Assembly: GCF_018398315.1 (NCBI RefSeq)
Contig: NZ_JAHBRW010000002.1
Coordinates: 1,596,637-1,660,636 of the forward strand
Direction: 5' to 3'
DNA: 64,000 nucleotides
DNA from: Chelatococcus sp. YT9
GTDB lineage: Bacteria > Pseudomonadota > Alphaproteobacteria > Rhizobiales > Beijerinckiaceae
Every line of letters starts with the position of its first letter. Within the stretch, counting starts at the first letter, position 1. The position numbers were made by a program, and so were the translations under genes. Shown piece after piece: positions 1 through 64,000 of this stretch. Under the pieces are notes generated by a model. That model worked only from the letters and a program-made list of their open reading frames with translations, made no database searches and was not told the DNA's origin.

Positions 1-283
1 TTGCCGCTACATTGCTGAATATTTCTCCATCGGCAAAGAGTTCAAGCAAGGCCTCGAAGCTGTCGAGCGGCGAAGGCAGAAGAATAGGGTTGGCCACCCA
101 CATCGAGCCGAGATGCCAGACCACAAGGAACACGGCCATCGAACGCAGATAGACGAGGAAGGCGCTCAGCCAGCCGAGCAAGCGCACCATTGCAGGCGAG
201 GGCCAAGCAGCACGCGAATTGGCATAGGCGCGCATGTCCTTGGCCGCTGATGCGGCGATGCCGTTGTCTTGTCGAGCCGCCAA
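1..283 (-). CDS. ABC transporter permease, SsuC/TauC/NrtB type (N-terminal part, cut by window edge)
   Basis: Only the first 94 residues are present, in a frame that runs off the window start. A hydrophobic helix at about residues 32-55 is followed by WHLGSMWVANPILLPSP, the periplasmic segment typical of permeases for nitrate, taurine and alkanesulfonates. It should form the inner-membrane channel of an ABC importer whose ATPase and binding protein lie outside the window. The proposed start is TTG at 283, because GGGAGGAG (minus strand, + positions 288-295) lies just upstream; ATG at 235 or 190 are in-frame alternatives. The gene diverges from a LacI-type regulator, and an operator-like palindrome at 321-338 lies 38 bp upstream of the start. 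Family is fairly clear; the substrate cannot be told. Confidence 0.75.
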   Translation of the reverse strand, partial: MAARQDNGIAASAAKDMRAYANSRAAWPSPAMVRLLGWLSAFLVYLRSMAVFLVVWHLGSMWVANPILLPSPLDSFEALLELFADGEIFSNVAA

Positions 284-320
284 TGGGCTCCTCCCAAACG
301 ATTTTTGTTGAATTGCGAAG

Positions 321-338
321 AATGGTACCGGTATCATT
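321..338. promoter_or_regulatory. LacI-family operator (imperfect 18-bp palindrome)
   Basis: AATGGTACCGGTATCATT reads as an inverted repeat with only one mismatched pair and a central CG. This is the standard form for LacI/GalR operators and is close to the known gluconate-repressor site (ATGNTACCNGTANCAT). It lies between the divergent permease start (283) and the LacI regulator start (373), so it probably controls both directions and the regulator itself. Confidence 0.7.
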
Positions 339-372
339 CGACAACGTCAAGCGACGAGAGTATGCGACAGGC

Positions 373-1464
373 ATGGTCGATGTCTCGGAACCTCCAGGGC
401 GCGGAATGAAGCGCGCCGGCATTCGCGATGTGGCGCGGCTCGCAGGGGTCGCGCCGATGACCGTTTCGCGCGCCATCTCCTTTCCGCATCTCGTGTCTGA
501 AGAAACGCGCAAGAAGATCTCGGTTGCCATCGCGGCGACCGGCTATATTCCGAACCGCGTGGCGAGCAGCCTGTCGTCAAACCAGACGATGACCATCGGC
601 GCGGTTATTCCAACCCTGCGCAACTCGATCGCTGCCGATTTCGCCGACGGTTTCGGCCATGTTCTCAAGGCGCGCGGTTATCATCTGCTCCTCGGCAACA
701 GCGAATTCGCACCGAAGGATGAAGAGACCATCGTCGCTGAATTCCTCGCCCGGCGGGTTGACGGCATCTATCTGACAGGCGCGACCCATACCACCAGGAC
801 CCGCAAGATGCTGCGGGACAATGCGATTCCGACAGTTGAGATCGCGATCCTGCCGCAGGATCCCATCGATATGGCCGTCGGCTTCTCAAATTTCGACGCA
901 ACCTATGACGTCACCCGCATGTTGGCCGAGCAAGGTTACCGTAAGGTGGCGCTCTTCACGACCTTCACGAAGGACAATGAGCGGCAGAGCGAGCGACAGG
1001 CAGGATACCGTGCTGCGGTGCGCGATTGCGGGCTCGATCTTGATCCCGGCTTAGTCGTGGAATTGGAGATGAGCCTGAAGGCGGGTGGCCGCGAACTGCG
1101 CGCACTGATCGATCGGCGGCCGGACGTCGAGGCGCTGTTTTGCACCGGTGACTATATCGCCGCGGGCGCGCTGTTTGAGGCGCAGCGTCTCGGCATTCGC
1201 GTGCCGGAGGACCTCGCCCTCGCCGGTTTCGAGGGTTTGGAAATCGCCGAAAATCTCAATCCGTCGCTCACGACGGTGCGGATCCCGCGTTTCGAGATCG
1301 GCGCTCGTGCCGCCACAATGCTGCTCGACCGTGTGGCCGGGTTGCCGGTCGAACAGCGCGTCGTCGACATGGGATTCGAGATCATCAGGCGTGGCTCGAC
1401 GGCTGCAACCGGCCGGAACGCGCCGGCTGTGGCCAAGAAGAAGGCGAGGGGAAAAGCAACGTGA
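373..1464 (+). CDS. LacI/GalR-family transcriptional regulator
   Basis: A 363-residue one-component sugar-responsive regulator. The N-terminal helix-turn-helix covers about residues 17-36 (IRDVARLAGVAPMTVSRAIS), followed by the hinge region and a periplasmic-binding-protein-like effector domain to the C-terminus. ATG 373 is chosen because longer in-frame starts would place coding sequence over the operator at 321-338; ATG 406 is also possible. The stop overlaps the GTG of the SMP-30 gene (GTGA), so regulator and enzymes form one transcript with autoregulation likely. The effector is presumably the sugar acid or lactone processed by the next three genes (inference). Confidence 0.9.
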   Translation: MVDVSEPPGRGMKRAGIRDVARLAGVAPMTVSRAISFPHLVSEETRKKISVAIAATGYIPNRVASSLSSNQTMTIGAVIPTLRNSIAADFADGFGHVLKARGYHLLLGNSEFAPKDEETIVAEFLARRVDGIYLTGATHTTRTRKMLRDNAIPTVEIAILPQDPIDMAVGFSNFDATYDVTRMLAEQGYRKVALFTTFTKDNERQSERQAGYRAAVRDCGLDLDPGLVVELEMSLKAGGRELRALIDRRPDVEALFCTGDYIAAGALFEAQRLGIRVPEDLALAGFEGLEIAENLNPSLTTVRIPRFEIGARAATMLLDRVAGLPVEQRVVDMGFEIIRRGSTAATGRNAPAVAKKKARGKAT

Positions 1465-2321
1465 GGGCCGTCACACAGGCAATAGACGTGCTGGGCGAAT
1501 CGCCGGTTTGGTCGCAGTGCGAAGAAGCACTTTATTGGGTCGACATTCGCGCGCCGTCCGTGGCCAGACTTGACGCAAACGGCGTTGTGACGCGGTGGCC
1601 GCTGCCCGAGCTCGCGGGTGCGGTGATGTTGCGTCGTGGAGGAGGGCTTGTTCTGGGACTGAAGTCCGGCCTTTATGCGTTCGATACCGCCACCGCGGCT
1701 TTGCTGCCGCTGCTGCCGGTGGAGGAAGGCCACGCGGATAATCGCATCAATGACTCGCGATGCGACGCGCGAGGGCGCATCTGGTTCTCGACGATGTGGG
1801 ATTTCGGACGCGCCACCACGGGAAGCCTCTATTGCGTCGGTCCTGGTGTGTCCTGCAAAAGGGTCCTTGACGGCTTGACAGTTCCCAACGCGATCTGTTT
1901 CTCCCCGACGGGCGACAGGGCCTATTTCGCCGATTCCTCACGCGGTGCGATCGAGTGCCTGGATCTCGATGTCGATACCGGTGAGATCAAGGGGCGAAGG
2001 CCATTCGTCCCGGCCGGCGTGGCGCCCGGCAAGCCCGATGGCGCGACCGTCGACGCGGAAGGCTTCGTCTGGAACGCGCGCTTCGGCGCGGGCCGCTTGG
2101 CGCGCTTCTCGCCGGATGGACGCCTTGACACGCTCGTGTCATTACCTGTCTCCAATCCCACCTCCTGCAGCTTCGGCGGGCCGGGGCTGCGCACGCTTTT
2201 CGTCACCACCGCGACGCAGGGTCTTACCCCGCAGCAGCGGGAGGCGGAGCCGCTCGCCGGCGCGGTGCTCGCCTTCGAGCCCGGCGTTGCAGGGCTTCCT
2301 GAGCCCTTCTACGCCGGCTGA
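1461..2321 (+). CDS. SMP-30/gluconolactonase-family lactonase
   Basis: A 286-residue six-bladed beta-propeller of the SMP-30/LRE family, which hydrolyses sugar lactones using a divalent metal. Expected metal ligands are visible: E13 in LGESPVW, N143 in VPNAICFSPTG and D193 in GKPDGATVDAEG, plus the family motif NDSRCDARGR (97-106). The GTG start at 1461 overlaps the regulator's TGA and has GAGGGG upstream. With the UxaA-type dehydratase downstream it suggests lactone opening followed by sugar-acid dehydration. The exact lactone is not known. Confidence 0.88.
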   Translation: MRAVTQAIDVLGESPVWSQCEEALYWVDIRAPSVARLDANGVVTRWPLPELAGAVMLRRGGGLVLGLKSGLYAFDTATAALLPLLPVEEGHADNRINDSRCDARGRIWFSTMWDFGRATTGSLYCVGPGVSCKRVLDGLTVPNAICFSPTGDRAYFADSSRGAIECLDLDVDTGEIKGRRPFVPAGVAPGKPDGATVDAEGFVWNARFGAGRLARFSPDGRLDTLVSLPVSNPTSCSFGGPGLRTLFVTTATQGLTPQQREAEPLAGAVLAFEPGVAGLPEPFYAG

Positions 2322-2362
2322 TCGCGACGACTGACAACAGTGACGTCCAAAGGAAGAATAGA

Positions 2363-3556
2363 ATGGGGAAGGTTCAAGAAGTGATGCAGGGTGACACTGC
2401 GAGCTTCCTTGGTTTTCCGCGCGCGCACGGCCGGGCGGGTGTTCGCAATGGCTTGCTCGTGCTCGGGATCAACGGGTTGATCGCGCCCGCGGCCCATCGC
2501 ATCGCGGCGGCCTTGCCCGGGAGCACATGTGTTGCGACACCCTACGGGCGGGGCCAGCTTGGGCCCGACAAGGCCATGCATACCGCGCAGCTGGTCGGTC
2601 TCGGTTGCCATCCCAACATCGGTGCGACATTGATCGTCGGCGTCGACAGGCCGAGCGCCGACGGCCTCGGCGCGGCTATCACGGCGCGGTCCGGCAAGCC
2701 CCTCGCTATCATCACGCTCGATGATGTCCATGAGGACGCGCTCCTGCTCACGGAGCGCGGCATTCGCCTTGGGGGCCGGCTCACGCGCGACCTGTCGGAG
2801 GAGCGCCGCAGCATGGTGCCCGTCAGCGATCTGTTCATCGGCATCGAATGCGGACATTCGGATGCAACCTCCGGCATCATAAGCAACCCCCTCGTCGGTG
2901 CGATCGCCGACAGCCTCGTTGATCTGGGCGGCACGGCTGTCATCGGCGAAACGCTCGAATGGCTGGGGGCGGAGCATGTGCTCGCCGAGCGCGCCGCTGA
3001 TGCAATCGTCGGCGCAGCTGTGGTCGCTGCCGTCACCCGCCGAGAGCAGGAGGTCGCTGCGCTCGGCGTCGACCTGCTCTATAACAACCCCGGCCATGAG
3101 AACGTGCGCGGCGGGCTCTCGTCAATCGAGGAGAAATCGCTCGGCGCGATCGCCAAGGCGGGCGAGCGACCCATCCGATCCGTGCTCGACTTCGCCGAAC
3201 CGCCATCGGCGCCCGGGCTGCATGTTATGGACGGGCCGGGCTTCTCCCCAGAATCGTTGACGGGCTTCGCTGCCGCTGGCGCGCAGATCATGCTGTTTAC
3301 AACCGGTCCTGGAAACAGCTTCTGCAGCCGGCTCGCCCCGACGATCAAGATCAGTGGCCATCCCGGCACCGTCCGCGTGCTCACGGAGCAGATTGATTTT
3401 GATGCGAGCCCGCTGTTCCGTGGCGAGAAGGCTGCAGATGCCGTCGCGGCCGAGCTGTTCGACCTGATGCTTGCGGTCGCCTCGGGCACTGCGACCTGGG
3501 GCGAGATTTTCGGCGAAGGCGACGAGTGCTTCGCCCGCTTTGGAGGATCATTTTGA
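2363..3556 (+). CDS. UxaA-family hydrolyase, large subunit (altronate/galactarate dehydratase C-terminal type)
   Basis: A 397-residue protein matching the large catalytic domain of altronate/galactarate dehydratases (GD_AH_C). Seen here: RAHGRAGVRNGLLVLG near residues 19-34, a family-typical opening, and TTGPGNSFCSRLAPTIKISG near the C-terminus. The enzyme dehydrates a sugar acid to a 2-keto-3-deoxy product. The N-terminal SAF domain, fused in E. coli UxaA, is a separate gene immediately downstream here. The start at 2363 lies 41 bp after the lactonase gene. The two-gene form is common among proteobacterial homologues; the substrate is unassigned. Confidence 0.85.
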   Translation: MGKVQEVMQGDTASFLGFPRAHGRAGVRNGLLVLGINGLIAPAAHRIAAALPGSTCVATPYGRGQLGPDKAMHTAQLVGLGCHPNIGATLIVGVDRPSADGLGAAITARSGKPLAIITLDDVHEDALLLTERGIRLGGRLTRDLSEERRSMVPVSDLFIGIECGHSDATSGIISNPLVGAIADSLVDLGGTAVIGETLEWLGAEHVLAERAADAIVGAAVVAAVTRREQEVAALGVDLLYNNPGHENVRGGLSSIEEKSLGAIAKAGERPIRSVLDFAEPPSAPGLHVMDGPGFSPESLTGFAAAGAQIMLFTTGPGNSFCSRLAPTIKISGHPGTVRVLTEQIDFDASPLFRGEKAADAVAAELFDLMLAVASGTATWGEIFGEGDECFARFGGSF

Positions 3557-3867
3557 TGGCCGCCATCCATGCGCCCAAGACCGGCGAAGCCTGGGATGCG
3601 ATGGCGATCCATCCTGACGACACGGTCGCCGTGGCCTTGCGGGACCTTGCCGGAGAGGCGCAGGTGCGGATTGGTGGGAGTATCCATAAGGTCTTGCTCC
3701 GCGAGCCCATCCCCCTCGGGCACAAACTGGCGTTACGCAGTCATGGGATCGGCGAAGCTGTCCTGAAATACGGTCAGTCGATCGGGACCGCGACAGCGGC
3801 AATTCCCGCCGGCGCCCATGTCCATGTGCATAACATGGCGAGCCGTCGCGCGCGTAAGATGGACTAG
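3556..3867 (+). CDS. UxaA-family hydrolyase, small (SAF-domain) subunit
   Basis: A 103-residue SAF-domain protein that should pair with the preceding large subunit. It carries the characteristic REPIPLGHKLALR and GQSIGTATAAIPAGAHVHVHN segments. ATG 3556 overlaps the TGA of the large subunit by one base (TGATG) and has GGAGG about 10 bases upstream. An in-frame ATG at 3526 lies inside the upstream gene and is rejected. It is the last gene of this operon; a convergent gene follows at 3945. Confidence 0.88.
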   Translation: MAAIHAPKTGEAWDAMAIHPDDTVAVALRDLAGEAQVRIGGSIHKVLLREPIPLGHKLALRSHGIGEAVLKYGQSIGTATAAIPAGAHVHVHNMASRRARKMD

Positions 3868-3944
3868 CGTCGCCGCAGTGAGACCGGCCTGTCTCCTTGG
3901 GTTACTCACGCGGCAGTCCGCTTAACGGGCAGGGCCAGCTGGAA

Positions 3945-4661
3945 TCAACGCAGGGCCTCGATGCAGCGGGAGAGTAATGCAGCCGCTTCCTCGTGGCGCT
4001 GCGCGATAGTCCAGGCGCCATGAGGCAGGCTGAGCGCGGCCACATAGCCGGCAGGGGTTGGCAGGCTGGCGACAGCGAGACCGGCAAGCTGAGGATGAGG
4101 CTGCAGCAGCGTGATGGCACGGGGGACGGTATCAGGAGGCGGGACGCTGAAGTCCACGAGCGGCACGGAGAGGCCTGTCCCTGCCGCCTTGAGGACGGCT
4201 TCCTTGGCTGTCCAATACTGATGGAACAGAATATCACGCCGGACTCGCGGGGCAGCCTCGATGGCGGCCGCCTCCATTGGGCTGAACCATTCACGCGCAA
4301 GCACCAGCGCGTCGCTGCCCGCGATTTCCTCAATATCGATTCCAGCCGGACAATCGGCCGTCGCCACAGCGACATACGTCCCAGAATGGGCGAGGCTGAC
4401 ATGTATGCCGTCCTCTTCGCAGACCCATTGCCCGCTCGTCTTGCGAATGAGCGGAACAGCAGCCGGGTGGCGCCCGATCTTCATGCCGAGCGCTGCGCGC
4501 AGCAGCCCATGCGCCGTCACGAAGCGGCCGCGGTCGGCAGCATGGCGAAAGCCTTCGGCGCGCGTGATCTCGCTCGGTGCGAGAACGTCGGTGAGCGCGG
4601 CGAGCTTCGCCGCATCGGTCTCGACAGACGCGAGGGTGACTTCGGCATGGAACGTCTTCAT
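3945..4661 (-). CDS. 4'-phosphopantetheinyl transferase (Sfp/Gsp type)
   Basis: A 238-residue, pseudo-dimeric Sfp-type enzyme. It transfers the phosphopantetheine arm of CoA to a serine of a carrier protein in the cytoplasm. Motifs seen: VSLAHSG (88-94), GIDIE (107-111, Mg-binding D109 and E111) and YWTAKEAVLKAAGTG (149-163, with K153 and E154). The length is normal. No NRPS, PKS or carrier-protein gene is nearby, so its partner lies elsewhere. It is 254 bp downstream of the MFS exporter gene on the same strand and may be co-transcribed. Confidence 0.92.
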   Translation of the reverse strand: MKTFHAEVTLASVETDAAKLAALTDVLAPSEITRAEGFRHAADRGRFVTAHGLLRAALGMKIGRHPAAVPLIRKTSGQWVCEEDGIHVSLAHSGTYVAVATADCPAGIDIEEIAGSDALVLAREWFSPMEAAAIEAAPRVRRDILFHQYWTAKEAVLKAAGTGLSVPLVDFSVPPPDTVPRAITLLQPHPQLAGLAVASLPTPAGYVAALSLPHGAWTIAQRHEEAAALLSRCIEALR

Positions 4662-4915
4662 GAATGCCAGACCCCCGCGTCATGCGATTTGCGATCATAG
4701 GGTGAGTTGCGACCATCGCAAAAGACCGGTCTTTGTCGTCAGCCATTGGTGCCAGCCGGCGACCATCACTGGCAGCCAGGACGCGGCCCTTCTGCCCGAT
4801 CAGGTAAGCCCGAACACGGTGGCCGACATCTATGTGGACGCTGACGCAACTGAGTACACCTGATGTGGCGAGACGCAGGGATGCGCTTCGCAGCGTTTGA
4901 TAATATTCCTCGATC

Positions 4916-6409
4916 TTACCGACGCGTAATATTACGATCGACAAGAATAAGTGTCACCCCCGCGACCAGGCCGCAAATCCCCGCCACGACGGCCGCCACG
5001 GAAAATCCATCGGCGAAGGCCTGCGAGAGCATTGCCCGCAGCACGCTATGCGCCACAGCCAGCTCCGGAGCCGGCGCATGTCCTTTCATCAGGTGCGCTG
5101 CTACGGCTGAGGCGTCCGCGACGGCGTGGGATGAAAGATTGCGGGTGAGGGAGGTGACGGCGCGCTCGCTCATAAGAGACCCAAGCAGGGCGATCCCCAC
5201 TGTCATGCCACTTTGGCGCAGGGCGTTCATCATCGATGAGGCAGCGCCCGTTCGCTCGCGTGGCGCTGCCATCATGACGGCGGTTCCCGTGGAGGGGACC
5301 GCAAGTCCCATGCCGCAGCCAAGCAGCGCGAAGAGAAAGGCTATCGTCCCATAAGGCGTCGTTGGAGTGAAGGTGCTCATCGCCAACATCGCGAGGCTGA
5401 TCAAGGCATATCCCAGCAGCATCAGGCGGGGGATGCCGAAGCGCCCCGCCAGCCAGCCGAAGTTCGACGACATAATCGCCATCGCCATGAACACGGGCGA
5501 CATGCGCCATCCCGTGGCTGATGCCGACCATCCTTGCGCCTGCTGCAGAAAGAGGGAGAAGAAGAAAAGGCTCGTATAAGCCGAGAATCCCAAGACAAAT
5601 GAGATGAAGTTGATATTGGCGAAGCTCGGATCGCGGAACAGATCAAGCGGCAGCACGGGCCGCGTTACCCGCATTTCGATGATGAGGAAGGCCGGTAAGG
5701 CGACTGCGGCGACAAGAAAAGCCGTCAGCGTGGCCGGAGCTGTCCAGCCGCTGCTGCCGACGCTGATCAGCGCGTAGGTCAAGGCTCCGAGGAACAGGAT
5801 GCTGAGCACTTGGCCCCACGGATCGAGAGCCGCATGCGTTGGATCGGAACTCTCGGCGATGCCACGTATGCCAAGGCTGATCGCGAGTATGCCTATCGGT
5901 ATGTTGATCAGGAAAATGCTGGGCCAGCCGACGTTGTCGACCAGCAGACCGCCCAGCATCGGTCCAAGCACCAGTGAGACGGCACCAAATGAAGACCAGC
6001 CGCCAATCACGTGGGCGCGCTCCCGCGGATCGCTGAACGCCTGGGTTAGTATCGACAGCCCGCCGGGAACAAGGAGAGCGCCGCCGACGCCCTGCGTCGC
6101 GCATCCTGCGATGAGAACCGCGAGGCTAGGCGCTGCCGCCGAAACTGCGGACCCGAGCGTGAACAGTCCAACCCCCAGGAGCCAAATCCGTTTGCGGCCG
6201 TAGCGATCCCCCGCGGAGCCTGCCGAGAGCATGAAAGAGGATAGTGAAAGCGCGTATGAGCCCACCACCCATTGCAGGCCAGCCAGATCCGTCCGCAATG
6301 CGACCTGTATCGCGGGCAGGGCAACGGTCACGATGCTGATCGCGAGGGTTGCCATGAAGGTGCCGAGATAAACAGCTGCGACGAGGATGGTTCGCTGAGG
6401 AAGGGACAT
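4916..6409 (-). CDS. MFS transporter, DHA2 family (EmrB/QacA type, about 14 TM)
   Basis: A 497-residue inner-membrane drug/proton antiporter. Motif A appears as GDRYGRKRIW (about residues 67-76) between TM2 and TM3. A motif-C-like GPMLGGLLVDNVGWP lies near TM5. The length and hydrophobic pattern fit 14 helices. The usual first-helix acidic residue (LDATIVNVALP in relatives) reads LAISIVTVALP here, so a normally conserved Asp is missing and proton coupling may differ. No TetR or MarR regulator is adjacent. The following gene on this strand is the phosphopantetheinyl transferase. Confidence 0.9.
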   Translation of the reverse strand: MSLPQRTILVAAVYLGTFMATLAISIVTVALPAIQVALRTDLAGLQWVVGSYALSLSSFMLSAGSAGDRYGRKRIWLLGVGLFTLGSAVSAAAPSLAVLIAGCATQGVGGALLVPGGLSILTQAFSDPRERAHVIGGWSSFGAVSLVLGPMLGGLLVDNVGWPSIFLINIPIGILAISLGIRGIAESSDPTHAALDPWGQVLSILFLGALTYALISVGSSGWTAPATLTAFLVAAVALPAFLIIEMRVTRPVLPLDLFRDPSFANINFISFVLGFSAYTSLFFFSLFLQQAQGWSASATGWRMSPVFMAMAIMSSNFGWLAGRFGIPRLMLLGYALISLAMLAMSTFTPTTPYGTIAFLFALLGCGMGLAVPSTGTAVMMAAPRERTGAASSMMNALRQSGMTVGIALLGSLMSERAVTSLTRNLSSHAVADASAVAAHLMKGHAPAPELAVAHSVLRAMLSQAFADGFSVAAVVAGICGLVAGVTLILVDRNITRR

Positions 6410-6756
6410 GAAAAATGCACGTCGTCCGAAGGTATCCAGAGGTGTTAGGGATGATAAGCGGGCGCGTCAATTAAAATGAAACCGGCGCGAGATTATCGCT
6501 TGTGCCTCAGATCGAAATTTTCAACGGAACGTTCCAGGGAATTGCATCAGCGATGTAATGCTTGCGTTATTTGCTCAATACCTGGAGGAAAGCTCCGCGA
6601 ATCGTAACCCCGGCGCTCGTCCGCCCCGTAGCAACAGTTCGCGGAACGGTACATGGACGAGCTTGGACAGGCGCTGTCCAAGAACAAGGTGCTGGATCGG
6701 CAGGTGAGGGCGCTATACCTATAGCTCCGGAACGAACCAAGTCCGGGAGCAAGGCC

Positions 6757-7572
6757 ATGACCGCGTTCATCTGCGTCACCTGCGGAACGCAATATGCGCC
6801 GGGAGATGCGCCGCCCGAGCGCTGCATCATTTGTGCGGAAGAACGGCAGTTCGTGGCGCCGGGGGGCCAGACGTGGACGACGCTCGCGCGCCTGCAACGT
6901 TCCCACATGCCGATCTTCCGCTATGAGGAGGAGTTGATGGCGGTCGGCATGGCGCCGGCTTTCGCGATCAATCAGCGGGCGCTCATCGTGCCATCGAGCG
7001 GCAGCAATATCTTATGGGACTGCGTCAGTCTCGTCAGCGACGCCATGGTGGATCTCATCAACGGCATCGGTGGTCTCAAGGCGATCGCCATCTCACATCC
7101 ACATTACTACACGACCCTGGTGGAATGGAGCCGCGCGTTCGGCGGCATCCCCGTCTATCTCAACGCGGCCGATCGGCAATGGGTAACGCGGCCAGATTCC
7201 TGCGTCGTCTTGTGGGAGGGCGATTCCCTGGAGATCGACCCGGGTGTCACGCTCGTGCGGACCGGGGGGCACTTCGATGGAGGCACGGTGATGCACTGGG
7301 CGGCAGGGGCAGGCGGGCGAGGCGCGATTTTGTCGGGGGATCTGCTGCAGGTCGTTCCCGATCGCAGGCATCTCGGCTTCATGCGCTCCTATCCCAACCT
7401 CATTCCCCTCGGCGAGGACGCGGTGAGAGCGGTGGCGGCCCGGGTTGAGCCCTTCGCCTATGATGCCATCTACGGCGCGTTCTGGGACCGCGTCATTCAG
7501 ACCGGCGGCAGAGAAGCCATGGCGGCTTCGGTCGCGCGCCATATCGACTGGCTTGGCCGGCCTGCGCCCTGA
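6757..7572 (+). CDS. MBL-fold metallo-hydrolase with N-terminal zinc ribbon
   Basis: A 271-residue protein. Residues 6-26 hold two CxxC pairs (C6/C9 and C23/C26), a rubredoxin-like zinc ribbon; the rest reads as a metallo-beta-lactamase fold. The canonical HxHxDH motif is degenerate: SHPHYYTTLVEW keeps H114 and H116 but lacks the Asp and third His. RTGGHFDGG and ILSGDLLQVVPD match the later metal-ligand positions. The start at 6757 is chosen because the protein then opens directly with the ribbon and GGGAGCAAGG lies upstream; the open frame extends to 6562 without family-like sequence. The function is unknown. Confidence 0.8.
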   Translation: MTAFICVTCGTQYAPGDAPPERCIICAEERQFVAPGGQTWTTLARLQRSHMPIFRYEEELMAVGMAPAFAINQRALIVPSSGSNILWDCVSLVSDAMVDLINGIGGLKAIAISHPHYYTTLVEWSRAFGGIPVYLNAADRQWVTRPDSCVVLWEGDSLEIDPGVTLVRTGGHFDGGTVMHWAAGAGGRGAILSGDLLQVVPDRRHLGFMRSYPNLIPLGEDAVRAVAARVEPFAYDAIYGAFWDRVIQTGGREAMAASVARHIDWLGRPAP

Positions 7573-7653
7573 AACGGCTTCCGCCCGCCCGCGCATTGCG
7601 CATCCGCAGAAAATCGATCACAGAGACAGCGCAGAGACAAGCGAGGATGCATC

Positions 7654-8145
7654 ATGGGCGGGGTCTGGGAGTTGATCGCCAAGGCGATCCCGATCGGTAT
7701 TGGAGCCACTTTACTTTTTGACATCTGGCAGCAGGTTCTTCGCTTTGCCCTGAGTGGTCCCGCCCCGTCCTGGAAACTGCCCGGGCGCTGGTTCGGTTAC
7801 ATGCCCCGCCTCACATTCGTCCATCCCGAGGGGGTCGCCAAGGCGGCGCCACTGCCGGGGGAAGACGCCATCGGCTGGATCATGCACTATGTGGTCGGCA
7901 TTTCCTTTGCCGTCGCCCTGCTCGCCATCTGGGGCACGGACTGGACAATCGCGCCGACTTTCGGCCCGGCGCTCATTGTCGGCCTCGTCACCGTCGGCCT
8001 CGGGTGGTTCCTTATGCAGCCCGCCATGGGAAACGGGGTTGCCTGCAACCGGGCGCCCAATCCCACGAAAGCCAGGGCGCTCGGCATCATTGCGCATGTG
8101 GTCTTCGCGATAGGCCTTTATGGCACCGCGTTGCTGTTGGCTTAG
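7654..8145 (+). CDS. DUF2938 family membrane protein
   Basis: A 163-residue inner-membrane protein with about four hydrophobic helices. It shows the family-typical loop GRWFGYMPRLTFVHP and a C-terminal NRAPNPTKARALGIIAHVVF. Proteins of this family have no established function. It starts 81 bp after the MBL-fold gene on the same strand, so the two may be co-transcribed. It ends convergently against larB at 8174. Confidence 0.8.
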   Translation: MGGVWELIAKAIPIGIGATLLFDIWQQVLRFALSGPAPSWKLPGRWFGYMPRLTFVHPEGVAKAAPLPGEDAIGWIMHYVVGISFAVALLAIWGTDWTIAPTFGPALIVGLVTVGLGWFLMQPAMGNGVACNRAPNPTKARALGIIAHVVFAIGLYGTALLLA

Positions 8146-8173
8146 CGCATGAATACGCAGGTGTGCGTATCCC

Positions 8174-8839
8174 TCAAGTATTGGCGTTTCCGATGTCAAT
8201 CATCTTCTTGGCGAGTATCGCCGCGGAGAAGCCGCCGTCGATATTGACCGTGGCAATCCCGGGCGAGCAACTGGCCAGCGCCGTGCTCAGCGCGGCCTGG
8301 CCGCCTGCCGCGACGCCATAGCCGACCGAGGTCGGCACGGCGATGACGGGCGCCTTGACGAGGCCCGCGAGCACGCTGAACAGGGCGCCTTCCATGCCGG
8401 CGACCGCGATAACCACGTCGTGGTGCCGGATCTCCTCAATCCGCGCCATCAGCCGCCATAGCCCTGCGACGCCGACATCGGCGATCAAAGGCGCGTCGAT
8501 ACCGTGAAACCACAGCGTCCGCTGCGCTTCCAGCGCGACGCCGAGATCCGATGTGCCGGCGGCGACGATCACCACGGAACGCGATGGCTGGGGGCCCGCG
8601 TCTCGCCCCCCGAGACAGGCGGTCCGCGAGCGTGCGTCATAGTCGAGCCCGGCGCGGCTCGCCTCGGGAAGGCCGGCCCAGATTTCCGGGCTGAGGCGCG
8701 TCAGGAGGAGGGGCCTTTCTTCGCCGCGCGCGGCGGCGATGATCGCGGCGATATCGCCGGCCGTCTTGCCGGCACAGAACACGGCCTCCGGCACGCCGGT
8801 GCGCGCCTCCCGCTCCCAATCCAAGATGAAATCTGCCAT
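8174..8839 (-). CDS. larB: LarB, pyridinium-3,5-biscarboxylic acid mononucleotide synthase
   Basis: A 221-residue PurE-related protein. LarB carboxylates and hydrolyses nicotinic acid adenine dinucleotide in the first step of nickel-pincer nucleotide (NPN) cofactor synthesis. Family segments seen: VVIVAAGTSDLGVALEAQRT, VAGMEGALFSVLAGLV and AVPTSVGYGVAAGGQAAL, the last two typical of the PurE-like C-terminal domain. ATG 8839 is chosen over an in-frame TTG at 8860. It is the last gene of the larA-larC-larE-larB operon, with about 30 bp after larE. Confidence 0.93.
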   Translation of the reverse strand: MADFILDWEREARTGVPEAVFCAGKTAGDIAAIIAAARGEERPLLLTRLSPEIWAGLPEASRAGLDYDARSRTACLGGRDAGPQPSRSVVIVAAGTSDLGVALEAQRTLWFHGIDAPLIADVGVAGLWRLMARIEEIRHHDVVIAVAGMEGALFSVLAGLVKAPVIAVPTSVGYGVAAGGQAALSTALASCSPGIATVNIDGGFSAAILAKKMIDIGNANT

Positions 8840-8870
8840 GATGAAATCCGCCTGATGCAATCCGCCCCGG

Positions 8871-9671
8871 TCAGGCCCTCAGGAAGGCCGATCCGCGCCT
8901 GTAGGAGCGAATGCCGGCGAATTGGCGGCCCGCCTCACGGCACATGTCGCGGGCGATGGCCGCGACGGCTGCCCTGTCGCCGTCGCTCTCGATGACGATG
9001 CCCTGATGCGTGACCCGGCAGCGCAGGGGAGCAGCCCGTCCCGCACCCGCACCGACGGCCGCCGCGAGACGCGCTTCCACTGCCTCCACGAAGGCAAGGT
9101 CCTCGGCACGCACGGTGAGCCCCGTCTCGATACGGCTCGACAGGCAGGGCTGGGCCGGCAGCTCGGCGAGGTCGTCGAGGCCGTGGACGGCGGCGAGCGC
9201 ACGGACGGCGGCCTTGTCCAGAGCCGCCTCGATATAGGGATGAATGACGGATCGCTCCTTGGCCGCGATCAGGCCCGGCCGGTAGTCGTCGAGATCGTCG
9301 AGATTGGCGCCGGATGCGATCACCGATTCCCCGCTCAAGGCGCGGATGCGGTCATAGAGATGAGTCTTGCAGAAGTAGCACCGGTTGACCGGATTGCTGA
9401 GATAATCGGGATCGTCGAACTCTCCGGCTCCGACCACGTCGAGCGCCCAGCCGTGGCGCGCCGCATGCGCCTTCACCCGGGCCGTCGCCGCAGCCGGGAC
9501 AGCGGGCGAGACGGCATGAACCATCCTGGCTGTCCGGGGATGCCAGCGATGGGCGACATAGGCGAGGGTCATGCTGTCGACCCCGCCCGAGACGGCGATG
9601 GCCAGCGGCTGGAGCTTTGCAAGAACCACGCGGAGCCGGTCCTGCGCGGCGATGGTGCGTACCTCCATCAT
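8871..9671 (-). CDS. larE: LarE, ATP-dependent sacrificial sulfur transferase
   Basis: A 266-residue PP-loop enzyme that thiolates the LarB product twice during NPN synthesis. The PP-loop SGGVDS is at residues 28-33. Cysteines occur at NRCYFC (C98, C101) and at C176 in PAQPCLSSR; C176 sits where Lactobacillus plantarum LarE has its sacrificial Cys176. Whether this enzyme is sacrificial or uses a cluster-bound sulfur, as some three-cysteine LarE proteins do, cannot be decided by reading. The ATG at 9671 overlaps the larC stop (ATGA). Confidence 0.93.
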   Translation of the reverse strand: MMEVRTIAAQDRLRVVLAKLQPLAIAVSGGVDSMTLAYVAHRWHPRTARMVHAVSPAVPAAATARVKAHAARHGWALDVVGAGEFDDPDYLSNPVNRCYFCKTHLYDRIRALSGESVIASGANLDDLDDYRPGLIAAKERSVIHPYIEAALDKAAVRALAAVHGLDDLAELPAQPCLSSRIETGLTVRAEDLAFVEAVEARLAAAVGAGAGRAAPLRCRVTHQGIVIESDGDRAAVAAIARDMCREAGRQFAGIRSYRRGSAFLRA

Positions 9672-11014
9672 GGCTTCCCCCGGCGGGCGTAGCCCGCAGC
9701 GAGCCGGCGACGGGCGGCCAGACCATCCGCAGCGGCAAGCGCGTCGCTTTCGACCTTGATCGTCGTGCTGCCGTCCGGCCGCGAGGCCTCCTTGGCCGGC
9801 AGCGCCGCCCCTTCATGCTCCACGGTGACGACGGCCCGCTGCAAGATCTCGCGCGCCGCGTGATGCCAGCGTAGGCCAAGTGTCGAGGTTTCGAGGAAAC
9901 AGACCTGCGCCACCGCCTCGCGCCGGGCTGGCTCGACAAGGAGCCGGAAGGTGTGGATGAGCCGTCCCTTCTTTCCCGAGGCCGTCGCGACGACGACATC
10001 GCGCACGCCGGCGGTGGCGCGCAGCTTGTCGGCGGCGATGGCGATCTCCTCGCCGGTCATGTCGTCGATGTCGAAGGCCATCACCACGACCTCGTCCTGG
10101 GCGGGTGGACTTTGCGTCTCGGCCGCGACGGGCGCGCCGAAGGCCAGCGCGCGCAGAATGTTGGGCATGACCTTGAGGTCGCGTGTGCCGGCTCCGGTGC
10201 CGGTTGCGACGAGCCGGCCCGCGGCGGTGGCCGCTCCGTCCGGTGCCGCTACCAGATGCTTGAGGATCGCCGCGCCGGTTGGTGTCACCCGCTCGCCGGC
10301 CACGCCGTCATCGCGGAAGGGAAAGCCGATCAGGATCCGCGCGGTCGCAGGGGCCGGCACAGGAAGAAGTCCATGCTGGGTCTGGACGAGCCCGGCCCCC
10401 CGCGGCAGCGCGGAGACGCTCCATCGGGTTCCCGGCAGGGCGGCGATGATTGAGCCGGCGGCGACCACGTCCGCCAGCGAGTCCCAGTCGCCGATCTCAT
10501 GGAAATGGACCTCGTCGATCGGAACCCCGTGGATGAAGGCCTCCGCTTCCGCCAGAATGCTCAGGATCGCGATCGCGTGGGGAGCGGTGCCGGGCTTCAG
10601 GTCGGCCTCTTGGATGCGTCCGACCATGTCAGTGAACCGGCTGCCAGGCCCATGATCCGCATGCCGGTGGATCGCAACATGCTCCGGGGCAGCGCGCTCA
10701 TCGCTGCGCGCCTCACTGTCACCGTTTGGATGGTTGTGATCAGCTCCGCCACCGTGACGGCTGCTTGTGTGTCCGCGGTGGTGGTGCGCCTCCGGCGGTC
10801 GCGTGGCCTGGAGCTTGAACCGCTGTACCCGGATCGCGCCGCTCGTGCCAGCCGTAAGCGAAGGTCGCCCGGCCGCTTCGGGCAGAACCGCTTCCAGATC
10901 CCTCAGCACCCGCTCCATGAGTTCCGGAAACGTGTCGATGAGCGCTGCGCAGAACATGTCGCCGGCAACGCCGCCAACCGCGTCGAGATGGATATGGGCG
11001 ATGCCCTCGCTCAT
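9668..11014 (-). CDS. larC: LarC, nickel insertase (cyclometallase), single uninterrupted frame
   Basis: A 448-residue protein that inserts nickel into the pincer nucleotide in a CTP-dependent reaction. The N-terminus HIHLDAVGGVAGDMFCAAL is family-typical. A His-rich stretch around residues 75-120 (HHHRGH, DHNHPN, HRHADHGPG) probably handles nickel. PIDEVHFHEIG and GRGAGTRDLK-like GTGAGTRDLKVMPNILRA follow. In L. plantarum LarC1 and LarC2 are joined by programmed frameshifting; here one continuous frame encodes both. ATG 11014 overlaps the larA stop (ATGA), which fixes the start; the open frame further upstream is antisense-like and rejected. Confidence 0.93.
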   Translation of the reverse strand: MSEGIAHIHLDAVGGVAGDMFCAALIDTFPELMERVLRDLEAVLPEAAGRPSLTAGTSGAIRVQRFKLQATRPPEAHHHRGHTSSRHGGGADHNHPNGDSEARSDERAAPEHVAIHRHADHGPGSRFTDMVGRIQEADLKPGTAPHAIAILSILAEAEAFIHGVPIDEVHFHEIGDWDSLADVVAAGSIIAALPGTRWSVSALPRGAGLVQTQHGLLPVPAPATARILIGFPFRDDGVAGERVTPTGAAILKHLVAAPDGAATAAGRLVATGTGAGTRDLKVMPNILRALAFGAPVAAETQSPPAQDEVVVMAFDIDDMTGEEIAIAADKLRATAGVRDVVVATASGKKGRLIHTFRLLVEPARREAVAQVCFLETSTLGLRWHHAAREILQRAVVTVEHEGAALPAKEASRPDGSTTIKVESDALAAADGLAARRRLAAGYARRGKP

Positions 11015-12306
11015 GCCGCAACGACCGGGACGACATAGGGTCCTTCGGGGATTATGGCGATGCTGCGGTCCTCGTGCCGTGCGATGCTTTCGGCGATGGC
11101 CGCGTCGAGCGAGGTGGTGATCTCGACACCCGTTGCGGCCCTGTCGGCATCGTTGAGGCCAGTGGTGTAGAGAACCACGCGGCCGGCATTCAACGGCTTC
11201 AGCTGCATCTGCGTCTGCCACTCGTCGATGTCGGCGAGTGACTTGGCCTTGAGCGTCGCGAGAAAGCGCTCGGGACCCAGCGCGACGAGCCGCTCCTGCG
11301 CTTCGCGGAACTCCTGCGAGCCGAAGCCTTCCGAACATTCGGAGGCGATGATCAGGGTGCCGCCCGGGGCGAGGATGTCGAGCGGCGTCACCATGCCCTT
11401 GATGGTCTGGTAATAGGTCTTGTCGAGCGGATAACCGGCGGAGGACGTGATGACCGTGCCGAACTGCCGGCCGACGGGGATGCGCGTCGCCGCATTGATG
11501 AAGCTGACGGCCGCGAGATGGCTCTCGATGATCTCGCCAAAGGTGACGTGAACGAGGTCGCGGTCCTCGTCGAGCACGGTGTTCAGCGCGTAGATCTCGC
11601 CGATCTTGCGGACGATCTCGAGCTGCTCCTCATGCAGGGGGTTGCCGACAAGGTTGCATTGCACAGCCAGCGGATCGGCCATGAAACGGGCGGAGTGAAA
11701 CGTGCGGATCGTCTCATGACCGGCGACACCCGGGGCCACCACTTTCCGGCCGCCGGACCAGCCGGCCATGAAATGCGGCTCGACGAGCCCCGTAGCGATA
11801 CGCAGGTCCGCCTCCACGAAACGCCGGTCGATTTTGACCGGTGTCCCACGCGTCGGCGTGGGGCCGAGATCGACATGGGCCTCGTCATCGCGGGCGAAGT
11901 GGTTCTCAACGCGGATCTGGGACAGGACCCATGGGTCGCCGATCAGTTCCGCGAGCTCCTCTCCCTCGTTCGGGCGGTGCAGCCCGGTCGCGACGAGAAC
12001 CGTGACGCGGTCTGCCGGCACGCCAGCCGCGATGATGGTCTCGATCATGGGCCGCAGGAAAAGCTTGTTCGGCACCGGCCGCGTGATATCGCAAATAAGG
12101 ATGCAGGCGCTCTCCTTGCCTTTCGCCAGCTCGGCGAGAGGGCGCGCGCCGATAGGCTTCGCGAAGGCGTCGAGAATGGCCTGCCCCTGGTCGGGCAACT
12201 TCGGCAGCACGGCCTTTCGAATGACCGTGACGTCCACATCGCCTGGCACATCGATCGGTAGATGGCCGCGGCCGAAAGCAAGCGATAGCGACGGCGAGTT
12301 GTCCAT
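11011..12306 (-). CDS. larA: LarA-family nickel-pincer-dependent racemase/epimerase
   Basis: A 431-residue catalytic protein that binds the NPN cofactor and moves a hydride at an alpha-hydroxy acid carbon. Residues equivalent to the known LarA set are visible: H110 in TGLHRPN, H178 in EPHFMAGWSGGRK, K188 (cofactor-linking lysine), and H204. The DxTRP motif reads DITRP (73-77), where lactate racemase has DHTRP. That change, and the absence of a lactate permease or larR nearby, means the substrate may not be lactate. It is the first gene of the operon. Confidence 0.9.
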   Translation of the reverse strand: MDNSPSLSLAFGRGHLPIDVPGDVDVTVIRKAVLPKLPDQGQAILDAFAKPIGARPLAELAKGKESACILICDITRPVPNKLFLRPMIETIIAAGVPADRVTVLVATGLHRPNEGEELAELIGDPWVLSQIRVENHFARDDEAHVDLGPTPTRGTPVKIDRRFVEADLRIATGLVEPHFMAGWSGGRKVVAPGVAGHETIRTFHSARFMADPLAVQCNLVGNPLHEEQLEIVRKIGEIYALNTVLDEDRDLVHVTFGEIIESHLAAVSFINAATRIPVGRQFGTVITSSAGYPLDKTYYQTIKGMVTPLDILAPGGTLIIASECSEGFGSQEFREAQERLVALGPERFLATLKAKSLADIDEWQTQMQLKPLNAGRVVLYTTGLNDADRAATGVEITTSLDAAIAESIARHEDRSIAIIPEGPYVVPVVAA

Positions 12307-12652
12307 GATCGAGCTGGCCTTCTAAAAACATCCACAATTGTCAGTGAGCGCACTGCGCGGGATCCGTCAAGGCGGGCGCGTCGCAGTGCCGCGCGCCCCT
12401 CGTGCCGGTCTCACGTCACACGGATCGCTTTAGGCCACGTTCGACAACCGGCGAGCGCGCGAGGTCTTCCGTCAGACCGGTTGCGCTCGCGCCGCTGACC
12501 GCCGGACATCAATGCGCCGACCGAGGTTGGGCGGGAAGAGGCTATAATCGTCGCTCTCCTCATGGCGGGACGTGCGATTGTGCGATAAGGGAGCGCATCG
12601 GCGTGCCGGCGCAGCCGATCCGTCCTTATCGCCTCCACGTCAAGCGGTTTCC
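12307..12652. other. Divergent intergenic region between larA and the ClC gene
   Basis: No convincing gene is present. It must hold the promoters of both divergent genes. An 8-bp inverted repeat (GCACTGCG at 12352-12359, CGCAGTGC at 12384-12391) lies about 50 bp upstream of larA and is a possible operator. No terminator or riboswitch is evident. Confidence 0.4.
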
Positions 12653-14431
12653 ATGACCATCCCCCTTCTCCAAACGCCGGGCGAGTGGCGGCAGCGCATC
12701 CGTTCACTGGTGCGGCGCAGCGAATTCCTGCTTGTCGTGGTTGCGGCAGGGATCGGCTGCGCTGCAGCCGCAGCAGTCGTGGCGATGAGCCGCTTCGCAC
12801 ATCTCGCGCACTACGTCCTGTTCGGCGTCGCGCTCGATGAAGGTCTCAGTGCCGCGACCTATCTGCCGCCGTATAGCTTCTTCGTCCCGGCTGCGGGCGG
12901 GCTTCTCCTCGGCGCCATCGCCTATTGGATGCGGTTGCGCAAGGTGCGCGTGGCGGTTGATCCCATCGAGGCGAACGCGCTTCATGGGGGCGTGATGTCG
13001 ACCCGCGATAGCCTGGTCGTTGCGGGACAGACGGTCCTCTCCAACGGTGTGGGCGCCTCGGTCGGCCTCGAGGCCGGCTATACGCAGATTGGCGGCGCCC
13101 TCGCCTCAAGGGCCGGCCGCGCTCTGCGCTTGAGGCGGCAGGACATGCGCGTGCTGGTCGGTTGTGGTACGGCGGCGGCAATTTCGGCGGCGTTCAACGC
13201 GCCGATTGCAGGTGGTTTCTATGCCTTTGAGCTGATCATCGGCGCCTATTCGATCGCCACGGCCGCGCCGGTGATGGTGGCTGCATTCACGGCGATGCTG
13301 GTTACCGACATGCTGGGCGGTGTAACCGTGCCCCTGCAGTTCGATCCGCTGCCGGCCGTGACGACGATCGACTTCCCCCTTTATATCCTGCTCGGAGCCA
13401 TTGCGGGCTTCGTCGGCATCGGAATCATGCGGGGCGTATCGCTGGTTGAGCGGTGGGTCGGTTATACGCGCATACCAATGCTGCTGCGTCCCGCTATCGG
13501 CGGCGGGGTGTTGGGCTTGATGGCGCTGCTGACGCCACAGGTGCTGTCCGCTGGGCATGGCGCGCTTTTAGTCGAGCTCAACAGCCATACGCCGCTCGCC
13601 CTTCTCGCGGGCGTGTTTTTGCTTAAGGCTCTTGCTTCGGCGATCTGTCTGGGCTGTGGTTTTCGCGGAGGCCTCTTCTTCGCGTCGCTATTCCTTGGAG
13701 CCCTGCTCGGCAAGCTTTTTGGCGGGCTGCTGCTCCTGGCATGGCCCGCCTTCGACGTGCACATCAATACGTCGGCCTTCGTGGGCATGAGCGCGCTTGC
13801 GGTCGCTGTCGTCGGAGGGCCGATGACGATGACCTTCCTCACACTGGAGACGACGGGCAGCATCGGTGCGGGCAGTCTCGCACTCTGCGCGGCCATTGCC
13901 TCGAGCATGATCGTGCGCGAATTCTTCGGCTATTCATTCTCCACATGGCGGCTGCATCTGCGCGGTGAGACGATCCGCAGCCCCTATGACGTCGGGTGGA
14001 TACGCAATCTCACCGTCGGACGCATGATGCGGCCGACGAGCCGCACGGCGCGTGTCGACATGCCCATCGAGGCCTTTCGCAAGGCTTTCCCGCTCGGTTC
14101 GGCCACGCGGGCAATCGTCCTCGACGCAAAGGACCGCTATGTCGGGATCGCTTCGGTTGCCCAGGCCCACGCGGCTGGCAGCGAAGGCGGCGCAGAGGCG
14201 CATACGCTTGCCGACATTGTGGCCTTCCGTGACCAGGTGCTCCTGCCATCCATGAATGTCAAAGAGGCAATGGCCGCGTTCGATTCCGCGGAGACTGACG
14301 CCTTGGCGGTCATTGACAACCTCGCCGAGCGGAAGGTTCTGGGCGAGCTCACGGAAGCCTACGCCCTGCGCCGCTATTCTGAAGAACTCGACCAGGCGCG
14401 ACGCGGGATTGCCGGCGACGTCGGCGCCTAA
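12653..14431 (+). CDS. ClC-type chloride channel/transporter with C-terminal CBS pair
   Basis: A 592-residue ClC-family membrane protein. The membrane domain covers about residues 25-450 and two CBS motifs lie at about 460-590 (VGRMMRPTSRTARVDMP, then LPSMNVKEAMAAFDSAETDA). The gating-glutamate region reads GVGASVGLEAGYTQIGG, keeping E140, but GREGP has become GLEAG. The position of the SGIP selectivity motif reads EANALHGG. The third motif is GFRGGLFFAS. Ion selectivity may therefore be unusual. ATG 12653 is chosen by alignment to the first helix; an in-frame GTG at 12572 would add an unlikely hydrophilic leader. Confidence 0.88.
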   Translation: MTIPLLQTPGEWRQRIRSLVRRSEFLLVVVAAGIGCAAAAAVVAMSRFAHLAHYVLFGVALDEGLSAATYLPPYSFFVPAAGGLLLGAIAYWMRLRKVRVAVDPIEANALHGGVMSTRDSLVVAGQTVLSNGVGASVGLEAGYTQIGGALASRAGRALRLRRQDMRVLVGCGTAAAISAAFNAPIAGGFYAFELIIGAYSIATAAPVMVAAFTAMLVTDMLGGVTVPLQFDPLPAVTTIDFPLYILLGAIAGFVGIGIMRGVSLVERWVGYTRIPMLLRPAIGGGVLGLMALLTPQVLSAGHGALLVELNSHTPLALLAGVFLLKALASAICLGCGFRGGLFFASLFLGALLGKLFGGLLLLAWPAFDVHINTSAFVGMSALAVAVVGGPMTMTFLTLETTGSIGAGSLALCAAIASSMIVREFFGYSFSTWRLHLRGETIRSPYDVGWIRNLTVGRMMRPTSRTARVDMPIEAFRKAFPLGSATRAIVLDAKDRYVGIASVAQAHAAGSEGGAEAHTLADIVAFRDQVLLPSMNVKEAMAAFDSAETDALAVIDNLAERKVLGELTEAYALRRYSEELDQARRGIAGDVGA

Positions 14432-14452
14432 CCCTCTGCGAGGTCGGGCTTA

Positions 14453-15157
14453 TCAGGCCGCCTTCTCCTGCCATTCGGTGTAGCTGACCTCGGGATGATC
14501 GAGCCAATAGTCGGCATAGTACGGAATGAGCGGCTTATAAGCATCGAAGGCGCGGCGCAGGTCTCTGACTGCGTCCCCTCCGTCCTTGGGCAATGGATTG
14601 GCCATGTCGATCCGCAGGTCGACCAGCGGCCGCTCGCAGCCCGGTGCCGAAACGACGAGGCCGGCGGAGGCTTGTCCTTTTGGTTCGCCGCCGGCCGCGT
14701 AACCGGCCTCGATGGCGCGGACGAGCCGCTCGGCAAAATCGATACCAGTGTCGCTGGCGAAAGTGTCATGGATTGCATCGACGACCTGGGGGCCAGCGAG
14801 GCCGTTGCCCATCGCGACGAAGCCTGTGCCAACGCGATGGCCAGTCCAGGCCGCGCCTTTGGGCGGGCTATGGGCCGCAGCGGCGCCGTCGACCGTCACG
14901 ATACCCACTTGGCGGTAGGCGTGAAAATGGGGATCATAGCTCGCGAGCAGGCGCAGGATTTCGTCAGGCGACAGACCGCGGGCGGCGAGATCGAGGCCAA
15001 TATGGCCTAGCCGCCAATTGCTGTGGCACTGGGAGGAAATGGCGGCGACCCCGCCACGAACGTGGGGACAGCGGGATGCGACACCAAGAGGGCTCGTGGC
15101 AAGGCAAATGCCGAGCTGGCGGGTGTCTGGATCACGGGCGACGATGGTGAAGGTCAT
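14453..15157 (-). CDS. DUF1028 family protein (Ntn-hydrolase-like), copy 1
   Basis: A 234-residue DUF1028 protein. These are related to Ntn hydrolases, amide-bond-cleaving enzymes with an N-terminal nucleophile; no activity is settled for this one. Family features seen: the opening MTFTIVARDPDTRQLGI (T2 could become the N-terminal residue), VAAISSQCHSNWRLG, and TGTGFVAMGNGL-like GTGFVAMGNGLAG. AGGAGG six bases before the ATG gives a strong start. It lies 33 bp after a diverged paralogue in the same operon, headed by an HTH regulator. Confidence 0.88.
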   Translation of the reverse strand: MTFTIVARDPDTRQLGICLATSPLGVASRCPHVRGGVAAISSQCHSNWRLGHIGLDLAARGLSPDEILRLLASYDPHFHAYRQVGIVTVDGAAAAHSPPKGAAWTGHRVGTGFVAMGNGLAGPQVVDAIHDTFASDTGIDFAERLVRAIEAGYAAGGEPKGQASAGLVVSAPGCERPLVDLRIDMANPLPKDGGDAVRDLRRAFDAYKPLIPYYADYWLDHPEVSYTEWQEKAA

Positions 15158-15190
15158 ATCAATCCTCCTTTGCCCTGGCGCCCCGGCCGA

Positions 15191-15886
15191 TCAGGTCGGA
15201 TGCGGCGACATGGAACGTTTCTGGTAAATCTCGGTGAGTGGCAGGTAGCGTTCAAACAAGCGGCGCAGATCAGCCAGCGCGCATCCGCCGGCCTCGGGCG
15301 GATCGCGCGCGAGATCCACCCGCAGATCAATATGAACCGTTTCGTCCGGTGCACGTACGAGAAGGGAGCTGGAGACGAGCGGGCTTTCGGGTCCGAGATG
15401 TCCGCGCGCGGCCTCGAGGGAAGCGAGGAGGCGCTCTGCCATCGGCTGCCCCTGCCCATCGGCAAAACGCCGCTGCATGGCGGCGAGCACCGAGGGGTCG
15501 GGCAGACCGTTTCCAAGGCATACAAAGCCGCTCCCGCTGACATGGCCCGCCCAGTTCACGTTCATGGACCCGGTGTGCACCTCAATATCGCCGGAGGCTG
15601 CCACGATGGCGATCTGGCGGTAGTCCATCCACCGGTCGTGCTGGCGCAGGGCCTGCATCGTCTCCTGTACGGTCAGGCCGCATTGGATAAGGTCCAGCGC
15701 GAGTGGTCCCACCTTGAGGTTGCTGAAGCCCTGGCTCGCGACGACAGCCTTGCCGACAACAAGATGTGGGCAGCGGGCTGCCACGGCAATCGCCGACGAG
15801 GCGAGGGCGATGCCAAGCGTCTGGTCGCGCGGATCGCAGGCGAGCACGCTGAGCATGACGCCGCCGAGATCGAGCGGATTGTTCAC
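15191..15886 (-). CDS. DUF1028 family protein (Ntn-hydrolase-like), copy 2
   Basis: A 231-residue paralogue of the next gene. It shares the layout (LSVLACDPRDQTLGIALA, VVASQGFSNLKVG, GSGFVCLGNGLPDPSV) but is clearly diverged, so this is an old duplication or a heteromeric pair rather than a recent copy. The GTG start at 15886 overlaps the regulator's TGA (GTGA) and has AGGA upstream; ATG 15856 is a shorter alternative that matches the other copy's N-terminus. Both DUF1028 genes are probably translated with the regulator from one transcript. Confidence 0.87.
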   Translation of the reverse strand: MNNPLDLGGVMLSVLACDPRDQTLGIALASSAIAVAARCPHLVVGKAVVASQGFSNLKVGPLALDLIQCGLTVQETMQALRQHDRWMDYRQIAIVAASGDIEVHTGSMNVNWAGHVSGSGFVCLGNGLPDPSVLAAMQRRFADGQGQPMAERLLASLEAARGHLGPESPLVSSSLLVRAPDETVHIDLRVDLARDPPEAGGCALADLRRLFERYLPLTEIYQKRSMSPHPT

Positions 15887-16401
15887 GGCAAATCCTCTTG
15901 CTCTCCATGAGGGCCGGTGTCCGCTTCGTTGGCGATCATGGTTGCGGCTACGTCACGGGCAAAGCGTTCGATCAGAGCTTCGAGGCGACGCTGGGCGGCC
16001 GGATTGGTGAGCTGGGGGATGGTCAAAGTCATCGTGGCGCTGCCGGGTCCTGATTGGCCGCGCCCGAGGATCTCCGAGGCACGCTCGGGATGAGCGGCGA
16101 TATAGGCGTCGAGGAACATCCGCTCCTCATTTGGCTGGAGGCCCGCGATCTTGACGATCGTGCGGACATGCTGCGCCGGGATCGCGAGATCATAGGCCGG
16201 GCTCGTGATCTGGGTGATAAAGCTGCGCGTATTGCCCAGTGCTTCGGCGATGGCTTGGCGGCTGCCGGAGCCGCGGCGCTTGAGAAAAGCCTGAAGCAGC
16301 ATCTTGTAGCGACGAACGGGCATGAGCTCATCATAGAGCTCGAAGTCCCGGGCGGAGCCGGACGGCGTTGCGACGGCATTGGGCGAGGCAATACGTGACA
16401 T
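15883..16401 (-). CDS. Helix-turn-helix DNA-binding regulator
   Basis: A 172-residue protein with a Cro/C1-like helix-turn-helix at about residues 46-70 (RQAIAEALGNTRSFITQITS) and no recognisable ligand domain. It is first in the DUF1028 operon and diverges from the liv ABC operon. An AGCTAAAC motif lies upstream of this gene, upstream of livJ and upstream of hyuA, which makes this protein the best candidate for a local regulator (inference). The upstream ribosome-binding sequence is weak, so the start is less certain than the frame. Confidence 0.72.
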   Translation of the reverse strand: MSRIASPNAVATPSGSARDFELYDELMPVRRYKMLLQAFLKRRGSGSRQAIAEALGNTRSFITQITSPAYDLAIPAQHVRTIVKIAGLQPNEERMFLDAYIAAHPERASEILGRGQSGPGSATMTLTIPQLTNPAAQRRLEALIERFARDVAATMIANEADTGPHGEQEDLP

Positions 16402-16443
16402 GCAGACATAAGGCCTTAGCTCCTCGCTGCTCGCAAGCGAAAT

Positions 16444-16451
16444 GTTTAGCT
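16444..16451 (-). promoter_or_regulatory. AGCTAAAC motif, copy 1 (upstream of HTH-DUF1028 operon)
   Basis: Minus-strand AGCTAAAC, 43 bp before the HTH regulator start. The same eight bases precede livJ (16692-16699) and hyuA (21728-21735), always oriented toward the gene. The wider context GTTTAGCTGGAC is quasi-palindromic. Likely operator; the binding protein is not proven. Confidence 0.45.
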
Positions 16452-16664
16452 GGACATGTCGAGCGTTAAGTGCGGACGCTCACCTGTGCATGTTTTCGCG
16501 GCATTTGCGCTGATGAGGCGGCGCTTTTCTCTAGTGTGGGAGGCATACCCTACAGCGTGTTCCACGGCGCGCCGCAGCGGGATTCTGCAATAACATACTC
16601 AGAAATATGCATATTCGTCGCCCGCGGTGGATCAGTCATAAAAGTATTTCGCGCTGGATAAAAT

Positions 16665-16701
16665 TTAAGCTTGTTGCCCAACAAGTTTAATAGCTAAACT
16701 T
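16665..16701. promoter_or_regulatory. Nested dyads and AGCTAAAC motif upstream of livJ
   Basis: Two overlapping inverted repeats lie 60-96 bp before livJ. The first is CTTGTT (16670-16675) with AACAAG (16680-16685), extended outward by TTAA/TTAA. The second is AAGTTTA (16683-16689) with TAAACTT (16695-16701), a perfect 7-bp dyad with a 5-base spacer, containing AGCTAAAC. The region is AT-rich in a GC-rich setting, as expected for a regulated promoter. Confidence 0.5.
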
Positions 16702-16760
16702 TTGTCACTCGCTTGGCGAGCCAAAGTCTCCTGCAATGAGAGACCAGAGGGGTAAATCAC

Positions 16761-17882
16761 ATGCGTGGATTTGGAATCGTGCTGGCGGGAACGCTCGCCG
16801 CTCTGATCGCGGGGGCCCCGGCCCGCGCTGCGGATCCCTTGGTCATCGGCATGTTCGGTCCGATGACCGGTGAACGCTCGGCGTTGGGATTGCGTTTCCG
16901 CGAAGCCGCCGACATGTTCGTGGGGGAAATCAACGCGAAGGGTGGCATCGGCGGCCGTCTTGTCGAGGTCCGCATCGAGGACAGCCGCGGGGTGCCCCGC
17001 GAGGCGGCGAATATTGCCCAGAAGTTTGCGCAGGATGCGGCCGTGCTGGCGGTCATCGGCGGCCAGACGAGCACCGAATCAATGGCTGCCGGGCCGATCC
17101 TGGCGGAAGCGCATATTGCGCAGGTTGCCCCGACCGCCGGCCATCCGGACTATGTCAAGATCAGTCCTTACCAGTTTCGGACGACGCCGACTCACGCATC
17201 GATGGTGCAGCCTCATGTCGATCTCCTGACCAAAGTGATGGGCATGAAGAAGGTCGCCTTGGTCTATTTCAAGGATGACTGGGGCATGGTGACGAATACG
17301 ATGGTTTCGAAGGCGCTGAAGGACGTGGGCGTCGAGGTTGTCTTGTCGGAGGCGATGATTCCGGAAACGCGGGATTTTCGTCCGCTCATCACCAAGATAC
17401 TTTCTGCGAAGCCCGACGGCATCTTCCTTGTCAGCCACTACGCAGAATCTGCTCTCTTCATGCAGCAGCTGCGTCAGGCCGACCCCGGCATGAAGGTCGC
17501 CGGCACGGATACGCTCAATGATCCCAAGTTCATCGAGCTTGCGGGCGGTGCCGCCGAAGGGGTCATCATGCCGACCCCCTTCCTGGCCGAGGCCCCGGAG
17601 TCGGCCGCCTTCAGCAAGGCCTATGAGGCGAAATACGGCAAGGCGCCGAATTACTACTCGGCCTTTACCTACGACGCCATGCTCATCGTGACGAAGGCCA
17701 TGGAGGCGCTGGCCGCCAAGGGGGCGCCGATCACACGGCAGGCTATCCGCGACCAGATTGCCGCGTCGGGTCCGCTGCAGGGCGTGAGCGGCACGCTGAA
17801 GTATGAAGGGTCTGGTGATCTTGGCCCGCGTCAGATCAACTATATCGTGGTCAAGGGCAATACCTACGCTCCGTATAAATAA
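16761..17882 (+). CDS. ABC transporter substrate-binding protein, branched-chain amino acid/amide type
   Basis: A 373-residue periplasmic binding protein (type I fold, LivJ/AmiC-like). A Sec signal peptide covers residues 1-23 with likely cleavage after APARA. The mature protein opens with PLVIGMFGPMTGERSALG, the family-typical first strand. GAGGGG lies nine bases before the ATG. It is followed by a hairpin (17889-17916) and then by the fused permease and ATPase genes. These binding proteins take amino acids, amides, urea or aromatic acids; with hydantoinase genes downstream, a cyclic amide or ureide is plausible (inference). Confidence 0.93.
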   Translation: MRGFGIVLAGTLAALIAGAPARAADPLVIGMFGPMTGERSALGLRFREAADMFVGEINAKGGIGGRLVEVRIEDSRGVPREAANIAQKFAQDAAVLAVIGGQTSTESMAAGPILAEAHIAQVAPTAGHPDYVKISPYQFRTTPTHASMVQPHVDLLTKVMGMKKVALVYFKDDWGMVTNTMVSKALKDVGVEVVLSEAMIPETRDFRPLITKILSAKPDGIFLVSHYAESALFMQQLRQADPGMKVAGTDTLNDPKFIELAGGAAEGVIMPTPFLAEAPESAAFSKAYEAKYGKAPNYYSAFTYDAMLIVTKAMEALAAKGAPITRQAIRDQIAASGPLQGVSGTLKYEGSGDLGPRQINYIVVKGNTYAPYK

Positions 17883-17888
17883 ATAAAG

Positions 17889-17916
17889 CGCGGGCTGATC
17901 ATTTAACCAGCCCGCG
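17889..17916 (+). other. Intercistronic hairpin between livJ-type and livHM genes
   Basis: CGCGGGCTG (17889-17897) pairs perfectly with CAGCCCGCG (17908-17916) around a 10-base loop, six bases after the binding-protein stop. No U-run follows, so it is not a standard terminator. Such hairpins protect the upstream binding-protein mRNA from 3' decay in ABC operons. Confidence 0.7.
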
Positions 17917-17998
17917 ATACCGATCCTGCACTTTCCGCGCCTTGTCCGCGTTCGTCGCGGCGGGTCTTCCGATCCTCCCATCCGGAGCGACGCGGCAC

Positions 17999-19876
17999 AT
18001 GATCGAATTCCTTAGCCAGATCCTCAACGGCCTTGTCATCGGCAACGTCTATGCGCTCGTTGCGATTGGCTTCTCGCTGATCTTCGGCGTTACCAATCTC
18101 ATCAATTTCGCGCAGGGCTCGCTGCTGATGTTCGGCGCGTTCCTCGCCTATACCGGGATCAACCTGGGACTTCCGCTCGGGGTCGCTGTTATCGCATCGA
18201 TCCTCGGCACGACGCTCCTCGGCATGGCGATAGAGCGCATCGCTTTGCGCCCTCTGGAGAATGCGCCCTGGATCGCGCCGCTCCTGTCCACACTGGCGCT
18301 CACCTTCATGCTCGACCAGGCGGCGGAGATCATCTGGACGCCCGAGGCGCATCGCTTTCCCAGCCCGTTCTCCAACTACAGCTGGGTTGTGGGCGCGGCC
18401 TACATCACCGGTGTCGATATCGCCATCCTGGTCCTGTCGCTCGTCATCATGGTCGGTCTCTGGCTGTTCCTGACTTACACCTGGTCAGGCCGAGCCCTCA
18501 GGGCAATGTCCCAGGATCTCGATGCAGCGCGCCAGATGGGAGTTCCGACCGATCGGCTCCGGCAGCTCGCCTTCGGCCTTGGGGCCGCGCTCGCCGCCAT
18601 CGCCGGCGTGATGGTGGCGATGTACTATCAGAACCTCTATCCGCAGATGGGCGTGCCGTTCGGGCTCAAGGGGTTCACCGCCGCCCTGCTCGGCGGGCTT
18701 GCCAGCATACCCGGCGCCGTGGTGGGCGGCCTTCTGCTTGGCGTGCTGGAGGCTTTGGCTGTGGGTTATGTCGGCGAGGGCTTCCGCGATATGGTAGCCT
18801 TTGGCCTGCTTCTCCTCATTCTCACCGTCCGCCCGCAGGGCTTGCTCGGCGACAAGCGGCTCGATGCCCTAGGCGGTTCGCGTGGCGCATCGGGCGTCAT
18901 GCCGTCGACCAGCATCATGATCGGGCAGGGCGGTCAGCCGCTAATGACCGGCCGGCCGCTGAGCATCCCCTATGTCTGGCTCGCGGCTGCCGTCGCCGTC
19001 CTCGCGCTCCTGCCTCTCGTTGGCCTGTCGGACTACGTGGTGCAGGTCGGTCTCGTCATCGTCATCTTCGCGCTGCTCAGCGTGGGCCTGACGATGCTAT
19101 CGGGAGCGGCGGGTATCATGTTCCTCGGCTTCGCTGGCTTTTTCGGCGTCGGTGCCTATGTGGCGGCGCTCGCCGCCAAGCTGTGGGGCGTGCCCGCGGA
19201 GTTTGCCTTCCTGCTCGCGGCAGTCACCACTGCCATCCTGGCGGCCATGATCGGCCTGTTGTGCGCCTCGCTCACGGGCCATGTGGTCGGCCTCGCGACC
19301 TTGGCGATGGGCGTCCTCATCTGGCTCGTCCTTCTCAACTGGACGGATGTGACCGGCGGCCCGAACGGTATTTTCGGCATTCCGCGTCCACGCCTTCTTG
19401 TGGCGCCAGGGGTGTCGATGAGCAGCCTCGCGGCACAATATTGGCAGGCGTTGGCGCTGCTTGTGCTCGCGATCTTCGCGGCTGGGCGCTTTCTGGCTTC
19501 CCCGGTCGGCCGCAGTTGGCGGGCGATCCGCGAGGACCGAGTCGCTGCCCATGCTGCGGGCTTGCCGGTGCGGCGTTATCTGGTCACGTCCTTTGCTTTG
19601 GCGGGCGCCTGCGCCGGGCTAGCCGGAGGAGCCTTCGCCTTCCTGCATCGCTTCATCAGCCCGGATAGCTTCCGTCTCGACAGCTCCTTTCTCATGGTGG
19701 CCATCATTGTCCTCGGTGGGCTCGGCAATCTCACCGGTGCCTTGATCGGCGCCGTGCTTCTTCTGGTGCTGCCGGAAGTGCTTCGCGATTTCGCCGACTA
19801 CAGGAGGATCCTGTTCGGCGCGATCCTCTATCTCACGCTGCGGTTCCGTCCGCAGGGCATTGCGGGAGTTCGTTGA
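17999..19876 (+). CDS. Fused branched-chain amino acid-type ABC permease (LivH-LivM)
   Basis: A 625-residue inner-membrane protein joining two permeases that are usually separate. The LivH-like half (about 1-290) starts FLSQILNGLVIGNVYALVAI and has GLKGFTAALLGGLASIPGAV. The LivM-like half (about 320-620) contains GAAGIMFLGFAGFFGVGAYV and GRSWRAIREDRVAAHAAGLP, the EAA-like loop. A linker of roughly 30 residues (GGSRGASGVMPSTS) joins them. ATG 17999 has GGAG upstream; the frame is open to 17942. Its TGA overlaps the ATG of the fused ATPase gene, indicating coupled translation. Confidence 0.92.
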   Translation: MIEFLSQILNGLVIGNVYALVAIGFSLIFGVTNLINFAQGSLLMFGAFLAYTGINLGLPLGVAVIASILGTTLLGMAIERIALRPLENAPWIAPLLSTLALTFMLDQAAEIIWTPEAHRFPSPFSNYSWVVGAAYITGVDIAILVLSLVIMVGLWLFLTYTWSGRALRAMSQDLDAARQMGVPTDRLRQLAFGLGAALAAIAGVMVAMYYQNLYPQMGVPFGLKGFTAALLGGLASIPGAVVGGLLLGVLEALAVGYVGEGFRDMVAFGLLLLILTVRPQGLLGDKRLDALGGSRGASGVMPSTSIMIGQGGQPLMTGRPLSIPYVWLAAAVAVLALLPLVGLSDYVVQVGLVIVIFALLSVGLTMLSGAAGIMFLGFAGFFGVGAYVAALAAKLWGVPAEFAFLLAAVTTAILAAMIGLLCASLTGHVVGLATLAMGVLIWLVLLNWTDVTGGPNGIFGIPRPRLLVAPGVSMSSLAAQYWQALALLVLAIFAAGRFLASPVGRSWRAIREDRVAAHAAGLPVRRYLVTSFALAGACAGLAGGAFAFLHRFISPDSFRLDSSFLMVAIIVLGGLGNLTGALIGAVLLLVLPEVLRDFADYRRILFGAILYLTLRFRPQGIAGVR

Positions 19877-21570
19877 TGACGGTCGCCGTGCTTCATCGCC
19901 CCGTGGCAGCGCCCGCCAAGGCTGCCGACGGGCTAGCCATCGAGAATGTCAGCGTGAGCTTCGGTGGCCTGAAAGCCATCGATGATGTCACCATCCATGT
20001 GAGCCCGGGCGAGTTCATCGGCATCGTCGGCCCCAACGGAGCCGGCAAGTCGACACTCGTCCAGACCATCACCGGCTTCGTGCGGCCTACGGCCGGGCGG
20101 ATCACCTTCAAGGGCAGCCGCCTCGACGGGCGTTCGCCGGAAGCGATTTCCGCGCTCGGCGTGGCACGTACGTTCCAGACAAGCCGGGTGTTTCCCGCCC
20201 TCACGATCGCGGACAGCGTAATGGTCGGCACTCAGCGTGCGTTGATCGGCGGTGGCGCGAAGCCCAAGCGCTTCGGTGCCTTCGCAGAACCCATCGCAGC
20301 GTTGCTCGGATTGCCGGCCTATCGGCATGCGGAAGAAGAGGCACGGCAGCGAGCCGAGGCGGTGATGGCATTGTTCGGTGACCGCCTGGTCTCGCGCAAG
20401 GACAAACCCTCACACAGTCTCTCCTATGCCAATCGTCGCCGTCTCGATATTGCGCGCGCGCTGGCGGCCGGGCCAGATGTTCTTCTCCTCGACGAGCCGA
20501 CAGCGGGCATGAACCCGACCGAGAGCCATGAGCTGGCGGACCTGCTGCTGGACTTGCGCAAGAGTTTTCCCGCCATGGCGATCATCATGATCGAGCACAA
20601 GCTAGATATCGTTCGCCGCCTGGCGGAGCGCACGATCGTCATGGCGCATGGCCGGGCGATTATCGACGATAAACCGGACGCAGCCTTCGCGCATCCGGAG
20701 GTGACCGCTGCCTATCTCGGCAAAGCGATCAGCGGCGCTCTGCCAGCCACGCCCGCCGCGACCGGTGGAGGCCATCTCCAGCATGGCCCCGAGCAGGACC
20801 TGCTCGGGGATCCCAGAACGCCGGCGGTCGCGCTCAAGAACATCGATGTGTTCTATGGACCGGTTCAAGCCTTGTTCGACGTGTCGCTCCATATCAATCG
20901 AGGCGAGGCCGTCGCCGTTCTCGGCGGCAATGCGTCGGGCAAATCGACCACCATCAAGACCGTGCTGCGGCTGGTGCAGCCGCGCAAGGGCGAGGTCGAT
21001 TTCTTCGGCAAGCCGCTGGAAGCCCGCACGACCGCCGAGGTGATCGACCAGGGTGTCGCGTCCATTCCCGAGGGGCGTCGCATGTTCGCGGAATTGACCG
21101 TGCGCGACAACCTGCTCATGGGCGCTTTCTCTCGTCGCAAGGGAGATGCGAAGAAGCTGGAACAGGACCTGGAGCACGTGATCGCGGAATTTCCGTGGCT
21201 TGGCAGCCGGCTGAGCCAGCTGGCGGGTACCTTGTCCGGAGGCGAGCAGCAGATGGTGGCGATGGCGCGCGCTTGGCTGCGACGGCCGCGGATCCTGTGT
21301 ATCGACGAGCCGTCCATGGGCCTCTCGCCGCTCATGGTCGACCGGGTCTACGAGATCCTCGCGCGCTGGAAGGCGCAAGGATTGACGATCATCATGGTCG
21401 AGCAGAGCGCCAATCACGCACTGGAGCTGGTCGACCGTGCGTACGTCCTGCGCAACGGTGTCGTCGTGCTGGAAGGCGAGGCGGCCAAGCTTCGCAACGA
21501 TCCGGCGATCCAGGAGGCCTATCTCGGCCTCGGCCGGGAGAAGACGACCAAGGCCCAGGCCGCCGTTTAG
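19876..21570 (+). CDS. Fused branched-chain amino acid-type ABC ATPases (LivG-LivF)
   Basis: A 564-residue protein with two ABC ATPase domains. Domain 1 has Walker A GPNGAGKST (52-60), the LivG-style signature LSYANRRRLDIARA and LLLDEPTAGMNPTE. Domain 2 has GGNASGKSTT, LSGGEQQMVAMARAW and CIDEPSMGLSPLM, as in LivF. A linker rich in Ala, Pro and Gly joins them at about residues 285-310. With the fused permease, one polypeptide of each type makes the complete transporter, an arrangement that enforces 1:1 subunit stoichiometry. The ATG overlaps the permease TGA. Confidence 0.94.
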   Translation: MTVAVLHRPVAAPAKAADGLAIENVSVSFGGLKAIDDVTIHVSPGEFIGIVGPNGAGKSTLVQTITGFVRPTAGRITFKGSRLDGRSPEAISALGVARTFQTSRVFPALTIADSVMVGTQRALIGGGAKPKRFGAFAEPIAALLGLPAYRHAEEEARQRAEAVMALFGDRLVSRKDKPSHSLSYANRRRLDIARALAAGPDVLLLDEPTAGMNPTESHELADLLLDLRKSFPAMAIIMIEHKLDIVRRLAERTIVMAHGRAIIDDKPDAAFAHPEVTAAYLGKAISGALPATPAATGGGHLQHGPEQDLLGDPRTPAVALKNIDVFYGPVQALFDVSLHINRGEAVAVLGGNASGKSTTIKTVLRLVQPRKGEVDFFGKPLEARTTAEVIDQGVASIPEGRRMFAELTVRDNLLMGAFSRRKGDAKKLEQDLEHVIAEFPWLGSRLSQLAGTLSGGEQQMVAMARAWLRRPRILCIDEPSMGLSPLMVDRVYEILARWKAQGLTIIMVEQSANHALELVDRAYVLRNGVVVLEGEAAKLRNDPAIQEAYLGLGREKTTKAQAAV

Positions 21571-21726
21571 TCGCGGCTCTCTTGGATGGGGGGATTACCG
21601 CCGTCGCACTCGCGCGGAGCTGGTGCGCTGTCGCAACTATTCTTCATAACCATAAGTTGAATCTCATAAAAATAGTACGCCGCGCCCTGGCGAGTGGGTT
21701 GATCTGACCTTCAAAGCGTTATTAAG

Positions 21727-21735
21727 TAGCTAAAC
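21727..21735 (+). promoter_or_regulatory. TAGCTAAAC motif upstream of hyuA
   Basis: TAGCTAAAC lies 34 bp before the hyuA start, preceded by TTAAG. The same nine bases precede livJ (16691-16699), preceded there by TTTAA. Shared context suggests one regulator for both transcription units. Confidence 0.45.
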
Positions 21736-21760
21736 AAATCATCCCAGAGAGGGGTTTGAG

Positions 21761-23842
21761 ATGGGTCTGCGTATCGGCATCGATATCGGCGGCACTTTCA
21801 CGGATTTCGCCGTGCTGGATCCGGAGACGGGCAGCTTCAATATCGGCAAGGTGTTGTCCACGCCGGCTGATCCCGCGGAGGCGGTGTTTGAAGGGTTGCG
21901 GGGCCTGATGGCATCTGGCTCGCGTGATATGTCCGGCGTCTCGGAGGTCGTGCATGCCACGACGATAGCAACCAACACGGTGATCCAGCGGAAGGGGCCG
22001 CCAACGGCCCTGATCACTACACGCGGCTTTCGCGACGTGATCCTGATCGGCCGTCAGAAGCGCTGGGAACTCTACGACAACGCGGCGGGCCGTCCGGCTC
22101 CACTTGTGCCACGTCACCATGTCTTCGAGGTGCCGGAGCGCATGCTTTGGGACGGTTCGGTCGAAACGGAGCTCGACGAGGCGGCCGTGCGTGACGTGGC
22201 GAAACAGCTTCGCGCCAACGGCATCGTCGCGGTCGCCGTGTGCTTCCTCCACAGCTATGCCAATCCCGATCACGAGCGGCGGGTCGAGGCGATCCTCCGG
22301 GAAGAGGTGCCGGAGATCATGGTCTCGATCTCCTCCGACGTTTCGCCGCTCTATCGCGAGTTCGAGCGCACGAGCACGACGGTCATGAACGCCTATGTCA
22401 TGCCGGGCGTCGCCAACTACGTGGAGCGGCTCGACGAGGAGCTGAAGCGCATGGGCGTGGATGGACCCATGCTGATCATGCAATCGAACGGAGGCGTTGC
22501 CACCGCCGATGTGGTCAAGCGTTTCCCGATCCGCATCATCGAGAGCGGGCCGGCGGCGGGTGTGCTAACAGCGGCCCGCTTCGCGCCGGCGGCCGGCACC
22601 GACAACCTCATTTCGTTCGACATGGGCGGCACCACCGCGAAGCTCTGTCTCGTCGAGGGCGGCAAGCCGCTGCTGACGAGCCAGTTCGAGGTGGACATGA
22701 CGCATCTCAAGAAGGGCAGTGGGCTCCCCGTCAGCATCCCGGCCGTCGATCTGATCGAGATCGGCTCGGGTGGCGGCTCGATCGCCAAGGTCGAGCTCGG
22801 CGGTATCTCGATCGGGCCGGAAAGCGCGGGGTCGGTGCCTGGGCCGGTGTGTTACGGCCGAGGTGGCAAGCGGCCAACGGTGACAGACGCAGACCTGACG
22901 CTCGGTTACCTTAATCCTGACTATTTCCTCGGCGGCGAGATGAGCCTGGATGGAGCTGGCGCAAGGGAGGCAATCGACCGCGAGATCGCCCAGCCGCTTG
23001 GTCTCGATACCATGCAGGCCGTATGGGGCATCCACGAGATCGTTACCCAACAGATGGCTCAGGCCGCGCGGGCCGTCACCATCAGCTGCGGCAAGGACCC
23101 GCGCAGCTTCGCGCTCGTGCCCTTCGGCGGCGCGGGCCCGGTGCATGGCGCGCGGCTTGCCCGCATGCTCGGCTGCCCGAAGGTCGTGTTTCCGCGCGCG
23201 GCCGGCGTCGAATCCGCGGTCGGCCTCCTCATGGCGGAGACCTCGCTCGATCTTGCGCGCACGCAGGTCATGACCCTCGACGAGGCCGTCATCCCGACCC
23301 TCAACGCGCTATTCGCGGATCTGGAGGCGCGCGCTCGCGAACAGATGGAGCGATCCGGCGTCATTCCGGAGCGCCAGCGCTTCACGGCGAGCTGCGACAT
23401 GCGCTTCGCCGGCCAGGGCTACGAGATCGCGGTCGATCTGCCGCCCTATCCCTACACGGCGGTGGACCTTCCCGCGCTGCGCCAGGCCTTCTTCGAAGCC
23501 TATGCGCGCTCCTATGGCGCGCGCACCTTCGAGACCGGCTGGGATGTCGTCGGTGTGCACTGGCGCCTGCGGGCAACCGCCATCGGCTCGGTCCTCACCA
23601 TGGAGGATCTCGAGCCGCTCGAGGGTGACGTGACGCGTGCCGTCAAGGGCGCGCGCCAGGTCTGGTTTCCCGAGACGGACGGTTTCACGAACTGCACGGT
23701 CTATGACCGCTACCGTCTCAGCGTGGGCGATGTGGTCACAGGTCCGGCCATCGTCGAGGAGCGCGAATCCACCATCGTCCTGCCGCCCGACAGCACAACG
23801 CGTGTCGATCCGCACGGCAATCTTGTCACCGAACTCAGCTGA
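21761..23842 (+). CDS. Hydantoinase/oxoprolinase family protein, subunit A (HyuA-like)
   Basis: A 693-residue HyuA-type ATPase subunit. It opens with GLRIGIDIGGTFTDFAVLD, the phosphate-binding motif of the ASKHA fold. A second element, SFDMGGTTAKLCLVEGG, lies near residue 285, and FGGAGPVHGARLARMLG near residue 455. The family includes ATP-dependent N-methylhydantoin and 5-oxoproline hydrolases and the acetone carboxylase beta subunit. GAGGGG precedes the ATG. Eleven bases separate it from hyuB, so the two form one complex. The cyclic amide or other substrate is not determined by the sequence. Confidence 0.93.
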   Translation: MGLRIGIDIGGTFTDFAVLDPETGSFNIGKVLSTPADPAEAVFEGLRGLMASGSRDMSGVSEVVHATTIATNTVIQRKGPPTALITTRGFRDVILIGRQKRWELYDNAAGRPAPLVPRHHVFEVPERMLWDGSVETELDEAAVRDVAKQLRANGIVAVAVCFLHSYANPDHERRVEAILREEVPEIMVSISSDVSPLYREFERTSTTVMNAYVMPGVANYVERLDEELKRMGVDGPMLIMQSNGGVATADVVKRFPIRIIESGPAAGVLTAARFAPAAGTDNLISFDMGGTTAKLCLVEGGKPLLTSQFEVDMTHLKKGSGLPVSIPAVDLIEIGSGGGSIAKVELGGISIGPESAGSVPGPVCYGRGGKRPTVTDADLTLGYLNPDYFLGGEMSLDGAGAREAIDREIAQPLGLDTMQAVWGIHEIVTQQMAQAARAVTISCGKDPRSFALVPFGGAGPVHGARLARMLGCPKVVFPRAAGVESAVGLLMAETSLDLARTQVMTLDEAVIPTLNALFADLEARAREQMERSGVIPERQRFTASCDMRFAGQGYEIAVDLPPYPYTAVDLPALRQAFFEAYARSYGARTFETGWDVVGVHWRLRATAIGSVLTMEDLEPLEGDVTRAVKGARQVWFPETDGFTNCTVYDRYRLSVGDVVTGPAIVEERESTIVLPPDSTTRVDPHGNLVTELS

Positions 23843-23853
23843 GAGCGCCCGCC

Positions 23854-25623
23854 ATGAGCTCGATCGAACCCTTGGACACGACCATCGACCCCGTGACCTT
23901 CTCGGTGGTCTGGGGCGGCCTTCTGTCAACGGCCGCGGAGATGGGAAGCACGCTCCTGCGCACCGCCTATTCCATGACCGTGCGCGAAGGATCCGACTTC
24001 TCCACCGGCGTCTTCGACGCGGAGGGCAACATGGTGGCGCAGGGCGACTACAGCCCCGGCCATCTCGGCTCGATGGCGTTCACCGTGCGCCAGATGCTGG
24101 ACTACTATCCCGTCGGCAGCCTCGGGCCGGGTGACGCCGTGATCTGCAACGATCCGACCATCGGCTCCGGTCACCTCCCCGACTTCTTCATGGTCACGCC
24201 CGTCTATCTCGGCGAGAGGTTGGTCGGCTACGCTGTCAACATCGCCCACCATATCGATGTCGGCGGCAGCGCGCCGGGCAGCGAGGAGGTTGTGGGCGTC
24301 CGCGAGACATGCCAGGAAGGGATCCGCTTCCTTCCCACGCTTCTCTTCAAGAACGGGGAGCCGAACCGCGAGATCCTGCGGATCATAGAGGCCAACGTGC
24401 GCGTCAAGGACGTCATCGGCGACCTCCACGCGCAGTTCGCGGCAAATATGGTGGGCGCCAACCGCATACGCGCGCTGGCCGAGCAGTATGGCCCTGAGCA
24501 GTTCGCAGCTTGCATGCGCCAGATCCTGGTGCAGAGCCAGGAAGCGATGCTGGCGGCTATCGATGAGCTGCCCAAGGGCACGTACCACTTTTCCGACAAG
24601 CTCGACGACGTCGGGCCGGGCACGGAGCCTGTCCACATGCAGATGGCGCTGACCATCGCCGAGGATCGCATCATCTGCGATTTCGAGGGGACTGGTCCGC
24701 AGCGGGACGCGGGCATGAACGCCTACATGCAGTACACGCGGTCCTATTGCATCGCCGCTGTCAAATCCGTGACCCTGCCGCGAGCGCCGCAGAACTTCGG
24801 CATCATCCGCTGCATCGAGATCCGGGCGCCCCAGGGCAGCTTCGTCAATCCCCGGCCGGGTGCCGCCAGCGGCGCACGGGCCGTCACCGCCAACCGCATC
24901 TATGAGGTCGTGATGGGAGCGCTCGCCCAGGTCGTCCCCGATCGCGTCATCACGGCAAGCTCCGGCTTCTGCAATCCCAAGGTGAGCGGTTCTGTGAGCC
25001 CCTTTACAGGCAAGCCGTTTCTGGCATGGATGTCGGCGGTCGGCGGCGTCGGGGCGCACCGGCACCGCGACGGCCAGGAAGCGACCACCTCGCCAACCAA
25101 TGGCACGAACACGCCGGTCGAGGTGCAGGAAATGAACGCGCCGGTCTTTATCGAGCGCATGGAGCTCATTCCCGACTCAGCCGGGGCGGGGCGTTTTCGC
25201 GGCGGCATGGCGTTGCGCAAGGACCTGCGCCTTGTCGCCGATGTGGGGCTTGTCACCAATTTGGGCGATCGCTACGAGAACCATCCCTACGGGCTGGAAG
25301 GAGGCCTCCCCGGCACCTGCGCCGCCACCGTGCTCAACCCCGATACCCCGGAGGAACGTTACCTCCATTCCAAGGGAACCTACGCGCTGAAGAAGGGTGA
25401 TGTGCTCAGCATGCGCACGGCGGGTGCCGGTGGATTTGGTGCTCCGAAGTTGCGCGATCCCGAGCGTGTCCTCTGCGACGTGCGCGCTGGTCTCGTATCG
25501 ATCCGGGCCGCGAGTGACATCTACGCCGTGGCCATTCGTCCGGACCCGCTCGCCATTGACGAGACGGCGACGGCGAAACTCCGGATCGCAACCTCTCCAA
25601 GCGTCCTCGAACAGGCAAGCTGA
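23854..25623 (+). CDS. Hydantoinase/oxoprolinase family protein, subunit B (HyuB-like)
   Basis: A 589-residue partner of the preceding HyuA-like subunit. Family segments seen: DPVTFSVVWGGLLSTAAEMG at the N-terminus, REGSDFSTGVFDAEGNMVAQ, NDPTIGSGHLPDFFMVTPV, and AGAGRFRGGMALRKDLRL in the C-terminal third. Together the subunits hydrolyse a cyclic amide at the expense of ATP in known members. It is the last gene on this strand before a 430-bp region without genes. Confidence 0.93.
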   Translation: MSSIEPLDTTIDPVTFSVVWGGLLSTAAEMGSTLLRTAYSMTVREGSDFSTGVFDAEGNMVAQGDYSPGHLGSMAFTVRQMLDYYPVGSLGPGDAVICNDPTIGSGHLPDFFMVTPVYLGERLVGYAVNIAHHIDVGGSAPGSEEVVGVRETCQEGIRFLPTLLFKNGEPNREILRIIEANVRVKDVIGDLHAQFAANMVGANRIRALAEQYGPEQFAACMRQILVQSQEAMLAAIDELPKGTYHFSDKLDDVGPGTEPVHMQMALTIAEDRIICDFEGTGPQRDAGMNAYMQYTRSYCIAAVKSVTLPRAPQNFGIIRCIEIRAPQGSFVNPRPGAASGARAVTANRIYEVVMGALAQVVPDRVITASSGFCNPKVSGSVSPFTGKPFLAWMSAVGGVGAHRHRDGQEATTSPTNGTNTPVEVQEMNAPVFIERMELIPDSAGAGRFRGGMALRKDLRLVADVGLVTNLGDRYENHPYGLEGGLPGTCAATVLNPDTPEERYLHSKGTYALKKGDVLSMRTAGAGGFGAPKLRDPERVLCDVRAGLVSIRAASDIYAVAIRPDPLAIDETATAKLRIATSPSVLEQAS

Positions 25624-26052
25624 CCATTGCCCTCTTCGAGCGATGAGGGAAGACGGGGGCAGTCTCGATTATGCCGCGGTCATCCTGGGAACGGCACAGG
25701 CGGTATCCCCGAGAACGAACAACTGCGCTCCACAAGGCTGCCCGTCTTCGACAACGATTACCAGACTATCACAGGTCGCCTCGGCGATGATCCCGGGCTC
25801 AAGCGCGCGGCTTGCCCCGGAATGACCGGCGTGGGTACCATGTCAGCCCTGAATGCCGGATGGCTTAAGGAGCGCTCTGCGCGCGACCCTTTGCCAGCGC
25901 CTTCGGTCCCGGCCCGCGCATATAGTGGCGCTCCGGCTTGTAGCCGTCCCGCTTATGTCGGATTGTCTGCAACAGTTTCGCCAAAGTGGCTAAACGCCCG
26001 CCTAGCCTGGCCTCCTGTGAGGCCTTTGCCCAGATCCTCATGGTCGTGGTCT
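25624..26052. repeat. Gene-free stretch with a REP-like hairpin (25792-25827)
   Basis: No credible gene; small open frames here lack family-like sequence and ribosome-binding sites. At 25792-25827 a palindromic element (CCGGG...CAAGC with GCTTG...CCCGG) ends in GCCCCGGAATGAC, the same end found in the repeat at 33010-33154. Such elements are typical dispersed extragenic palindromes of Hyphomicrobiales genomes. It lies between the convergent hyuB and DUF4432 genes. Confidence 0.5.
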
Positions 26053-27033
26053 CTACAACTCGGTTACATCAACGGCGTCAGATAGTTCGCGCATAGTGAC
26101 TCGTAATTGGTAAATACGTCTTTCACCGGGCACGAGCTTATTTTCTGTACCGCTCAGCCCGCCATCCCGTCGCGCGCTCGTGCAAGGTTCTATGCCGAGC
26201 ACGCAGGCGTTGGGGCGCAGATCGTGCCAGAGCTGCAGATAAGGCAGAGATGCGCGTCCCCAGGCGAAGTCGATTCCCAGCCCTGTGGGGCCAAGTGACG
26301 GCGTTGCAACCCGGCAGCGCGCAAGGTCGTCGTTCTCGATCGCCGTCGTGAAGCTGTCGCGAGATGCGGTCGCGTCCGGCACCACGAGCGGACCGAGCAG
26401 TCTCTGCCCGTCGCGCTCGACGCGTGTTCCATCGGCAAGCGCGGGAAAGCCAAGATTGAAATGATAAAGGCTCGCTTGCGGACTGGGCGACGTGCCGATG
26501 TTCTCGACCTCATCCGTGATGGAGAGGAAGCACCCGCCAATAGCTGCTTCGATGCGCCGTTTAAGACGGAAGGCGTGTCCACCGAGGCGCGCCTGGACGA
26601 CTTCGCCTTCGCAGAACAGGACCGGCTCGTCGCGTTCCCAATCCTCTCCATAAGCCGTCACCCGCGCCGGCGTGAAGGGGAGCCGGCCATGCAGTGGATG
26701 GCCATCCGCAGGCTGCCGGATGTGGTCGAGGCCGCAGGTGACCAGAAAGCCGGAAAAACTCCTGTTGAAGCCGAAACCTTGATCGCCCTCCGCATCGTGC
26801 AGGGCGGGGCTCATGAAGCCCGTGGGGGCTTGCCAGGCAAGCGGCAGACCGCGCCACCAGAGCGGTCCGATATCGAGCGAGCGATCGGACAGCACCCAGA
26901 AATCGAGCCCGCCCCCCGTCGAAAAGGCGAGCGCCCGCACGCCGCGTTCCGGGCCATCATCCAGTGTGATCCGGCGAACGGCCGCGAACTGTCGCAAGTC
27001 GCCGGATCGCGTCCTGATGGAGGCCGCCCTCAT
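26053..27033 (-). CDS. DUF4432 family, aldose 1-epimerase-like protein
   Basis: A 326-residue beta-sandwich protein of the galactose-mutarotase superfamily. Segments such as VLSDRSLDIGPLWWRGLPLA, TCGLDHIRQPADGHPLHGRL and YHFNLGFPAL match DUF4432. The first resembles the sugar-contacting strands and HPLHG carries a candidate catalytic His. Members are thought to act on sugar anomers but are not well characterised. Its ATG overlaps the sulfatase TGA (ATGA), making it the last gene of the sugar ABC/sulfatase operon. Confidence 0.82.
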   Translation of the reverse strand: MRAASIRTRSGDLRQFAAVRRITLDDGPERGVRALAFSTGGGLDFWVLSDRSLDIGPLWWRGLPLAWQAPTGFMSPALHDAEGDQGFGFNRSFSGFLVTCGLDHIRQPADGHPLHGRLPFTPARVTAYGEDWERDEPVLFCEGEVVQARLGGHAFRLKRRIEAAIGGCFLSITDEVENIGTSPSPQASLYHFNLGFPALADGTRVERDGQRLLGPLVVPDATASRDSFTTAIENDDLARCRVATPSLGPTGLGIDFAWGRASLPYLQLWHDLRPNACVLGIEPCTSARRDGGLSGTENKLVPGERRIYQLRVTMRELSDAVDVTEL

Positions 27034-28577
27034 GACCCTGTCGCAACCTCTTCGGTTTCCCGCGATGCCGGCGCGGGCAGCCCGAGACGGGCGAAGGCCT
27101 CCGGGGGGGCTTCATTGTCAGCCATCAAGCGGCTCATCAAGGACACGAGCCGTTGCTCCGCATCGGGGTCGGCCAGCGGCCGTTCCTGCCCGGGATCGGT
27201 GACGAGATCATAAAGACGGGTCCCGTTCTCGATGAGCGCGCCGGGGCCATAGACATTGTACATCGGCGAGCGATCGGTGACGGGCACTTTCAGCACCTTC
27301 GCGCCCTTGGTGAAGGGAAAGCCGTTGGAGAGGCTCGCCTGCGACAGTTCTTCCGTCGAGAAAGGCGAGAAGATATGGGTGGGCATCAGCGTATACTGAT
27401 AGATCTCCTGGTTGTTCAGATCCGCTGGAAAACGGTGGTAGGTATAGCGCCCATCGGCAACATTCACAGCGCCACCGAAATAGCCGAACAAGGCTGCCTC
27501 GCGGAGTTGCATGCCTCGCGCGGCGGCAAGAAGGGAGCGCCCTTCCATCTCGGGCGCCGACGCGACGCCGAAGAGATCGAGAAAGGTCGGCGCGAGATCG
27601 ACCGCTTGGGTCAGCGCGGCGCAGCGCTCGCCATTCCTCGGCTGGCGGGGATCGTGCAGGAAGAGGGGGATATGGGCGATCTCCTCATAGAGATTCATGC
27701 GGTTCTTCGCCCAGAAATCGTGCTCGCCGAGCAGAAAGCCATGGTCGGTGGTCACAACGAGCGCCGTGTCCTTCCACAGGTCATGCTTGTCGAAGTAATC
27801 GAGCAACTCGCCCATGAGAAAATCGCACATCGAGACGATGGCATAATAATTCGCGCGCAGCTCCTCGCATTCTTCCGGCAATTCGTCGACCCGGCCATAG
27901 CGGGGCCAATCACGGATGGGGCCGGTCCAACCGGTATCGAACGCCTGTTTGAAGCGCGCGGGCGCCGTGAAGGGCTCATGCGGATCGAAGGTCTCGATCT
28001 GCAACAGCCAGTTGTCCGCATCGCGGTTACGGTCGAGAAATTCGAATCCATGCGCGAAGCATTGAACCGAGGGGAAGTCCTTTTCTTCCCGGATGAATTC
28101 CCGATTGATGATGTTCTGCGAAAAATACTCGCGGCGTTCGGTGGTGAACTGGCGAGCGTGATACATCTCCCGCAGCCGCTCCCAGTGCGGCTGGACCATG
28201 GCTTTCCAAGGATCACCTTCCTGCCCGCGCACGAACTCATAGGTATCGTAGCGATTGTGGTAGGTGGCCCCGCCATCCTCCCAATAATGGAAGTGGTCGG
28301 TGATCAGGTGGCTGTATACGCCCGCGTTGTGGAGGAGTTCCGGAAAGGCGTTGTCGAAAGGCTCCAGCGGGCCCCAGCTGCGATGAAGAAAGGTCAGCCG
28401 GCCGGTGAGCATGTCGCGGCGCGCCGGCATGCAGGGGAGGCTGCCGACGTAATGGGTGTCGAAGGTAAGACTCCTCGCGGCGAGCCGATCAAAATTCGGG
28501 GTCGGCACACGCGTGCCGCCATAGGCTCCCAGCATGTGCCGGTTGAGCGAATCGAACAGGACGAAGACTGCTTTCAT
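27030..28577 (-). CDS. Cytoplasmic type I sulfatase (Cys-type, formylglycine dependent)
   Basis: A 515-residue alkaline-phosphatase-superfamily sulfatase. The N-terminal FVLFDSLNRHMLGAYGG holds the first metal Asp (D9), and SLPCMPARRDMLTGR holds the C-x-P-x-R motif whose C49 must be oxidised to formylglycine. TDHGFLLGEHDFWAKN carries later metal ligands. No signal peptide is present, so it acts in the cytoplasm on an imported sulfate ester. ATG 28577 has GGAAG upstream; the frame is open to 28634. No formylglycine-generating enzyme is in the window. It follows two sugar-permease genes. Confidence 0.9.
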   Translation of the reverse strand: MKAVFVLFDSLNRHMLGAYGGTRVPTPNFDRLAARSLTFDTHYVGSLPCMPARRDMLTGRLTFLHRSWGPLEPFDNAFPELLHNAGVYSHLITDHFHYWEDGGATYHNRYDTYEFVRGQEGDPWKAMVQPHWERLREMYHARQFTTERREYFSQNIINREFIREEKDFPSVQCFAHGFEFLDRNRDADNWLLQIETFDPHEPFTAPARFKQAFDTGWTGPIRDWPRYGRVDELPEECEELRANYYAIVSMCDFLMGELLDYFDKHDLWKDTALVVTTDHGFLLGEHDFWAKNRMNLYEEIAHIPLFLHDPRQPRNGERCAALTQAVDLAPTFLDLFGVASAPEMEGRSLLAAARGMQLREAALFGYFGGAVNVADGRYTYHRFPADLNNQEIYQYTLMPTHIFSPFSTEELSQASLSNGFPFTKGAKVLKVPVTDRSPMYNVYGPGALIENGTRLYDLVTDPGQERPLADPDAEQRLVSLMSRLMADNEAPPEAFARLGLPAPASRETEEVATGS

Positions 28578-28642
28578 GGTCACTTCCGTTGAACCGGCCC
28601 GCGACGGCGGGCAGCCCTTACTCGTGGCGGTCAATCACGGCG

Positions 28643-29476
28643 TTACTTCACCGCGCCTTGGGTCAGTCCTTTGACAATGTAGCGTTGGCCGATCAGCAGA
28701 AGGATGAGTGCCGGGAGGATCGACAGCGCCGCGCTTGCTGCCATCTGCGTGTAGAGAATCTCGAAGTCCTGCGCGAATTTGGCGATTGCGACCGGCACCG
28801 TCGCCGTCTGCTTCATGGTGAGATTGAGGGCCACCGCGAATTCGTTCCAGCTGAAGACGAAGGTCAGGACGCCGGTCGCTGCAAGGCCGGGCGCGATGAT
28901 CGGCAGTACGATCTTGCGCAGCAGCAGCGGCGTGGAGGCTCCATCGATTGCCGCTGCTTCTTCGAGTTCCCGCGGAACCTCTCGCACGAATACGCCCATC
29001 AGCCAGAGCGCCATCGGCAGGTTGAGCACGGTATGGGCAAGGATCAGCGCCGTGAAGGTGTTGTCCAGCCCGACCGCCCGCGCCATCGTGAACCAGGCGC
29101 CCGCCAGCGCGATCGGCGGGATCATGTGGAACAGGAGTGCCCAGGCGAGGAAAATATGGACGACCCAGCGCGGCCACCGCATGCGATGAAGCGACCAGGC
29201 TGCCAGCGTCGCGATCACGAGGCACAACGCCGTGCTGATGATGCCGACGATGAGCGAGTTCCGGTAGTTGACGAGGAAATCGGAGGTTTTGGAGAACAGG
29301 ACCTCTGTGAAGCTCGTGAGGACCGGGGTGAAGAAGAACTCGCCCGTCAGCAGCGAGATCTGTGTGCGGAAGCCGGCCGCGACGACCCAGACGACGGGCG
29401 CGACGACCGCTATCGCCGCTGCAATCAGAAAGACGTGGCTGCCGACGTGGCGGGGCGCAGCAGAACCCGTTCTCAT
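28643..29476 (-). CDS. Carbohydrate ABC transporter permease (MalG/LacG type)
   Basis: A 277-residue inner-membrane permease with six predicted helices. The EAA loop reads EEAAAIDGASTPLLLRKIVL, the ATPase-docking segment, and FVFSWNEFAVALNLT is typical of the MalG branch. Its ATG at 29476 overlaps the stop of the other permease (ATGA). It pairs with the MalF-type permease and a binding protein upstream. The operon has no ATPase gene. Confidence 0.93.
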   Translation of the reverse strand: MRTGSAAPRHVGSHVFLIAAAIAVVAPVVWVVAAGFRTQISLLTGEFFFTPVLTSFTEVLFSKTSDFLVNYRNSLIVGIISTALCLVIATLAAWSLHRMRWPRWVVHIFLAWALLFHMIPPIALAGAWFTMARAVGLDNTFTALILAHTVLNLPMALWLMGVFVREVPRELEEAAAIDGASTPLLLRKIVLPIIAPGLAATGVLTFVFSWNEFAVALNLTMKQTATVPVAIAKFAQDFEILYTQMAASAALSILPALILLLIGQRYIVKGLTQGAVK

Positions 29477-30417
29477 GCGGAAGCCTCCGAACGCCGCCGG
29501 GTCGTCAGCGCCAGCACGAGCAAGAGCGAGACAATGAAGATCACGGCGATCGACATCGCAGCGCCATAGCCGACCCGGTCCTCCGTGAAGAAGCGCTGGT
29601 AGAGTGTGAAGCTGACGACTTCCGTCGCAGTGCCTGGTCCGCCGCTCGTGAGCAGATAGACCTCGTCGAAGACCTTGAAGGCCAGCACCAGTCGGAAGGC
29701 GAAGGTGACGATTATGGCGGGCCACATCATAGGCAGCGTGATGTAGACGAGCTCCTGCCAACCCGACGCGCCGTCGACGCGCGCGGCTTCGTACACGTCC
29801 TGCGGAAGGGATTCGAGTCCCGCGAGGAAGAGCAGGAAGCAGAACGGTGTCCAGTGCCAGATATCGACCACAATGACCGAGGCAAGCGCCGTCTCACTCG
29901 CGCCGAGCCAGTCGCGAGGATCCATGCCAATCAGGCCGATAGCCTGATTGATGAGGCCGAAGTCGTAGTTCAGCATCAGCTTCCAGATGGCGCCGACGAC
30001 GATGCCAGGGATGAGGATCGGCAGGATAAAGACGGTGCGATAGAGGATCCGCCCATGGGCGACACGGCTGCAGAGCAGCGCGAGCGCGAAGCCGATCACC
30101 ATCTGACCGCCGACCGCGCCCACTGCGAAGATGAGCGTGTTGAGAAGGCCCGCGCGAAACAGGGCATCGGCCGGCAGCGCCCTGTAATGCTCGAGGCCCA
30201 CGGGAGCCCAGGTGGCGGTCCCCTCCGCCCACGTCACATTATAGAAGCTCGTGACGAACAGATTGGCGAGCGGCAAGACGCTCAGCATCAGCATCAGCAA
30301 CAGCGCCGGACCAAAGGTTGCCCATCGCCAAGTCCGGTCGTCGCCGAGTTTCGCGGGGGTGGAGGATCGCCGCACCGCGACGTCAGGTGCGGCGATTGCG
30401 ATGCTGCGTGAAGCCAT
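29473..30417 (-). CDS. Carbohydrate ABC transporter permease (MalF/LacF type)
   Basis: A 314-residue permease with about six helices after a 40-residue cytoplasmic N-terminus. The EAA loop reads YEAARVDGASGWQELVYITL, and FKVFDEVYLLTSGGPGTAT is the usual MalF-branch signature. ATG 30417 is chosen because the longer frame (to 30573) runs into the binding-protein gene and has no family likeness; GAGG lies nine bases upstream. It sits 13 bp after the binding-protein gene. Confidence 0.92.
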   Translation of the reverse strand: MASRSIAIAAPDVAVRRSSTPAKLGDDRTWRWATFGPALLLMLMLSVLPLANLFVTSFYNVTWAEGTATWAPVGLEHYRALPADALFRAGLLNTLIFAVGAVGGQMVIGFALALLCSRVAHGRILYRTVFILPILIPGIVVGAIWKLMLNYDFGLINQAIGLIGMDPRDWLGASETALASVIVVDIWHWTPFCFLLFLAGLESLPQDVYEAARVDGASGWQELVYITLPMMWPAIIVTFAFRLVLAFKVFDEVYLLTSGGPGTATEVVSFTLYQRFFTEDRVGYGAAMSIAVIFIVSLLLVLALTTRRRSEASA

Positions 30418-30430
30418 GGGCACACCGGCC

Positions 30431-31786
30431 TCAGCGCAACGGCGGCAGCTTGCCGGTATTGTAGTTATACTTCGCCATAACAGTCTGGATCTGGTCCGAC
30501 ATGGAGTTGAGCGCCTCGACTGATGTGATCTCGCCCGCGACAGCGCGGTTGAGACCAAGTTCGAGAATGGCAATGACTTCGCTGGCCTCGGGGAACTGGT
30601 AGATGTTCACCGCATGCGGCAGGGATTCCGCCAGCGGCTTCATCCAGCGGAATTGCCGTTCTTGAGAAATCGGATCCCGATAAGCTGCGGCGTTGATCGG
30701 AATCCCGCCGAGCTTGGCTGTCGCGACCTGCGCTTCCCTGGTCTGGAACCAGCGGAGAAATTCGACGGCCGCGCGCTTGCGATCATCCGGCACGTTGCGC
30801 GCGATGCCGCCGAGCCAATGACCCAAGCCTGGTGCGGTCGGCAGGCCGGGAGCATGGGGCGTGGGCGCGAATTCGACCTTGTCTACGACAGCCGATTTGG
30901 CTGGATCGTCCATCTGGGACCATGCTGCGATGACCATCATGATATGGGCGGTCTTGCCAGTCACCATGTTCTGGATGACTTCGGCCTGGTCGAGCGAGGC
31001 GGTCTTCGGATGACCCGCCTCCTTCGCGAGGCGGACATAATAGTCGAGAGCCGTGCGTCCCTTCTCGTCGTTCAGGACAACGGAATAGTCACCCGCCGCC
31101 TGGTCCTTGAAGATCCCGCCGCCGAAGCCATAGAGATAGGGATAGAAGTCGTAGGCGACCGTATGCGGGCCACGCGCGCCGCGTTGGACAATGCCGTACA
31201 TGCGCGGGGGCTTCTGGAAGTGGCGCGCGTTAGTCTCCAGTTCCGCGAAGGTTTCGGGCGCCTTGAGGCCTGCCTCCTTGTAGAGGTCGCCGCGATAGTA
31301 AAGGAGAGGGATCAATGGCGAGATCGGCATGGACATCAACTTGCCGGTCTTCGTCATCGTCTTCTTGACCGGATCAAAATAGATCGTCTCACCTAGCGAG
31401 TACACATCCGGATCGAGCTTAAAGCCCGGGTCGATATCGGAGATCGCATCGACGAAGCCGCCGAAGTACATCTCCGCGAACCAGCCGGAGTTCATGATCA
31501 GAAGATCATATTGGCCACGCGCCGCGCGCACGGAATTACGCTGCTTCTCTAGAGAGCCCGCGAAGGGATTGACGTCGAGCTCGACCTTGTTGCCCGATTC
31601 CTTCTCGTAAAGCTCGACCGTCTTGCGAAAGCTCTCAAACCAGGGCGACTGGTTGATGACGATGGTGAATGGCGAGACAGACGCTGCTCGCGCCCTCCTG
31701 GCCGTGGCCAGCGTCGACAGCGCGAATCCGGCACCCGCGCCAGCCAGCATCTCACGACGGTTCAAGAAGCGCTTCTTGTGATTCAT
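30431..31786 (-). CDS. Extracellular sugar-binding protein of ABC transporter (family 1)
   Basis: A 451-residue solute-binding protein. The N-terminus has a twin-arginine-like signal, NRREMLAGAGAGFALSTLA, ending near RRARA, so export may use Tat. The mature part has SPFTIVINQSPWFESFRKTV and the family-1 domain (about residues 40-420). GGGGAGG six bases before ATG 31786 decides the start over ATG 31792. It heads the transporter-sulfatase operon. The ligand is probably a sulfated sugar, judged only from the neighbouring sulfatase. Confidence 0.92.
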   Translation of the reverse strand: MNHKKRFLNRREMLAGAGAGFALSTLATARRARAASVSPFTIVINQSPWFESFRKTVELYEKESGNKVELDVNPFAGSLEKQRNSVRAARGQYDLLIMNSGWFAEMYFGGFVDAISDIDPGFKLDPDVYSLGETIYFDPVKKTMTKTGKLMSMPISPLIPLLYYRGDLYKEAGLKAPETFAELETNARHFQKPPRMYGIVQRGARGPHTVAYDFYPYLYGFGGGIFKDQAAGDYSVVLNDEKGRTALDYYVRLAKEAGHPKTASLDQAEVIQNMVTGKTAHIMMVIAAWSQMDDPAKSAVVDKVEFAPTPHAPGLPTAPGLGHWLGGIARNVPDDRKRAAVEFLRWFQTREAQVATAKLGGIPINAAAYRDPISQERQFRWMKPLAESLPHAVNIYQFPEASEVIAILELGLNRAVAGEITSVEALNSMSDQIQTVMAKYNYNTGKLPPLR

Positions 31787-31915
31787 GAACATCCTCCCCA
31801 ACGCGGGCCGGGCGTCTCGCGGCCACTTATTTTGAAGAAGGAGCGTTGCACATCCACGCTATGCGCACAAACAACTTTTAATGCCGCAGCCATAGACGGA
31901 GTGAATGGCTAATCG

Positions 31916-32821
31916 TCAGTTCTCCGGCTCCGCCGCACAGATTGCCTTTAATGCGTCCGCGACGTGCTGCGCGGCGGGAGATAGCCAGCCCCCGCGCCGG
32001 ATTACGATACCGGCCTCGCGCCTGACAGTAAGGTCGGGTGCGTCTAGCATGGCGAGGTCCTTGCCTTCCCGCGTGACCAGGGTTTTGGACACGGTGAAGG
32101 TCAACGCGTCCGAGTGAAGAAGGACGTTGATCAGGAACGCGAGTGAGCCGGTCTCGAGACAACTCGTCGGCGGGGGGAGATCGTGCGTGACGAAGAGGGC
32201 GTCGAACCGACGATGGGCGCGCGTGGTGCGCGGCGGCATGACCCAGGGATAGGTGAGAAGATCACGCATGGGTATGCGCCGGCGCCGCGCGAGCGGATGT
32301 CCGGCCCGGCAGACCACGCCGAGATTATCCGATGTCAGCGGGATGACCTCGACGTCGCGCCTGTCGTCTGGTGAGGGAAGCTCCGCGACCACGAAATCGA
32401 GCTCGCCGTCACGGAGGGAGCGAAACAGGGCTTCGTCGAAACCGCCCTCGACGCGCAGCTGAATGCCGGGATGTTCCCTCATCACTTCCGCCACCGCCAG
32501 CGGAAGATTGCGCCGCAGCCAGGCAGGCCCCGCGCCGATCGTAACTGTTCCGAAAGTGCCGCTGCGCAGCGAGGCAATCTCCTGGCTTGCGTCACGGACT
32601 TGGACATGTACGGCTTCGGCGTGGCGCAACAAGCGCAAACCGACGTCGGTCAACGCAACGCCACGCGGCAACCGCTCGAACAACTTGACGCCGAGTTCAT
32701 CCTCCAGAAGCCGAATGCTCTTGGTCAGCGTGGGCTGGGTAATATTGAGCTCTGCGGCAGCGAGCGAGATGTTGCACCGTTGCGCAACACGCAGGAAATA
32801 TTCAAGCTGCCGCAGGTCCAT
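31916..32821 (-). CDS. LysR-family transcriptional regulator
   Basis: A 301-residue LysR regulator. The N-terminal winged helix is clear: MDLRQLEYFLRVAQRCNISL then AAELNITQPTLTKSIRLLED (HTH about residues 19-38), followed by an effector domain from about residue 90. It lies 129 bp upstream of the sugar ABC operon on the same strand rather than divergent, a less usual but known arrangement. It is the likely regulator of the sulfatase operon; co-inducer unknown. Confidence 0.92.
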   Translation of the reverse strand: MDLRQLEYFLRVAQRCNISLAAAELNITQPTLTKSIRLLEDELGVKLFERLPRGVALTDVGLRLLRHAEAVHVQVRDASQEIASLRSGTFGTVTIGAGPAWLRRNLPLAVAEVMREHPGIQLRVEGGFDEALFRSLRDGELDFVVAELPSPDDRRDVEVIPLTSDNLGVVCRAGHPLARRRRIPMRDLLTYPWVMPPRTTRAHRRFDALFVTHDLPPPTSCLETGSLAFLINVLLHSDALTFTVSKTLVTREGKDLAMLDAPDLTVRREAGIVIRRGGWLSPAAQHVADALKAICAAEPEN

Positions 32822-33009
32822 CGCCCTCTCCGATTGCCTCGGGGGATTTGTAGAGCAATTGCTGGAATGCAGAAATATGGGAGAGCAAGTCCGCCTCTCG
32901 CGGACTTAAAAATGGACACGGACGCGTGGGGCCTTGACGGAGGAATATGGGCCAACCAAGCCGGCTTGCTTTCGGCCGGGTTTCCGCCCTGAGGCATCGG
33001 ATTTCCGCC

Positions 33010-33154
33010 GTCATTCCGGGGCGGGCCGTAGGCCTGAGACCGGATTCAGGGACCGATATCCTATCCGCAAAAAGCGCTGTTGGACGATCGTCGAATTCAA
33101 AATGGTATCTTTTATCGATTCCGGGCTCGCCGCCATGCGGCGCCCCGGAATGAT
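33010..33154. repeat. REP-like inverted repeat flanking 117 bp
   Basis: GTCATTCCGGGGCG (33010-33023) is repeated in inverted form at 33141-33154 (CGCCCCGGAATGAT), 13 of 14 bases matching. The whole stretch 32822-33256 holds no gene. The arms match the end of the element at 25792-25827, which marks a dispersed repeat family. It lies between the start of the LysR gene and the end of the cupin gene. Confidence 0.55.
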
Positions 33155-33256
33155 TACGCCACTCTAAGAGGCACGGGGCGCCAACTGGTAAGGCCACCTG
33201 CCCCGAGGTGAAAGGGAGCGCGGCTTCAGCCTCGCTCACGGCTTCAGGCATTTGGA

Positions 33257-33910
33257 TCAGGGGCGTGAAATCAGGCGCTCGCCGAACAGACGGCTGGTCA
33301 CGGCGCGCGGCTTCACGGCATCCTCGGGCGTCGTCGGGACGAACGAACTTTTGCCGCCTTCGAGCTCCGCCGGCAGCACCATGACACGCACGAAGGCGTT
33401 ATTGCCATCGTTGATATTGGTGCCGATGACCGGATCGTCGCCGGTTTCGAACCATGCCTGGCCCGCCGCGATCCGCTCGACATGGTCGCCGACCTCGGCG
33501 ATGAGACGCCCGTAGACGAGCCGGCGGATACCCGGGCCGCGGTGGCCGTGCCGCGGCGTGGCTGCGCCTGGTGGCGATTCGATCCGGTCCGCGCGCATGA
33601 GCCAGGGACCATCGAACGCGACAGTGAGGGGATGGGAGAGGATGATGCTCTTGTCCCATCTGAAAGCGGCGCCCGTCGGGTCCACTTCATAGATCCAGAC
33701 ACGGCCTTCGCCGCGCAGCCGCGCTTGCCCGTCCAGGAAAAGGCCGTCGTCGGCGGTGCAGGTCCGCGCTCCGCTTGCATCCTCGATGGTGAGCGTCCCT
33801 GTCTCGACATAGGCGAAGCGATGGGCGCCAGTGGCCAGTTCCATGGCGGAGCCAGCGAGGTCGTGCTCATAGAGCGTGATCCGCGGAAGCGCGTCGGAGC
33901 CTGCGGTCAT
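33257..33910 (-). CDS. Cupin-like protein
   Basis: A 217-residue protein with probable bicupin architecture. Strands around residues 28-60 (HRFAYVETGTLTIEDASGA) and 120-160 (PRHGHRGPGIRRLVYGRL, then GQAWFETGDDP) fit cupin motifs, with HGH as a candidate metal site. The start may be ATG 33910 or 33913; both overlap the hydrolase stop. It is the third gene of the operon headed by the TPP enzyme. No specific reaction can be given. Confidence 0.65.
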   Translation of the reverse strand: MTAGSDALPRITLYEHDLAGSAMELATGAHRFAYVETGTLTIEDASGARTCTADDGLFLDGQARLRGEGRVWIYEVDPTGAAFRWDKSIILSHPLTVAFDGPWLMRADRIESPPGAATPRHGHRGPGIRRLVYGRLIAEVGDHVERIAAGQAWFETGDDPVIGTNINDGNNAFVRVMVLPAELEGGKSSFVPTTPEDAVKPRAVTSRLFGERLISRP

Positions 33911-34797
33911 CATCCTTCTCCGGCGGGGGCGAGCGTCTGGCGCACTACCGCGCGCATGATGGGGCTCTCGGGATCGAGATACTGGTTGATGATGTCGAAG
34001 TGGTTGTAGCCTGGAACCACATGGGTCTCCGGGTCTCGCCCATGCCTGTGGAGATGGTGGGCGTAGCGGAACGACTGGTCGATCCAATGCCAGGGTTCGA
34101 TGCCTCCCGCGAGGATGGTCACCGGGCAGTCGATCACCGGCGTGCGTCGTTCGACATCGTGCCGCGCCGCGATCGCTGCATCGAGATTGAGCTCCGCGTT
34201 CACGGTCGTGCGGATGGCCGGAGCGGGATCGTAGATGCCGCTGATCAGTACTGCACCTCTCAGAAAAGTCGGTGCTACGCCGCGCGCGCGCCAGTCAGTT
34301 GCGATCACCTCGGCGCCGAGATGCGCACCGGCGGAATGGCCAGAGACCGTGATCGCGTTGGCAGCGCCACCATAGTCCGCTATCGAGCGGTGGGTCCATT
34401 CCATTGCCGCGAGAGCGGAAGCGACCACACCGTCAAGGGTCGAAGCCGGGCAAAGTTCGTAGTTGGCGATGACCGTCGTGATGCCGAGCGGCACCAGCGC
34501 GCCGGCTATGAAAGCGAAGTTCTCCTTGTCCTGGGCGCGCCAGTAGCCACCGTGGAAGAACACATGCACAGGTGCCGGACCGGCCGATCCCGAAGCTGGA
34601 TAGACGTCGACCTTATGCAGGGGATGGTCGCCATAGGCGATGTCCCGATGGGAAACCAACTCCTCGCGCGCCTTGCGGTTCGGCACGGCGCGCCCCGCCT
34701 GATAGTCCTTGAAATTGGGAAAGGCGTTCTGCGGGTTGTACTGAAACTCGTGCTCGTCGGCGGACAAGGACGACCACAGGCGCGGCGCGTCGGTCAT
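33910..34797 (-). CDS. Alpha/beta hydrolase (kynurenine formamidase-like/esterase)
   Basis: A 295-residue alpha/beta hydrolase. HVFFHGGYWRAQDK (about residues 78-91) is the oxyanion-hole HGG motif, and VSGHSAGAHLGAE holds the nucleophile in GHSAG. VPGYNHFDIINQYLD contains the likely catalytic His. The HGGYW motif is shared with kynurenine formamidases and related esterases, but no kyn genes are nearby. The ATG overlaps the TPP-enzyme stop by one base. It is the second gene of the operon. Confidence 0.85.
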   Translation of the reverse strand: MTDAPRLWSSLSADEHEFQYNPQNAFPNFKDYQAGRAVPNRKAREELVSHRDIAYGDHPLHKVDVYPASGSAGPAPVHVFFHGGYWRAQDKENFAFIAGALVPLGITTVIANYELCPASTLDGVVASALAAMEWTHRSIADYGGAANAITVSGHSAGAHLGAEVIATDWRARGVAPTFLRGAVLISGIYDPAPAIRTTVNAELNLDAAIAARHDVERRTPVIDCPVTILAGGIEPWHWIDQSFRYAHHLHRHGRDPETHVVPGYNHFDIINQYLDPESPIMRAVVRQTLAPAGEG

Positions 34798-36560
34798 CAG
34801 CGGTTCCCCTGGTTGCTTCCTGGAACGGTTGCGGTGGTGGTTTGTGCAGCTTGCCTTTTGAGAGCGGCCGAACGCAATTGCGAGAGGCTCGACCGCACCG
34901 AGAGCGCCTCCTGCGGCACGATGAGTTCAATCAAGCCGCCGCTCGGGCTTGCAAGGACCGCCTCGAGAGCCTGCGCGAAGTCCTCGGTCCGCTCTACTCG
35001 ATGCCCTGCAAGGCCATAGGATCGCGCGAGCATCGCGAAGTCGGGGTTGTGCAGCTCAGTGCCGGAGACACGGGTTGGATATTCCCGCTCCTGATGCATG
35101 CGGATCGTTCCATACATGCCGTTGTTGACGACGAGATAGATGATGGGCGCGCCATACTGGACGGCTGTCGCCATCTCCTGGCCGTTCATCAGGAAACAGC
35201 CGTCGCCGTTGACCGAGAGAACGGTGCGGCCGGGATAGGTAAGCTTGGCCGCGACCGCTGCTGGCACGCCGTAGCCCATAGCGCCGGAGGTCGGTGCAAG
35301 CTGTGAGCGGAAGGCGGAAAAGCGCCAGTACTTATGCACCCAGCCCGTATAGTTGCCTGCGCCGTTCGACACGATGGTGTCACTGGGCAGGACCTCCTGC
35401 AGATGTTGAAACACCGCCGTCAGGTCCAGATCGCCCGCATTGGAAAGAGGCGCATAGGTCGCGTCGTGCTCGGCTTTCAGGCTCCGCACCCAGTCCTGCC
35501 GGTCCGCGGCGCCCGCAGTTGCGTCAAGGACAGCGACCGCGGCCGCGAAGGGCGCAAGACCCGCATTGATCGGCAGATCGGCCTGATAGACCCGGCCGAG
35601 TTCCTCAGGGTCGGCATGAATATGCACGAGCTTCTGGCGTGTCCGCGGCACGGTCAGCAGGCGATAACCGGCCGTGGTCATCTCGCCCAATCGTGTGCCA
35701 AAGGCGACGACAAGATCGGCCTCTCCCAGCCGCTTGACCAGCTGCGGCTCGGCGCCGATACCGAAGTGGCCGACATAGAGCGGGTGGGTGTTGGGCACGT
35801 AGTCCTGGCAGCGCAGGGAGGCGGCGATCGGCAGCTGAGCCCGTTCGGCGAACGCGAGAAGGTGGTCGCGTGCATCGGTCGTCCACCCCCCGCCGCCCAG
35901 AATCATCATCGGGCGCTTGGCTTCAGTGAGGAGCGCGGCAAAAGCTGCGATCTGGTCTGGCCGCGGCGCGGCTGCAAGGGGATCCGCGCGCAAGCCCGCG
36001 TCGGGGGGGACTGCGACCTCCTCGCTCAGCATGTCCTCCGGCAGGACGAGGACGACGGGTCCCGGGCGGCCGGCCATTGCCGTCTGGAAGGCGCGGTGAA
36101 TATATTCCGGGATGCGCCGCGGGTCGTCGATCTCCGCCGCCCATTTAGCGAGCGGGCGGAACATGGCGACGAGGTCCACTTCCTGGAAGCCTTCGCGATC
36201 CTTGAAGCCGCGCGCCACCTGGCCAATAAACAGGACCATCGGGGTCGAGTCTTGGAATGCGGTATGCACGCCAATCGAGGCATTGGTTGCGCCCGGCCCC
36301 CGCGTGACGAAGCAGACGCCCGGCCGGCCGGTGAGCTTGCCGTACGCGTCGGCCATATTGGCCGCGCCGCCTTCCTGGCGGCAAACGACCAATTGCACCT
36401 CATCGGCAACACCATGAAGTGCGTCGAGCACCGCAAGATAGCTCTCGCCCGGCACGCAGAAGACCCGGTCAACCGCCTGACGGCGCAGGCAATCCACCAA
36501 GATCTCGGCGCCGGAACGGCTTGCTGCCCCACCTTCTGTCGCAGCGACTTCAGCCGTCAT
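34797..36560 (-). CDS. Thiamine-pyrophosphate enzyme, acetolactate synthase-like
   Basis: A 587-residue three-domain TPP enzyme. The N-terminal domain has FCVPGESYLAVLDALHG and the catalytic-Glu segment VCRQEGGAANMADAYGK. The C-terminal domain has the cofactor motif NGDGCFLMNGQEMATAVQ ending at NN. The overall pattern is that of acetolactate synthase large subunits and related decarboxylases/ligases. No small regulatory subunit is adjacent, so a catabolic role on a 2-oxo acid is more likely than valine synthesis (inference). GGAGACGC precedes ATG 36560. It is first in its operon and diverges from gntR across a phased repeat array. Confidence 0.88.
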   Translation of the reverse strand: MTAEVAATEGGAASRSGAEILVDCLRRQAVDRVFCVPGESYLAVLDALHGVADEVQLVVCRQEGGAANMADAYGKLTGRPGVCFVTRGPGATNASIGVHTAFQDSTPMVLFIGQVARGFKDREGFQEVDLVAMFRPLAKWAAEIDDPRRIPEYIHRAFQTAMAGRPGPVVLVLPEDMLSEEVAVPPDAGLRADPLAAAPRPDQIAAFAALLTEAKRPMMILGGGGWTTDARDHLLAFAERAQLPIAASLRCQDYVPNTHPLYVGHFGIGAEPQLVKRLGEADLVVAFGTRLGEMTTAGYRLLTVPRTRQKLVHIHADPEELGRVYQADLPINAGLAPFAAAVAVLDATAGAADRQDWVRSLKAEHDATYAPLSNAGDLDLTAVFQHLQEVLPSDTIVSNGAGNYTGWVHKYWRFSAFRSQLAPTSGAMGYGVPAAVAAKLTYPGRTVLSVNGDGCFLMNGQEMATAVQYGAPIIYLVVNNGMYGTIRMHQEREYPTRVSGTELHNPDFAMLARSYGLAGHRVERTEDFAQALEAVLASPSGGLIELIVPQEALSVRSSLSQLRSAALKRQAAQTTTATVPGSNQGNR

Positions 36561-36604
36561 GAGCGTCTCCTTGCATGGGCTCGATTTGGGAGGATGTCGG
36601 ATGA

Positions 36605-36678
36605 ACCAATCCGATACCAATTATTGTCCAATTCCGATCCAATTTACAACCCCTTCGACACCAAGTCGACGACCAACA
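36605..36678. promoter_or_regulatory. 11-bp-phased direct repeat array between TPP operon and gntR
   Basis: Four direct copies of [A/T]CCAAT[C/T] start at 36605, 36616, 36627 and 36638, exactly 11 bp apart. The repeat units are ACCAATCCGAT, ACCAATTATTG, TCCAATTCCGA and TCCAATTTACA. The phase continues with degenerate units at 36649 (ACCCCTT) and 36660 (ACCAAGT), then ACCAACA at 36672. One-turn spacing puts all sites on one face of the helix. The half-site resembles ACCAATT of FadR/PdhR-type operators, so the adjacent GntR protein is the likely binder. Confidence 0.6.
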
Positions 36679-36807
36679 CTTGCGCGCTGCGGGCATTTAG
36701 CGGCATGGTACCAAGGCGCCCAATTACTTCTCGGCCCAGTCCCCGTCCTGGCGCGTCAGACAGAGGAAAGAGACTTGCTCGATACCGCCGTTTCCAGCCA
36801 GGACCAG

Positions 36808-37503
36808 ATGTCGCCCCCGACAGTTGGCGTCCGTGCCCGATCCGAGGTGGAGTCGCGCGCGCTCTATACGCGCATCAAGTCGTCGATCACCGAGGGGCGC
36901 TTCCCGCCGGGGGCGCAGCTGCCTACGGAGCGCGCGCTCTCCATGGAATATCGCGTCGCCCGCAACACCGTGCGCAAGACGATGGCGCAGTTGATGCAGG
37001 AAGGCCTGATCGTGAGGGAGGTGGGCCGGGGCACCTTCGTGACCGATGCGAAGCCCGCAGGCGCGTCGCCCGCCGAGCCGGAATTCTCCCTGCCGGAGCT
37101 GTTCGAGGCGCGTCTCCTGTTTGAGCCAGCCCTCGTCGATCTCGTCGTCGAGCGGGCCACCGAGGCGGATTTCGCGGCCTTCGACGCGGCGCTCGCCGAC
37201 ATGAAGGCCGCAGATACCTGGATCGCCTACAAGGAAGCGAAATACGCCCTGCACCTGGCGATCGCGCGCGCCTCGCTCAACCGGTTCGTAGCGCGTGTGC
37301 TCGAGATGATCATCGCCTCGCGCAGGGCGGCCGGCTGGGGCCGCCCGGGCGGACATCCCGGCCCGCTTGCCCTTGTTCGCGAAACGGCCTGCCGCGACAA
37401 TGCGGCGATCATCGCGGCCCTGCGCGCCAGAGATGCGGCGCGGGCCCGGGAACTCATGCGCGACTATCTCGTGCGCACGCTCTATTCCGTCTCCGGCGCC
37501 TGA
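36808..37503 (+). CDS. GntR-family regulator, FadR subfamily (FCD domain)
   Basis: A 231-residue regulator. The winged helix covers about residues 15-80, with KSSITEGRFPPGAQLPTERA and YRVARNTVRKTMAQLMQEGL, and the all-helical FCD ligand domain follows (ELFEARLLFEPALVDLVVER to the end). ATG 36808 has AGGA five bases upstream; a TTG at about 36775 with GAGGAA upstream is an alternative, and the longer frame would overlap the repeat array. It is convergent with the dppC-type gene, with only two bases between the stop codons. It likely controls the divergent TPP operon and perhaps the 43738-37506 operon. Confidence 0.9.
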   Translation: MSPPTVGVRARSEVESRALYTRIKSSITEGRFPPGAQLPTERALSMEYRVARNTVRKTMAQLMQEGLIVREVGRGTFVTDAKPAGASPAEPEFSLPELFEARLLFEPALVDLVVERATEADFAAFDAALADMKAADTWIAYKEAKYALHLAIARASLNRFVARVLEMIIASRRAAGWGRPGGHPGPLALVRETACRDNAAIIAALRARDAARARELMRDYLVRTLYSVSGA

Positions 37504-37505
37504 CA

Positions 37506-38384
37506 TCAGCGGCGATCGGAGCTGCGCTGCAGCGCACGTCCCGTCAGCATCAGCGCGAAGGCGGTGATCAGCACGGCAATGCCCGGGAAGAGCGAGATCC
37601 AAGGGGCAAGCAGGATCGTATCCTTGCCCTGCTGGAGGATTGCGCCCCAGTCGGGCGTCGGCGGCTGCACGCCAAGGCCAAGGAAGCCAAGCGCTGCCTG
37701 GATCTGCAGGACGAGCGGGAACAGCACCATGTACTGCATCAGCACAAGCGGCAGGACATTGCGCAGAACGTGCCGATAGAGCACCGTGATCTCGTTGAGA
37801 CCCACGCAACGCGCCGCTTCCACATAGGTCTTGCCCGCTTCTCCCAGCGCGCCCGACCGGGCGATGCGGAAGAACATCGGCACGTGGATGATGCTGAGCG
37901 CCAGGATCAGGTTCGAGGTGGCCGGGCCGAGCACGCCGGTGATAATCACGCCAAGAATGATGGGCGGGAAGCTCAGCACGACATCAACGACGCGGCCAAG
38001 GATCTGGTCTATCCAGCCCCCAAAGAATCCAGACAGCGCACCGACGAGCCCGCCAACCAGCGCCGCGATCAGAAGGGAGCCGGCGCAGATCAGCAGCGTG
38101 ACCCGTGCCCCATAGATGACACGAGCGAAGACATCGCGGCCCGTATCGTCCGTGCCGAAGAGATGCGCGGCGGACGGCGGCTGCAGGGCGTCATCGATAT
38201 TGATGGTGTAGGGCGATTGCGCGGTGAAGAGGCCGGGCGCGACCACGATGACGAGGAGCAGCGCCATCACGGCAAGGCCGCAGAGAAGGCCGGGCTCGCG
38301 CTTGAGGCGGCGGAGGAACTTGACGATACCGCTCGTTTCGCGGGGAGCTGTCGCGGCGGCGAGGGGCGATGAGATATGGGACAT
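37506..38384 (-). CDS. ABC transporter permease, DppC/OppC type (system 1)
   Basis: A 292-residue inner-membrane permease. It has the N-terminal OppC_N segment and LFGTDDTGRDVFARVIYGAR, the family signature. The EAA loop is VEAARCVGLNEITVLYRHVL. It pairs with the DppB-type permease upstream (10-bp gap). No DppD or DppF ATPase gene follows: the next gene is the convergent gntR. An ATPase must come from another locus. Confidence 0.93.
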   Translation of the reverse strand: MSHISSPLAAATAPRETSGIVKFLRRLKREPGLLCGLAVMALLLVIVVAPGLFTAQSPYTINIDDALQPPSAAHLFGTDDTGRDVFARVIYGARVTLLICAGSLLIAALVGGLVGALSGFFGGWIDQILGRVVDVVLSFPPIILGVIITGVLGPATSNLILALSIIHVPMFFRIARSGALGEAGKTYVEAARCVGLNEITVLYRHVLRNVLPLVLMQYMVLFPLVLQIQAALGFLGLGVQPPTPDWGAILQQGKDTILLAPWISLFPGIAVLITAFALMLTGRALQRSSDRR

Positions 38385-38394
38385 GTCGCTGACC

Positions 38395-39339
38395 TCAGGA
38401 CAACCGCACGCGGGGATCGATGACGCTGTAAAGCAGGTCGATGATCAGGTTGACGGCCATCGCCGTTACGACGACCACCAGCAGCGCGCCCTGCAGCATG
38501 GGATAATCGCGTGTTTCGATCGCGCTGATGAGTAGGCGACCGAGCCCCGGAATCGAGAAAAGCGTCTCCACGATCACCACGCCGCCGAGGATCTGAACGA
38601 GGACCAGGCCCATGAAGGTGATGAGCGGTATGAGAATGTTCTTGAGAATATGCTTGAAGAACAGGATGCGGATCGTCACGCCCTTGGCGCGGGCGGTGCG
38701 CACATAATCCTGGTTCAGCGACGTCACGACATTTTGTCGCACGAACTGGCTGTAGGCGGCCGCCTGCAGCAATCCGAGCGACAGGATAGGTAGCATCAGA
38801 ATCGACAGGTTCTCCCATAGCGATTCTGTGGGCGACGTATAGATCAGCGGCGGGGACCAGCCGGCGAAGGATGACACCGCGACGAGCAGCATCAGCCCCG
38901 TCCAGAATACCGGCGCGGCGAGGCCGAGAAGGTTGAAGATCTGGATGAGGTTGTCCGGCCAACGTCCCTCATAAATACCGGAAATGATGCCGAGCGGAAC
39001 GCCGACGATGGTGGCGAGCGCGAGCGTCAGCAGGCCGATTTCCAACGTCACGAGGAAGGCGTCGAACACAGCCGGGCCAACTGCTCTGCCCCCGGTCCAA
39101 CTGATGCCGAGATCGCCCGAAAGGGCGGCGCTGATCCAGCGCCCATATTGGATCCACACCGGCTGGTCGAGGCCAAGGAAGCCTCGGAGAGAGGCGGCGG
39201 CCTGCGGGTCGCTGACCTGGCCTAGCATCTGCGCGACCACATCCCCCGGGACCGCCCGGACGATGAGGAAAACAGCAATCGAGGCGACGAAGGCCGTGAC
39301 GGCCGACGCCGCCAGTCGCCGGGCGAGATAACCACCCAT
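38395..39339 (-). CDS. ABC transporter permease, DppB/OppB type (system 1)
   Basis: A 314-residue permease with about six helices. Family features: AVFLIVRAVPGDVVAQMLG near the N-terminus, LGLDQPVWIQYGRWI, and EAA-like DYVRTARAKGVTIRILFFKH. It forms the channel with the DppC-type protein. The gap to the upstream binding-protein gene (64 bp) holds a hairpin at 39361-39397. Confidence 0.93.
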   Translation of the reverse strand: MGGYLARRLAASAVTAFVASIAVFLIVRAVPGDVVAQMLGQVSDPQAAASLRGFLGLDQPVWIQYGRWISAALSGDLGISWTGGRAVGPAVFDAFLVTLEIGLLTLALATIVGVPLGIISGIYEGRWPDNLIQIFNLLGLAAPVFWTGLMLLVAVSSFAGWSPPLIYTSPTESLWENLSILMLPILSLGLLQAAAYSQFVRQNVVTSLNQDYVRTARAKGVTIRILFFKHILKNILIPLITFMGLVLVQILGGVVIVETLFSIPGLGRLLISAIETRDYPMLQGALLVVVVTAMAVNLIIDLLYSVIDPRVRLS

Positions 39340-39360
39340 CGAAAATTTCTCCGCGGCGGG

Positions 39361-39397
39361 GACGCGGCACCAAGGCTTGAATGCCAGGTACCGCGTC
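39361..39397 (-). other. Intercistronic hairpin after binding-protein gene (system 1)
   Basis: GACGCGGCACC (39361-39371) pairs with GGTACCGCGTC (39387-39397), ten of eleven pairs, around a 15-base loop. It lies just after the binding-protein stop and before dppB, and no U-run follows. The position matches the hairpins at 17889-17916 and 51933-51983, so an mRNA-stabilising role is likely. Confidence 0.6.
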
Positions 39398-39403
39398 GCG
39401 CCG

Positions 39404-41014
39404 TTACTTCTTGATGTAGGCGCGCGCGAGACCGAAGAACCAGCCGGTCGGGTGCTGCTGGTAGTTCATGACATTCTCATTGCGCACGCTGACGTGATCG
39501 GCACTGAAGAGCATGACGGTCGGCACGGAGTCGGCAAGGATCTTCTGGAAGTCCACGTAAATCGTCTTGCGCTTGGCCTGGTCCGTCTCACCCAGCCCCT
39601 GGTCGAGGAGCGCGCTTGCCTCTGCGTTGTTCCAGTTGCGGAAATCCGCGCCTTCCGGGGCTTTGTGGAAGTGACGATAGAACAGGAGATGCGGATCAGG
39701 CTGGGTGGCCCAGTCGTTGAAGGTGAAGCCCATCTGCTTCGACTGGAAGTTCTTGATCCAGACGCCGAGATCGACGCGCTGGATGTTGAGATTGATCCCG
39801 GCGCGGGCGAGCTGCTGCTTCATCGTGACAGCGGCCGGATCCATCCAGTCATAGCCGTTGATGGTCGTCAGCGTCAGGTTGAGGTTGCTGTGGCCGGCCT
39901 CCGCGAGGAGCTTCTTGGCCTTCTCGATATCAACCTTCTGGTTCGCGAGCTGGTCGAGCGGTGCACCCCAGGCGTCCTGCATAGCCGGAACCATGGTGCC
40001 GATGACCTTGCCGTAGCCGCCGACCGAGGCCCTCATGATCTCGTCCTTGTCAATCGATAGGGCGATTGCCTGACGCACGCGCGGGTCTCCGAGCGGCGAC
40101 AGCTCGGAGCCGAGATCGAGCGCCTTCTGGTTGAGAGATGGCCAGCGCTCCATGACGAGCCCCGGCGCTTTCACGACCTGCTGGATATCCTGCGGGCGCG
40201 TCAGCAGAGCGAGGTCCACACGCTTGTTGCGCAGGGCGACGATCAAGCTCGCACTATTCGGAATGAACAGGATGTTGATGCGGTCGAGATAAGGCGCGCC
40301 TTCTTCCCAATAGGCGTCGTTCTTCACCAGAGCCAGATGGCTGTTGGGCTTGAACTCGGCGAGCTTGTAAGGCCCGGTACCCACGCTCTTGGTGTTGAAG
40401 GCCTGCTTGGCGTCGGCAGCATCGAAGTATCCTGCCGGAACGACGCCGCCGTATTTGTTGCCGAGCGTCATCGGCAGAGCGCCGTTAGGCTTCGACAGGG
40501 TGATGCGCACGGTGCCGTCATCGACCGCGTCGATCGACGAAATCAGAGTGAGGTCGCCCGCGCCCGGCGAGCCGTTCTTCGGATCTCGAAGGTAGTTGTA
40601 GCTATAGGCCACATCCTTCGCGGTCATGGGCTGGCCGGTGTGAAACTTGACGCCTTCCCGCAGTTTGATGGTGTAGACGAGCCCGTCCGGCGAGACCTCA
40701 TATCCGCTGGCGAGCAACGGCATTGCCTCGCCGGTCTCGGATTCGTAGAACAGACCCTGGTACATCAGCACCGTGAAACGGATACGTCCGTCAGCGGCTT
40801 GATGGTATGGATCAAGGCCGGGAGGCTCGACGAGCGAGCCAAAGGTCAGGGTGCCGCCCTTGACCGCATCGGCGGCTTTCGGCCCATAGAGGTCGGCCGT
40901 TGCGGCTCGCGCCGGCAGCGATGCTAATGTCAACGCCATCGCGGCAGCGAGAGCGTGAACCGCCCCTCGCCACGGGCGCCGTCTGTTTCCAGACGGAAGA
41001 ATTCCCGCAATCAT
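39404..41014 (-). CDS. ABC transporter substrate-binding protein, family 5 (system 1)
   Basis: A 536-residue DppA/OppA-type periplasmic protein. The N-terminal signal has a positively charged NRRRPW region and a hydrophobic core, with cleavage likely after LPARA (about residue 37). The mature part has EVSPDGLVYTIKLREGVKFH, the family motif. GAGGAG lies nine bases before the ATG. Family-5 proteins bind peptides, opines and also oligosaccharides and sugar acids; enzyme context here (enolase-superfamily dehydratase, epimerase) points to a sugar acid or glycoside. Confidence 0.92.
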   Translation of the reverse strand: MIAGILPSGNRRRPWRGAVHALAAAMALTLASLPARAATADLYGPKAADAVKGGTLTFGSLVEPPGLDPYHQAADGRIRFTVLMYQGLFYESETGEAMPLLASGYEVSPDGLVYTIKLREGVKFHTGQPMTAKDVAYSYNYLRDPKNGSPGAGDLTLISSIDAVDDGTVRITLSKPNGALPMTLGNKYGGVVPAGYFDAADAKQAFNTKSVGTGPYKLAEFKPNSHLALVKNDAYWEEGAPYLDRINILFIPNSASLIVALRNKRVDLALLTRPQDIQQVVKAPGLVMERWPSLNQKALDLGSELSPLGDPRVRQAIALSIDKDEIMRASVGGYGKVIGTMVPAMQDAWGAPLDQLANQKVDIEKAKKLLAEAGHSNLNLTLTTINGYDWMDPAAVTMKQQLARAGINLNIQRVDLGVWIKNFQSKQMGFTFNDWATQPDPHLLFYRHFHKAPEGADFRNWNNAEASALLDQGLGETDQAKRKTIYVDFQKILADSVPTVMLFSADHVSVRNENVMNYQQHPTGWFFGLARAYIKK

Positions 41015-41064
41015 TGCTTCTTTCTCCTCTGATTATGCTTTGACGATCGTTCGTTGGGCAGAAC

Positions 41065-41523
41065 TCAATCCGTGTAGCTCGCGATGAATTCAATCTCGAC
41101 CGCAGCATTACGCGGCAGCTCGGCGACGCCGACCGCCGCACGGGCGTGGCGGCCCGCGTCGCCGAAAATGGCGACGAGCAGGTCCGACGCCGCGTCGAGA
41201 ACCTTGGGCTGCGCATTGAAGCCGGGCGCGGAGGCGACGTAGCCGTTGACCTTCAAGATGCGGTCGACGCGGTTGAGATCGCCCAGCGCCTCCGCCAGGC
41301 AGGCGAGCCCCTGCAGGATGCAGATGCGCGCCTCTTCACGGGCGGTCTCCAGGCTCACTTCGGCACCGACCTTGCCGAACACCCGCACCTCGCCATCGAC
41401 CTTCGGCATCTGGCCGCTGACATAGGCGATGCCGTTATGGAGCGTGACGGCCGCATAATTAAAGGACGGCTTCGCGGGTTCGGGCAGGGTAAGCCCGAGG
41501 CTTGCCAGTTTCTGCGCGATCAT
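41065..41523 (-). CDS. RidA/YjgF family protein (reactive imine/enamine deaminase-like)
   Basis: A 152-residue RidA-family protein. HNGIAYVSGQMPKVDGEV and HARAAVGVAELPRNAAVEIE match the family; the Arg in the second segment corresponds to the carboxylate-binding Arg of RidA. Members hydrolyse 2-aminoacrylate-type intermediates or act in specific catabolic pathways. It is slightly longer than the usual 130 residues because of the N-terminus. The ATG overlaps the epimerase stop (ATGA), a sign of a pathway-specific role. Confidence 0.9.
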   Translation of the reverse strand: MIAQKLASLGLTLPEPAKPSFNYAAVTLHNGIAYVSGQMPKVDGEVRVFGKVGAEVSLETAREEARICILQGLACLAEALGDLNRVDRILKVNGYVASAPGFNAQPKVLDAASDLLVAIFGDAGRHARAAVGVAELPRNAAVEIEFIASYTD

Positions 41524-42524
41524 GAGGGCTCCGTGGATGATGATGTCGCGACGGCTCTCCCGCCTTTCGCCATGTCGGTGACGAGGCCGGGAAGGTCGAA
41601 GGCCGGCGTGAAACCCGTATCGCGGCGGAAGCGGGCATCGCTGATGAGCGGGAAGAGCATCGCCGGTTCGGTCACGTCCAGCGCGACCTCGAGGCCCGGC
41701 GCCTCTTTTTCGACGGCAGCGGCTATGTCCCGCACCGAGGCGGTGAAGCCATTGATATTATAGATTGTTTCCAGCGGTTTCGGCGCCGTCAGGACCGCGA
41801 GGCAAGCCGCGGCGACGTCGCTGACGTGCATCAGGTCGATCGGGCGGTCATGGAAGGCGACGTGATGCGTGCCGCCACGATTGCCGGCCCGGAGAAGTTC
41901 GGCAAGAGCCGCCGCCGCGCCATTGTACCAGAGGCCCGGCCCGAGAATGAGCGGCAGCCTAAGACCCGTGATCGACAGACCATGTCGCAGCGCCGCGAAA
42001 TCGGCGACCTCCTCGGCGATGTGCTTGGTGAGGCCATAGACCGTGCGGGGGCGTTTGGGCGCATCCTCATCGACAGGTTCGGAGGCATAGTCGCCGGCTG
42101 GTCCATAGACGACCGTCGAGCTGGTCCAGACGAGACGCTGGATGCCGGCCTCCGCGACCGCCGCGATGAGATGCCTGAAGCCGTCGACATTGATGGCAAA
42201 GGCCTTATCGCTGTCGCTCTCGCCGGATCGCATGAGGCCCTGATCGCCCGCGCCAAAGGCCGCGCAGGAGACGAGCGCGGCGGGCTTCACAGTGGCGAGC
42301 ATGTCGCGCAGCAGAGCCCGATCCTCTAGGCTGCCGACGGTTTCACCAAATTGGCCGACCTTGTCAGCAAGAAGGTCTGCCGCCATTGCCGGACCAAAGA
42401 CATGCGGCTTGTAGCCCTTGGCGATGAGCGCCCGGACCACATGCGAGCCGACGAAGCCGCGGCCGCCGACCACGACGACGCTGGCTCCGGGTGCGATGGG
42501 TGGAATGTTCGGCTGTGAGGTCAT
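41520..42524 (-). CDS. NAD-dependent epimerase/dehydratase (extended SDR)
   Basis: A 334-residue extended short-chain dehydrogenase. The nucleotide-binding motif is VVVVGGRGFVGSHVVRAL (about residues 15-32). WTSSTVVYGP and the catalytic pair in VYGLTKH (YxxxK) follow. Members oxidise, epimerise or dehydrate sugars and sugar acids, including uronate and threonate-type pathways. ATG 42524 is chosen from the position of the Rossmann motif; the frame is open to 42641. It lies between a dehydratase gene and ridA. Confidence 0.88.
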   Translation of the reverse strand: MTSQPNIPPIAPGASVVVVGGRGFVGSHVVRALIAKGYKPHVFGPAMAADLLADKVGQFGETVGSLEDRALLRDMLATVKPAALVSCAAFGAGDQGLMRSGESDSDKAFAINVDGFRHLIAAVAEAGIQRLVWTSSTVVYGPAGDYASEPVDEDAPKRPRTVYGLTKHIAEEVADFAALRHGLSITGLRLPLILGPGLWYNGAAAALAELLRAGNRGGTHHVAFHDRPIDLMHVSDVAAACLAVLTAPKPLETIYNINGFTASVRDIAAAVEKEAPGLEVALDVTEPAMLFPLISDARFRRDTGFTPAFDLPGLVTDMAKGGRAVATSSSTEPS

Positions 42525-42610
42525 CGCAACTCTTATGGTCTTCGAAGAAGAGAGCAGTCGGCCTGTCTGCCGGACGCGAGAAGGCCCGAACGGGCAGAAC
42601 TTCGGTGCCG

Positions 42611-43738
42611 CTACTGCGTGAACCGGTTGACGGCGTCCCAATTGAGGCTGACGCCAAGGCCAGGAGCGGTCGGCACCGCGAGCCCGCCATCGACCGCGAC
42701 CAGCGGCTCCGTCAGGATGCTCTCGCGCAAGGGGTTCTCCCCGACGTCATACTCGACCAATGTAGGCCAGGGGGCGTTTTGCCCATGCGGATAGGGCGAA
42801 CGCGACGCGACGTAATGGACCCCGGCCGCGAGCCCAATTCCCGAGCCCCAGACATGGGGGGACAATCTGAGATGGTTTGCTTCGCCGAGGTCTGCGATGC
42901 GCCGGCCTTGCCAGAAGCCGCCACACAAAGAGAGATCCGGCTGCAGCACGTCGACAGCGTGCCGATCGCTCAACCTCTTGAAGTCGAAGATCGTATAAAG
43001 GGCCTCTCCAGTAGCGATAGGAACCGGGCTCGCGCGCTGCAGGATCTCATACCCATCGATATCCTGCGGCGTGAGAGGCTCCTCGACCCAGGCGATCCGG
43101 TAGGGTGCGAGGCGAGCGATCGACGCTTTGGCGAGATCCAGGGTGTAATTGGAGTTGATGTCGACCATGATGTCGACCTTCTCACCGAGTATGTGACGCG
43201 CGGTGCGGACGCGCGCTTCATCGGAATCCGGGCCGAGACCGATCTTGATTTTCACCGCCTTGTGACCGGCGGCCGCCATGGCCTCGATCTGGGGCGCGAA
43301 ATCCTCGTCCGAATTGTCCGTGATGTAGCCGCCGGAGGCATAAACAGGCACGGTTTCACTGCCCCGGCCACCGATGAGTTGGCAGACGGGCAAACCCACG
43401 ACCTGACCCAGAGCGTCCTTGGCGGCCATGTCGATACCGCTGATTGAGCCCATCAACTGGTTCTGGACGCCGAAGTGATAGTGGCGCGCAATGATCCGCG
43501 TGAAGACCAGCTCCACATCCGCGACGTGGGCTCCGACCAGATAATCCTTCAGGAGTGGCAGATAGGCGAGATTGATCGCTGGCATGCCCCAGGCCTCACC
43601 AATGCCGCTGACACCCGCATCCGTTTCCACAACCACCAGGGTTGTCTGCCGCGCACTCGCCAGCGATTTCGCCATGCCATAGGGCTTCGGGAGCGGGCAG
43701 GAGAGCGGGATGAAGCGGATATCTCGAATGCGCGCCAA
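42611..43738 (-). CDS. Mandelate racemase/muconate lactonizing enzyme family (enolase superfamily)
   Basis: A 375-residue enzyme. The KxK catalytic lysines sit in KAVKIKIGLG, metal ligands in MVDINSNYTL, WVEEPLTP and ATGEALYT, and the partner His in LSPHVWGSG. This is the mandelate-racemase subgroup, which dehydrates or racemises acid sugars and related acids. The start is TTG at 43738: AGAGGAG lies six bases upstream and the protein then opens normally (ARIRDIRFIPLSCPL). A longer frame to 43855 adds an unlike leader. It is first in the operon running to 37506. Confidence 0.9.
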   Translation of the reverse strand: MARIRDIRFIPLSCPLPKPYGMAKSLASARQTTLVVVETDAGVSGIGEAWGMPAINLAYLPLLKDYLVGAHVADVELVFTRIIARHYHFGVQNQLMGSISGIDMAAKDALGQVVGLPVCQLIGGRGSETVPVYASGGYITDNSDEDFAPQIEAMAAAGHKAVKIKIGLGPDSDEARVRTARHILGEKVDIMVDINSNYTLDLAKASIARLAPYRIAWVEEPLTPQDIDGYEILQRASPVPIATGEALYTIFDFKRLSDRHAVDVLQPDLSLCGGFWQGRRIADLGEANHLRLSPHVWGSGIGLAAGVHYVASRSPYPHGQNAPWPTLVEYDVGENPLRESILTEPLVAVDGGLAVPTAPGLGVSLNWDAVNRFTQ

Positions 43739-43791
43739 TGCGATCTCCTCTCGCAACTCCCGAACTGCGTCGCAGCGCAGGGGATCCGCAA

Positions 43792-43807
43792 ACCAATTAC
43801 AACCAAT
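43792..43807. promoter_or_regulatory. Paired ACCAAT sites upstream of the dehydratase operon
   Basis: ACCAATT (43792-43798) and ACCAAT (43802-43807) are direct copies 10 bp apart, 54 bp before the TTG start of the enolase-superfamily gene. The element CCAATTACAACC nearly repeats CCAATTTACAACC at 36639-36651 in the gntR array, suggesting shared GntR control. The rest of 43739-44064 shows no gene. Confidence 0.45.
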
Positions 43808-44064
43808 AGCGGACTTTCCGTGAGCCAATGTCACCAGTTTCACAGGCTTCGTCAAGCGGTCGCGATAAAATCCTCACCGTTGGGTGACGGCTTGTTTCAT
43901 CATGCCGACTGGAACGCGGACATCCCTTCGGGGTCGCTCGCCACGCATGAGTGAGGCCAATTTCCGCGCCGGCGGAGGCCAGCCGTCTTGGAAGCGGAGC
44001 GCCATCATCTGGACAGTTCGCCGGGCGCCCCTATCATGCCGGACATCGGGAGGAGCGGCCAGTC

Positions 44065-44994
44065 ATGACCGGGCGAAATGTAGAGCAATCAGGACGGCGA
44101 GTTGCCGTGATCGGGCTGGGGTCGATGGGCTACGGCATGGCATCGACACTGCTGCGCGAAGGGTTCGATGTCGTCGGCTTCGACGTCAGTTCAGAGGTCC
44201 TGTCACGCTTCGCGCAGGAGGGCGGCCGCAGCGCGGCAAGCCCCGCCGAAGCGGTCGCGGGTGCGGCGATTGTCGTCTGCGTGGTGGTCAATGCCGGCCA
44301 AACCCACGACGTCCTTTTTGGTCCCGGGGGCTGTCTCGAGGTGATGGAGCAAGACGCTGTCTTTCTGTCCTGCGCCACGCTTGCACCGGAAGAGGCGCGG
44401 GCCTTCGCCGGAGAGGTGACGGCGGCCGGCCGCGCTTATCTCGATGCGCCGATCAGTGGGGGCGCGCAGCGTGCGGCTACCGGAGATCTCACAATCCTGG
44501 TTTCGGGTTCCGGCACGGCGTTGAACGCTGCCCGTCCGGTTCTGGATGCCATGGCAGAGCGGGTCTATGAACTCGGCGAAGCGGTCGGCGATGCGTCGGC
44601 GTTCAAAATCGTGAACCAATTGCTTGCGGGCGTGCATATTGCAGCGGCCTGCGAGGCCATGGCCTTTGCCGCCGCCCAGAATCTGGATTTGCGTCGGGTC
44701 TATGAAGTCATCACCCATTCTGCGGGCAATTCGTGGATGTTCGAGAACCGCATGCCCCACGTGCTCGATAGTGACTACAGGCCGCGCAGCATGGTGGATA
44801 TCTTCGTGAAAGATCTCGGCATCGTCGCGGATATCGCCCGCAAGGGCCGCATTCCAGTGCCTGTCGCCAGCGCCGCTCTGCAGCTCTTCCTGATGACCTC
44901 GGCTGCCGGCATGGGACGGGATGATGATGCCTCGGTCGCGCGTCTGTTTGAACGCATCAACGGCGTGCCGGTGACGGGCAACTCGAAAGAATAG
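44065..44994 (+). CDS. NAD(P)-dependent 3-hydroxyisobutyrate/threonate dehydrogenase family
   Basis: A 309-residue beta-hydroxyacid dehydrogenase. The Rossmann motif VAVIGLGSMGYGMAS (about residues 12-26) is followed by substrate-binding DAPISGGAQRAATGDLT and the catalytic-Lys segment AFKIVNQLLAG. The last segment and overall length fit the L-threonate dehydrogenase (LtnD) branch, but other C4 hydroxyacids are possible. ATG 44065 has AGGAG about ten bases upstream. It diverges from the dehydratase operon, so it may serve the same pathway. Confidence 0.87.
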   Translation: MTGRNVEQSGRRVAVIGLGSMGYGMASTLLREGFDVVGFDVSSEVLSRFAQEGGRSAASPAEAVAGAAIVVCVVVNAGQTHDVLFGPGGCLEVMEQDAVFLSCATLAPEEARAFAGEVTAAGRAYLDAPISGGAQRAATGDLTILVSGSGTALNAARPVLDAMAERVYELGEAVGDASAFKIVNQLLAGVHIAAACEAMAFAAAQNLDLRRVYEVITHSAGNSWMFENRMPHVLDSDYRPRSMVDIFVKDLGIVADIARKGRIPVPVASAALQLFLMTSAAGMGRDDDASVARLFERINGVPVTGNSKE

Positions 44995-45092
44995 ATCGCG
45001 TCTCATCAGTCCGCCTGTCACTAAGGTTCATGGTGTCGGCCCTTCTTGATGTGTAGTGTGCGGCTAAGGACCAAAATGAGAAACTGATCTAG

Positions 45093-45323
45093 ATGGGTGG
45101 ACGAAACGCGACACGGGAGGCTTTCGATACGGCGCTTTGTCATCTCGGTGACATCGAGCTCACGATCGAGCGCCACCGCCATCTGGTCCAGCGGTTACGC
45201 GCGGCCGGTTGCTCCACGCAATTTGCCGAGGCTTTGCTATACCGCTTCGAGCGCATTCGGGCAGAACAGGCACATATGCTCGTCCGGCTGAGCACCCCTG
45301 ACATGTGCTTATCATTGGAATAG
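45093..45323 (+). CDS. Small hypothetical protein (76 aa)
   Basis: A 76-residue hydrophilic, probably helical protein rich in Arg, His and Glu (DIELTIERHRHLVQRLRAAG, then LLYRFERIRAEQAHMLVRL). I do not recognise a family. Coding-like amino-acid composition and isolation between convergent genes favour a real gene, but the ribosome-binding sequence is weak. The heptad-like Leu/Ile spacing could form a coiled coil. Confidence 0.4.
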   Translation: MGGRNATREAFDTALCHLGDIELTIERHRHLVQRLRAAGCSTQFAEALLYRFERIRAEQAHMLVRLSTPDMCLSLE

Positions 45324-45342
45324 GTTCGGCCCCACCGGCTCC

Positions 45343-46578
45343 TTATACGTGCAGGTGAGCCATCGTCGCGCTCACTGCCGCCCCCATGAGTACGATGATC
45401 CATGGCGGCAATCTGTACCGGATGAGCAGCACGCCATAAGCGAGTGCGAGGGCAGCGGACGCCCAGCCAGTTATGGCAGCGGTGGCAATGGGGCTGACGA
45501 GCGCCGCGGCGAGAATCCCAACGACAGCAGCATTTACCCCGTGGAGAGCGGCCTGAACATGCGGGCGCGTTCGGAAGAGGTTCCAAAAGGGCGCAATTCC
45601 GCCGACCAGTAGAAAGCCTGGAAGAAAAATCGCGACCAGGGCAAGTATTGCTCCTGCCAAACCGGTTGGCGGAACATCCAGCGACATGCCGAGATAGGCG
45701 GCGAAGGTAAAGAGCGGCCCCGGCACCGCCTGGGCAGCTGCGTAGCCCGCGATGAATTCCGACGGGTTGATCCAGCCCGGCTCGACGACGCGCGCTTCCA
45801 GAAGCGGCAGCACGACGTGCCCTCCACCAAAGACCAGCGCTCCCGAGCGGTAGAAGGCATCGAACATGGCAAGCGCATGAGATGCGGTCAGATGAGCAAT
45901 GAGCGGCGTGGCGAGGAGGAGAAGCAGGAAGAGAAAGATGGCCGTGCCACCGGCCTGGCGCGACACCGGCAGGGCGACGACTCCCGCGGAGGTCGCACCC
46001 AGGCGCCGGCAAAGGGCAAGACCCGCTATGGCGCCGGCAGCCAGCGCAACGATCTGGCCGAGGGATCCCGCCGCAAGAGCTGCGACAACGCCTGCCGCGA
46101 ACGCAATCGCGGCGCGGCGAATGTCGGGGCACAAGGTGAGCGCCATGCCCCATACGGCTTGCGCCACGACAGCGACCGCGACGAGCTTCAGTCCTGCGAG
46201 AACGCCGGTGGCCACCGGGCCCCCCAGCCGGTCGGCACCGGCCGCGAAGGCCATCATGGCAAGCGCTGACGGCAGGGTGAACCCGAGCCACGCCAGCAAG
46301 GCTCCCGGCCCACCGCCCCGTAGGAGCCCAAGCGCGAACCCGACCTGGCTCGATGTCGGACCTGGCAGAAACTGGCAGAGGCCGACGATGTCCGCGTAGT
46401 CCTTCTCGGATAGCCAGGCGCGCCGCTGCACGAACTCGTTGCGGAAGTAGCCGAGATGGGCGATGGGACCGCCGAATGACGTGCAGCCGAGCTTCAGGAA
46501 GGCGGTAAAGACTTCCAGGACTCGCTCCCGAGGCGTCCGGTCGTCCGCTTGTCCTATGTCCACGTTGCTCTTGTCCAC
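45343..46578 (-). CDS. chrA: Chromate transporter, long-chain ChrA family
   Basis: A 411-residue membrane protein with two homologous CHR domains. Domain 1 has LKLGCTSFGGPIAHLGYFRN, with CQFLPGPTSSQ; domain 2 has GALVFGGGHVVLPLLEARVV and AAQAVPGPLFTFAAYLG. These paired GG-H-P and PGP motifs define the family, which exports chromate or sulfate-like oxyanions. No chrB regulator is adjacent, so it is a stand-alone copy and a housekeeping anion role cannot be excluded. Confidence 0.93.
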   Translation of the reverse strand: MDKSNVDIGQADDRTPRERVLEVFTAFLKLGCTSFGGPIAHLGYFRNEFVQRRAWLSEKDYADIVGLCQFLPGPTSSQVGFALGLLRGGGPGALLAWLGFTLPSALAMMAFAAGADRLGGPVATGVLAGLKLVAVAVVAQAVWGMALTLCPDIRRAAIAFAAGVVAALAAGSLGQIVALAAGAIAGLALCRRLGATSAGVVALPVSRQAGGTAIFLFLLLLLATPLIAHLTASHALAMFDAFYRSGALVFGGGHVVLPLLEARVVEPGWINPSEFIAGYAAAQAVPGPLFTFAAYLGMSLDVPPTGLAGAILALVAIFLPGFLLVGGIAPFWNLFRTRPHVQAALHGVNAAVVGILAAALVSPIATAAITGWASAALALAYGVLLIRYRLPPWIIVLMGAAVSATMAHLHV

Positions 46579-46791
46579 CGTGCTGTCCAGACTATCAGGG
46601 GGCTAGCAGCTGTGTACGACAAACGCATGGCGTGCAAGGGCAATGCCGGCTGATCCCGAAGCTCAATAAAAACGCTCTGGGGGCGCACCTATGATGGTAT
46701 TGATCACTCCCACGTGATGAAATATTCGATGATATTCACCTTTGGCAATATATATGGTAATTAATTATAATATATAAGAAGGATAATAGTT

Positions 46792-47079
46792 ATGTTTGGC
46801 ATTGATCCCTTTGTTGCAGCCGGGGTGGTTCTCGCCACTGGCGCCACCGATGCTGCCTATGTTTTCTTTAACGCTGCAGTTGGCGCGCGGCATCGCGTTC
46901 GCGCTGCTAATTGGAGTGCCATCTGGTACATGCTGTCGGCCTTCGCCGTGATCAGCTATACCGAACATGCAATCTATGTATTGTTCGCGGCAATCGGTTC
47001 CTGGATCGGTGCCTTTGTTTCGGTGACCTGGCTCATCCGCGCACCTATCGCACGCCCCGTCGCAGTGCCCGAAGCTTAG
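46792..47079 (+). CDS. Small membrane protein (95 aa, unknown)
   Basis: A 95-residue protein with two or three hydrophobic helices (FVAAGVVLATGATDAAYVFF, then YVLFAAIGSWIGAFVSVTWL). I do not recognise a characterised family. The upstream 60 bases are strikingly AT-rich (46735-46790) and carry AGAAGGA before the ATG, a clear promoter-like and ribosome-binding region. Codon use looks normal for the window, which supports a real gene. Confidence 0.7.
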   Translation: MFGIDPFVAAGVVLATGATDAAYVFFNAAVGARHRVRAANWSAIWYMLSAFAVISYTEHAIYVLFAAIGSWIGAFVSVTWLIRAPIARPVAVPEA

Positions 47080-47403
47080 AACAATTGCCATTCCAAGACG
47101 CGGGTCGTTGTCGTCCTACCGGTTCCAGCGACGCGCGGCGGCGGGGAATTGCTCCATGGGCTATAACGCTTACGCATCGGATTTCCGTCGCGGGCTCACA
47201 CACAGCCCGTTGCGGATGCTATCTCCGGTCCCGCAAGAGCTACGCTGCCAAGAGCGCAACCTCTCCAAGGAAACACGTTCCAGGCTGTTCATGGATGCTC
47301 GGGGCCCTTGCGGAGACCAAATCGTGCCGCTGTCAGGGCTGGAGTGTCGATTGGCCCGGGGGAGGGCGCCCTTCTTGCCGGCAATGGGCTCGGATACATC
47401 CAA
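47080..47403. other. Gene-free stretch downstream of the LacI gene
   Basis: No credible gene. A short hairpin, CGGGCT/AGCCCG around 47191-47210, lies between the convergent ends of the small membrane protein and the LacI regulator; it lacks a T-run. Nothing else is seen. Confidence 0.35.
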
Positions 47404-48453
47404 TCACGCACTTTCACGGCTCAAGATCTCGAAGCTCAGCCTGACTGCGCGTTGCGCCGGTGCCTGACCCTGCAGGCGGCCGAGCAACAGCTTGCCGGCT
47501 TCGATGCCTGTTTCACGCACCGGGAATTGCACGGTTGTGAGGGACGGGGAGATCCACCGCGCGATGGGCGACTCGCCGAAGCCGGCGATCGCCAGCCGTC
47601 CGGGCACGTCAATGCCAAGGTCGAGCGCGTGGCGAATGGCGCCCACAGCCACCTGGTGGCCCGCGAAGACGACGGCATCGACCTCAGGCGCATCGCGCAG
47701 GATCGTGCTGACGACCTCGCCGCCGTTGCCGGAGCCGGGATCGCTGGTTATCTCATAGTGTTTCGGGGAGGGCGCATCGTGAGCCTCGCAAACCGATTGC
47801 AGCCCTTCCAGGCGAGCCATCATGCGGCTATCGTCAAGCCCTGTGTGTCCGACATAGGCGAGATGCTTGCGGCCACGCGCCAACAGGTATTGCCCGAGCG
47901 AGGCGCCTGCATCGAAATTCGATGAGCCCACGCTCATGTCGAGCGGCGTCGGATTGTAGTCGAACATTTCCACCATCGGGGTGCCGGAGCGACGCAGCAG
48001 TTCCAGGCATTCCTCGGCATGATCCTTTCCTGTAAGCAGGATGCCGTCGACGCGATGGCCGAGGAAGGTGCGCACCAGTTCGAGCTCATTGCCGCGATGG
48101 AAATGCGAATTGCCGAGCAGCAGCTTGTAGCCGGCGGGCTCCAGAATGTCAGCCGCGCCTTGCAGCACCATTCCGTGGATAGGATTGGCCAGGGTGGGCA
48201 CCACCACCCCGACCACGTTCGAGCGCGCGGATACAAGGCTGGAGGCCACCAGGTTCGGGACATAGCCCATGGCACTCGCCACCTTCAGCACATGTTTGCG
48301 CGTACGCTCGGAAACGCGTCCGGGATTGCTGATACAGCGCGAAGCCGTGATCGTGGAGACGCCAGCCGCGGCCGCCACATCTTCCAGCCGAACGGGAGCC
48401 GCACTCGTGCGGTTCTCCATTCCCGATTGCCGACTTGACTCGAATTCGCTCAC
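47404..48453 (-). CDS. LacI/GalR-family regulator of the rhamnose-like operon
   Basis: A 349-residue LacI regulator. The HTH lies at about residues 22-41 (VRLEDVAAAAGVSTITASRC), followed by YVPNLVASSLVSARSNVVGV and the effector domain. It diverges from the nine-gene sugar operon. Two palindromic operators (48472-48489 and 48563-48580) lie between, so repression by DNA looping and autoregulation are likely. The N-terminus may start at ATG 48453 or about 11 residues later (MENRTSAAP). Confidence 0.92.
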   Translation of the reverse strand: MSEFESSRQSGMENRTSAAPVRLEDVAAAAGVSTITASRCISNPGRVSERTRKHVLKVASAMGYVPNLVASSLVSARSNVVGVVVPTLANPIHGMVLQGAADILEPAGYKLLLGNSHFHRGNELELVRTFLGHRVDGILLTGKDHAEECLELLRRSGTPMVEMFDYNPTPLDMSVGSSNFDAGASLGQYLLARGRKHLAYVGHTGLDDSRMMARLEGLQSVCEAHDAPSPKHYEITSDPGSGNGGEVVSTILRDAPEVDAVVFAGHQVAVGAIRHALDLGIDVPGRLAIAGFGESPIARWISPSLTTVQFPVRETGIEAGKLLLGRLQGQAPAQRAVRLSFEILSRESA

Positions 48454-48471
48454 AGCCTACTCATTCTGCTG

Positions 48472-48489
48472 ATGGACAACGATGTCCAT
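48472..48489. promoter_or_regulatory. LacI-type operator O1
   Basis: ATGGACAACGATGTCCAT is a palindrome with seven-base arms (ATGGACA/TGTCCAT) and a central CG, 19 bp upstream of the LacI start. A second, nearly identical site lies 91 bp away. Adjacent LacI is the likely binder. Confidence 0.75.
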
Positions 48490-48562
48490 TAGGGTTTCTT
48501 GTATCTCGAAAAGCTGTGCTGTCATAGAAAAAATCGCTCAGCGCGAGTTTTCGTGTTTCAGC

Positions 48563-48580
48563 ATGGACAACGCTATCCAT
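48563..48580. promoter_or_regulatory. LacI-type operator O2
   Basis: ATGGACAACGCTATCCAT shares the left half and central ACGN core with O1 and has one mismatch in the right arm. It ends 25 bp before the TTG of the first operon gene, so a bound repressor would block the promoter or early elongation. Confidence 0.75.
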
Positions 48581-48605
48581 TGTTGGGCTTCACGAGGAGT
48601 GGGAT

Positions 48606-49667
48606 TTGCCGGAGTCTCAATTGCGTGCCGCCGTTGTCGGCGCCGGTTGGTATGCCGCCCAGAATCATATCCCGGCGCTCGCCGCGCGGCCCGAGGTCGT
48701 GCTCGATGGTGTCTGTCGTCTCGGGCGGGACGAGCTGGAACGCGTCCGCGACCACTTCGGCTTTGCCTTCGCCTCAGAGCGCTTCGAGGATGTGCTGGCG
48801 CGAAAACCCGACATCGTCGTCGTCGCTTCACCGCATCAGCTGCACTACCGGCATGCAGCGGCGGCCCTCGAAGCCGGCGCCCATGTGTTGTGCGAGAAGC
48901 CTCTGACGCTTGACCCGGCGGAAGCCTGGGATCTCGTCGCGAAGGCCGAAGCACGGGGACGCCATCTCGTGACGGCCAATGGCTACCAGTATCTGCCGAG
49001 GGTGGACGATCTCCGCCGACGCATCGCGGAAGGGGCTGTCGGTGCCATCGAGCATGTCATGGTGAGCTTCATTTCGGCCACGCGGGATGTCTTCACGGGC
49101 GAGCGGGGATTGGATACCTGGCGCACGACCTTCTTCCGCCCCGACCGCTCGACGTGGCAGGATCCCGCGAATGGCGGCGGCTTCGCCTATGGCCAGCTTT
49201 CCCATGCGCTGGCGATGATGTATTTCCTGACAGGCCTTGAGCCCGAAGCGATCACCGCCTTTGCCGTGTCCTCGGATCGCGTGGATATCGCGGAAGCTGG
49301 CGCTCTGCGCTTCACGACCGGCGCGGTGGCCAGCATCTCCGGTGCGGCGGCCATGCCCCAGGGCAATCGCGGCCTCCTGCGCCTGTTCATCACCGGTGAC
49401 GCGGGCCTGCTCACCGTCGAGTTCGATCGCGATGCCTGCGAGATCCGGCGCTTCTCAGGAGAGGTGGAACACCTGCCGCTGGAGGAGGGCGACTGGGTGT
49501 ACCGCTGTGATGGGCCGGTGAACACGCTTGTCGATCTCGCTCTGGGCCAGGGAGCAAATCTGTCGCCGGGCGTGATCGGCGCGAGAACGGCGGCGACGAT
49601 CGCGGCACTTCTCCAATCGGCCGCGGCCCGGGGCGCAGTGCAGCCAGTTCTGGGAAGGCGGAGTTGA
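48606..49667 (+). CDS. Gfo/Idh/MocA-family oxidoreductase (probable sugar 1-dehydrogenase)
   Basis: A 353-residue NAD(P)-dependent enzyme. The Rossmann motif AAVVGAGWYAAQNHIPAL lies at about residues 8-25, and the family signature CEKPLTLDPAEA at about 98-109. The C-terminal domain has GGGFAYGQLSHALAMM. The TTG start has GAGGAG six bases upstream. In this operon it could oxidise L-rhamnose or a similar 6-deoxysugar at C1 to the lactone (inference from neighbours; known L-rhamnose dehydrogenases are often SDRs). Confidence 0.85.
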   Translation: MPESQLRAAVVGAGWYAAQNHIPALAARPEVVLDGVCRLGRDELERVRDHFGFAFASERFEDVLARKPDIVVVASPHQLHYRHAAAALEAGAHVLCEKPLTLDPAEAWDLVAKAEARGRHLVTANGYQYLPRVDDLRRRIAEGAVGAIEHVMVSFISATRDVFTGERGLDTWRTTFFRPDRSTWQDPANGGGFAYGQLSHALAMMYFLTGLEPEAITAFAVSSDRVDIAEAGALRFTTGAVASISGAAAMPQGNRGLLRLFITGDAGLLTVEFDRDACEIRRFSGEVEHLPLEEGDWVYRCDGPVNTLVDLALGQGANLSPGVIGARTAATIAALLQSAAARGAVQPVLGRRS

Positions 49668-49669
49668 TC

Positions 49670-50032
49670 ATGGGCGATCCAGATCTTCATGTATCGGGAT
49701 TTCTTTTGCGCGTGCGCCCAGGAAAAACTGACGAATACAAACGACGCCATGCCGAAATATGGCCGGAGATGCTGCGGGCACTCCGCTCTTCCGGGGTGGT
49801 GAGTTACGACATCTTCCTGAACGAGCCGAACGGTATGGTTTTCGGCCATCTCTTCCGCCGCCATGCGCCAGAGCCGAACGCCCCGGAGGATCCGGCGATC
49901 ATTCGTTGGCGCGCGTATATGGCCGATGTGCTGGAAATGGACGGAGACCAGCCCCTCAAGGAGCCGCTTGAGCACGTCTTTCACATGGAATTCGACACCG
50001 GTGCCCATCCGGGCGTCGTTCCCGACGCGTGA
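49670..50032 (+). CDS. rhaM: L-rhamnose mutarotase family protein (RhaM)
   Basis: A 120-residue dimeric alpha+beta barrel. The signature EYKRRHAEIWPEM (about residues 24-36) carries the conserved His and Trp of RhaM, and VSYDIFLNEPNGMVFGHLF follows. RhaM interconverts the anomers of L-rhamnose. The ATG lies two bases after the oxidoreductase stop, with GGAG upstream. This is the strongest pointer to a rhamnose-like substrate for the operon. Confidence 0.9.
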   Translation: MGDPDLHVSGFLLRVRPGKTDEYKRRHAEIWPEMLRALRSSGVVSYDIFLNEPNGMVFGHLFRRHAPEPNAPEDPAIIRWRAYMADVLEMDGDQPLKEPLEHVFHMEFDTGAHPGVVPDA

Positions 50033-50154
50033 GGGCTGCCTTGGCGATCTCCGCGGGCAAGCCGCGCCCTGCGGGTCGGAGGGCGAGAAATGTGGGGCTG
50101 AGAGAAGATTGGGCGGTGTACGTCCACTGACAAGATATGGGAGGAGGCAGAACA

Positions 50155-51924
50155 ATGAACAGACAACATGGACTTTGCCGCTGGCTGATAGCCGGCGCCG
50201 CATCAGCAGCCATTATGGGGGGACTGGCGGGAGCGGTTGCGCAGGACCTGCCCAAGGTGCCGCGCAACCGCACCTTGATCAGCCAGGGATGGGACTTCTA
50301 CAATCAGGTTCCATCAATCGATAACTTCAACCCATACGCGGGGGTTCTGCTACATCAGCGGAACAACTTGCACTATACAGTCTACGAATCGCTCTTCTAT
50401 ACAAACCATTTCACCAATGAGTTGATCCCCTGGATCGCGGAGAGCTATGCCTACAACAAGGATTTCACAGAACTTACAGTTAAATTGCGGGACGGTGTAA
50501 AGTGGAGCGACGGCAAACCACTCACGGCCGAAGACGTCGTCTTCACGTTTGACATGCTCAAAGGTGCGGCGCCGGAACTGCTGTTTTCCTCCGCGATTGC
50601 CGAGTGGGTCGATTCCGCAAAGGTCGTCGATCCGCTGACCGTTTCCATCAAACTGAAGAAGCCGGGACCGCGCTGGGCGGCCGATTTCCTCGCGACTGGA
50701 CAATCGACTCGCTTTGTCGTCGTACCCAAGCATATCTGGCAGGGCAAGGACCCGAAGACTTTCGCCAATTTCGACCTCACCAAGGGTCTTCCGGTCGGCA
50801 CGGGTCCCTATAAGCTCGTGAAGTCGGACGCGAGTTCCCTGTTCTTCGATCGCCGGGATGGCTGGTGGGCGAAGGACGCGGGCCTCGTCAAGGATATGCC
50901 GAAGGTCGAGCGCGTCATCTATGTGCCGGCGACGGCGGAAGCCATGCCGCAGCTTTATGCGACGAACCAGATCGATATCGGCCGCAATATCCAGTCAGGC
51001 GTATTCGAGGCCATCAAGGTCCAGAACCCCAATCTCACGGCCTGGAATGCCCAAGGGCCCGTGTGGGGCGCCCCGAATGGATGCGTGATCGGAATCCGCT
51101 TCAATGTCCAGAAGCCGCCCTTCAACGACGTGGCCTTGCGCCAGGCGGTCAATGCGGCGATCGATCGGGACCAGATCGTCAATCTCGCTTATGAGGGCTC
51201 CGTTAAAAAGGCCGTCCTGCCGTTCTCTTCCTATCGCGGCATGCTCGACTATGTCGATGGCATGGGTGACATCATCCAGGCCGCCGCCCTCGACAAGCGC
51301 AGTGTCGAGCGGGTCGCCGAGATCCTGACGAAAGCCGGTTACAAAAAGAATTCCGCCGGCCGCTGGCAGTTGCCTGACGGTTCTCCATTGGAGATCCGTG
51401 TGTCAGTGGGCCAAGGTGACCCCGTGGGGCCAGTGCTCGGTGAACAGCTCCGCTCGGCCGGCTTTGATACCGTGGTCAATGTTCAGCAGATCACGGCACA
51501 GACCGAGGCGCTCACGGCGGGTAATTTCGGCCTCAGCGTCTATCCCCACTGCGGGAGCCTCTATGATCCCTGGCAGACGCTGGAGCATTTCCACTCGAAA
51601 TACGCGCCAAAGGAGGGTGAGGCCGCGAAGAACCTGCGCGCGCCGACCCGCTACGCCAATCCGGAGCTCGACGCGATCCTCGACAAGCTAGAGGCGCGGC
51701 AACCCTCTCCGAAGGACCCGGATTATGTGGCCCTTGCCAAGCAGGCCACCGCGATCATCGCGCGCGACCTGCCTGAGATTGCCTTGTTCGAGGAAATCCA
51801 GACGCAGCCGTTCAATACGACTTACTGGACCGGCTTTCCCTCATCGGCTGAGCCCTATGTAGCCCAGCCCCTGCCTTGGGAAGGCTTTGCGCTCGTCATC
51901 CATCGTCTGCAACCGAAGCAGTGA
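50155..51924 (+). CDS. ABC transporter substrate-binding protein, family 5 (system 2)
   Basis: A 589-residue DppA-type periplasmic protein. The signal peptide covers about residues 1-31 with cleavage near GAVAQ. The mature part contains TELTVKLRDGVKWSDGKPLT, the family motif. GGGAGGAGG lies before ATG 50155. Family-5 proteins with this length often bind oligosaccharides or other bulky ligands; the rhamnose-type enzymes suggest a rhamnose-containing ligand. A strong hairpin follows at 51933. Confidence 0.92.
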   Translation: MNRQHGLCRWLIAGAASAAIMGGLAGAVAQDLPKVPRNRTLISQGWDFYNQVPSIDNFNPYAGVLLHQRNNLHYTVYESLFYTNHFTNELIPWIAESYAYNKDFTELTVKLRDGVKWSDGKPLTAEDVVFTFDMLKGAAPELLFSSAIAEWVDSAKVVDPLTVSIKLKKPGPRWAADFLATGQSTRFVVVPKHIWQGKDPKTFANFDLTKGLPVGTGPYKLVKSDASSLFFDRRDGWWAKDAGLVKDMPKVERVIYVPATAEAMPQLYATNQIDIGRNIQSGVFEAIKVQNPNLTAWNAQGPVWGAPNGCVIGIRFNVQKPPFNDVALRQAVNAAIDRDQIVNLAYEGSVKKAVLPFSSYRGMLDYVDGMGDIIQAAALDKRSVERVAEILTKAGYKKNSAGRWQLPDGSPLEIRVSVGQGDPVGPVLGEQLRSAGFDTVVNVQQITAQTEALTAGNFGLSVYPHCGSLYDPWQTLEHFHSKYAPKEGEAAKNLRAPTRYANPELDAILDKLEARQPSPKDPDYVALAKQATAIIARDLPEIALFEEIQTQPFNTTYWTGFPSSAEPYVAQPLPWEGFALVIHRLQPKQ

Positions 51925-51932
51925 TCGGCAAA

Positions 51933-51983
51933 AGTGGAGGCTCGGGGCCCGAGGAATTCGTGGTAACCCCCGAAGCCTCCACT
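51933..51983 (+). other. Intercistronic hairpin after binding-protein gene (system 2)
   Basis: AGTGGAGGCTCGGGG (51933-51947) pairs with CCCCGAAGCCTCCACT (51968-51983), a stem of about 15 bp with one bulged base and a 20-base loop. It starts nine bases after the binding-protein stop and lacks a U-run. It probably protects the upstream transcript. Confidence 0.7.
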
Positions 51984-52027
51984 CGCCGGATGCGCTTGGC
52001 AGAACCTTTTCGCGTGAGATCGCCGTG

Positions 52028-53215
52028 GTGAAGATCAAGGAAGTCCGTGCCTTTCCCATCCGCAATGAGATGGTAGGCGCGCTCTACAAGGAAGGCAAAC
52101 TGGCGAACGGCCCCACCGCGACGCGGCCGCCCTGGACGCGTGATGCGGAAGTCGCCGGACCCTTGTCAGGCTATCCCCGCTTCAAGGCCAAGCGTTCAAG
52201 TTGGCGTTTCGATGGATCGGTGGGGTGTCTCGTCACGGCTGAGGACGGGACGACGGGCTTCGGCGTCACACGCCATGGTCAGCCGGTGATAGCGCTCATC
52301 AACGATCATTTCGCCGGCCTGCTGGCGGGCGAGAATGCGCTCGCGACCGAGCGCGCCTGGGACATCATGATGCGCGCGTCGTCGCCTTACGGCTCTGGCG
52401 GGCTCAGTGCCTATGCGATCAGCGCGGTCGATCTCGCCCTGTGGGATCTCAAGGGCAAGATCCTCGGCGCGCCGGTCTACGCGCTGGCGGGCGGTCCGGC
52501 GCATGACCGCGTGTTCTGCTATGCCACGGGCAACGACACCGATTGGCATATGGAGCTTGGTTTCCGCGCCACGAAACTGGCGCTGCCTTACGGCGCGTTC
52601 TCCGGCCTCGATGGGCTCGCCCGTAATGAGGAACTCGTGGCGCGCACCCGGGCGCTTGTCGGCGCGGATGTCGAGATCCTTCTCGATTGCTGGCTGGCGC
52701 TTGATGTCGATTTCGCCGTCCGCCTCGCCGAGCGCTTGAAGCCCTACAACCTCGGCTGGATCGAGGACGCGCTCCTGCCCGAGCCGATGGAGGCCCACGC
52801 CGCCCTGCGGAACCGCCTGCCCTGGATGACCTTGGCAGGAGGCGAGCATTGGTACCTGCCTGCTCAGTTCCTTGAAGCGGCCAACCGCCAGCTGCTCGAC
52901 GTGTTCCAGCCGGACATCTGCTGGGCGGCGGGCCTCACGGGCTGCCTGCGCATCAACCACATCGCAGAAGCCGCCGGCATCAAGGTCATGCTCCATGCGG
53001 GCATGAACACGCCCTATGGCCAGCATCTCACCTTCGCTTCCGCTAACATGCGCTGGGGCGAGTTCTTTGTCGGCTCGGCGCCGGGGCAGCCGCTCGCGGA
53101 CGCACTTGTCTTTCCGGGGATGGCCGTGCCGGAGAACGGTTGGCTCGTGCCGAGCGATGAACCGGGCTTCGGCCTCGGCCTGACGGAAAAAGCGCTCGAA
53201 GCGCTCGTCCTCTGA
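52028..53215 (+). CDS. rhmD: L-rhamnonate dehydratase (enolase superfamily)
   Basis: A 395-residue mandelate-racemase-subgroup dehydratase that would convert L-rhamnonate (or L-lyxonate, L-mannonate) to 2-keto-3-deoxy-L-rhamnonate. Metal ligands and catalytic residues fit RhmD: D220 in ILLDCW, E246 in WIEDALL, E273 in GGEHWYLP and the D296/H323 pair (QPDICW and MLHAGMNTPYGQHL). HAGMNTPYG is typical of RhmD. GTG 52028 or 52025 is the start. It lies between the binding-protein and permease genes. Confidence 0.9.
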   Translation: MKIKEVRAFPIRNEMVGALYKEGKLANGPTATRPPWTRDAEVAGPLSGYPRFKAKRSSWRFDGSVGCLVTAEDGTTGFGVTRHGQPVIALINDHFAGLLAGENALATERAWDIMMRASSPYGSGGLSAYAISAVDLALWDLKGKILGAPVYALAGGPAHDRVFCYATGNDTDWHMELGFRATKLALPYGAFSGLDGLARNEELVARTRALVGADVEILLDCWLALDVDFAVRLAERLKPYNLGWIEDALLPEPMEAHAALRNRLPWMTLAGGEHWYLPAQFLEAANRQLLDVFQPDICWAAGLTGCLRINHIAEAAGIKVMLHAGMNTPYGQHLTFASANMRWGEFFVGSAPGQPLADALVFPGMAVPENGWLVPSDEPGFGLGLTEKALEALVL

Positions 53216-53230
53216 GCCGGAGGGCTGACA

Positions 53231-54232
53231 ATGTATGCACAGTACGTCGCGCGCCGCTTCGGCATGATGCTTCTCGTCATCGTGCTCGCGGTGTCGATCA
53301 ACTTTCTCCTGCCCCGGCTGATGCCAGGCGATCCGGTGGAGGCCCAGCTCAACCAGCTGCTGGCGACCGGCGGCGGCGGTGGCGATATCAGCGCGATGGT
53401 CGAAGCCTACCGCGCCCGGTTCGGGCTCGATCAGCCGCTCATCGCCCAATATCTGTCCTACTGGAAGGCCGTCTTCAGCCTTGATCTCGGTGTGTCGCTC
53501 GCAGCCTATCCCGAACGCGTCTCGCACGCCATTCTCGCGGGTCTTCCCTGGACGTTAGGCCTTCTCGGCTTCGCGACGGCGGTCAGCTTCGTCATTGGAA
53601 CATGGCTCGGCGGATTGCTCGGCTGGCCGCGGACGCCACGCGTAACCCGCGCTTTTGGTACCAGTCTGATCCTGTTCTCGTCGGTTCCCTATTTCCTGAT
53701 CGGAATGGTGCTTCTCTACCTCTTCGCCATTGTTTTCCGGTGGTTTCCAGCGGGTGGTGGCATGCCTTTCGGCCAGTCGGTAGGGTTCAACTGGCAGACG
53801 CTGACGGCGATCGCTTGGCATGGGACTCTGCCGGCCGCCTCCATCATCCTCGCCGAGATTGGCGCCTGGGCGCTCGGCATGCGCGGCATGATGGTCAGCG
53901 TGCTCGGTGAGGACTACATCACGCTCGCAGAGGCCAAGGGCCTCAAACCGCGCCGGATCTTTCGCTGGTACGGCCTGCGCAACGCACTGCTGCCGCAACT
54001 TACGAAACTGGCCATGGCGCTTGGCCATATTGTATCAGGCGCTATCCTGGTGGAGGTCATCTTCTCCTACCCAGGCATCGGCTTCCGCCTCTATCAGGCG
54101 ATCCAGGCCAACGACTACTTCGTGATCCAGGGCATCGTGCTGCTGCTCTCGGTGTCGATCGCCATTGCCATGTTCATTCTCGATCTTGCCTACCCGCTCA
54201 TCGATCCGCGCATCACGACGGGGAGGGACTGA
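53231..54232 (+). CDS. ABC transporter permease, DppB/OppB type (system 2)
   Basis: A 333-residue permease with about six helices. It has INFLLPRLMPGDPVEAQLNQ near the N-terminus, FGLDQPLIAQYLSYWKAVF, and EAA-like DYITLAEAKGLKPRRIFRWY. A glycine-rich insert (TGGGGGDIS) follows the first helix. It lies 15 bp after rhmD and one base before the next permease gene. Confidence 0.93.
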   Translation: MYAQYVARRFGMMLLVIVLAVSINFLLPRLMPGDPVEAQLNQLLATGGGGGDISAMVEAYRARFGLDQPLIAQYLSYWKAVFSLDLGVSLAAYPERVSHAILAGLPWTLGLLGFATAVSFVIGTWLGGLLGWPRTPRVTRAFGTSLILFSSVPYFLIGMVLLYLFAIVFRWFPAGGGMPFGQSVGFNWQTLTAIAWHGTLPAASIILAEIGAWALGMRGMMVSVLGEDYITLAEAKGLKPRRIFRWYGLRNALLPQLTKLAMALGHIVSGAILVEVIFSYPGIGFRLYQAIQANDYFVIQGIVLLLSVSIAIAMFILDLAYPLIDPRITTGRD

Positions 54233-54233
54233 G

Positions 54234-55088
54234 ATGGCGATTTTCTCCAACGGCCCCGCCGGCCTCAAGCGTAATCCCCCTCTCACGTTCGGCCTGTTCC
54301 TCCTGCTCGCGTTGTGCCTGCTTGCGGCAATTGGCCCCTTCGTGGCGGATGAGGCGCTGGCGCGGGTCGGCGCCACCTTGCCGCGACAGCCGCCATCCGC
54401 TGCGCATTGGCTTGGCACGGATTCGCAGGGACGCGACATGGTGACGGTGCTGATGCTCGCCATGCCGCAGACGCTCAAGATCGGCCTTGTGGCCGGGCTT
54501 ATCAGCCTTTCCGTAGGCGTGGCGCTCGGCCTTATCTCTGGCTTCGCGGGCGGCGTGGTCGACACCGTGATCCGCCTGGCCTCCGACGTGATGATGACGA
54601 TCCCCGGCATCGCCATTCTGGTGCTTGTGGCGGCTAATGTGCGCGAGATGACCGTCGCCGTCATGGCGGTCATCGTGGCCTCGCTTTCCTGGATGGTAAC
54701 CACCCGGACCATCCGCGCCCAGACGCTCTCGCTGCGCGAACGGGGTTATGTGCAGATCGCGCGCCTCAACGGCTCGTCGACGACACGGCTCGTCTTCGTG
54801 GAGATCCTGCCCAATCTCCTGCCGTTTATCGCGGCGAGCTTCGTGATTGCCGTATCGAACGCGATGCTCGCGACCATCGGCCTGGAGGCGCTTGGGCTCG
54901 GGCCGCAGAAGGAACTGACGCTCGGCACGACGATCTATTGGGCTCAGTTCTATGGCGCCATCCTGCGTGGCATGTGGTGGTGGTGGGCGCCGCCCATCCT
55001 CCTGATATCGCTGATCTTCATCGGCCTCATGCTGACCTCCGTCGGTCTCGATTCCTTCGTGAACAAGCGCGTGGCGAACGGCTCATGA
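54234..55088 (+). CDS. ABC transporter permease, DppC/OppC type (system 2)
   Basis: A 284-residue permease. WLGTDSQGRDMVTVLMLAMP is the family signature, and EAA-like GYVQIARLNGSSTTRLVFVE follows. GGGAGGG precedes ATG 54234. The TGA overlaps the ATG of the first ATPase gene (ATGA). It forms a heterodimeric channel with the DppB-type protein. Confidence 0.93.
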   Translation: MAIFSNGPAGLKRNPPLTFGLFLLLALCLLAAIGPFVADEALARVGATLPRQPPSAAHWLGTDSQGRDMVTVLMLAMPQTLKIGLVAGLISLSVGVALGLISGFAGGVVDTVIRLASDVMMTIPGIAILVLVAANVREMTVAVMAVIVASLSWMVTTRTIRAQTLSLRERGYVQIARLNGSSTTRLVFVEILPNLLPFIAASFVIAVSNAMLATIGLEALGLGPQKELTLGTTIYWAQFYGAILRGMWWWWAPPILLISLIFIGLMLTSVGLDSFVNKRVANGS

Positions 55089-55918
55089 CTGTGCTCGATA
55101 TCCGCAACCTCACCGTCGAATACCGCACCCCGCGCGGACCCTTTCACGCCGTGCGCGATGTGAGCTTCTCGCTGGAGGCCGGCGAGCGGTTTGGGCTCGT
55201 CGGCGAATCCGGTTCGGGAAAGTCCACGACCATTCTGGCACTGATGCGCATGCTGCGCGGCGGCATGATCACCGGTGGTCAACTGCTGCTGAACGGCAGG
55301 GACCTCGCCAAGGTGCCCGATGCGCATTACCGCGACATCCGCTTTGCTGAGATGTCGCTGGTGCCGCAGGGTGCGATGAGCTCCCTCAATCCGGTGCTGC
55401 GCATTGGCCGACAGATCGGCGACATCTTCTCCGATCACGGCATGCGCCACGGGCTTGAGGAAAGGCGCGGTATCATCGGCGACCTTCTGAGGCGGGTGGG
55501 GCTCGCGCCCGAAGTACAGGATCGCTTCCCGCATGAATTGTCGGGCGGCATGAAGCAGCGGGTCTGCATCGCCATGTCGATCGCGCTCAAGCCCAGCCTC
55601 ATTCTTGCCGACGAGCCGACAAGCGCGCTTGATGTGATGGTGCAAAAGCAGGTGCTCGCCACCCTGGGCCGTGTACAGACGGAGCTGGGCGCCGCGATCG
55701 TCCTCATCGGCCACGACATGGCGCTGATGGCTCATTTCGTGAGCCGTCTTGGCGTAATGTATCGCGGAGAACTGGTGGAGACCGGGCCGGTGCGGGAGAT
55801 CTTCACAAATCCTCAGCATCCCTACACGCGGATGCTGATCGACTCGCTGCCCTCATTCGATCGTCTCGCGAGCTTCCGCACCGCGAAGCGGCCAGCGTTG
55901 CAACGCGGAGAAGCGTGA
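55085..55918 (+). CDS. ABC transporter ATPase, DppD/OppD type (system 2)
   Basis: A 277-residue ATPase. Walker A is GESGSGKST (about residues 39-47), the signature is ELSGGMKQRVCIAMSIALKP and Walker B is LILADEPTSALD. The C-terminal oligopeptide-transporter extension follows but the cysteine pattern of some DppD clusters is absent. The start overlaps the permease stop. It could also energise the ATPase-less system 1 at 37506-41014. Confidence 0.93.
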   Translation: MTVLDIRNLTVEYRTPRGPFHAVRDVSFSLEAGERFGLVGESGSGKSTTILALMRMLRGGMITGGQLLLNGRDLAKVPDAHYRDIRFAEMSLVPQGAMSSLNPVLRIGRQIGDIFSDHGMRHGLEERRGIIGDLLRRVGLAPEVQDRFPHELSGGMKQRVCIAMSIALKPSLILADEPTSALDVMVQKQVLATLGRVQTELGAAIVLIGHDMALMAHFVSRLGVMYRGELVETGPVREIFTNPQHPYTRMLIDSLPSFDRLASFRTAKRPALQRGEA

Positions 55919-56907
55919 TGGCGAAAGTCCTCGAGGTCCGTGACGCGGATGTGGCCTTTGACGTCGGTCGCGGCATCAAGAAACAGGCACTCTCCAATAT
56001 ATCCCTGGCTGTCGGCGGCGAGCGCCCCACCATAACCGCCGTGGTGGGCGAGAGCGGCAGCGGCAAGACCACGCTCATCCGGCTGCTGCTCGGTTTCCAA
56101 CAGCCAACGCGGGGAGCGGTCCTGTATGATGGAAAGCCCGTCGCGAAAGGGGATCAAGCCCTGCTTGCAGTCTTCCGGCGTGAAGTCCAGGCGATTTTCC
56201 AGGACCCCTTTGATGTCTTCAATCCCTTCTATCGGATTGACCACCCGCTCCTGACCCCGCTCAAGCTCTTTGGTCTCGCGAAATCGAGAGACGAGGCCTA
56301 CGCGAAGATCGAGAAGACGCTCACGAGCGTGGGCCTGAAGCCTTCGGAGACGCTCGGCAAATATCCGCACCAGCTGTCGGGCGGCCAGCGCCAGCGTGTG
56401 ATGATCGCGCGGGCGCTGTTGCTCGATCCAGCCATCATCCTGGCGGATGAGCCGGTGTCCATGGTCGACGCGTCCCTGCGCTCCACGATCCTGGCAATCC
56501 TCTACGAGATGAATCGGGATCTTGGGATCTCGCTGATCTATGTGACCCATGATCTGACGACGGCGTATCAAGTTGCGGACTCGATCGTCGTGCTGCATGG
56601 CGGCCACGTGATGGAGGTCGGGCGCGCCGAGGATGTCATCCACCGCCCTCAGCATCCCTATACGCGTGCGCTGATCGAGGCCGTGCCCTCACCCGATCCG
56701 GACAAGCCCTGGAACCTCGACGATCAGACAGCTTCACCTGAGCGTTATCTTCCGGCGGATGGCGTGGTTGGCCTTTACCAGATCGAGCCGCTCAGGGCGA
56801 TCGCCGCACCGCTGCGTGCGGGGGAGGCCACGACCACCGCGGCTGCCATCCAGCTCGCCATCAGCGCCGATCTCGATCGTGCCCCACCGCTCGAGGTGCC
56901 GGCGTGA
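55918..56907 (+). CDS. ABC transporter ATPase, DppF/OppF type (system 2)
   Basis: A 329-residue ATPase. Walker A is GESGSGKTT (about residues 43-51), signature QLSGGQRQRVMIARALLLDP and Walker B AIILADEPVSMVDASLR. The C-terminal oligopeptide extension includes HPYTRALIEAVPSPDPD. ATG 55918 overlaps the preceding stop. It pairs with the DppD-type ATPase. Confidence 0.93.
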   Translation: MAKVLEVRDADVAFDVGRGIKKQALSNISLAVGGERPTITAVVGESGSGKTTLIRLLLGFQQPTRGAVLYDGKPVAKGDQALLAVFRREVQAIFQDPFDVFNPFYRIDHPLLTPLKLFGLAKSRDEAYAKIEKTLTSVGLKPSETLGKYPHQLSGGQRQRVMIARALLLDPAIILADEPVSMVDASLRSTILAILYEMNRDLGISLIYVTHDLTTAYQVADSIVVLHGGHVMEVGRAEDVIHRPQHPYTRALIEAVPSPDPDKPWNLDDQTASPERYLPADGVVGLYQIEPLRAIAAPLRAGEATTTAAAIQLAISADLDRAPPLEVPA

Positions 56908-57752
56908 TCATCGACAGCCACTGCCATGTCTGGGAGAACTGGCCCTATGAGCCAGCGAGCCCCTATGCGGCGGCGCGCGGTCGGGCCGGTGAGCTCGTCT
57001 ATGAGATGGATGCCCATGGTGTCGCGCGCGCTGTGATTATATGCGCCCGCATCGGCGACAATCCCGGCAATGTCGACTATGCCTATCACGTCGCAAGGGC
57101 TCACCCCGGGCGCTTTGAGGTCTTTCCCGACATCGACTGCCGGTGGTCGGCCGATTATCATCGGCCAGGCGCCGCACAACGGCTTGAGGCGGCCCTTTCA
57201 CGGTGGAGTTTCAATGGCTTCACCCACTACCTCGATGAACGGGATGACGGAGTTTGGCTGACGAGCGCGGACGGGCTTGCCTTCTTCGGCATTGCCGACG
57301 CGCGACATCTCATCGTCAGTCTATCGGTGCTTCCGCACCAAATCCCGGCTGTTGTTCGGCTCGCGGAGCGATATCCGGATCTCGCAATTCTCGTCCATCA
57401 TTTTGCCTTTCTCGGTCCGCGCACGGCTGCGACGCTCAATGGGCGTGGCCTCGTGCGCGCGGCGGCGGCTTGCCCGAACATCCACATCAAATATTCCGGT
57501 CTCGGCAACGTCGCAGCGCCGGAACAGGATTTTCCCTATGCCCCGCTGCAATGGATTCTGTCGGATGTTGCCGCAGCTTTTGGACCGGAGCGAGTGCTTT
57601 GGGGTTCCGACTTCCCCGTCTCACGCAAGCATATGACCTATGCGCAATGTCTTGCCCTGTTGACGCGCCATGGCCCTTTTGCGGTGTCTGACCTGCCGGC
57701 GGTGCTCGGCGGCAATATGGCGCGCCTGCTGGCGGTCCCAGCGCCTGGATGA
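56904..57752 (+). CDS. Amidohydrolase-superfamily protein (COG2159/COG3618-like; probable sugar lactonase)
   Basis: A 282-residue TIM-barrel metal hydrolase. The metal motif HCH sits in IIDSHCHVWENW (residues 3-14). ILVHHFAFLGPR and VLWGSDFPVSR give the later His and Asp. COG3618-type members include L-rhamnono- and L-fucono-lactonases, which fits a place between the dehydrogenase and the dehydratase in this pathway (inference). The GTG start overlaps the DppF stop (GTGA). It is the last gene of the operon. Confidence 0.85.
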   Translation: MIIDSHCHVWENWPYEPASPYAAARGRAGELVYEMDAHGVARAVIICARIGDNPGNVDYAYHVARAHPGRFEVFPDIDCRWSADYHRPGAAQRLEAALSRWSFNGFTHYLDERDDGVWLTSADGLAFFGIADARHLIVSLSVLPHQIPAVVRLAERYPDLAILVHHFAFLGPRTAATLNGRGLVRAAAACPNIHIKYSGLGNVAAPEQDFPYAPLQWILSDVAAAFGPERVLWGSDFPVSRKHMTYAQCLALLTRHGPFAVSDLPAVLGGNMARLLAVPAPG

Positions 57753-58072
57753 CCCGGTCGGCGCGCCATAGCAAACAGGCGAAAAACGCTGCTGCTTGCG
57801 CCATCCGCGCTCCAGGTTGCGCTCGATAAGTCAAAGAGAAAAAGATCGGTGGCTCAACAAATTTGCCTGTTGCACTGCTGCCCTTCTTCCACTTGCGCTT
57901 TGCCTTGTTTCACTTCGCCGCTATCTTCGGGCAGATTGCTGCATGGGCGAAGGAGGCCGAGGTCGATTGTGCCGATGCAACATAAGCGGTATCGGATAGC
58001 CTCGCGAAAGGCGTGATCGCCAGAAGCGGGCAGCGAGAATCGAGATCGAAAGATCGCGGTGAGGGAGGGTAC
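57753..58072. other. Intergenic region upstream of the CoA-transferase operon
   Basis: About 320 bp without a credible gene. It should contain the promoter of the scoA-like gene. GAGGGAGGG before 58073 is the ribosome-binding site. No clear operator or terminator is seen. Confidence 0.35.
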
Positions 58073-58798
58073 ATGCGGGATAAGCGTTACGAGGACGGAT
58101 CGTCAGCCTTGGACGACGTTCTATTCGACGGGATGGTGATCATGGCCGGTGGCTTCGGCCTGTGCGGGATCCCCGAGCATCTGATCACGGCGATCGCGCG
58201 GAAGGGAACGAAGGACCTGACCTTCATCTCCAACAACTGCGGTGTGGATGATTTCGGGCTCGGCATCCTGCTCGGCAAGGGCCAGATCAAGAAGATGGTC
58301 TCGTCCTATGTGGGCGAAAACAAACTGTTCGAGAAGCTTTATCTCTCGGGTGAGCTTGAGCTCGAGTTCAACCCGCAGGGAACCTTAGCCGAGCGCATCC
58401 GGGCAGGCGGCGCCGGCATTCCGGCGTTTTTCACCCGCACCGGGGTGGGCACGATCGTTGCCGAGGGCAAGGAAGTCCGCCAGTTCAACGGTGAGGACTA
58501 TGTCATGGAGACAGGGCTCACCGCCGATCTTGCCATTGTCAAGGCCTGGAAAGGCGATGCCGAAGGCAACCTGATCTACCGGAAAACGGCGCGCAACTTC
58601 AACCCGATGATGGCAACGGCCGCCAAGGTGACGGTGGCCGAAGTGGAGCACATTGTGCCGATCGGCAGCCTCGATCCGGACAATATCCACACACCCGGGA
58701 TTTACGTCGACCGGATCGTCGAGGGGCACAACTACGAGAAGCGGATCGAGCGCGAGACGACGCGTCCGCGGCCGGTGGCAGAAGCGGGAGCGAACTGA
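58073..58798 (+). CDS. 3-oxoacid CoA-transferase subunit A
   Basis: A 241-residue alpha subunit of a family I CoA-transferase. The CoA-binding pattern [16 protein letters not shown] (about residues 26-41) and [14 protein letters not shown] are family-typical. The pair moves CoA between succinyl- or acetyl-CoA and an oxoacid such as acetoacetate or 3-oxoadipate. ATG 58073 has GGGAGGG upstream. The TGA overlaps the ATG of subunit B by one base. Confidence 0.93.
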
Positions 58799-59439
58799 TG
58801 GCGTGGTCACGCGAGGACATGGCCGCGCGGGCGGCGGCGGAGCTGCGCGACGGCTTTTATGTGAACCTTGGCATCGGGATCCCGACGCTGGTGGCGAACT
58901 GCATCGCGCCCGGCCTGACGGTGACGCTGCAGAGCGAGAACGGGCTCTTGGGCATCGGGCCGTTTCCCTACGAGGGTGAGGCGGATCCTGACCTCATCAA
59001 CGCGGGCAAGCAGACGGTCACAGAGATCCCGGAGTCGTCCTATTTCTCGAGCGCCGACAGCTTCGCGATGGTGCGCGGTGGGCATATCGACCTGTCGATC
59101 CTCGGCGCGATGGAGGTGTCGGAGCGCGGCGACCTCGCGAACTGGATGGTGCCGGGCAAGGTGGTGAAGGGCATGGGCGGCGCAATGGATCTCGTCGCCG
59201 GCGCCAAGCGCATCATCGTGCTGATGGAGCATGTGGACAAGGCCGGCACGTCGAAGCTTGTGAAGGAGTGCAGCCTGCCGCTGACGGGACGCCAGGTGGT
59301 CGACGTGGTCATCACCGACTTGGCCCTGTTCAGCTTCCCGGCGCGTGGGGAAACGCTGCAGCTCACGGAACTCGCGCCAGGCGTCAGCCTCGACGAGGTC
59401 AAGGCCAAGACGGCGGCACATTTCGAGGTGAAGCTGTAG
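58798..59439 (+). CDS. 3-oxoacid CoA-transferase subunit B
   Basis: A 213-residue beta subunit. The catalytic Glu lies in [14 protein letters not shown] (SENG motif, about residues 44-47), and [15 protein letters not shown] and [18 protein letters not shown] match the family. It pairs with subunit A. A strong terminator lies 70 bp after the stop, so the two genes form a closed unit. Confidence 0.94.
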
Positions 59440-59508
59440 GACAGCGTCACCCCTCCGGGCTCACCTGACCAGACCTTCAGGATGTCCGGGGCAAACACGG
59501 GTCTTTGG

Positions 59509-59540
59509 AGCCGAGGCGATCAATCGTCTCGGCTTTTTTT
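59509..59540 (+). terminator. Rho-independent terminator after the CoA-transferase genes
   Basis: AGCCGAGGCGAT (59509-59520) pairs with ATCGTCTCGGCT (59523-59534), all 12 positions paired counting one G-T pair, followed at once by a run of T (to 59540). This is the clearest intrinsic terminator in the window. Confidence 0.92.
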
Positions 59541-59940
59541 ATGCGATCGTCAGCGGGTGCACGCCACACGGGGCCAACGCCGCCAGAATGGTCGATGAGA
59601 TGCATGACGTCACCGCCAAACGCGCCGCACGAAGAGGTCGTCGGTGCCGATTTCCCGAGGGCACGATTGTCCTTTCCCGTTATCTCGCAGTCGCGTGCAG
59701 CCTTCTTGAGGCGAAGGGGTTTGACCATATTCAGTTAGATGATTATATTGAATCGAAAGCAGGCGGACGAAGATTCCGCAGTTCGGGAGGCATCATGAGG
59801 GGCATTGGGCCGCGCTGTCCTGGCGCTGCCGTCTTTGATCCTTTCATGTCTGTCATGTGCAAGGCGTCACGATCGGCGGCACCGCGATAGCAGCGGCGCG
59901 TCGTCCCTGATCGCCGAAATGGTCGGAGCCGTGCGACGCC
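59541..59940. other. Intergenic region before tctB
   Basis: About 400 bp between the terminator and tctB. One 100-codon open frame (59588-59890) lacks a ribosome-binding site and any family-like sequence, so it is not called. The region presumably carries the tct promoter; the AT-rich stretch near 59735-59755 is a candidate. Confidence 0.35.
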
Positions 59941-60402
59941 ATGAATGTCAGTGACAAGAAGAACATCCTGACAGGGATCTTTTTCATCGGCTTTGGCGCT
60001 GCGGTCGCCTACGGCGCGACGAACTACGCGATCGGCAGCGCGGCCCGCATGGGTCCGGGGTATTTTCCGCTGGGCCTCGGTCTGGCGCTGGCGTTGACGG
60101 GCGTCGGTGTCCTTGTCTCAGCGCTTTTGCGGGCGACAGCCCGTTCCCAGCTCGAGCAGTGGCCGGTCAAGAGTGTCGTCCTGGTCCTGGCCTCGGTCGT
60201 GTTGTTTGGCTTGCTGATCGAGCGGGCTGGACTGGTCATTGCGCTGCCGGTTTTGGTTGTCGTCTCCAGCTTCGCCCATAGTGCCTTTTCCTGGCGCAGC
60301 GCTTTGCTGTCGAGCGCCGTCTTGCTGGCCCTGTCCTGGATCATCTTCATCCTGATCCTGGGACTTCAGGTGCCTCTGTTGCCGCCGGATTTGAGCCCCT
60401 AG
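59941..60402 (+). CDS. tctB: Tripartite tricarboxylate transporter small membrane subunit (TctB)
   Basis: A 153-residue membrane protein with four predicted helices. The N-terminal ILTGIFFIGFGAAVAYGATN and GSAARMGPGYFPLGLGLALA are typical of TctB; the PGYFP segment is nearly invariant in the family. It is followed nine bases later by tctA. The system imports a carboxylate using an ion gradient and a periplasmic binding protein. Confidence 0.93.
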   Translation: MNVSDKKNILTGIFFIGFGAAVAYGATNYAIGSAARMGPGYFPLGLGLALALTGVGVLVSALLRATARSQLEQWPVKSVVLVLASVVLFGLLIERAGLVIALPVLVVVSSFAHSAFSWRSALLSSAVLLALSWIIFILILGLQVPLLPPDLSP

Positions 60403-60411
60403 GAGCGCTTC

Positions 60412-61917
60412 ATGGACCTTTTCGGCAATCTGCTGATCGGCTTCGGGACCGCACTGTCGCTGCAGAATTTGGTGTATGCATTCGCCGGCTGTCTGCTCGG
60501 AACCCTGATCGGTGTGCTGCCCGGGCTCGGGCCACTCGCTACAATCTCCATGTTGCTGCCTTTCACCTTCGGGCTGGATCCGACGGCGGCGCTCATCATG
60601 CTCGCGGGCATTTACTACGGCGCGGCTTATGGCGGTTCGACCACGGCGATCCTGGTCAACCTGCCCGGGGAGACCTCGTCCGTCGTCACCGTGCTCGACG
60701 GATATCAGATGGCCCGGCAGGGCAGGGCGGGAGTGGCTATCGCAACGGCGGCTATCGGTTCGTTTTTTGCGGGTTGCGTTGGCACCCTTGTGCTCGCGGC
60801 CTTTGCCGCTCCATTGGCGAATGTCGCCTTTCGCTTCGGTGGTGCGGAATACTTCTCGCTGATGGTGGTCGGGCTGATCGGCGCGGTCTCGCTCGCCTCC
60901 GGATCGGTGCTCAAGGCGATTGGGATGATCCTGATCGGCGTCATCCTTGGCACTGTGGGCACCGATCTCAATTCCGGCGTGCAGCGCTTCACGTTTGGGA
61001 CGCCCAATCTCTGGGAGGGCATCGACTTTATTGTGATCGCGGTCGGTCTTTTCGCCTTCGGGGAAGTCATCGCGAGCCTTGAGAACGATGCGAGCCGAGA
61101 GACCTTCACCGATAACATGGGCCGTCTCATGCCCAATGGGGCGGATTTCAGGCGAATGACGCCAGCGATCTTGCGGGGAACATCCATCGGTACCCTGCTC
61201 GGCATCCTGCCGGGCGCTGGCTTGTCTCTGTCTTCCTTCTTTTCCTATAGCCTGGAGAAGAAGGTCTCGCGTTTTCGCCACGAGCTCGGCAAAGGAGCGA
61301 TCGAGGGGGTAGCGGGCCCTGAATCCGCAAATAACGCGGCGGCGCAGACCGCATTTATTCCGACGCTCACGCTTGGCATTCCCGGCAGCCCCACGATGGC
61401 GCTGATGCTCGGCGCGATGGTCATGCACAACATTCAGCCGGGTCCGCAGGTCATGACAAGCAATCCAGACCTCTTCTGGGGGCTCATCGTTTCCATGTGG
61501 ATCGGCAATCTGATCCTGATCATCCTCAATCTGCCGCTCGTTGGCCTCTGGGTGCGGTTGCTGCGCATACCTTATGGCGTTCTTTATCCCGCAATCCTCC
61601 TGTTCTGCTGCCTCGGTGTCTATTCCGTGCAGTTCTCGACATTCGACCTCTTTCTGGCCGCGGGCTTCGGCCTTGCCGGCTATGCTTTCCGCAAGCTTGA
61701 ATGTGAACCGGCGCCGCTCGTCCTGGGCTTTGTTCTCGGGCCGCTGCTAGAAGAAAACTTCAGGCGAGCGATGGTCCTGTCGCAGGGTGATTTCACGATT
61801 TTTGTTCGGGAGCCGATATCTTTGTGCTTCCTGCTGCTGGCTGTTGCGCTTCTGGTTGCCGCGACACTTCCCAAGATGCGGCGGGAGCGTGATGCCATCC
61901 TTCGCGAAGAAATGTAA
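60412..61917 (+). CDS. tctA: Tripartite tricarboxylate transporter large membrane subunit (TctA)
   Basis: A 501-residue membrane protein with about 12 helices. GTLIGVLPGLGPLATISMLL and MLAGIYYGAAYGGSTTAILV are family signatures, and the repeated-half motif GTLLGILPGAGLSLSSFFSY confirms the internal duplication of TctA. TAGGAGCG before the ATG overlaps the tctB stop region. It forms the transport channel with TctB. Confidence 0.95.
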   Translation: MDLFGNLLIGFGTALSLQNLVYAFAGCLLGTLIGVLPGLGPLATISMLLPFTFGLDPTAALIMLAGIYYGAAYGGSTTAILVNLPGETSSVVTVLDGYQMARQGRAGVAIATAAIGSFFAGCVGTLVLAAFAAPLANVAFRFGGAEYFSLMVVGLIGAVSLASGSVLKAIGMILIGVILGTVGTDLNSGVQRFTFGTPNLWEGIDFIVIAVGLFAFGEVIASLENDASRETFTDNMGRLMPNGADFRRMTPAILRGTSIGTLLGILPGAGLSLSSFFSYSLEKKVSRFRHELGKGAIEGVAGPESANNAAAQTAFIPTLTLGIPGSPTMALMLGAMVMHNIQPGPQVMTSNPDLFWGLIVSMWIGNLILIILNLPLVGLWVRLLRIPYGVLYPAILLFCCLGVYSVQFSTFDLFLAAGFGLAGYAFRKLECEPAPLVLGFVLGPLLEENFRRAMVLSQGDFTIFVREPISLCFLLLAVALLVAATLPKMRRERDAILREEM

Positions 61918-61980
61918 GGCTTCATCCCCAGCCGAAAGAGCGGCGAAGCTGACAAGCATAAGTGATAACGGGAGGACTAG

Positions 61981-62940
61981 ATGAAACGCATCCTCGGAGT
62001 TGCTCTATTTGCCTGTGCTACCCTTTTTTCAGGTTTGGCCAGCGCTCAGGACTTTCCCTCCAAGCGGGTAACGATCGTTATTCCCTTCACACCTGCTGGC
62101 TCGAACGACACGATTGGTCGGTATCTCGCCGATGGCTTGTCGAAGCTCTGGGGCACGCCCGTGGTGGTGGAAAATCGGCCTGGCGCAGGTTCGGCGATCG
62201 GCTCCGCGCACGTCGCCCAGTCAAAGCCTGATGGCTACACGCTGCTCTTCGTGTCAGGCACCTTTACAACGAATGCGGCAACCCAGGCCAATCTGCCGTT
62301 CGATCCGGTGAAGGATCTGAAGCCGGTTGGCATGGGCGCCCTCGGGCAGATGGTGATCGTCACCGGGTCGCGCGTGCCGACTTCAAACCTCGCGGACCTC
62401 GTGAAGGCGGCCAAGACGCAGAAGGTCTTCTACGGCACCACCGGCGTCGGTAGTTCCACCCAATTCGCAGGCGAACTCCTGAATGACGTGGCTGGCATCA
62501 AGATGGAGCCCGTTCATTACAAGGGTGGCACCGATGCGCTCGTCGACATGGCCGGCGGACGCCTCGACGTCTATGTGGGCACCGTGACGCAGGTGCTGTC
62601 GAGCGTGACGAGCAACAAGGCCAAGCCGGTCGCCATCGCCAGCAAGACGCGCTCCAAGGCTCTGCCTGACGTGCCGACGGTGGCCGAAGCCGGCTTCGCG
62701 GGCGCCGAGGCGGACATCTGGTGGGGAGTCTTCGCGCCTTCCGGGACGCCTGATGCCGTGGTGACGAAGATCAACCAAGGTATCAACAAGGTCATGGCGT
62801 CTCAGGAGGCAACAGAATTTCTCGCCAAGCATGGTGCCATGCCCGCTGAAATGAGCGTTGCCGAATTTAGCGACCATGTGACCAAAGAATTGGCGAAGTG
62901 GCGGGAGCTGGCCGTCAAGCACAACATCAAGGCAGAATAG
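61981..62940 (+). CDS. tctC: Tripartite tricarboxylate transporter substrate-binding protein (TctC/Bug family)
   Basis: A 319-residue periplasmic protein with a Sec signal peptide at residues 1-22 (cleavage near ASAQD). The Bug-family motifs KRVTIVIPFTPAGSNDTIGR, VVVENRPGAGSAIGSAHVAQ and KPDGYTLLFVS are clear. GGGAGGACTAG precedes the ATG. Gene order B-A-C differs from the common C-B-A order. The ligand is a carboxylate, not identified. Confidence 0.95.
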   Translation: MKRILGVALFACATLFSGLASAQDFPSKRVTIVIPFTPAGSNDTIGRYLADGLSKLWGTPVVVENRPGAGSAIGSAHVAQSKPDGYTLLFVSGTFTTNAATQANLPFDPVKDLKPVGMGALGQMVIVTGSRVPTSNLADLVKAAKTQKVFYGTTGVGSSTQFAGELLNDVAGIKMEPVHYKGGTDALVDMAGGRLDVYVGTVTQVLSSVTSNKAKPVAIASKTRSKALPDVPTVAEAGFAGAEADIWWGVFAPSGTPDAVVTKINQGINKVMASQEATEFLAKHGAMPAEMSVAEFSDHVTKELAKWRELAVKHNIKAE

Positions 62941-63014
62941 TTGCAGGGGCTGCTGCAGAGTGGCGATGCTTTTGGGCTTTGCCAGTGTCGGGGCAAGTGC
63001 GGTGAGGACGGGGC

Positions 63015-64000
63015 ATGGCAAGTATCGCCAGTATTCATGATATCAAGGCTGACGGAGATTTCGCTGCCGATTACGCGGCGTTCGCCTCGGCGCTGACGCT
63101 CGATCGCATGCCGCAGGTTGTCGTCGAGGCCGCCAAGGCCAATCTCTTCGATACGCTCGCCTGTGCGACGGCCGGGGCCTCGGCGGCGGGGGTCGGCGAG
63201 CTCAAGACACTTGTCGCGGAATGGGGCGGCAAGCCCGAGGCGAGCATCTGGTGCTCGTCGATCCGGGTCCCGGCCCACCACGCGGCCTGGGTGAATGGCA
63301 TGATGGCGCATGCCCGCGACTACGATGACACCCATGACGGGGCGGTGCTGCATGCCGGTGTGTCCGTCATCCCGGCGGCCCTGGCCGCGTCCGAACTCAA
63401 TCCGAATGCGACCGGCGCTGATCTCATCGCCGGCATAGTTGCGGGTCTCGAGCTCATTTGTCGGCTCGGCGTCGCGACATCGATCGGCATTATCGAAAGC
63501 GGGTTCATGTATACCTCGCTCTTCGGGCATTTCGCAGCGACGGTTGCGGCTGCGCGGGTGGCCGGGCTTGATAGGGACCAGACGATCAATGCATTCGGCG
63601 TTGCCTACAGCCAGGCGGCCGGGACCCATCAGGTGACGCGTGATGCAGCATTGACCAAGCGAATCCAGCCCGGCTTCGCTGCGAAGACCGGGCTCGTCTC
63701 GGTCGCGTTGACAAAGGTCGGGATCCGTGGCGCCCAGAACACCTTCGAGGGGGTAGACGGGCTGTTCCGGAGCTATCTGCGGGGGCGCTATGATAGGGAC
63801 GCGTTGAGAGGGGGGCTGGGTGAGCGGTTTGAGTTTCTCAATCTGAGCTACAAGCCCTATCCTTGCTGCCGCTTCAACCACACGGCCATTGACGCTGCCC
63901 TCATCCTCCGACGCGAGTTGGAGGCACGCGGCGCGACCCTTCAAAGGCTCACCGCACGGGTGAACAAGCAAGCTTTCGAGGCCGTTTGTACGCCTGTCGA
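63015..64000 (+). CDS. MmgE/PrpD family protein (partial, runs off window end)
   Basis: The first 328 residues of an MmgE/PrpD-type protein, normally about 450 residues. The family includes 2-methylcitrate dehydratase and cis-aconitate decarboxylase. Seen: NLFDTLACATAGASAAGVGE, HARDYDDTHDGAVLHAG (the conserved active-site region), AAGTHQVTRDAALTKRIQPG and the C-terminal domain start YKPYPCCRFNHTAIDAAL. GAGGACGGGG lies before ATG 63015. It follows the tct genes, so the transported acid could be its substrate. Confidence 0.9.
   Translation, partial: MASIASIHDIKADGDFAADYAAFASALTLDRMPQVVVEAAKANLFDTLACATAGASAAGVGELKTLVAEWGGKPEASIWCSSIRVPAHHAAWVNGMMAHARDYDDTHDGAVLHAGVSVIPAALAASELNPNATGADLIAGIVAGLELICRLGVATSIGIIESGFMYTSLFGHFAATVAAARVAGLDRDQTINAFGVAYSQAAGTHQVTRDAALTKRIQPGFAAKTGLVSVALTKVGIRGAQNTFEGVDGLFRSYLRGRYDRDALRGGLGERFEFLNLSYKPYPCCRFNHTAIDAALILRRELEARGATLQRLTARVNKQAFEAVCTPV

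Follow-up and report, generated by a model that had tools for sequence, protein, structure and literature searches.

The window analysed here, i.e., a stretch of 64 kb, contains three adjacent units, for which open reading frames and Pfam matches agree with the layout proposed by an earlier sequence-only reading. The first, on the reverse strand, starts with the gene of an HTH regulator of 172 aa with a predicted lambda-repressor-like domain (15883–16401), which shares four bases with the start of DUFb (15191–15886; Pfam 164 bits); the latter is followed by its DUF1028 paralogue DUFa (14453–15157; PF06267, 173 bits), both scores being well above the Pfam cut-off of 26.2. The second, on the forward strand, encodes a branched-chain-type ABC importer: a LivJ-type substrate-binding protein (16761–17882; PF13458, 207 bits; nearest solved chain 3hut), a fused permease, LivHM (17999–19876; PF02653 in two stretches), and a fused ATPase, LivGF (19876–21570; PF00005 in two stretches). 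The third, also on the forward strand, is composed of hyuA, for the A subunit of an ATP-dependent cyclic-amidase-type enzyme (21761–23842; PF05378, PF01968 and PF19278), and hyuB, for its metal-binding B subunit (23854–25623; PF02538, 522 bits).

The motif AGCTAAAC, said to precede each unit, was recovered at the claimed places and orientations: there are exactly three copies in the 64 kb (0.35 expected; 0 of 100 shuffles reach three), all lying in the gaps before the HTH gene, livJ and hyuA. Across the 6.74 Mb of the genome, 13 copies were counted, 10 of them outside the window, against 142 for the same letters in reverse order. Finding three copies in the HTH-livJ and livGF-hyuA gaps (549 bp together) has a chance of about 2e-10, a value computed by hand for a motif chosen post hoc and ignoring gap composition. 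At livJ and hyuA, the motif turned out to be part of a longer dyad, TTWAR-N3-CTAAAC (TTWARNNNCTAAAC), which reads TTTAATAGCTAAAC upstream of livJ (16686–16699, forward strand, with wider arms GTTTA-N5-TAAAC) and TTAAGTAGCTAAAC upstream of hyuA (21722–21735, forward strand). Before the HTH-DUFb-DUFa unit, only the half-site AGCTAAAC stands (16444–16451, reverse strand), with no clear second arm, which counts against the reading that we favour below.

Both dyads are fixed within the genus, TTTAATAGCTAAAC being invariant and the 14-bp TTAAGTAGCTAAAC identical in the four Chelatococcus genomes, while on the HTH side AGCTAAAC is exact in two of the four and CTAAACATTT is found in all of them. The exact dyad matches nine times in these genomes, eight times at the livJ and hyuA promoters and once outside the cluster, in genome G399, whereas the HTH-side pattern RCTAAACAWWT has 13 matches, eight at HTH and hyuA and five outside the cluster. 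A wider regulon finds no support in the exact dyad, which in the genome of the window itself has only two matches, both in the cluster. Beyond the genus, the livJ dyad and the CTAAAC half-site before HTH recur in Tropicimonas, Poseidonocella and Mangrovicoccus, each being present in seven of the eight HTH-livJ gaps examined; in loci L045 and L046 (20.7 kb each), CTAAAC occurs twice apiece, always within that gap. No such site was found in the HTH-livJ gap of an Afifellaceae metagenome-assembled genome (MAG), which again counts against the favoured reading. Moreover, a site of its own for hyuA does not generalize beyond Chelatococcus: in Tropicimonas and Poseidonocella, hyuA comes after livGF, and the gap between them is devoid of any site. 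A chance motif is ruled out by the shuffles, the genome count, the specificity of the dyad and its recurrence in other genomes. That three unrelated units merely happen to be neighbours is likewise extremely improbable, since the short length of the motif is all that speaks for it and conservation across two orders contradicts it.

Between the ends of the sites and the start codons lie 25 to 61 bp, a spacing that suits repression. A consensus scan of both gaps returned no sigma-70-like promoter, a further point against the favoured reading. Two terminator-like sites lie between HTH and livJ.

The HTH protein matches neither a Pfam family nor a PDB sequence. Its structural model (mean pLDDT 70) has predicted helices at residues 28–103, and Foldseek pairs it with the lambda repressor at a probability of 0.99, but with a weak E-value of 0.097. 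We infer that it binds the sites described above. A close orthologue (54% identity or more) accompanies the site in each of seven genomes, while the single genome with a diverged HTH protein (39%) lacks the site. Alternatively, the dyad might be bound by another regulator or belong to the promoter, the HTH protein acting elsewhere. Homologues of this protein are indeed common without the cluster, being detected across the order (75 of 397 genomes at an E-value of 0.001), and among 29 of their loci in other genomes, inspected over 1.5 kb on each side, DUF1028 and livJ genes accompany only that of genome G231; the half-site before HTH is also unlike the dyad. Given the co-occurrence with close orthologues, and a site that is nearly absent from the rest of the genome, as would not be expected of a general element of promoters, we regard this alternative as unlikely. 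A dedicated local regulon is well supported.

The cluster is rare and found in a few alphaproteobacteria. All eight genes are present in six of the nine genomes examined (four Chelatococcus and two Rhodobacterales, Tropicimonas and Poseidonocella), so that both motif and gene set, whose conservation the sequence-only reading had made the touchstone of its regulon, are maintained across two orders. In Mangrovicoccus, the gene set is in pieces over three contigs, and Plastoroseomonas has DUFa only. In the Afifellaceae MAG, DUFa-DUFb-HTH-livJHMGF is retained but no orthologue of hyuAB is present, which counts against the favoured reading. Among six genomes searched, HyuA homologues at 73–76% identity were limited to the three Rhodobacterales having an HTH orthologue, all other places showing 45% or less. 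Regarding mobile elements, a strict pattern scan of viral contigs yielded no relatives of the HTH protein, and DUFb matches in 261 plasmid records are all below 60% identity (33–34% among the 15 matches listed).

The two DUF1028 proteins are not alike as enzymes, contrary to what their pairing had suggested, because one of them lacks the catalytic Thr. The N-terminus of DUFa reads MT(F/Y)T in all six of its rows in the alignment, and thereby keeps the N-terminal Thr that all 40 of the other DUF1028 proteins compared possess; by comparison with the family, Thr2 is the presumed nucleophile and DUFa the presumed active subunit. With respect to the same 40 proteins, DUFa deviates at two invariant positions (Thr4 for Ser and Ala196 for Pro). 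Its model (pLDDT 89) matches the fold of SPO2555 (2imh, E-value 2.5e-16), then those of proteasome subunits. DUFb has Met (six rows) or Gly (one row) at the Thr column, never Thr (0/7), as well as Leu in place of Gly156 (5/5) and residues ahead of the usual start. We presume DUFb to be a seemingly catalytically dead partner of DUFa. As it retains Arg82, Gln83, Asn118, Arg144, Ser164, Arg182 and Asp184 (DUFa numbering) in 5 of 5 rows, its fold is probably intact. These conserved residues could also be taken to mean that DUFb is itself catalytic through a different nucleophile, or senses the substrate instead of partnering the enzyme, which we find doubtful in view of the changes at the Thr column and at Gly156.

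Within the order, DUF1028 is widespread (161 of 397 genomes). To characterize their surroundings, we used 40 loci from among the matches listed, lying >100 kb into a contig and corresponding mostly to high scorers, along with 40 control regions, one of which contained a DUF1028 gene of its own. None of the 40 loci has a second DUF1028 copy within 8 kb. The expectation that DUF1028 genes would generally co-occur with hyuAB failed: hyuAB lies within 8 kb in 0/40 loci vs. 1/40 controls, so that a general tie between the two is rejected, which counts against the favoured reading. In its favour, other DUF1028 genes are neighbours of importers too: a Liv permease is found near 8/40 loci vs. 2/40 controls and a dipeptide-type binding protein near 20/40 vs. 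5/40. In Plastoroseomonas, DUFa adjoins a dipeptide-type binding protein and an amidase, and in Poseidonocella an amidase comes after DUFa. These dipeptide-type and amidase neighbours, together with the MAG that dispenses with hyuAB while retaining importer, regulator and both DUF1028 genes, would fit a system for linear amides or small peptides, in which DUFa/DUFb act first and HyuAB serves only to recycle some cyclic side product, e.g., a lactam resembling 5-oxoproline. This is a real possibility, though not a likely one: against it, hyuAB belongs to all six complete clusters, and has its own site in Chelatococcus.

HyuA and HyuB carry Hydant_A and Hydantoinase_B domains over their full length. 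According to the motif definitions for ATP-dependent lactamases in PMC8453981, HyuA has two DxGGT phosphate motifs and one GxxPGP (positions 8, 287 and 357), while D48, H107, D110 and H132 of HyuB align with the metal ligands of CapB. Among solved structures, HyuA is closest to N-methylhydantoinase (455 bits), followed by 6yra (376 bits). The same paper reports that acetone/acetophenone-type carboxylases share the HyuA motifs, which counts against the favoured reading, and subunits of these enzymes score between 342 and 192 bits with HyuA, so that HyuAB might be carboxylase-like rather than a cyclic amidase. However, N-methylhydantoinase and 6yra outscore the carboxylases for both subunits, and HyuA reaches 545 bits with the CapA model vs. 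328 with that of the acetophenone carboxylase gamma subunit, which makes a carboxylase very unlikely. The NCBIfam caprolactamase cut-off of 1000 is not attained (545 and 249 bits).

For the importer, the LivJ protein scores below the curated cut-offs for LivJ and urea-type proteins (113, 52 and 47 bits vs. 477, 493 and 495), as does the permease for LivH and urea transporters. The ATPase falls below LivG and LivF but above UrtE (304 vs. 286) and LptB (266 vs. 240), two scores that are no guide to substrate because they apply to the whole protein, with stretches in both halves.

Altogether, the gene families suggest the import of a cyclic amide and its cleavage in two steps as the best reading, and we lean slightly towards an auto-regulated system dedicated to the uptake and catabolism of one small cyclic amide of the lactam, hydantoin or imide type. 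LivJ-HM-GF would import this compound and HyuAB would open its ring with ATP, activation occurring in HyuA and hydrolysis at the metal of HyuB. A DUFa/DUFb heteromer would hydrolyse a linear amide, either prior to ring opening or following it; the nucleophile would be Thr2 of DUFa, freed once Met1 is removed, and DUFb the dead partner. The HTH protein would bind TTWAR-N3-CTAAAC upstream of livJ and, in Chelatococcus, of hyuA, as well as the half-site at its own gene, until the substrate or an intermediate relieves the repression. The substrate class, the order of steps, the heteromer and the repression are all part of what we infer. More tentatively, DUFa/DUFb may form a proteasome-like heteromer of active and inactive Thr-hydrolases for a small molecule, which with HyuAB would make an undescribed two-enzyme ATP-plus-Ntn route to a cyclic amide, under regulators of a small family that has an operator of its own.

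In a literature collection leaving aside most subscription journals, we found nothing on DUF1028, COG3342 or PF06267, nor, by title or abstract start among the papers listed, any paper on such a cluster of hydantoinase, Liv ABC transporter and DUF1028 genes; the main text of a study of acesulfame degradation by Chelatococcus (PMC10413263) does not mention hydantoinase, ABC transporter or branched-chain. What appears new is that DUFa and DUFb differ, one with Thr and one without, in a way that recalls active and inactive proteasome subunits. In this compact regulon, two DUF1028 proteins are linked with a regulator, an importer and an ATP-dependent cyclic-amidase-type enzyme, which makes the substrate directly searchable, with LivJ and the HTH protein as ready-made ligand probes. 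If true, the proteasome-like heteromer would provide the first function for the SPO2555/DUF1028 subfamily, and a dead partner beside an Ntn hydrolase for small molecules would also offer a useful parallel to proteasome subunit evolution.

When compared to known systems, the importer has all five functional modules of Liv/HAAT ABC importers, but livH-livM and livG-livF are fused. The predicted helical DNA-binding domain of the HTH protein may be akin to that of lambda-repressor-like (XRE-type) regulators, from which it departs by its lack of Pfam match and its marginal Foldseek E-value. With CapAB of Pseudomonas jessenii, N-methylhydantoinase and 5-oxoprolinase, HyuAB has in common the two-subunit make-up, the ATP motifs and the Asp-His-Asp-His ligands; in the alignment, the fourth ligand is His132 as in CapB, whereas the N-methylhydantoinase chain has Gln, and, in contrast to this lactamase family, HyuAB adjoins Liv transporter and DUF1028 genes. 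DUFa resembles the SPO2555/DUF1028 Ntn subfamily (2imh), whose one listed member, SPO2555, is described as still uncharacterised in a review (PMC9140057), by its family match, its Thr and its predicted fold, but here the genes form a tandem pair, one member of which lacks the Thr. Finally, the proteasome alpha and beta subunits match the predicted fold of DUFa. Proteasomes contain both active and inactive subunits, the inactive ones having residues before the usual start, and the pairing of DUFa with DUFb would be analogous.

All eight genes, and the motif at its three places, lie where the sequence-only reading proposed, as borne out by the window sequence and by a gene and Pfam check. The reading frames of the HTH regulator and of DUFb (the DUF1028 paralogue devoid of an N-terminal Thr) overlap by 4 bases and DUFb is separated from DUFa (the DUF1028 protein that has this Thr) by 33 bases, which suggests a single HTH-DUFb-DUFa transcript; livHM and livGF are each one fused gene. 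The window contains three copies of the motif AGCTAAAC, located in the gaps upstream of HTH, livJ and hyuA and always oriented toward the gene, versus 0.35 copies expected (0/100 shuffles reached three); genome-wide there are 13. When the gaps of four Chelatococcus genomes (including that of the window) are aligned, the livJ site AGTTTAATAGCTAAACTTTT, which contains the inverted repeat GTTTA-N5-TAAAC, and the hyuA upstream site TTAAGTAGCTAAAC are identical in 4/4 genomes, and the only common element upstream of HTH, also in 4/4, is (A/G)CTAAACATTT. Over these genomes, TTWARNNNCTAAAC has nine matches, i.e., two per genome (livJ and hyuA) and one stray, and 8 of the 13 matches to RCTAAACAWWT lie at HTH and hyuA. 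The sites end 25 bp (hyuA), 61 bp (livJ) and 42 bp (HTH) upstream of the start codons, distances from which repression might be guessed as the mode of control, a weak reading since a promoter scan of the gaps recognised none.

One scan of GTDB contigs for DUFa, using two peptide patterns so strict that relatives may have been missed, recovered six loci: C. asaccharovorans and an Afifellaceae MAG (the latter also recovered by HTH homologue search), Chelatococcus and the MAG being Hyphomicrobiales; Tropicimonas, Poseidonocella and Mangrovicoccus (Rhodobacterales); and Plastoroseomonas (Acetobacterales). Tropicimonas and Poseidonocella have the complete eight-gene set arranged as in the window, with respective tblastn identities of 76 and 73% (HyuA), 54 and 56% (DUFb) and 58 and 63% (HTH). 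In Mangrovicoccus, the cluster genes, some truncated, are spread over three contigs (L066, L048, L172), which may reflect either rearrangement or a fault of assembly; a transposase gene lies near one piece. The MAG has the remaining six genes without adjoining hyuAB, its best HyuA copy being 42% identical to that of the cluster. Finally, the Plastoroseomonas DUFa adjoins a dipeptide-type binding protein and an amidase, and a search of that genome for an HTH homologue found none.

The dyad TTWAR-N3-CTAAA is present in 7/8 HTH-livJ gaps, those of Chelatococcus, Tropicimonas, Poseidonocella and Mangrovicoccus, as is CTAAAC upstream of HTH (7/8), and each of the loci L045 and L046 contains CTAAAC just twice in 20.7 kb, both times in this gap. 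The livJ-facing arm in Tropicimonas is CTAAAT, so that the exact AGCTAAAC there is oriented the opposite way. The HTH-livJ gap of the MAG, of which the HTH is 39% identical, has neither the dyad nor CTAAAC before HTH. The hyuA site is limited to Chelatococcus, where hyuA possesses its own gap, and no site lies at the livGF-hyuA junction of Tropicimonas and Poseidonocella, where hyuA directly follows livGF; the sites thus track transcription units, as a regulon would predict. The proposal of a local regulon withstood the refuting check named in the sequence-only reading, conservation of both gene set and sites across genera, with putative binding by the regulator.

HTH relatives were found in 75/397 genomes of the order (those of the window and G231 counted), as a single copy in 74/75, and none of the 28 such loci looked at out to 1.5 kb (among L002–L030; window and G231 excluded) carries the DUF1028 or livJ genes. 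In other genera of the family of Chelatococcus, 2/19 genomes have a distant homologue (89 and 76 bits) and 17/19 none. The cluster is rare: among 394 genomes drawn from the family of Poseidonocella, a close orthologue exists only in the centre genome itself, with a distant homologue (116 bits) in one further genome, and at the class level (385 genomes) only the window's own genome scores >121 bits. Both surveys are draws from larger groups, and further carriers do exist, since Tropicimonas and Mangrovicoccus have cluster genes.

Next to hyuB, genes for a DUF4432 protein, a sulfatase and a sugar-type ABC importer's solute-binding protein (26053-31801, minus strand) are likely a separate unit. 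Beyond the ClC channel gene adjoining the cluster lie a LarA-like nickel-pincer racemase gene (351 bits, under the curated cut-off of 460) and an adjoining LarC-like frame (9668-12306, minus strand).

The suggested pathway is reasonable but unproven: as fits their families, LivJ-HM-GF would be the importer, HyuAB would carry out ATP-driven ring opening and DUFa/DUFb amide hydrolysis. The closest solved relatives of both HyuA and HyuB are N-methylhydantoinase and the 6yra pair, and HyuAB carries the ATP motifs and four metal ligands described in passages of PMC8453981. Caprolactamase was rejected, its score falling under the curated cut-off. At E 1e-30 or better, HyuA-like places number 18 in the window's genome and 3 to 10 in the five others searched; among these six, Tropicimonas, Poseidonocella and Mangrovicoccus each have a single relative at 73-76% identity to the cluster HyuA, all remaining places being at most 45% identical. 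Around 40 DUF1028 loci of other genomes of the order (L080–L119), a dipeptide-type ABC binding protein is found at 20/40 versus 5/40 control regions, a Liv permease at 8/40 versus 2/40 and HyuA at 0/40 versus 1/40. These usual neighbours, along with the MAG devoid of adjoining hyuAB, would allow the DUFa/DUFb step to precede that of HyuAB.

The most useful new point of our analysis is the putative active/inactive DUF1028 pair. The N-terminus of DUFa is MT(F/Y)T in 6/6 rows (start codon read as Met), and the Thr is present in 40/40 DUF1028 proteins from the 40 other genomes, none of which has a second DUF1028 within 8 kb of the locus. DUFb has residues ahead of the same strand in seven rows, the Thr column being Met (six) or Gly (one), with an uncertain start codon in the MAG; Gly156, invariant in these 40/40 proteins and in 6/6 DUFa, is Leu in 5/5 DUFb rows. 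DUFb may be a dead partner, and the two proteins may bind each other. The predicted DUFa model (pLDDT 89) has 2imh as its first match (E 2.5e-16), followed by proteasome subunits (E about 1e-5). PMC9140057 treats SPO2555, the DUF1028 group of 2imh, as an Ntn subfamily of its own that has an N-terminal Thr, resembles the proteasome subfamily and lacks peer-reviewed data.
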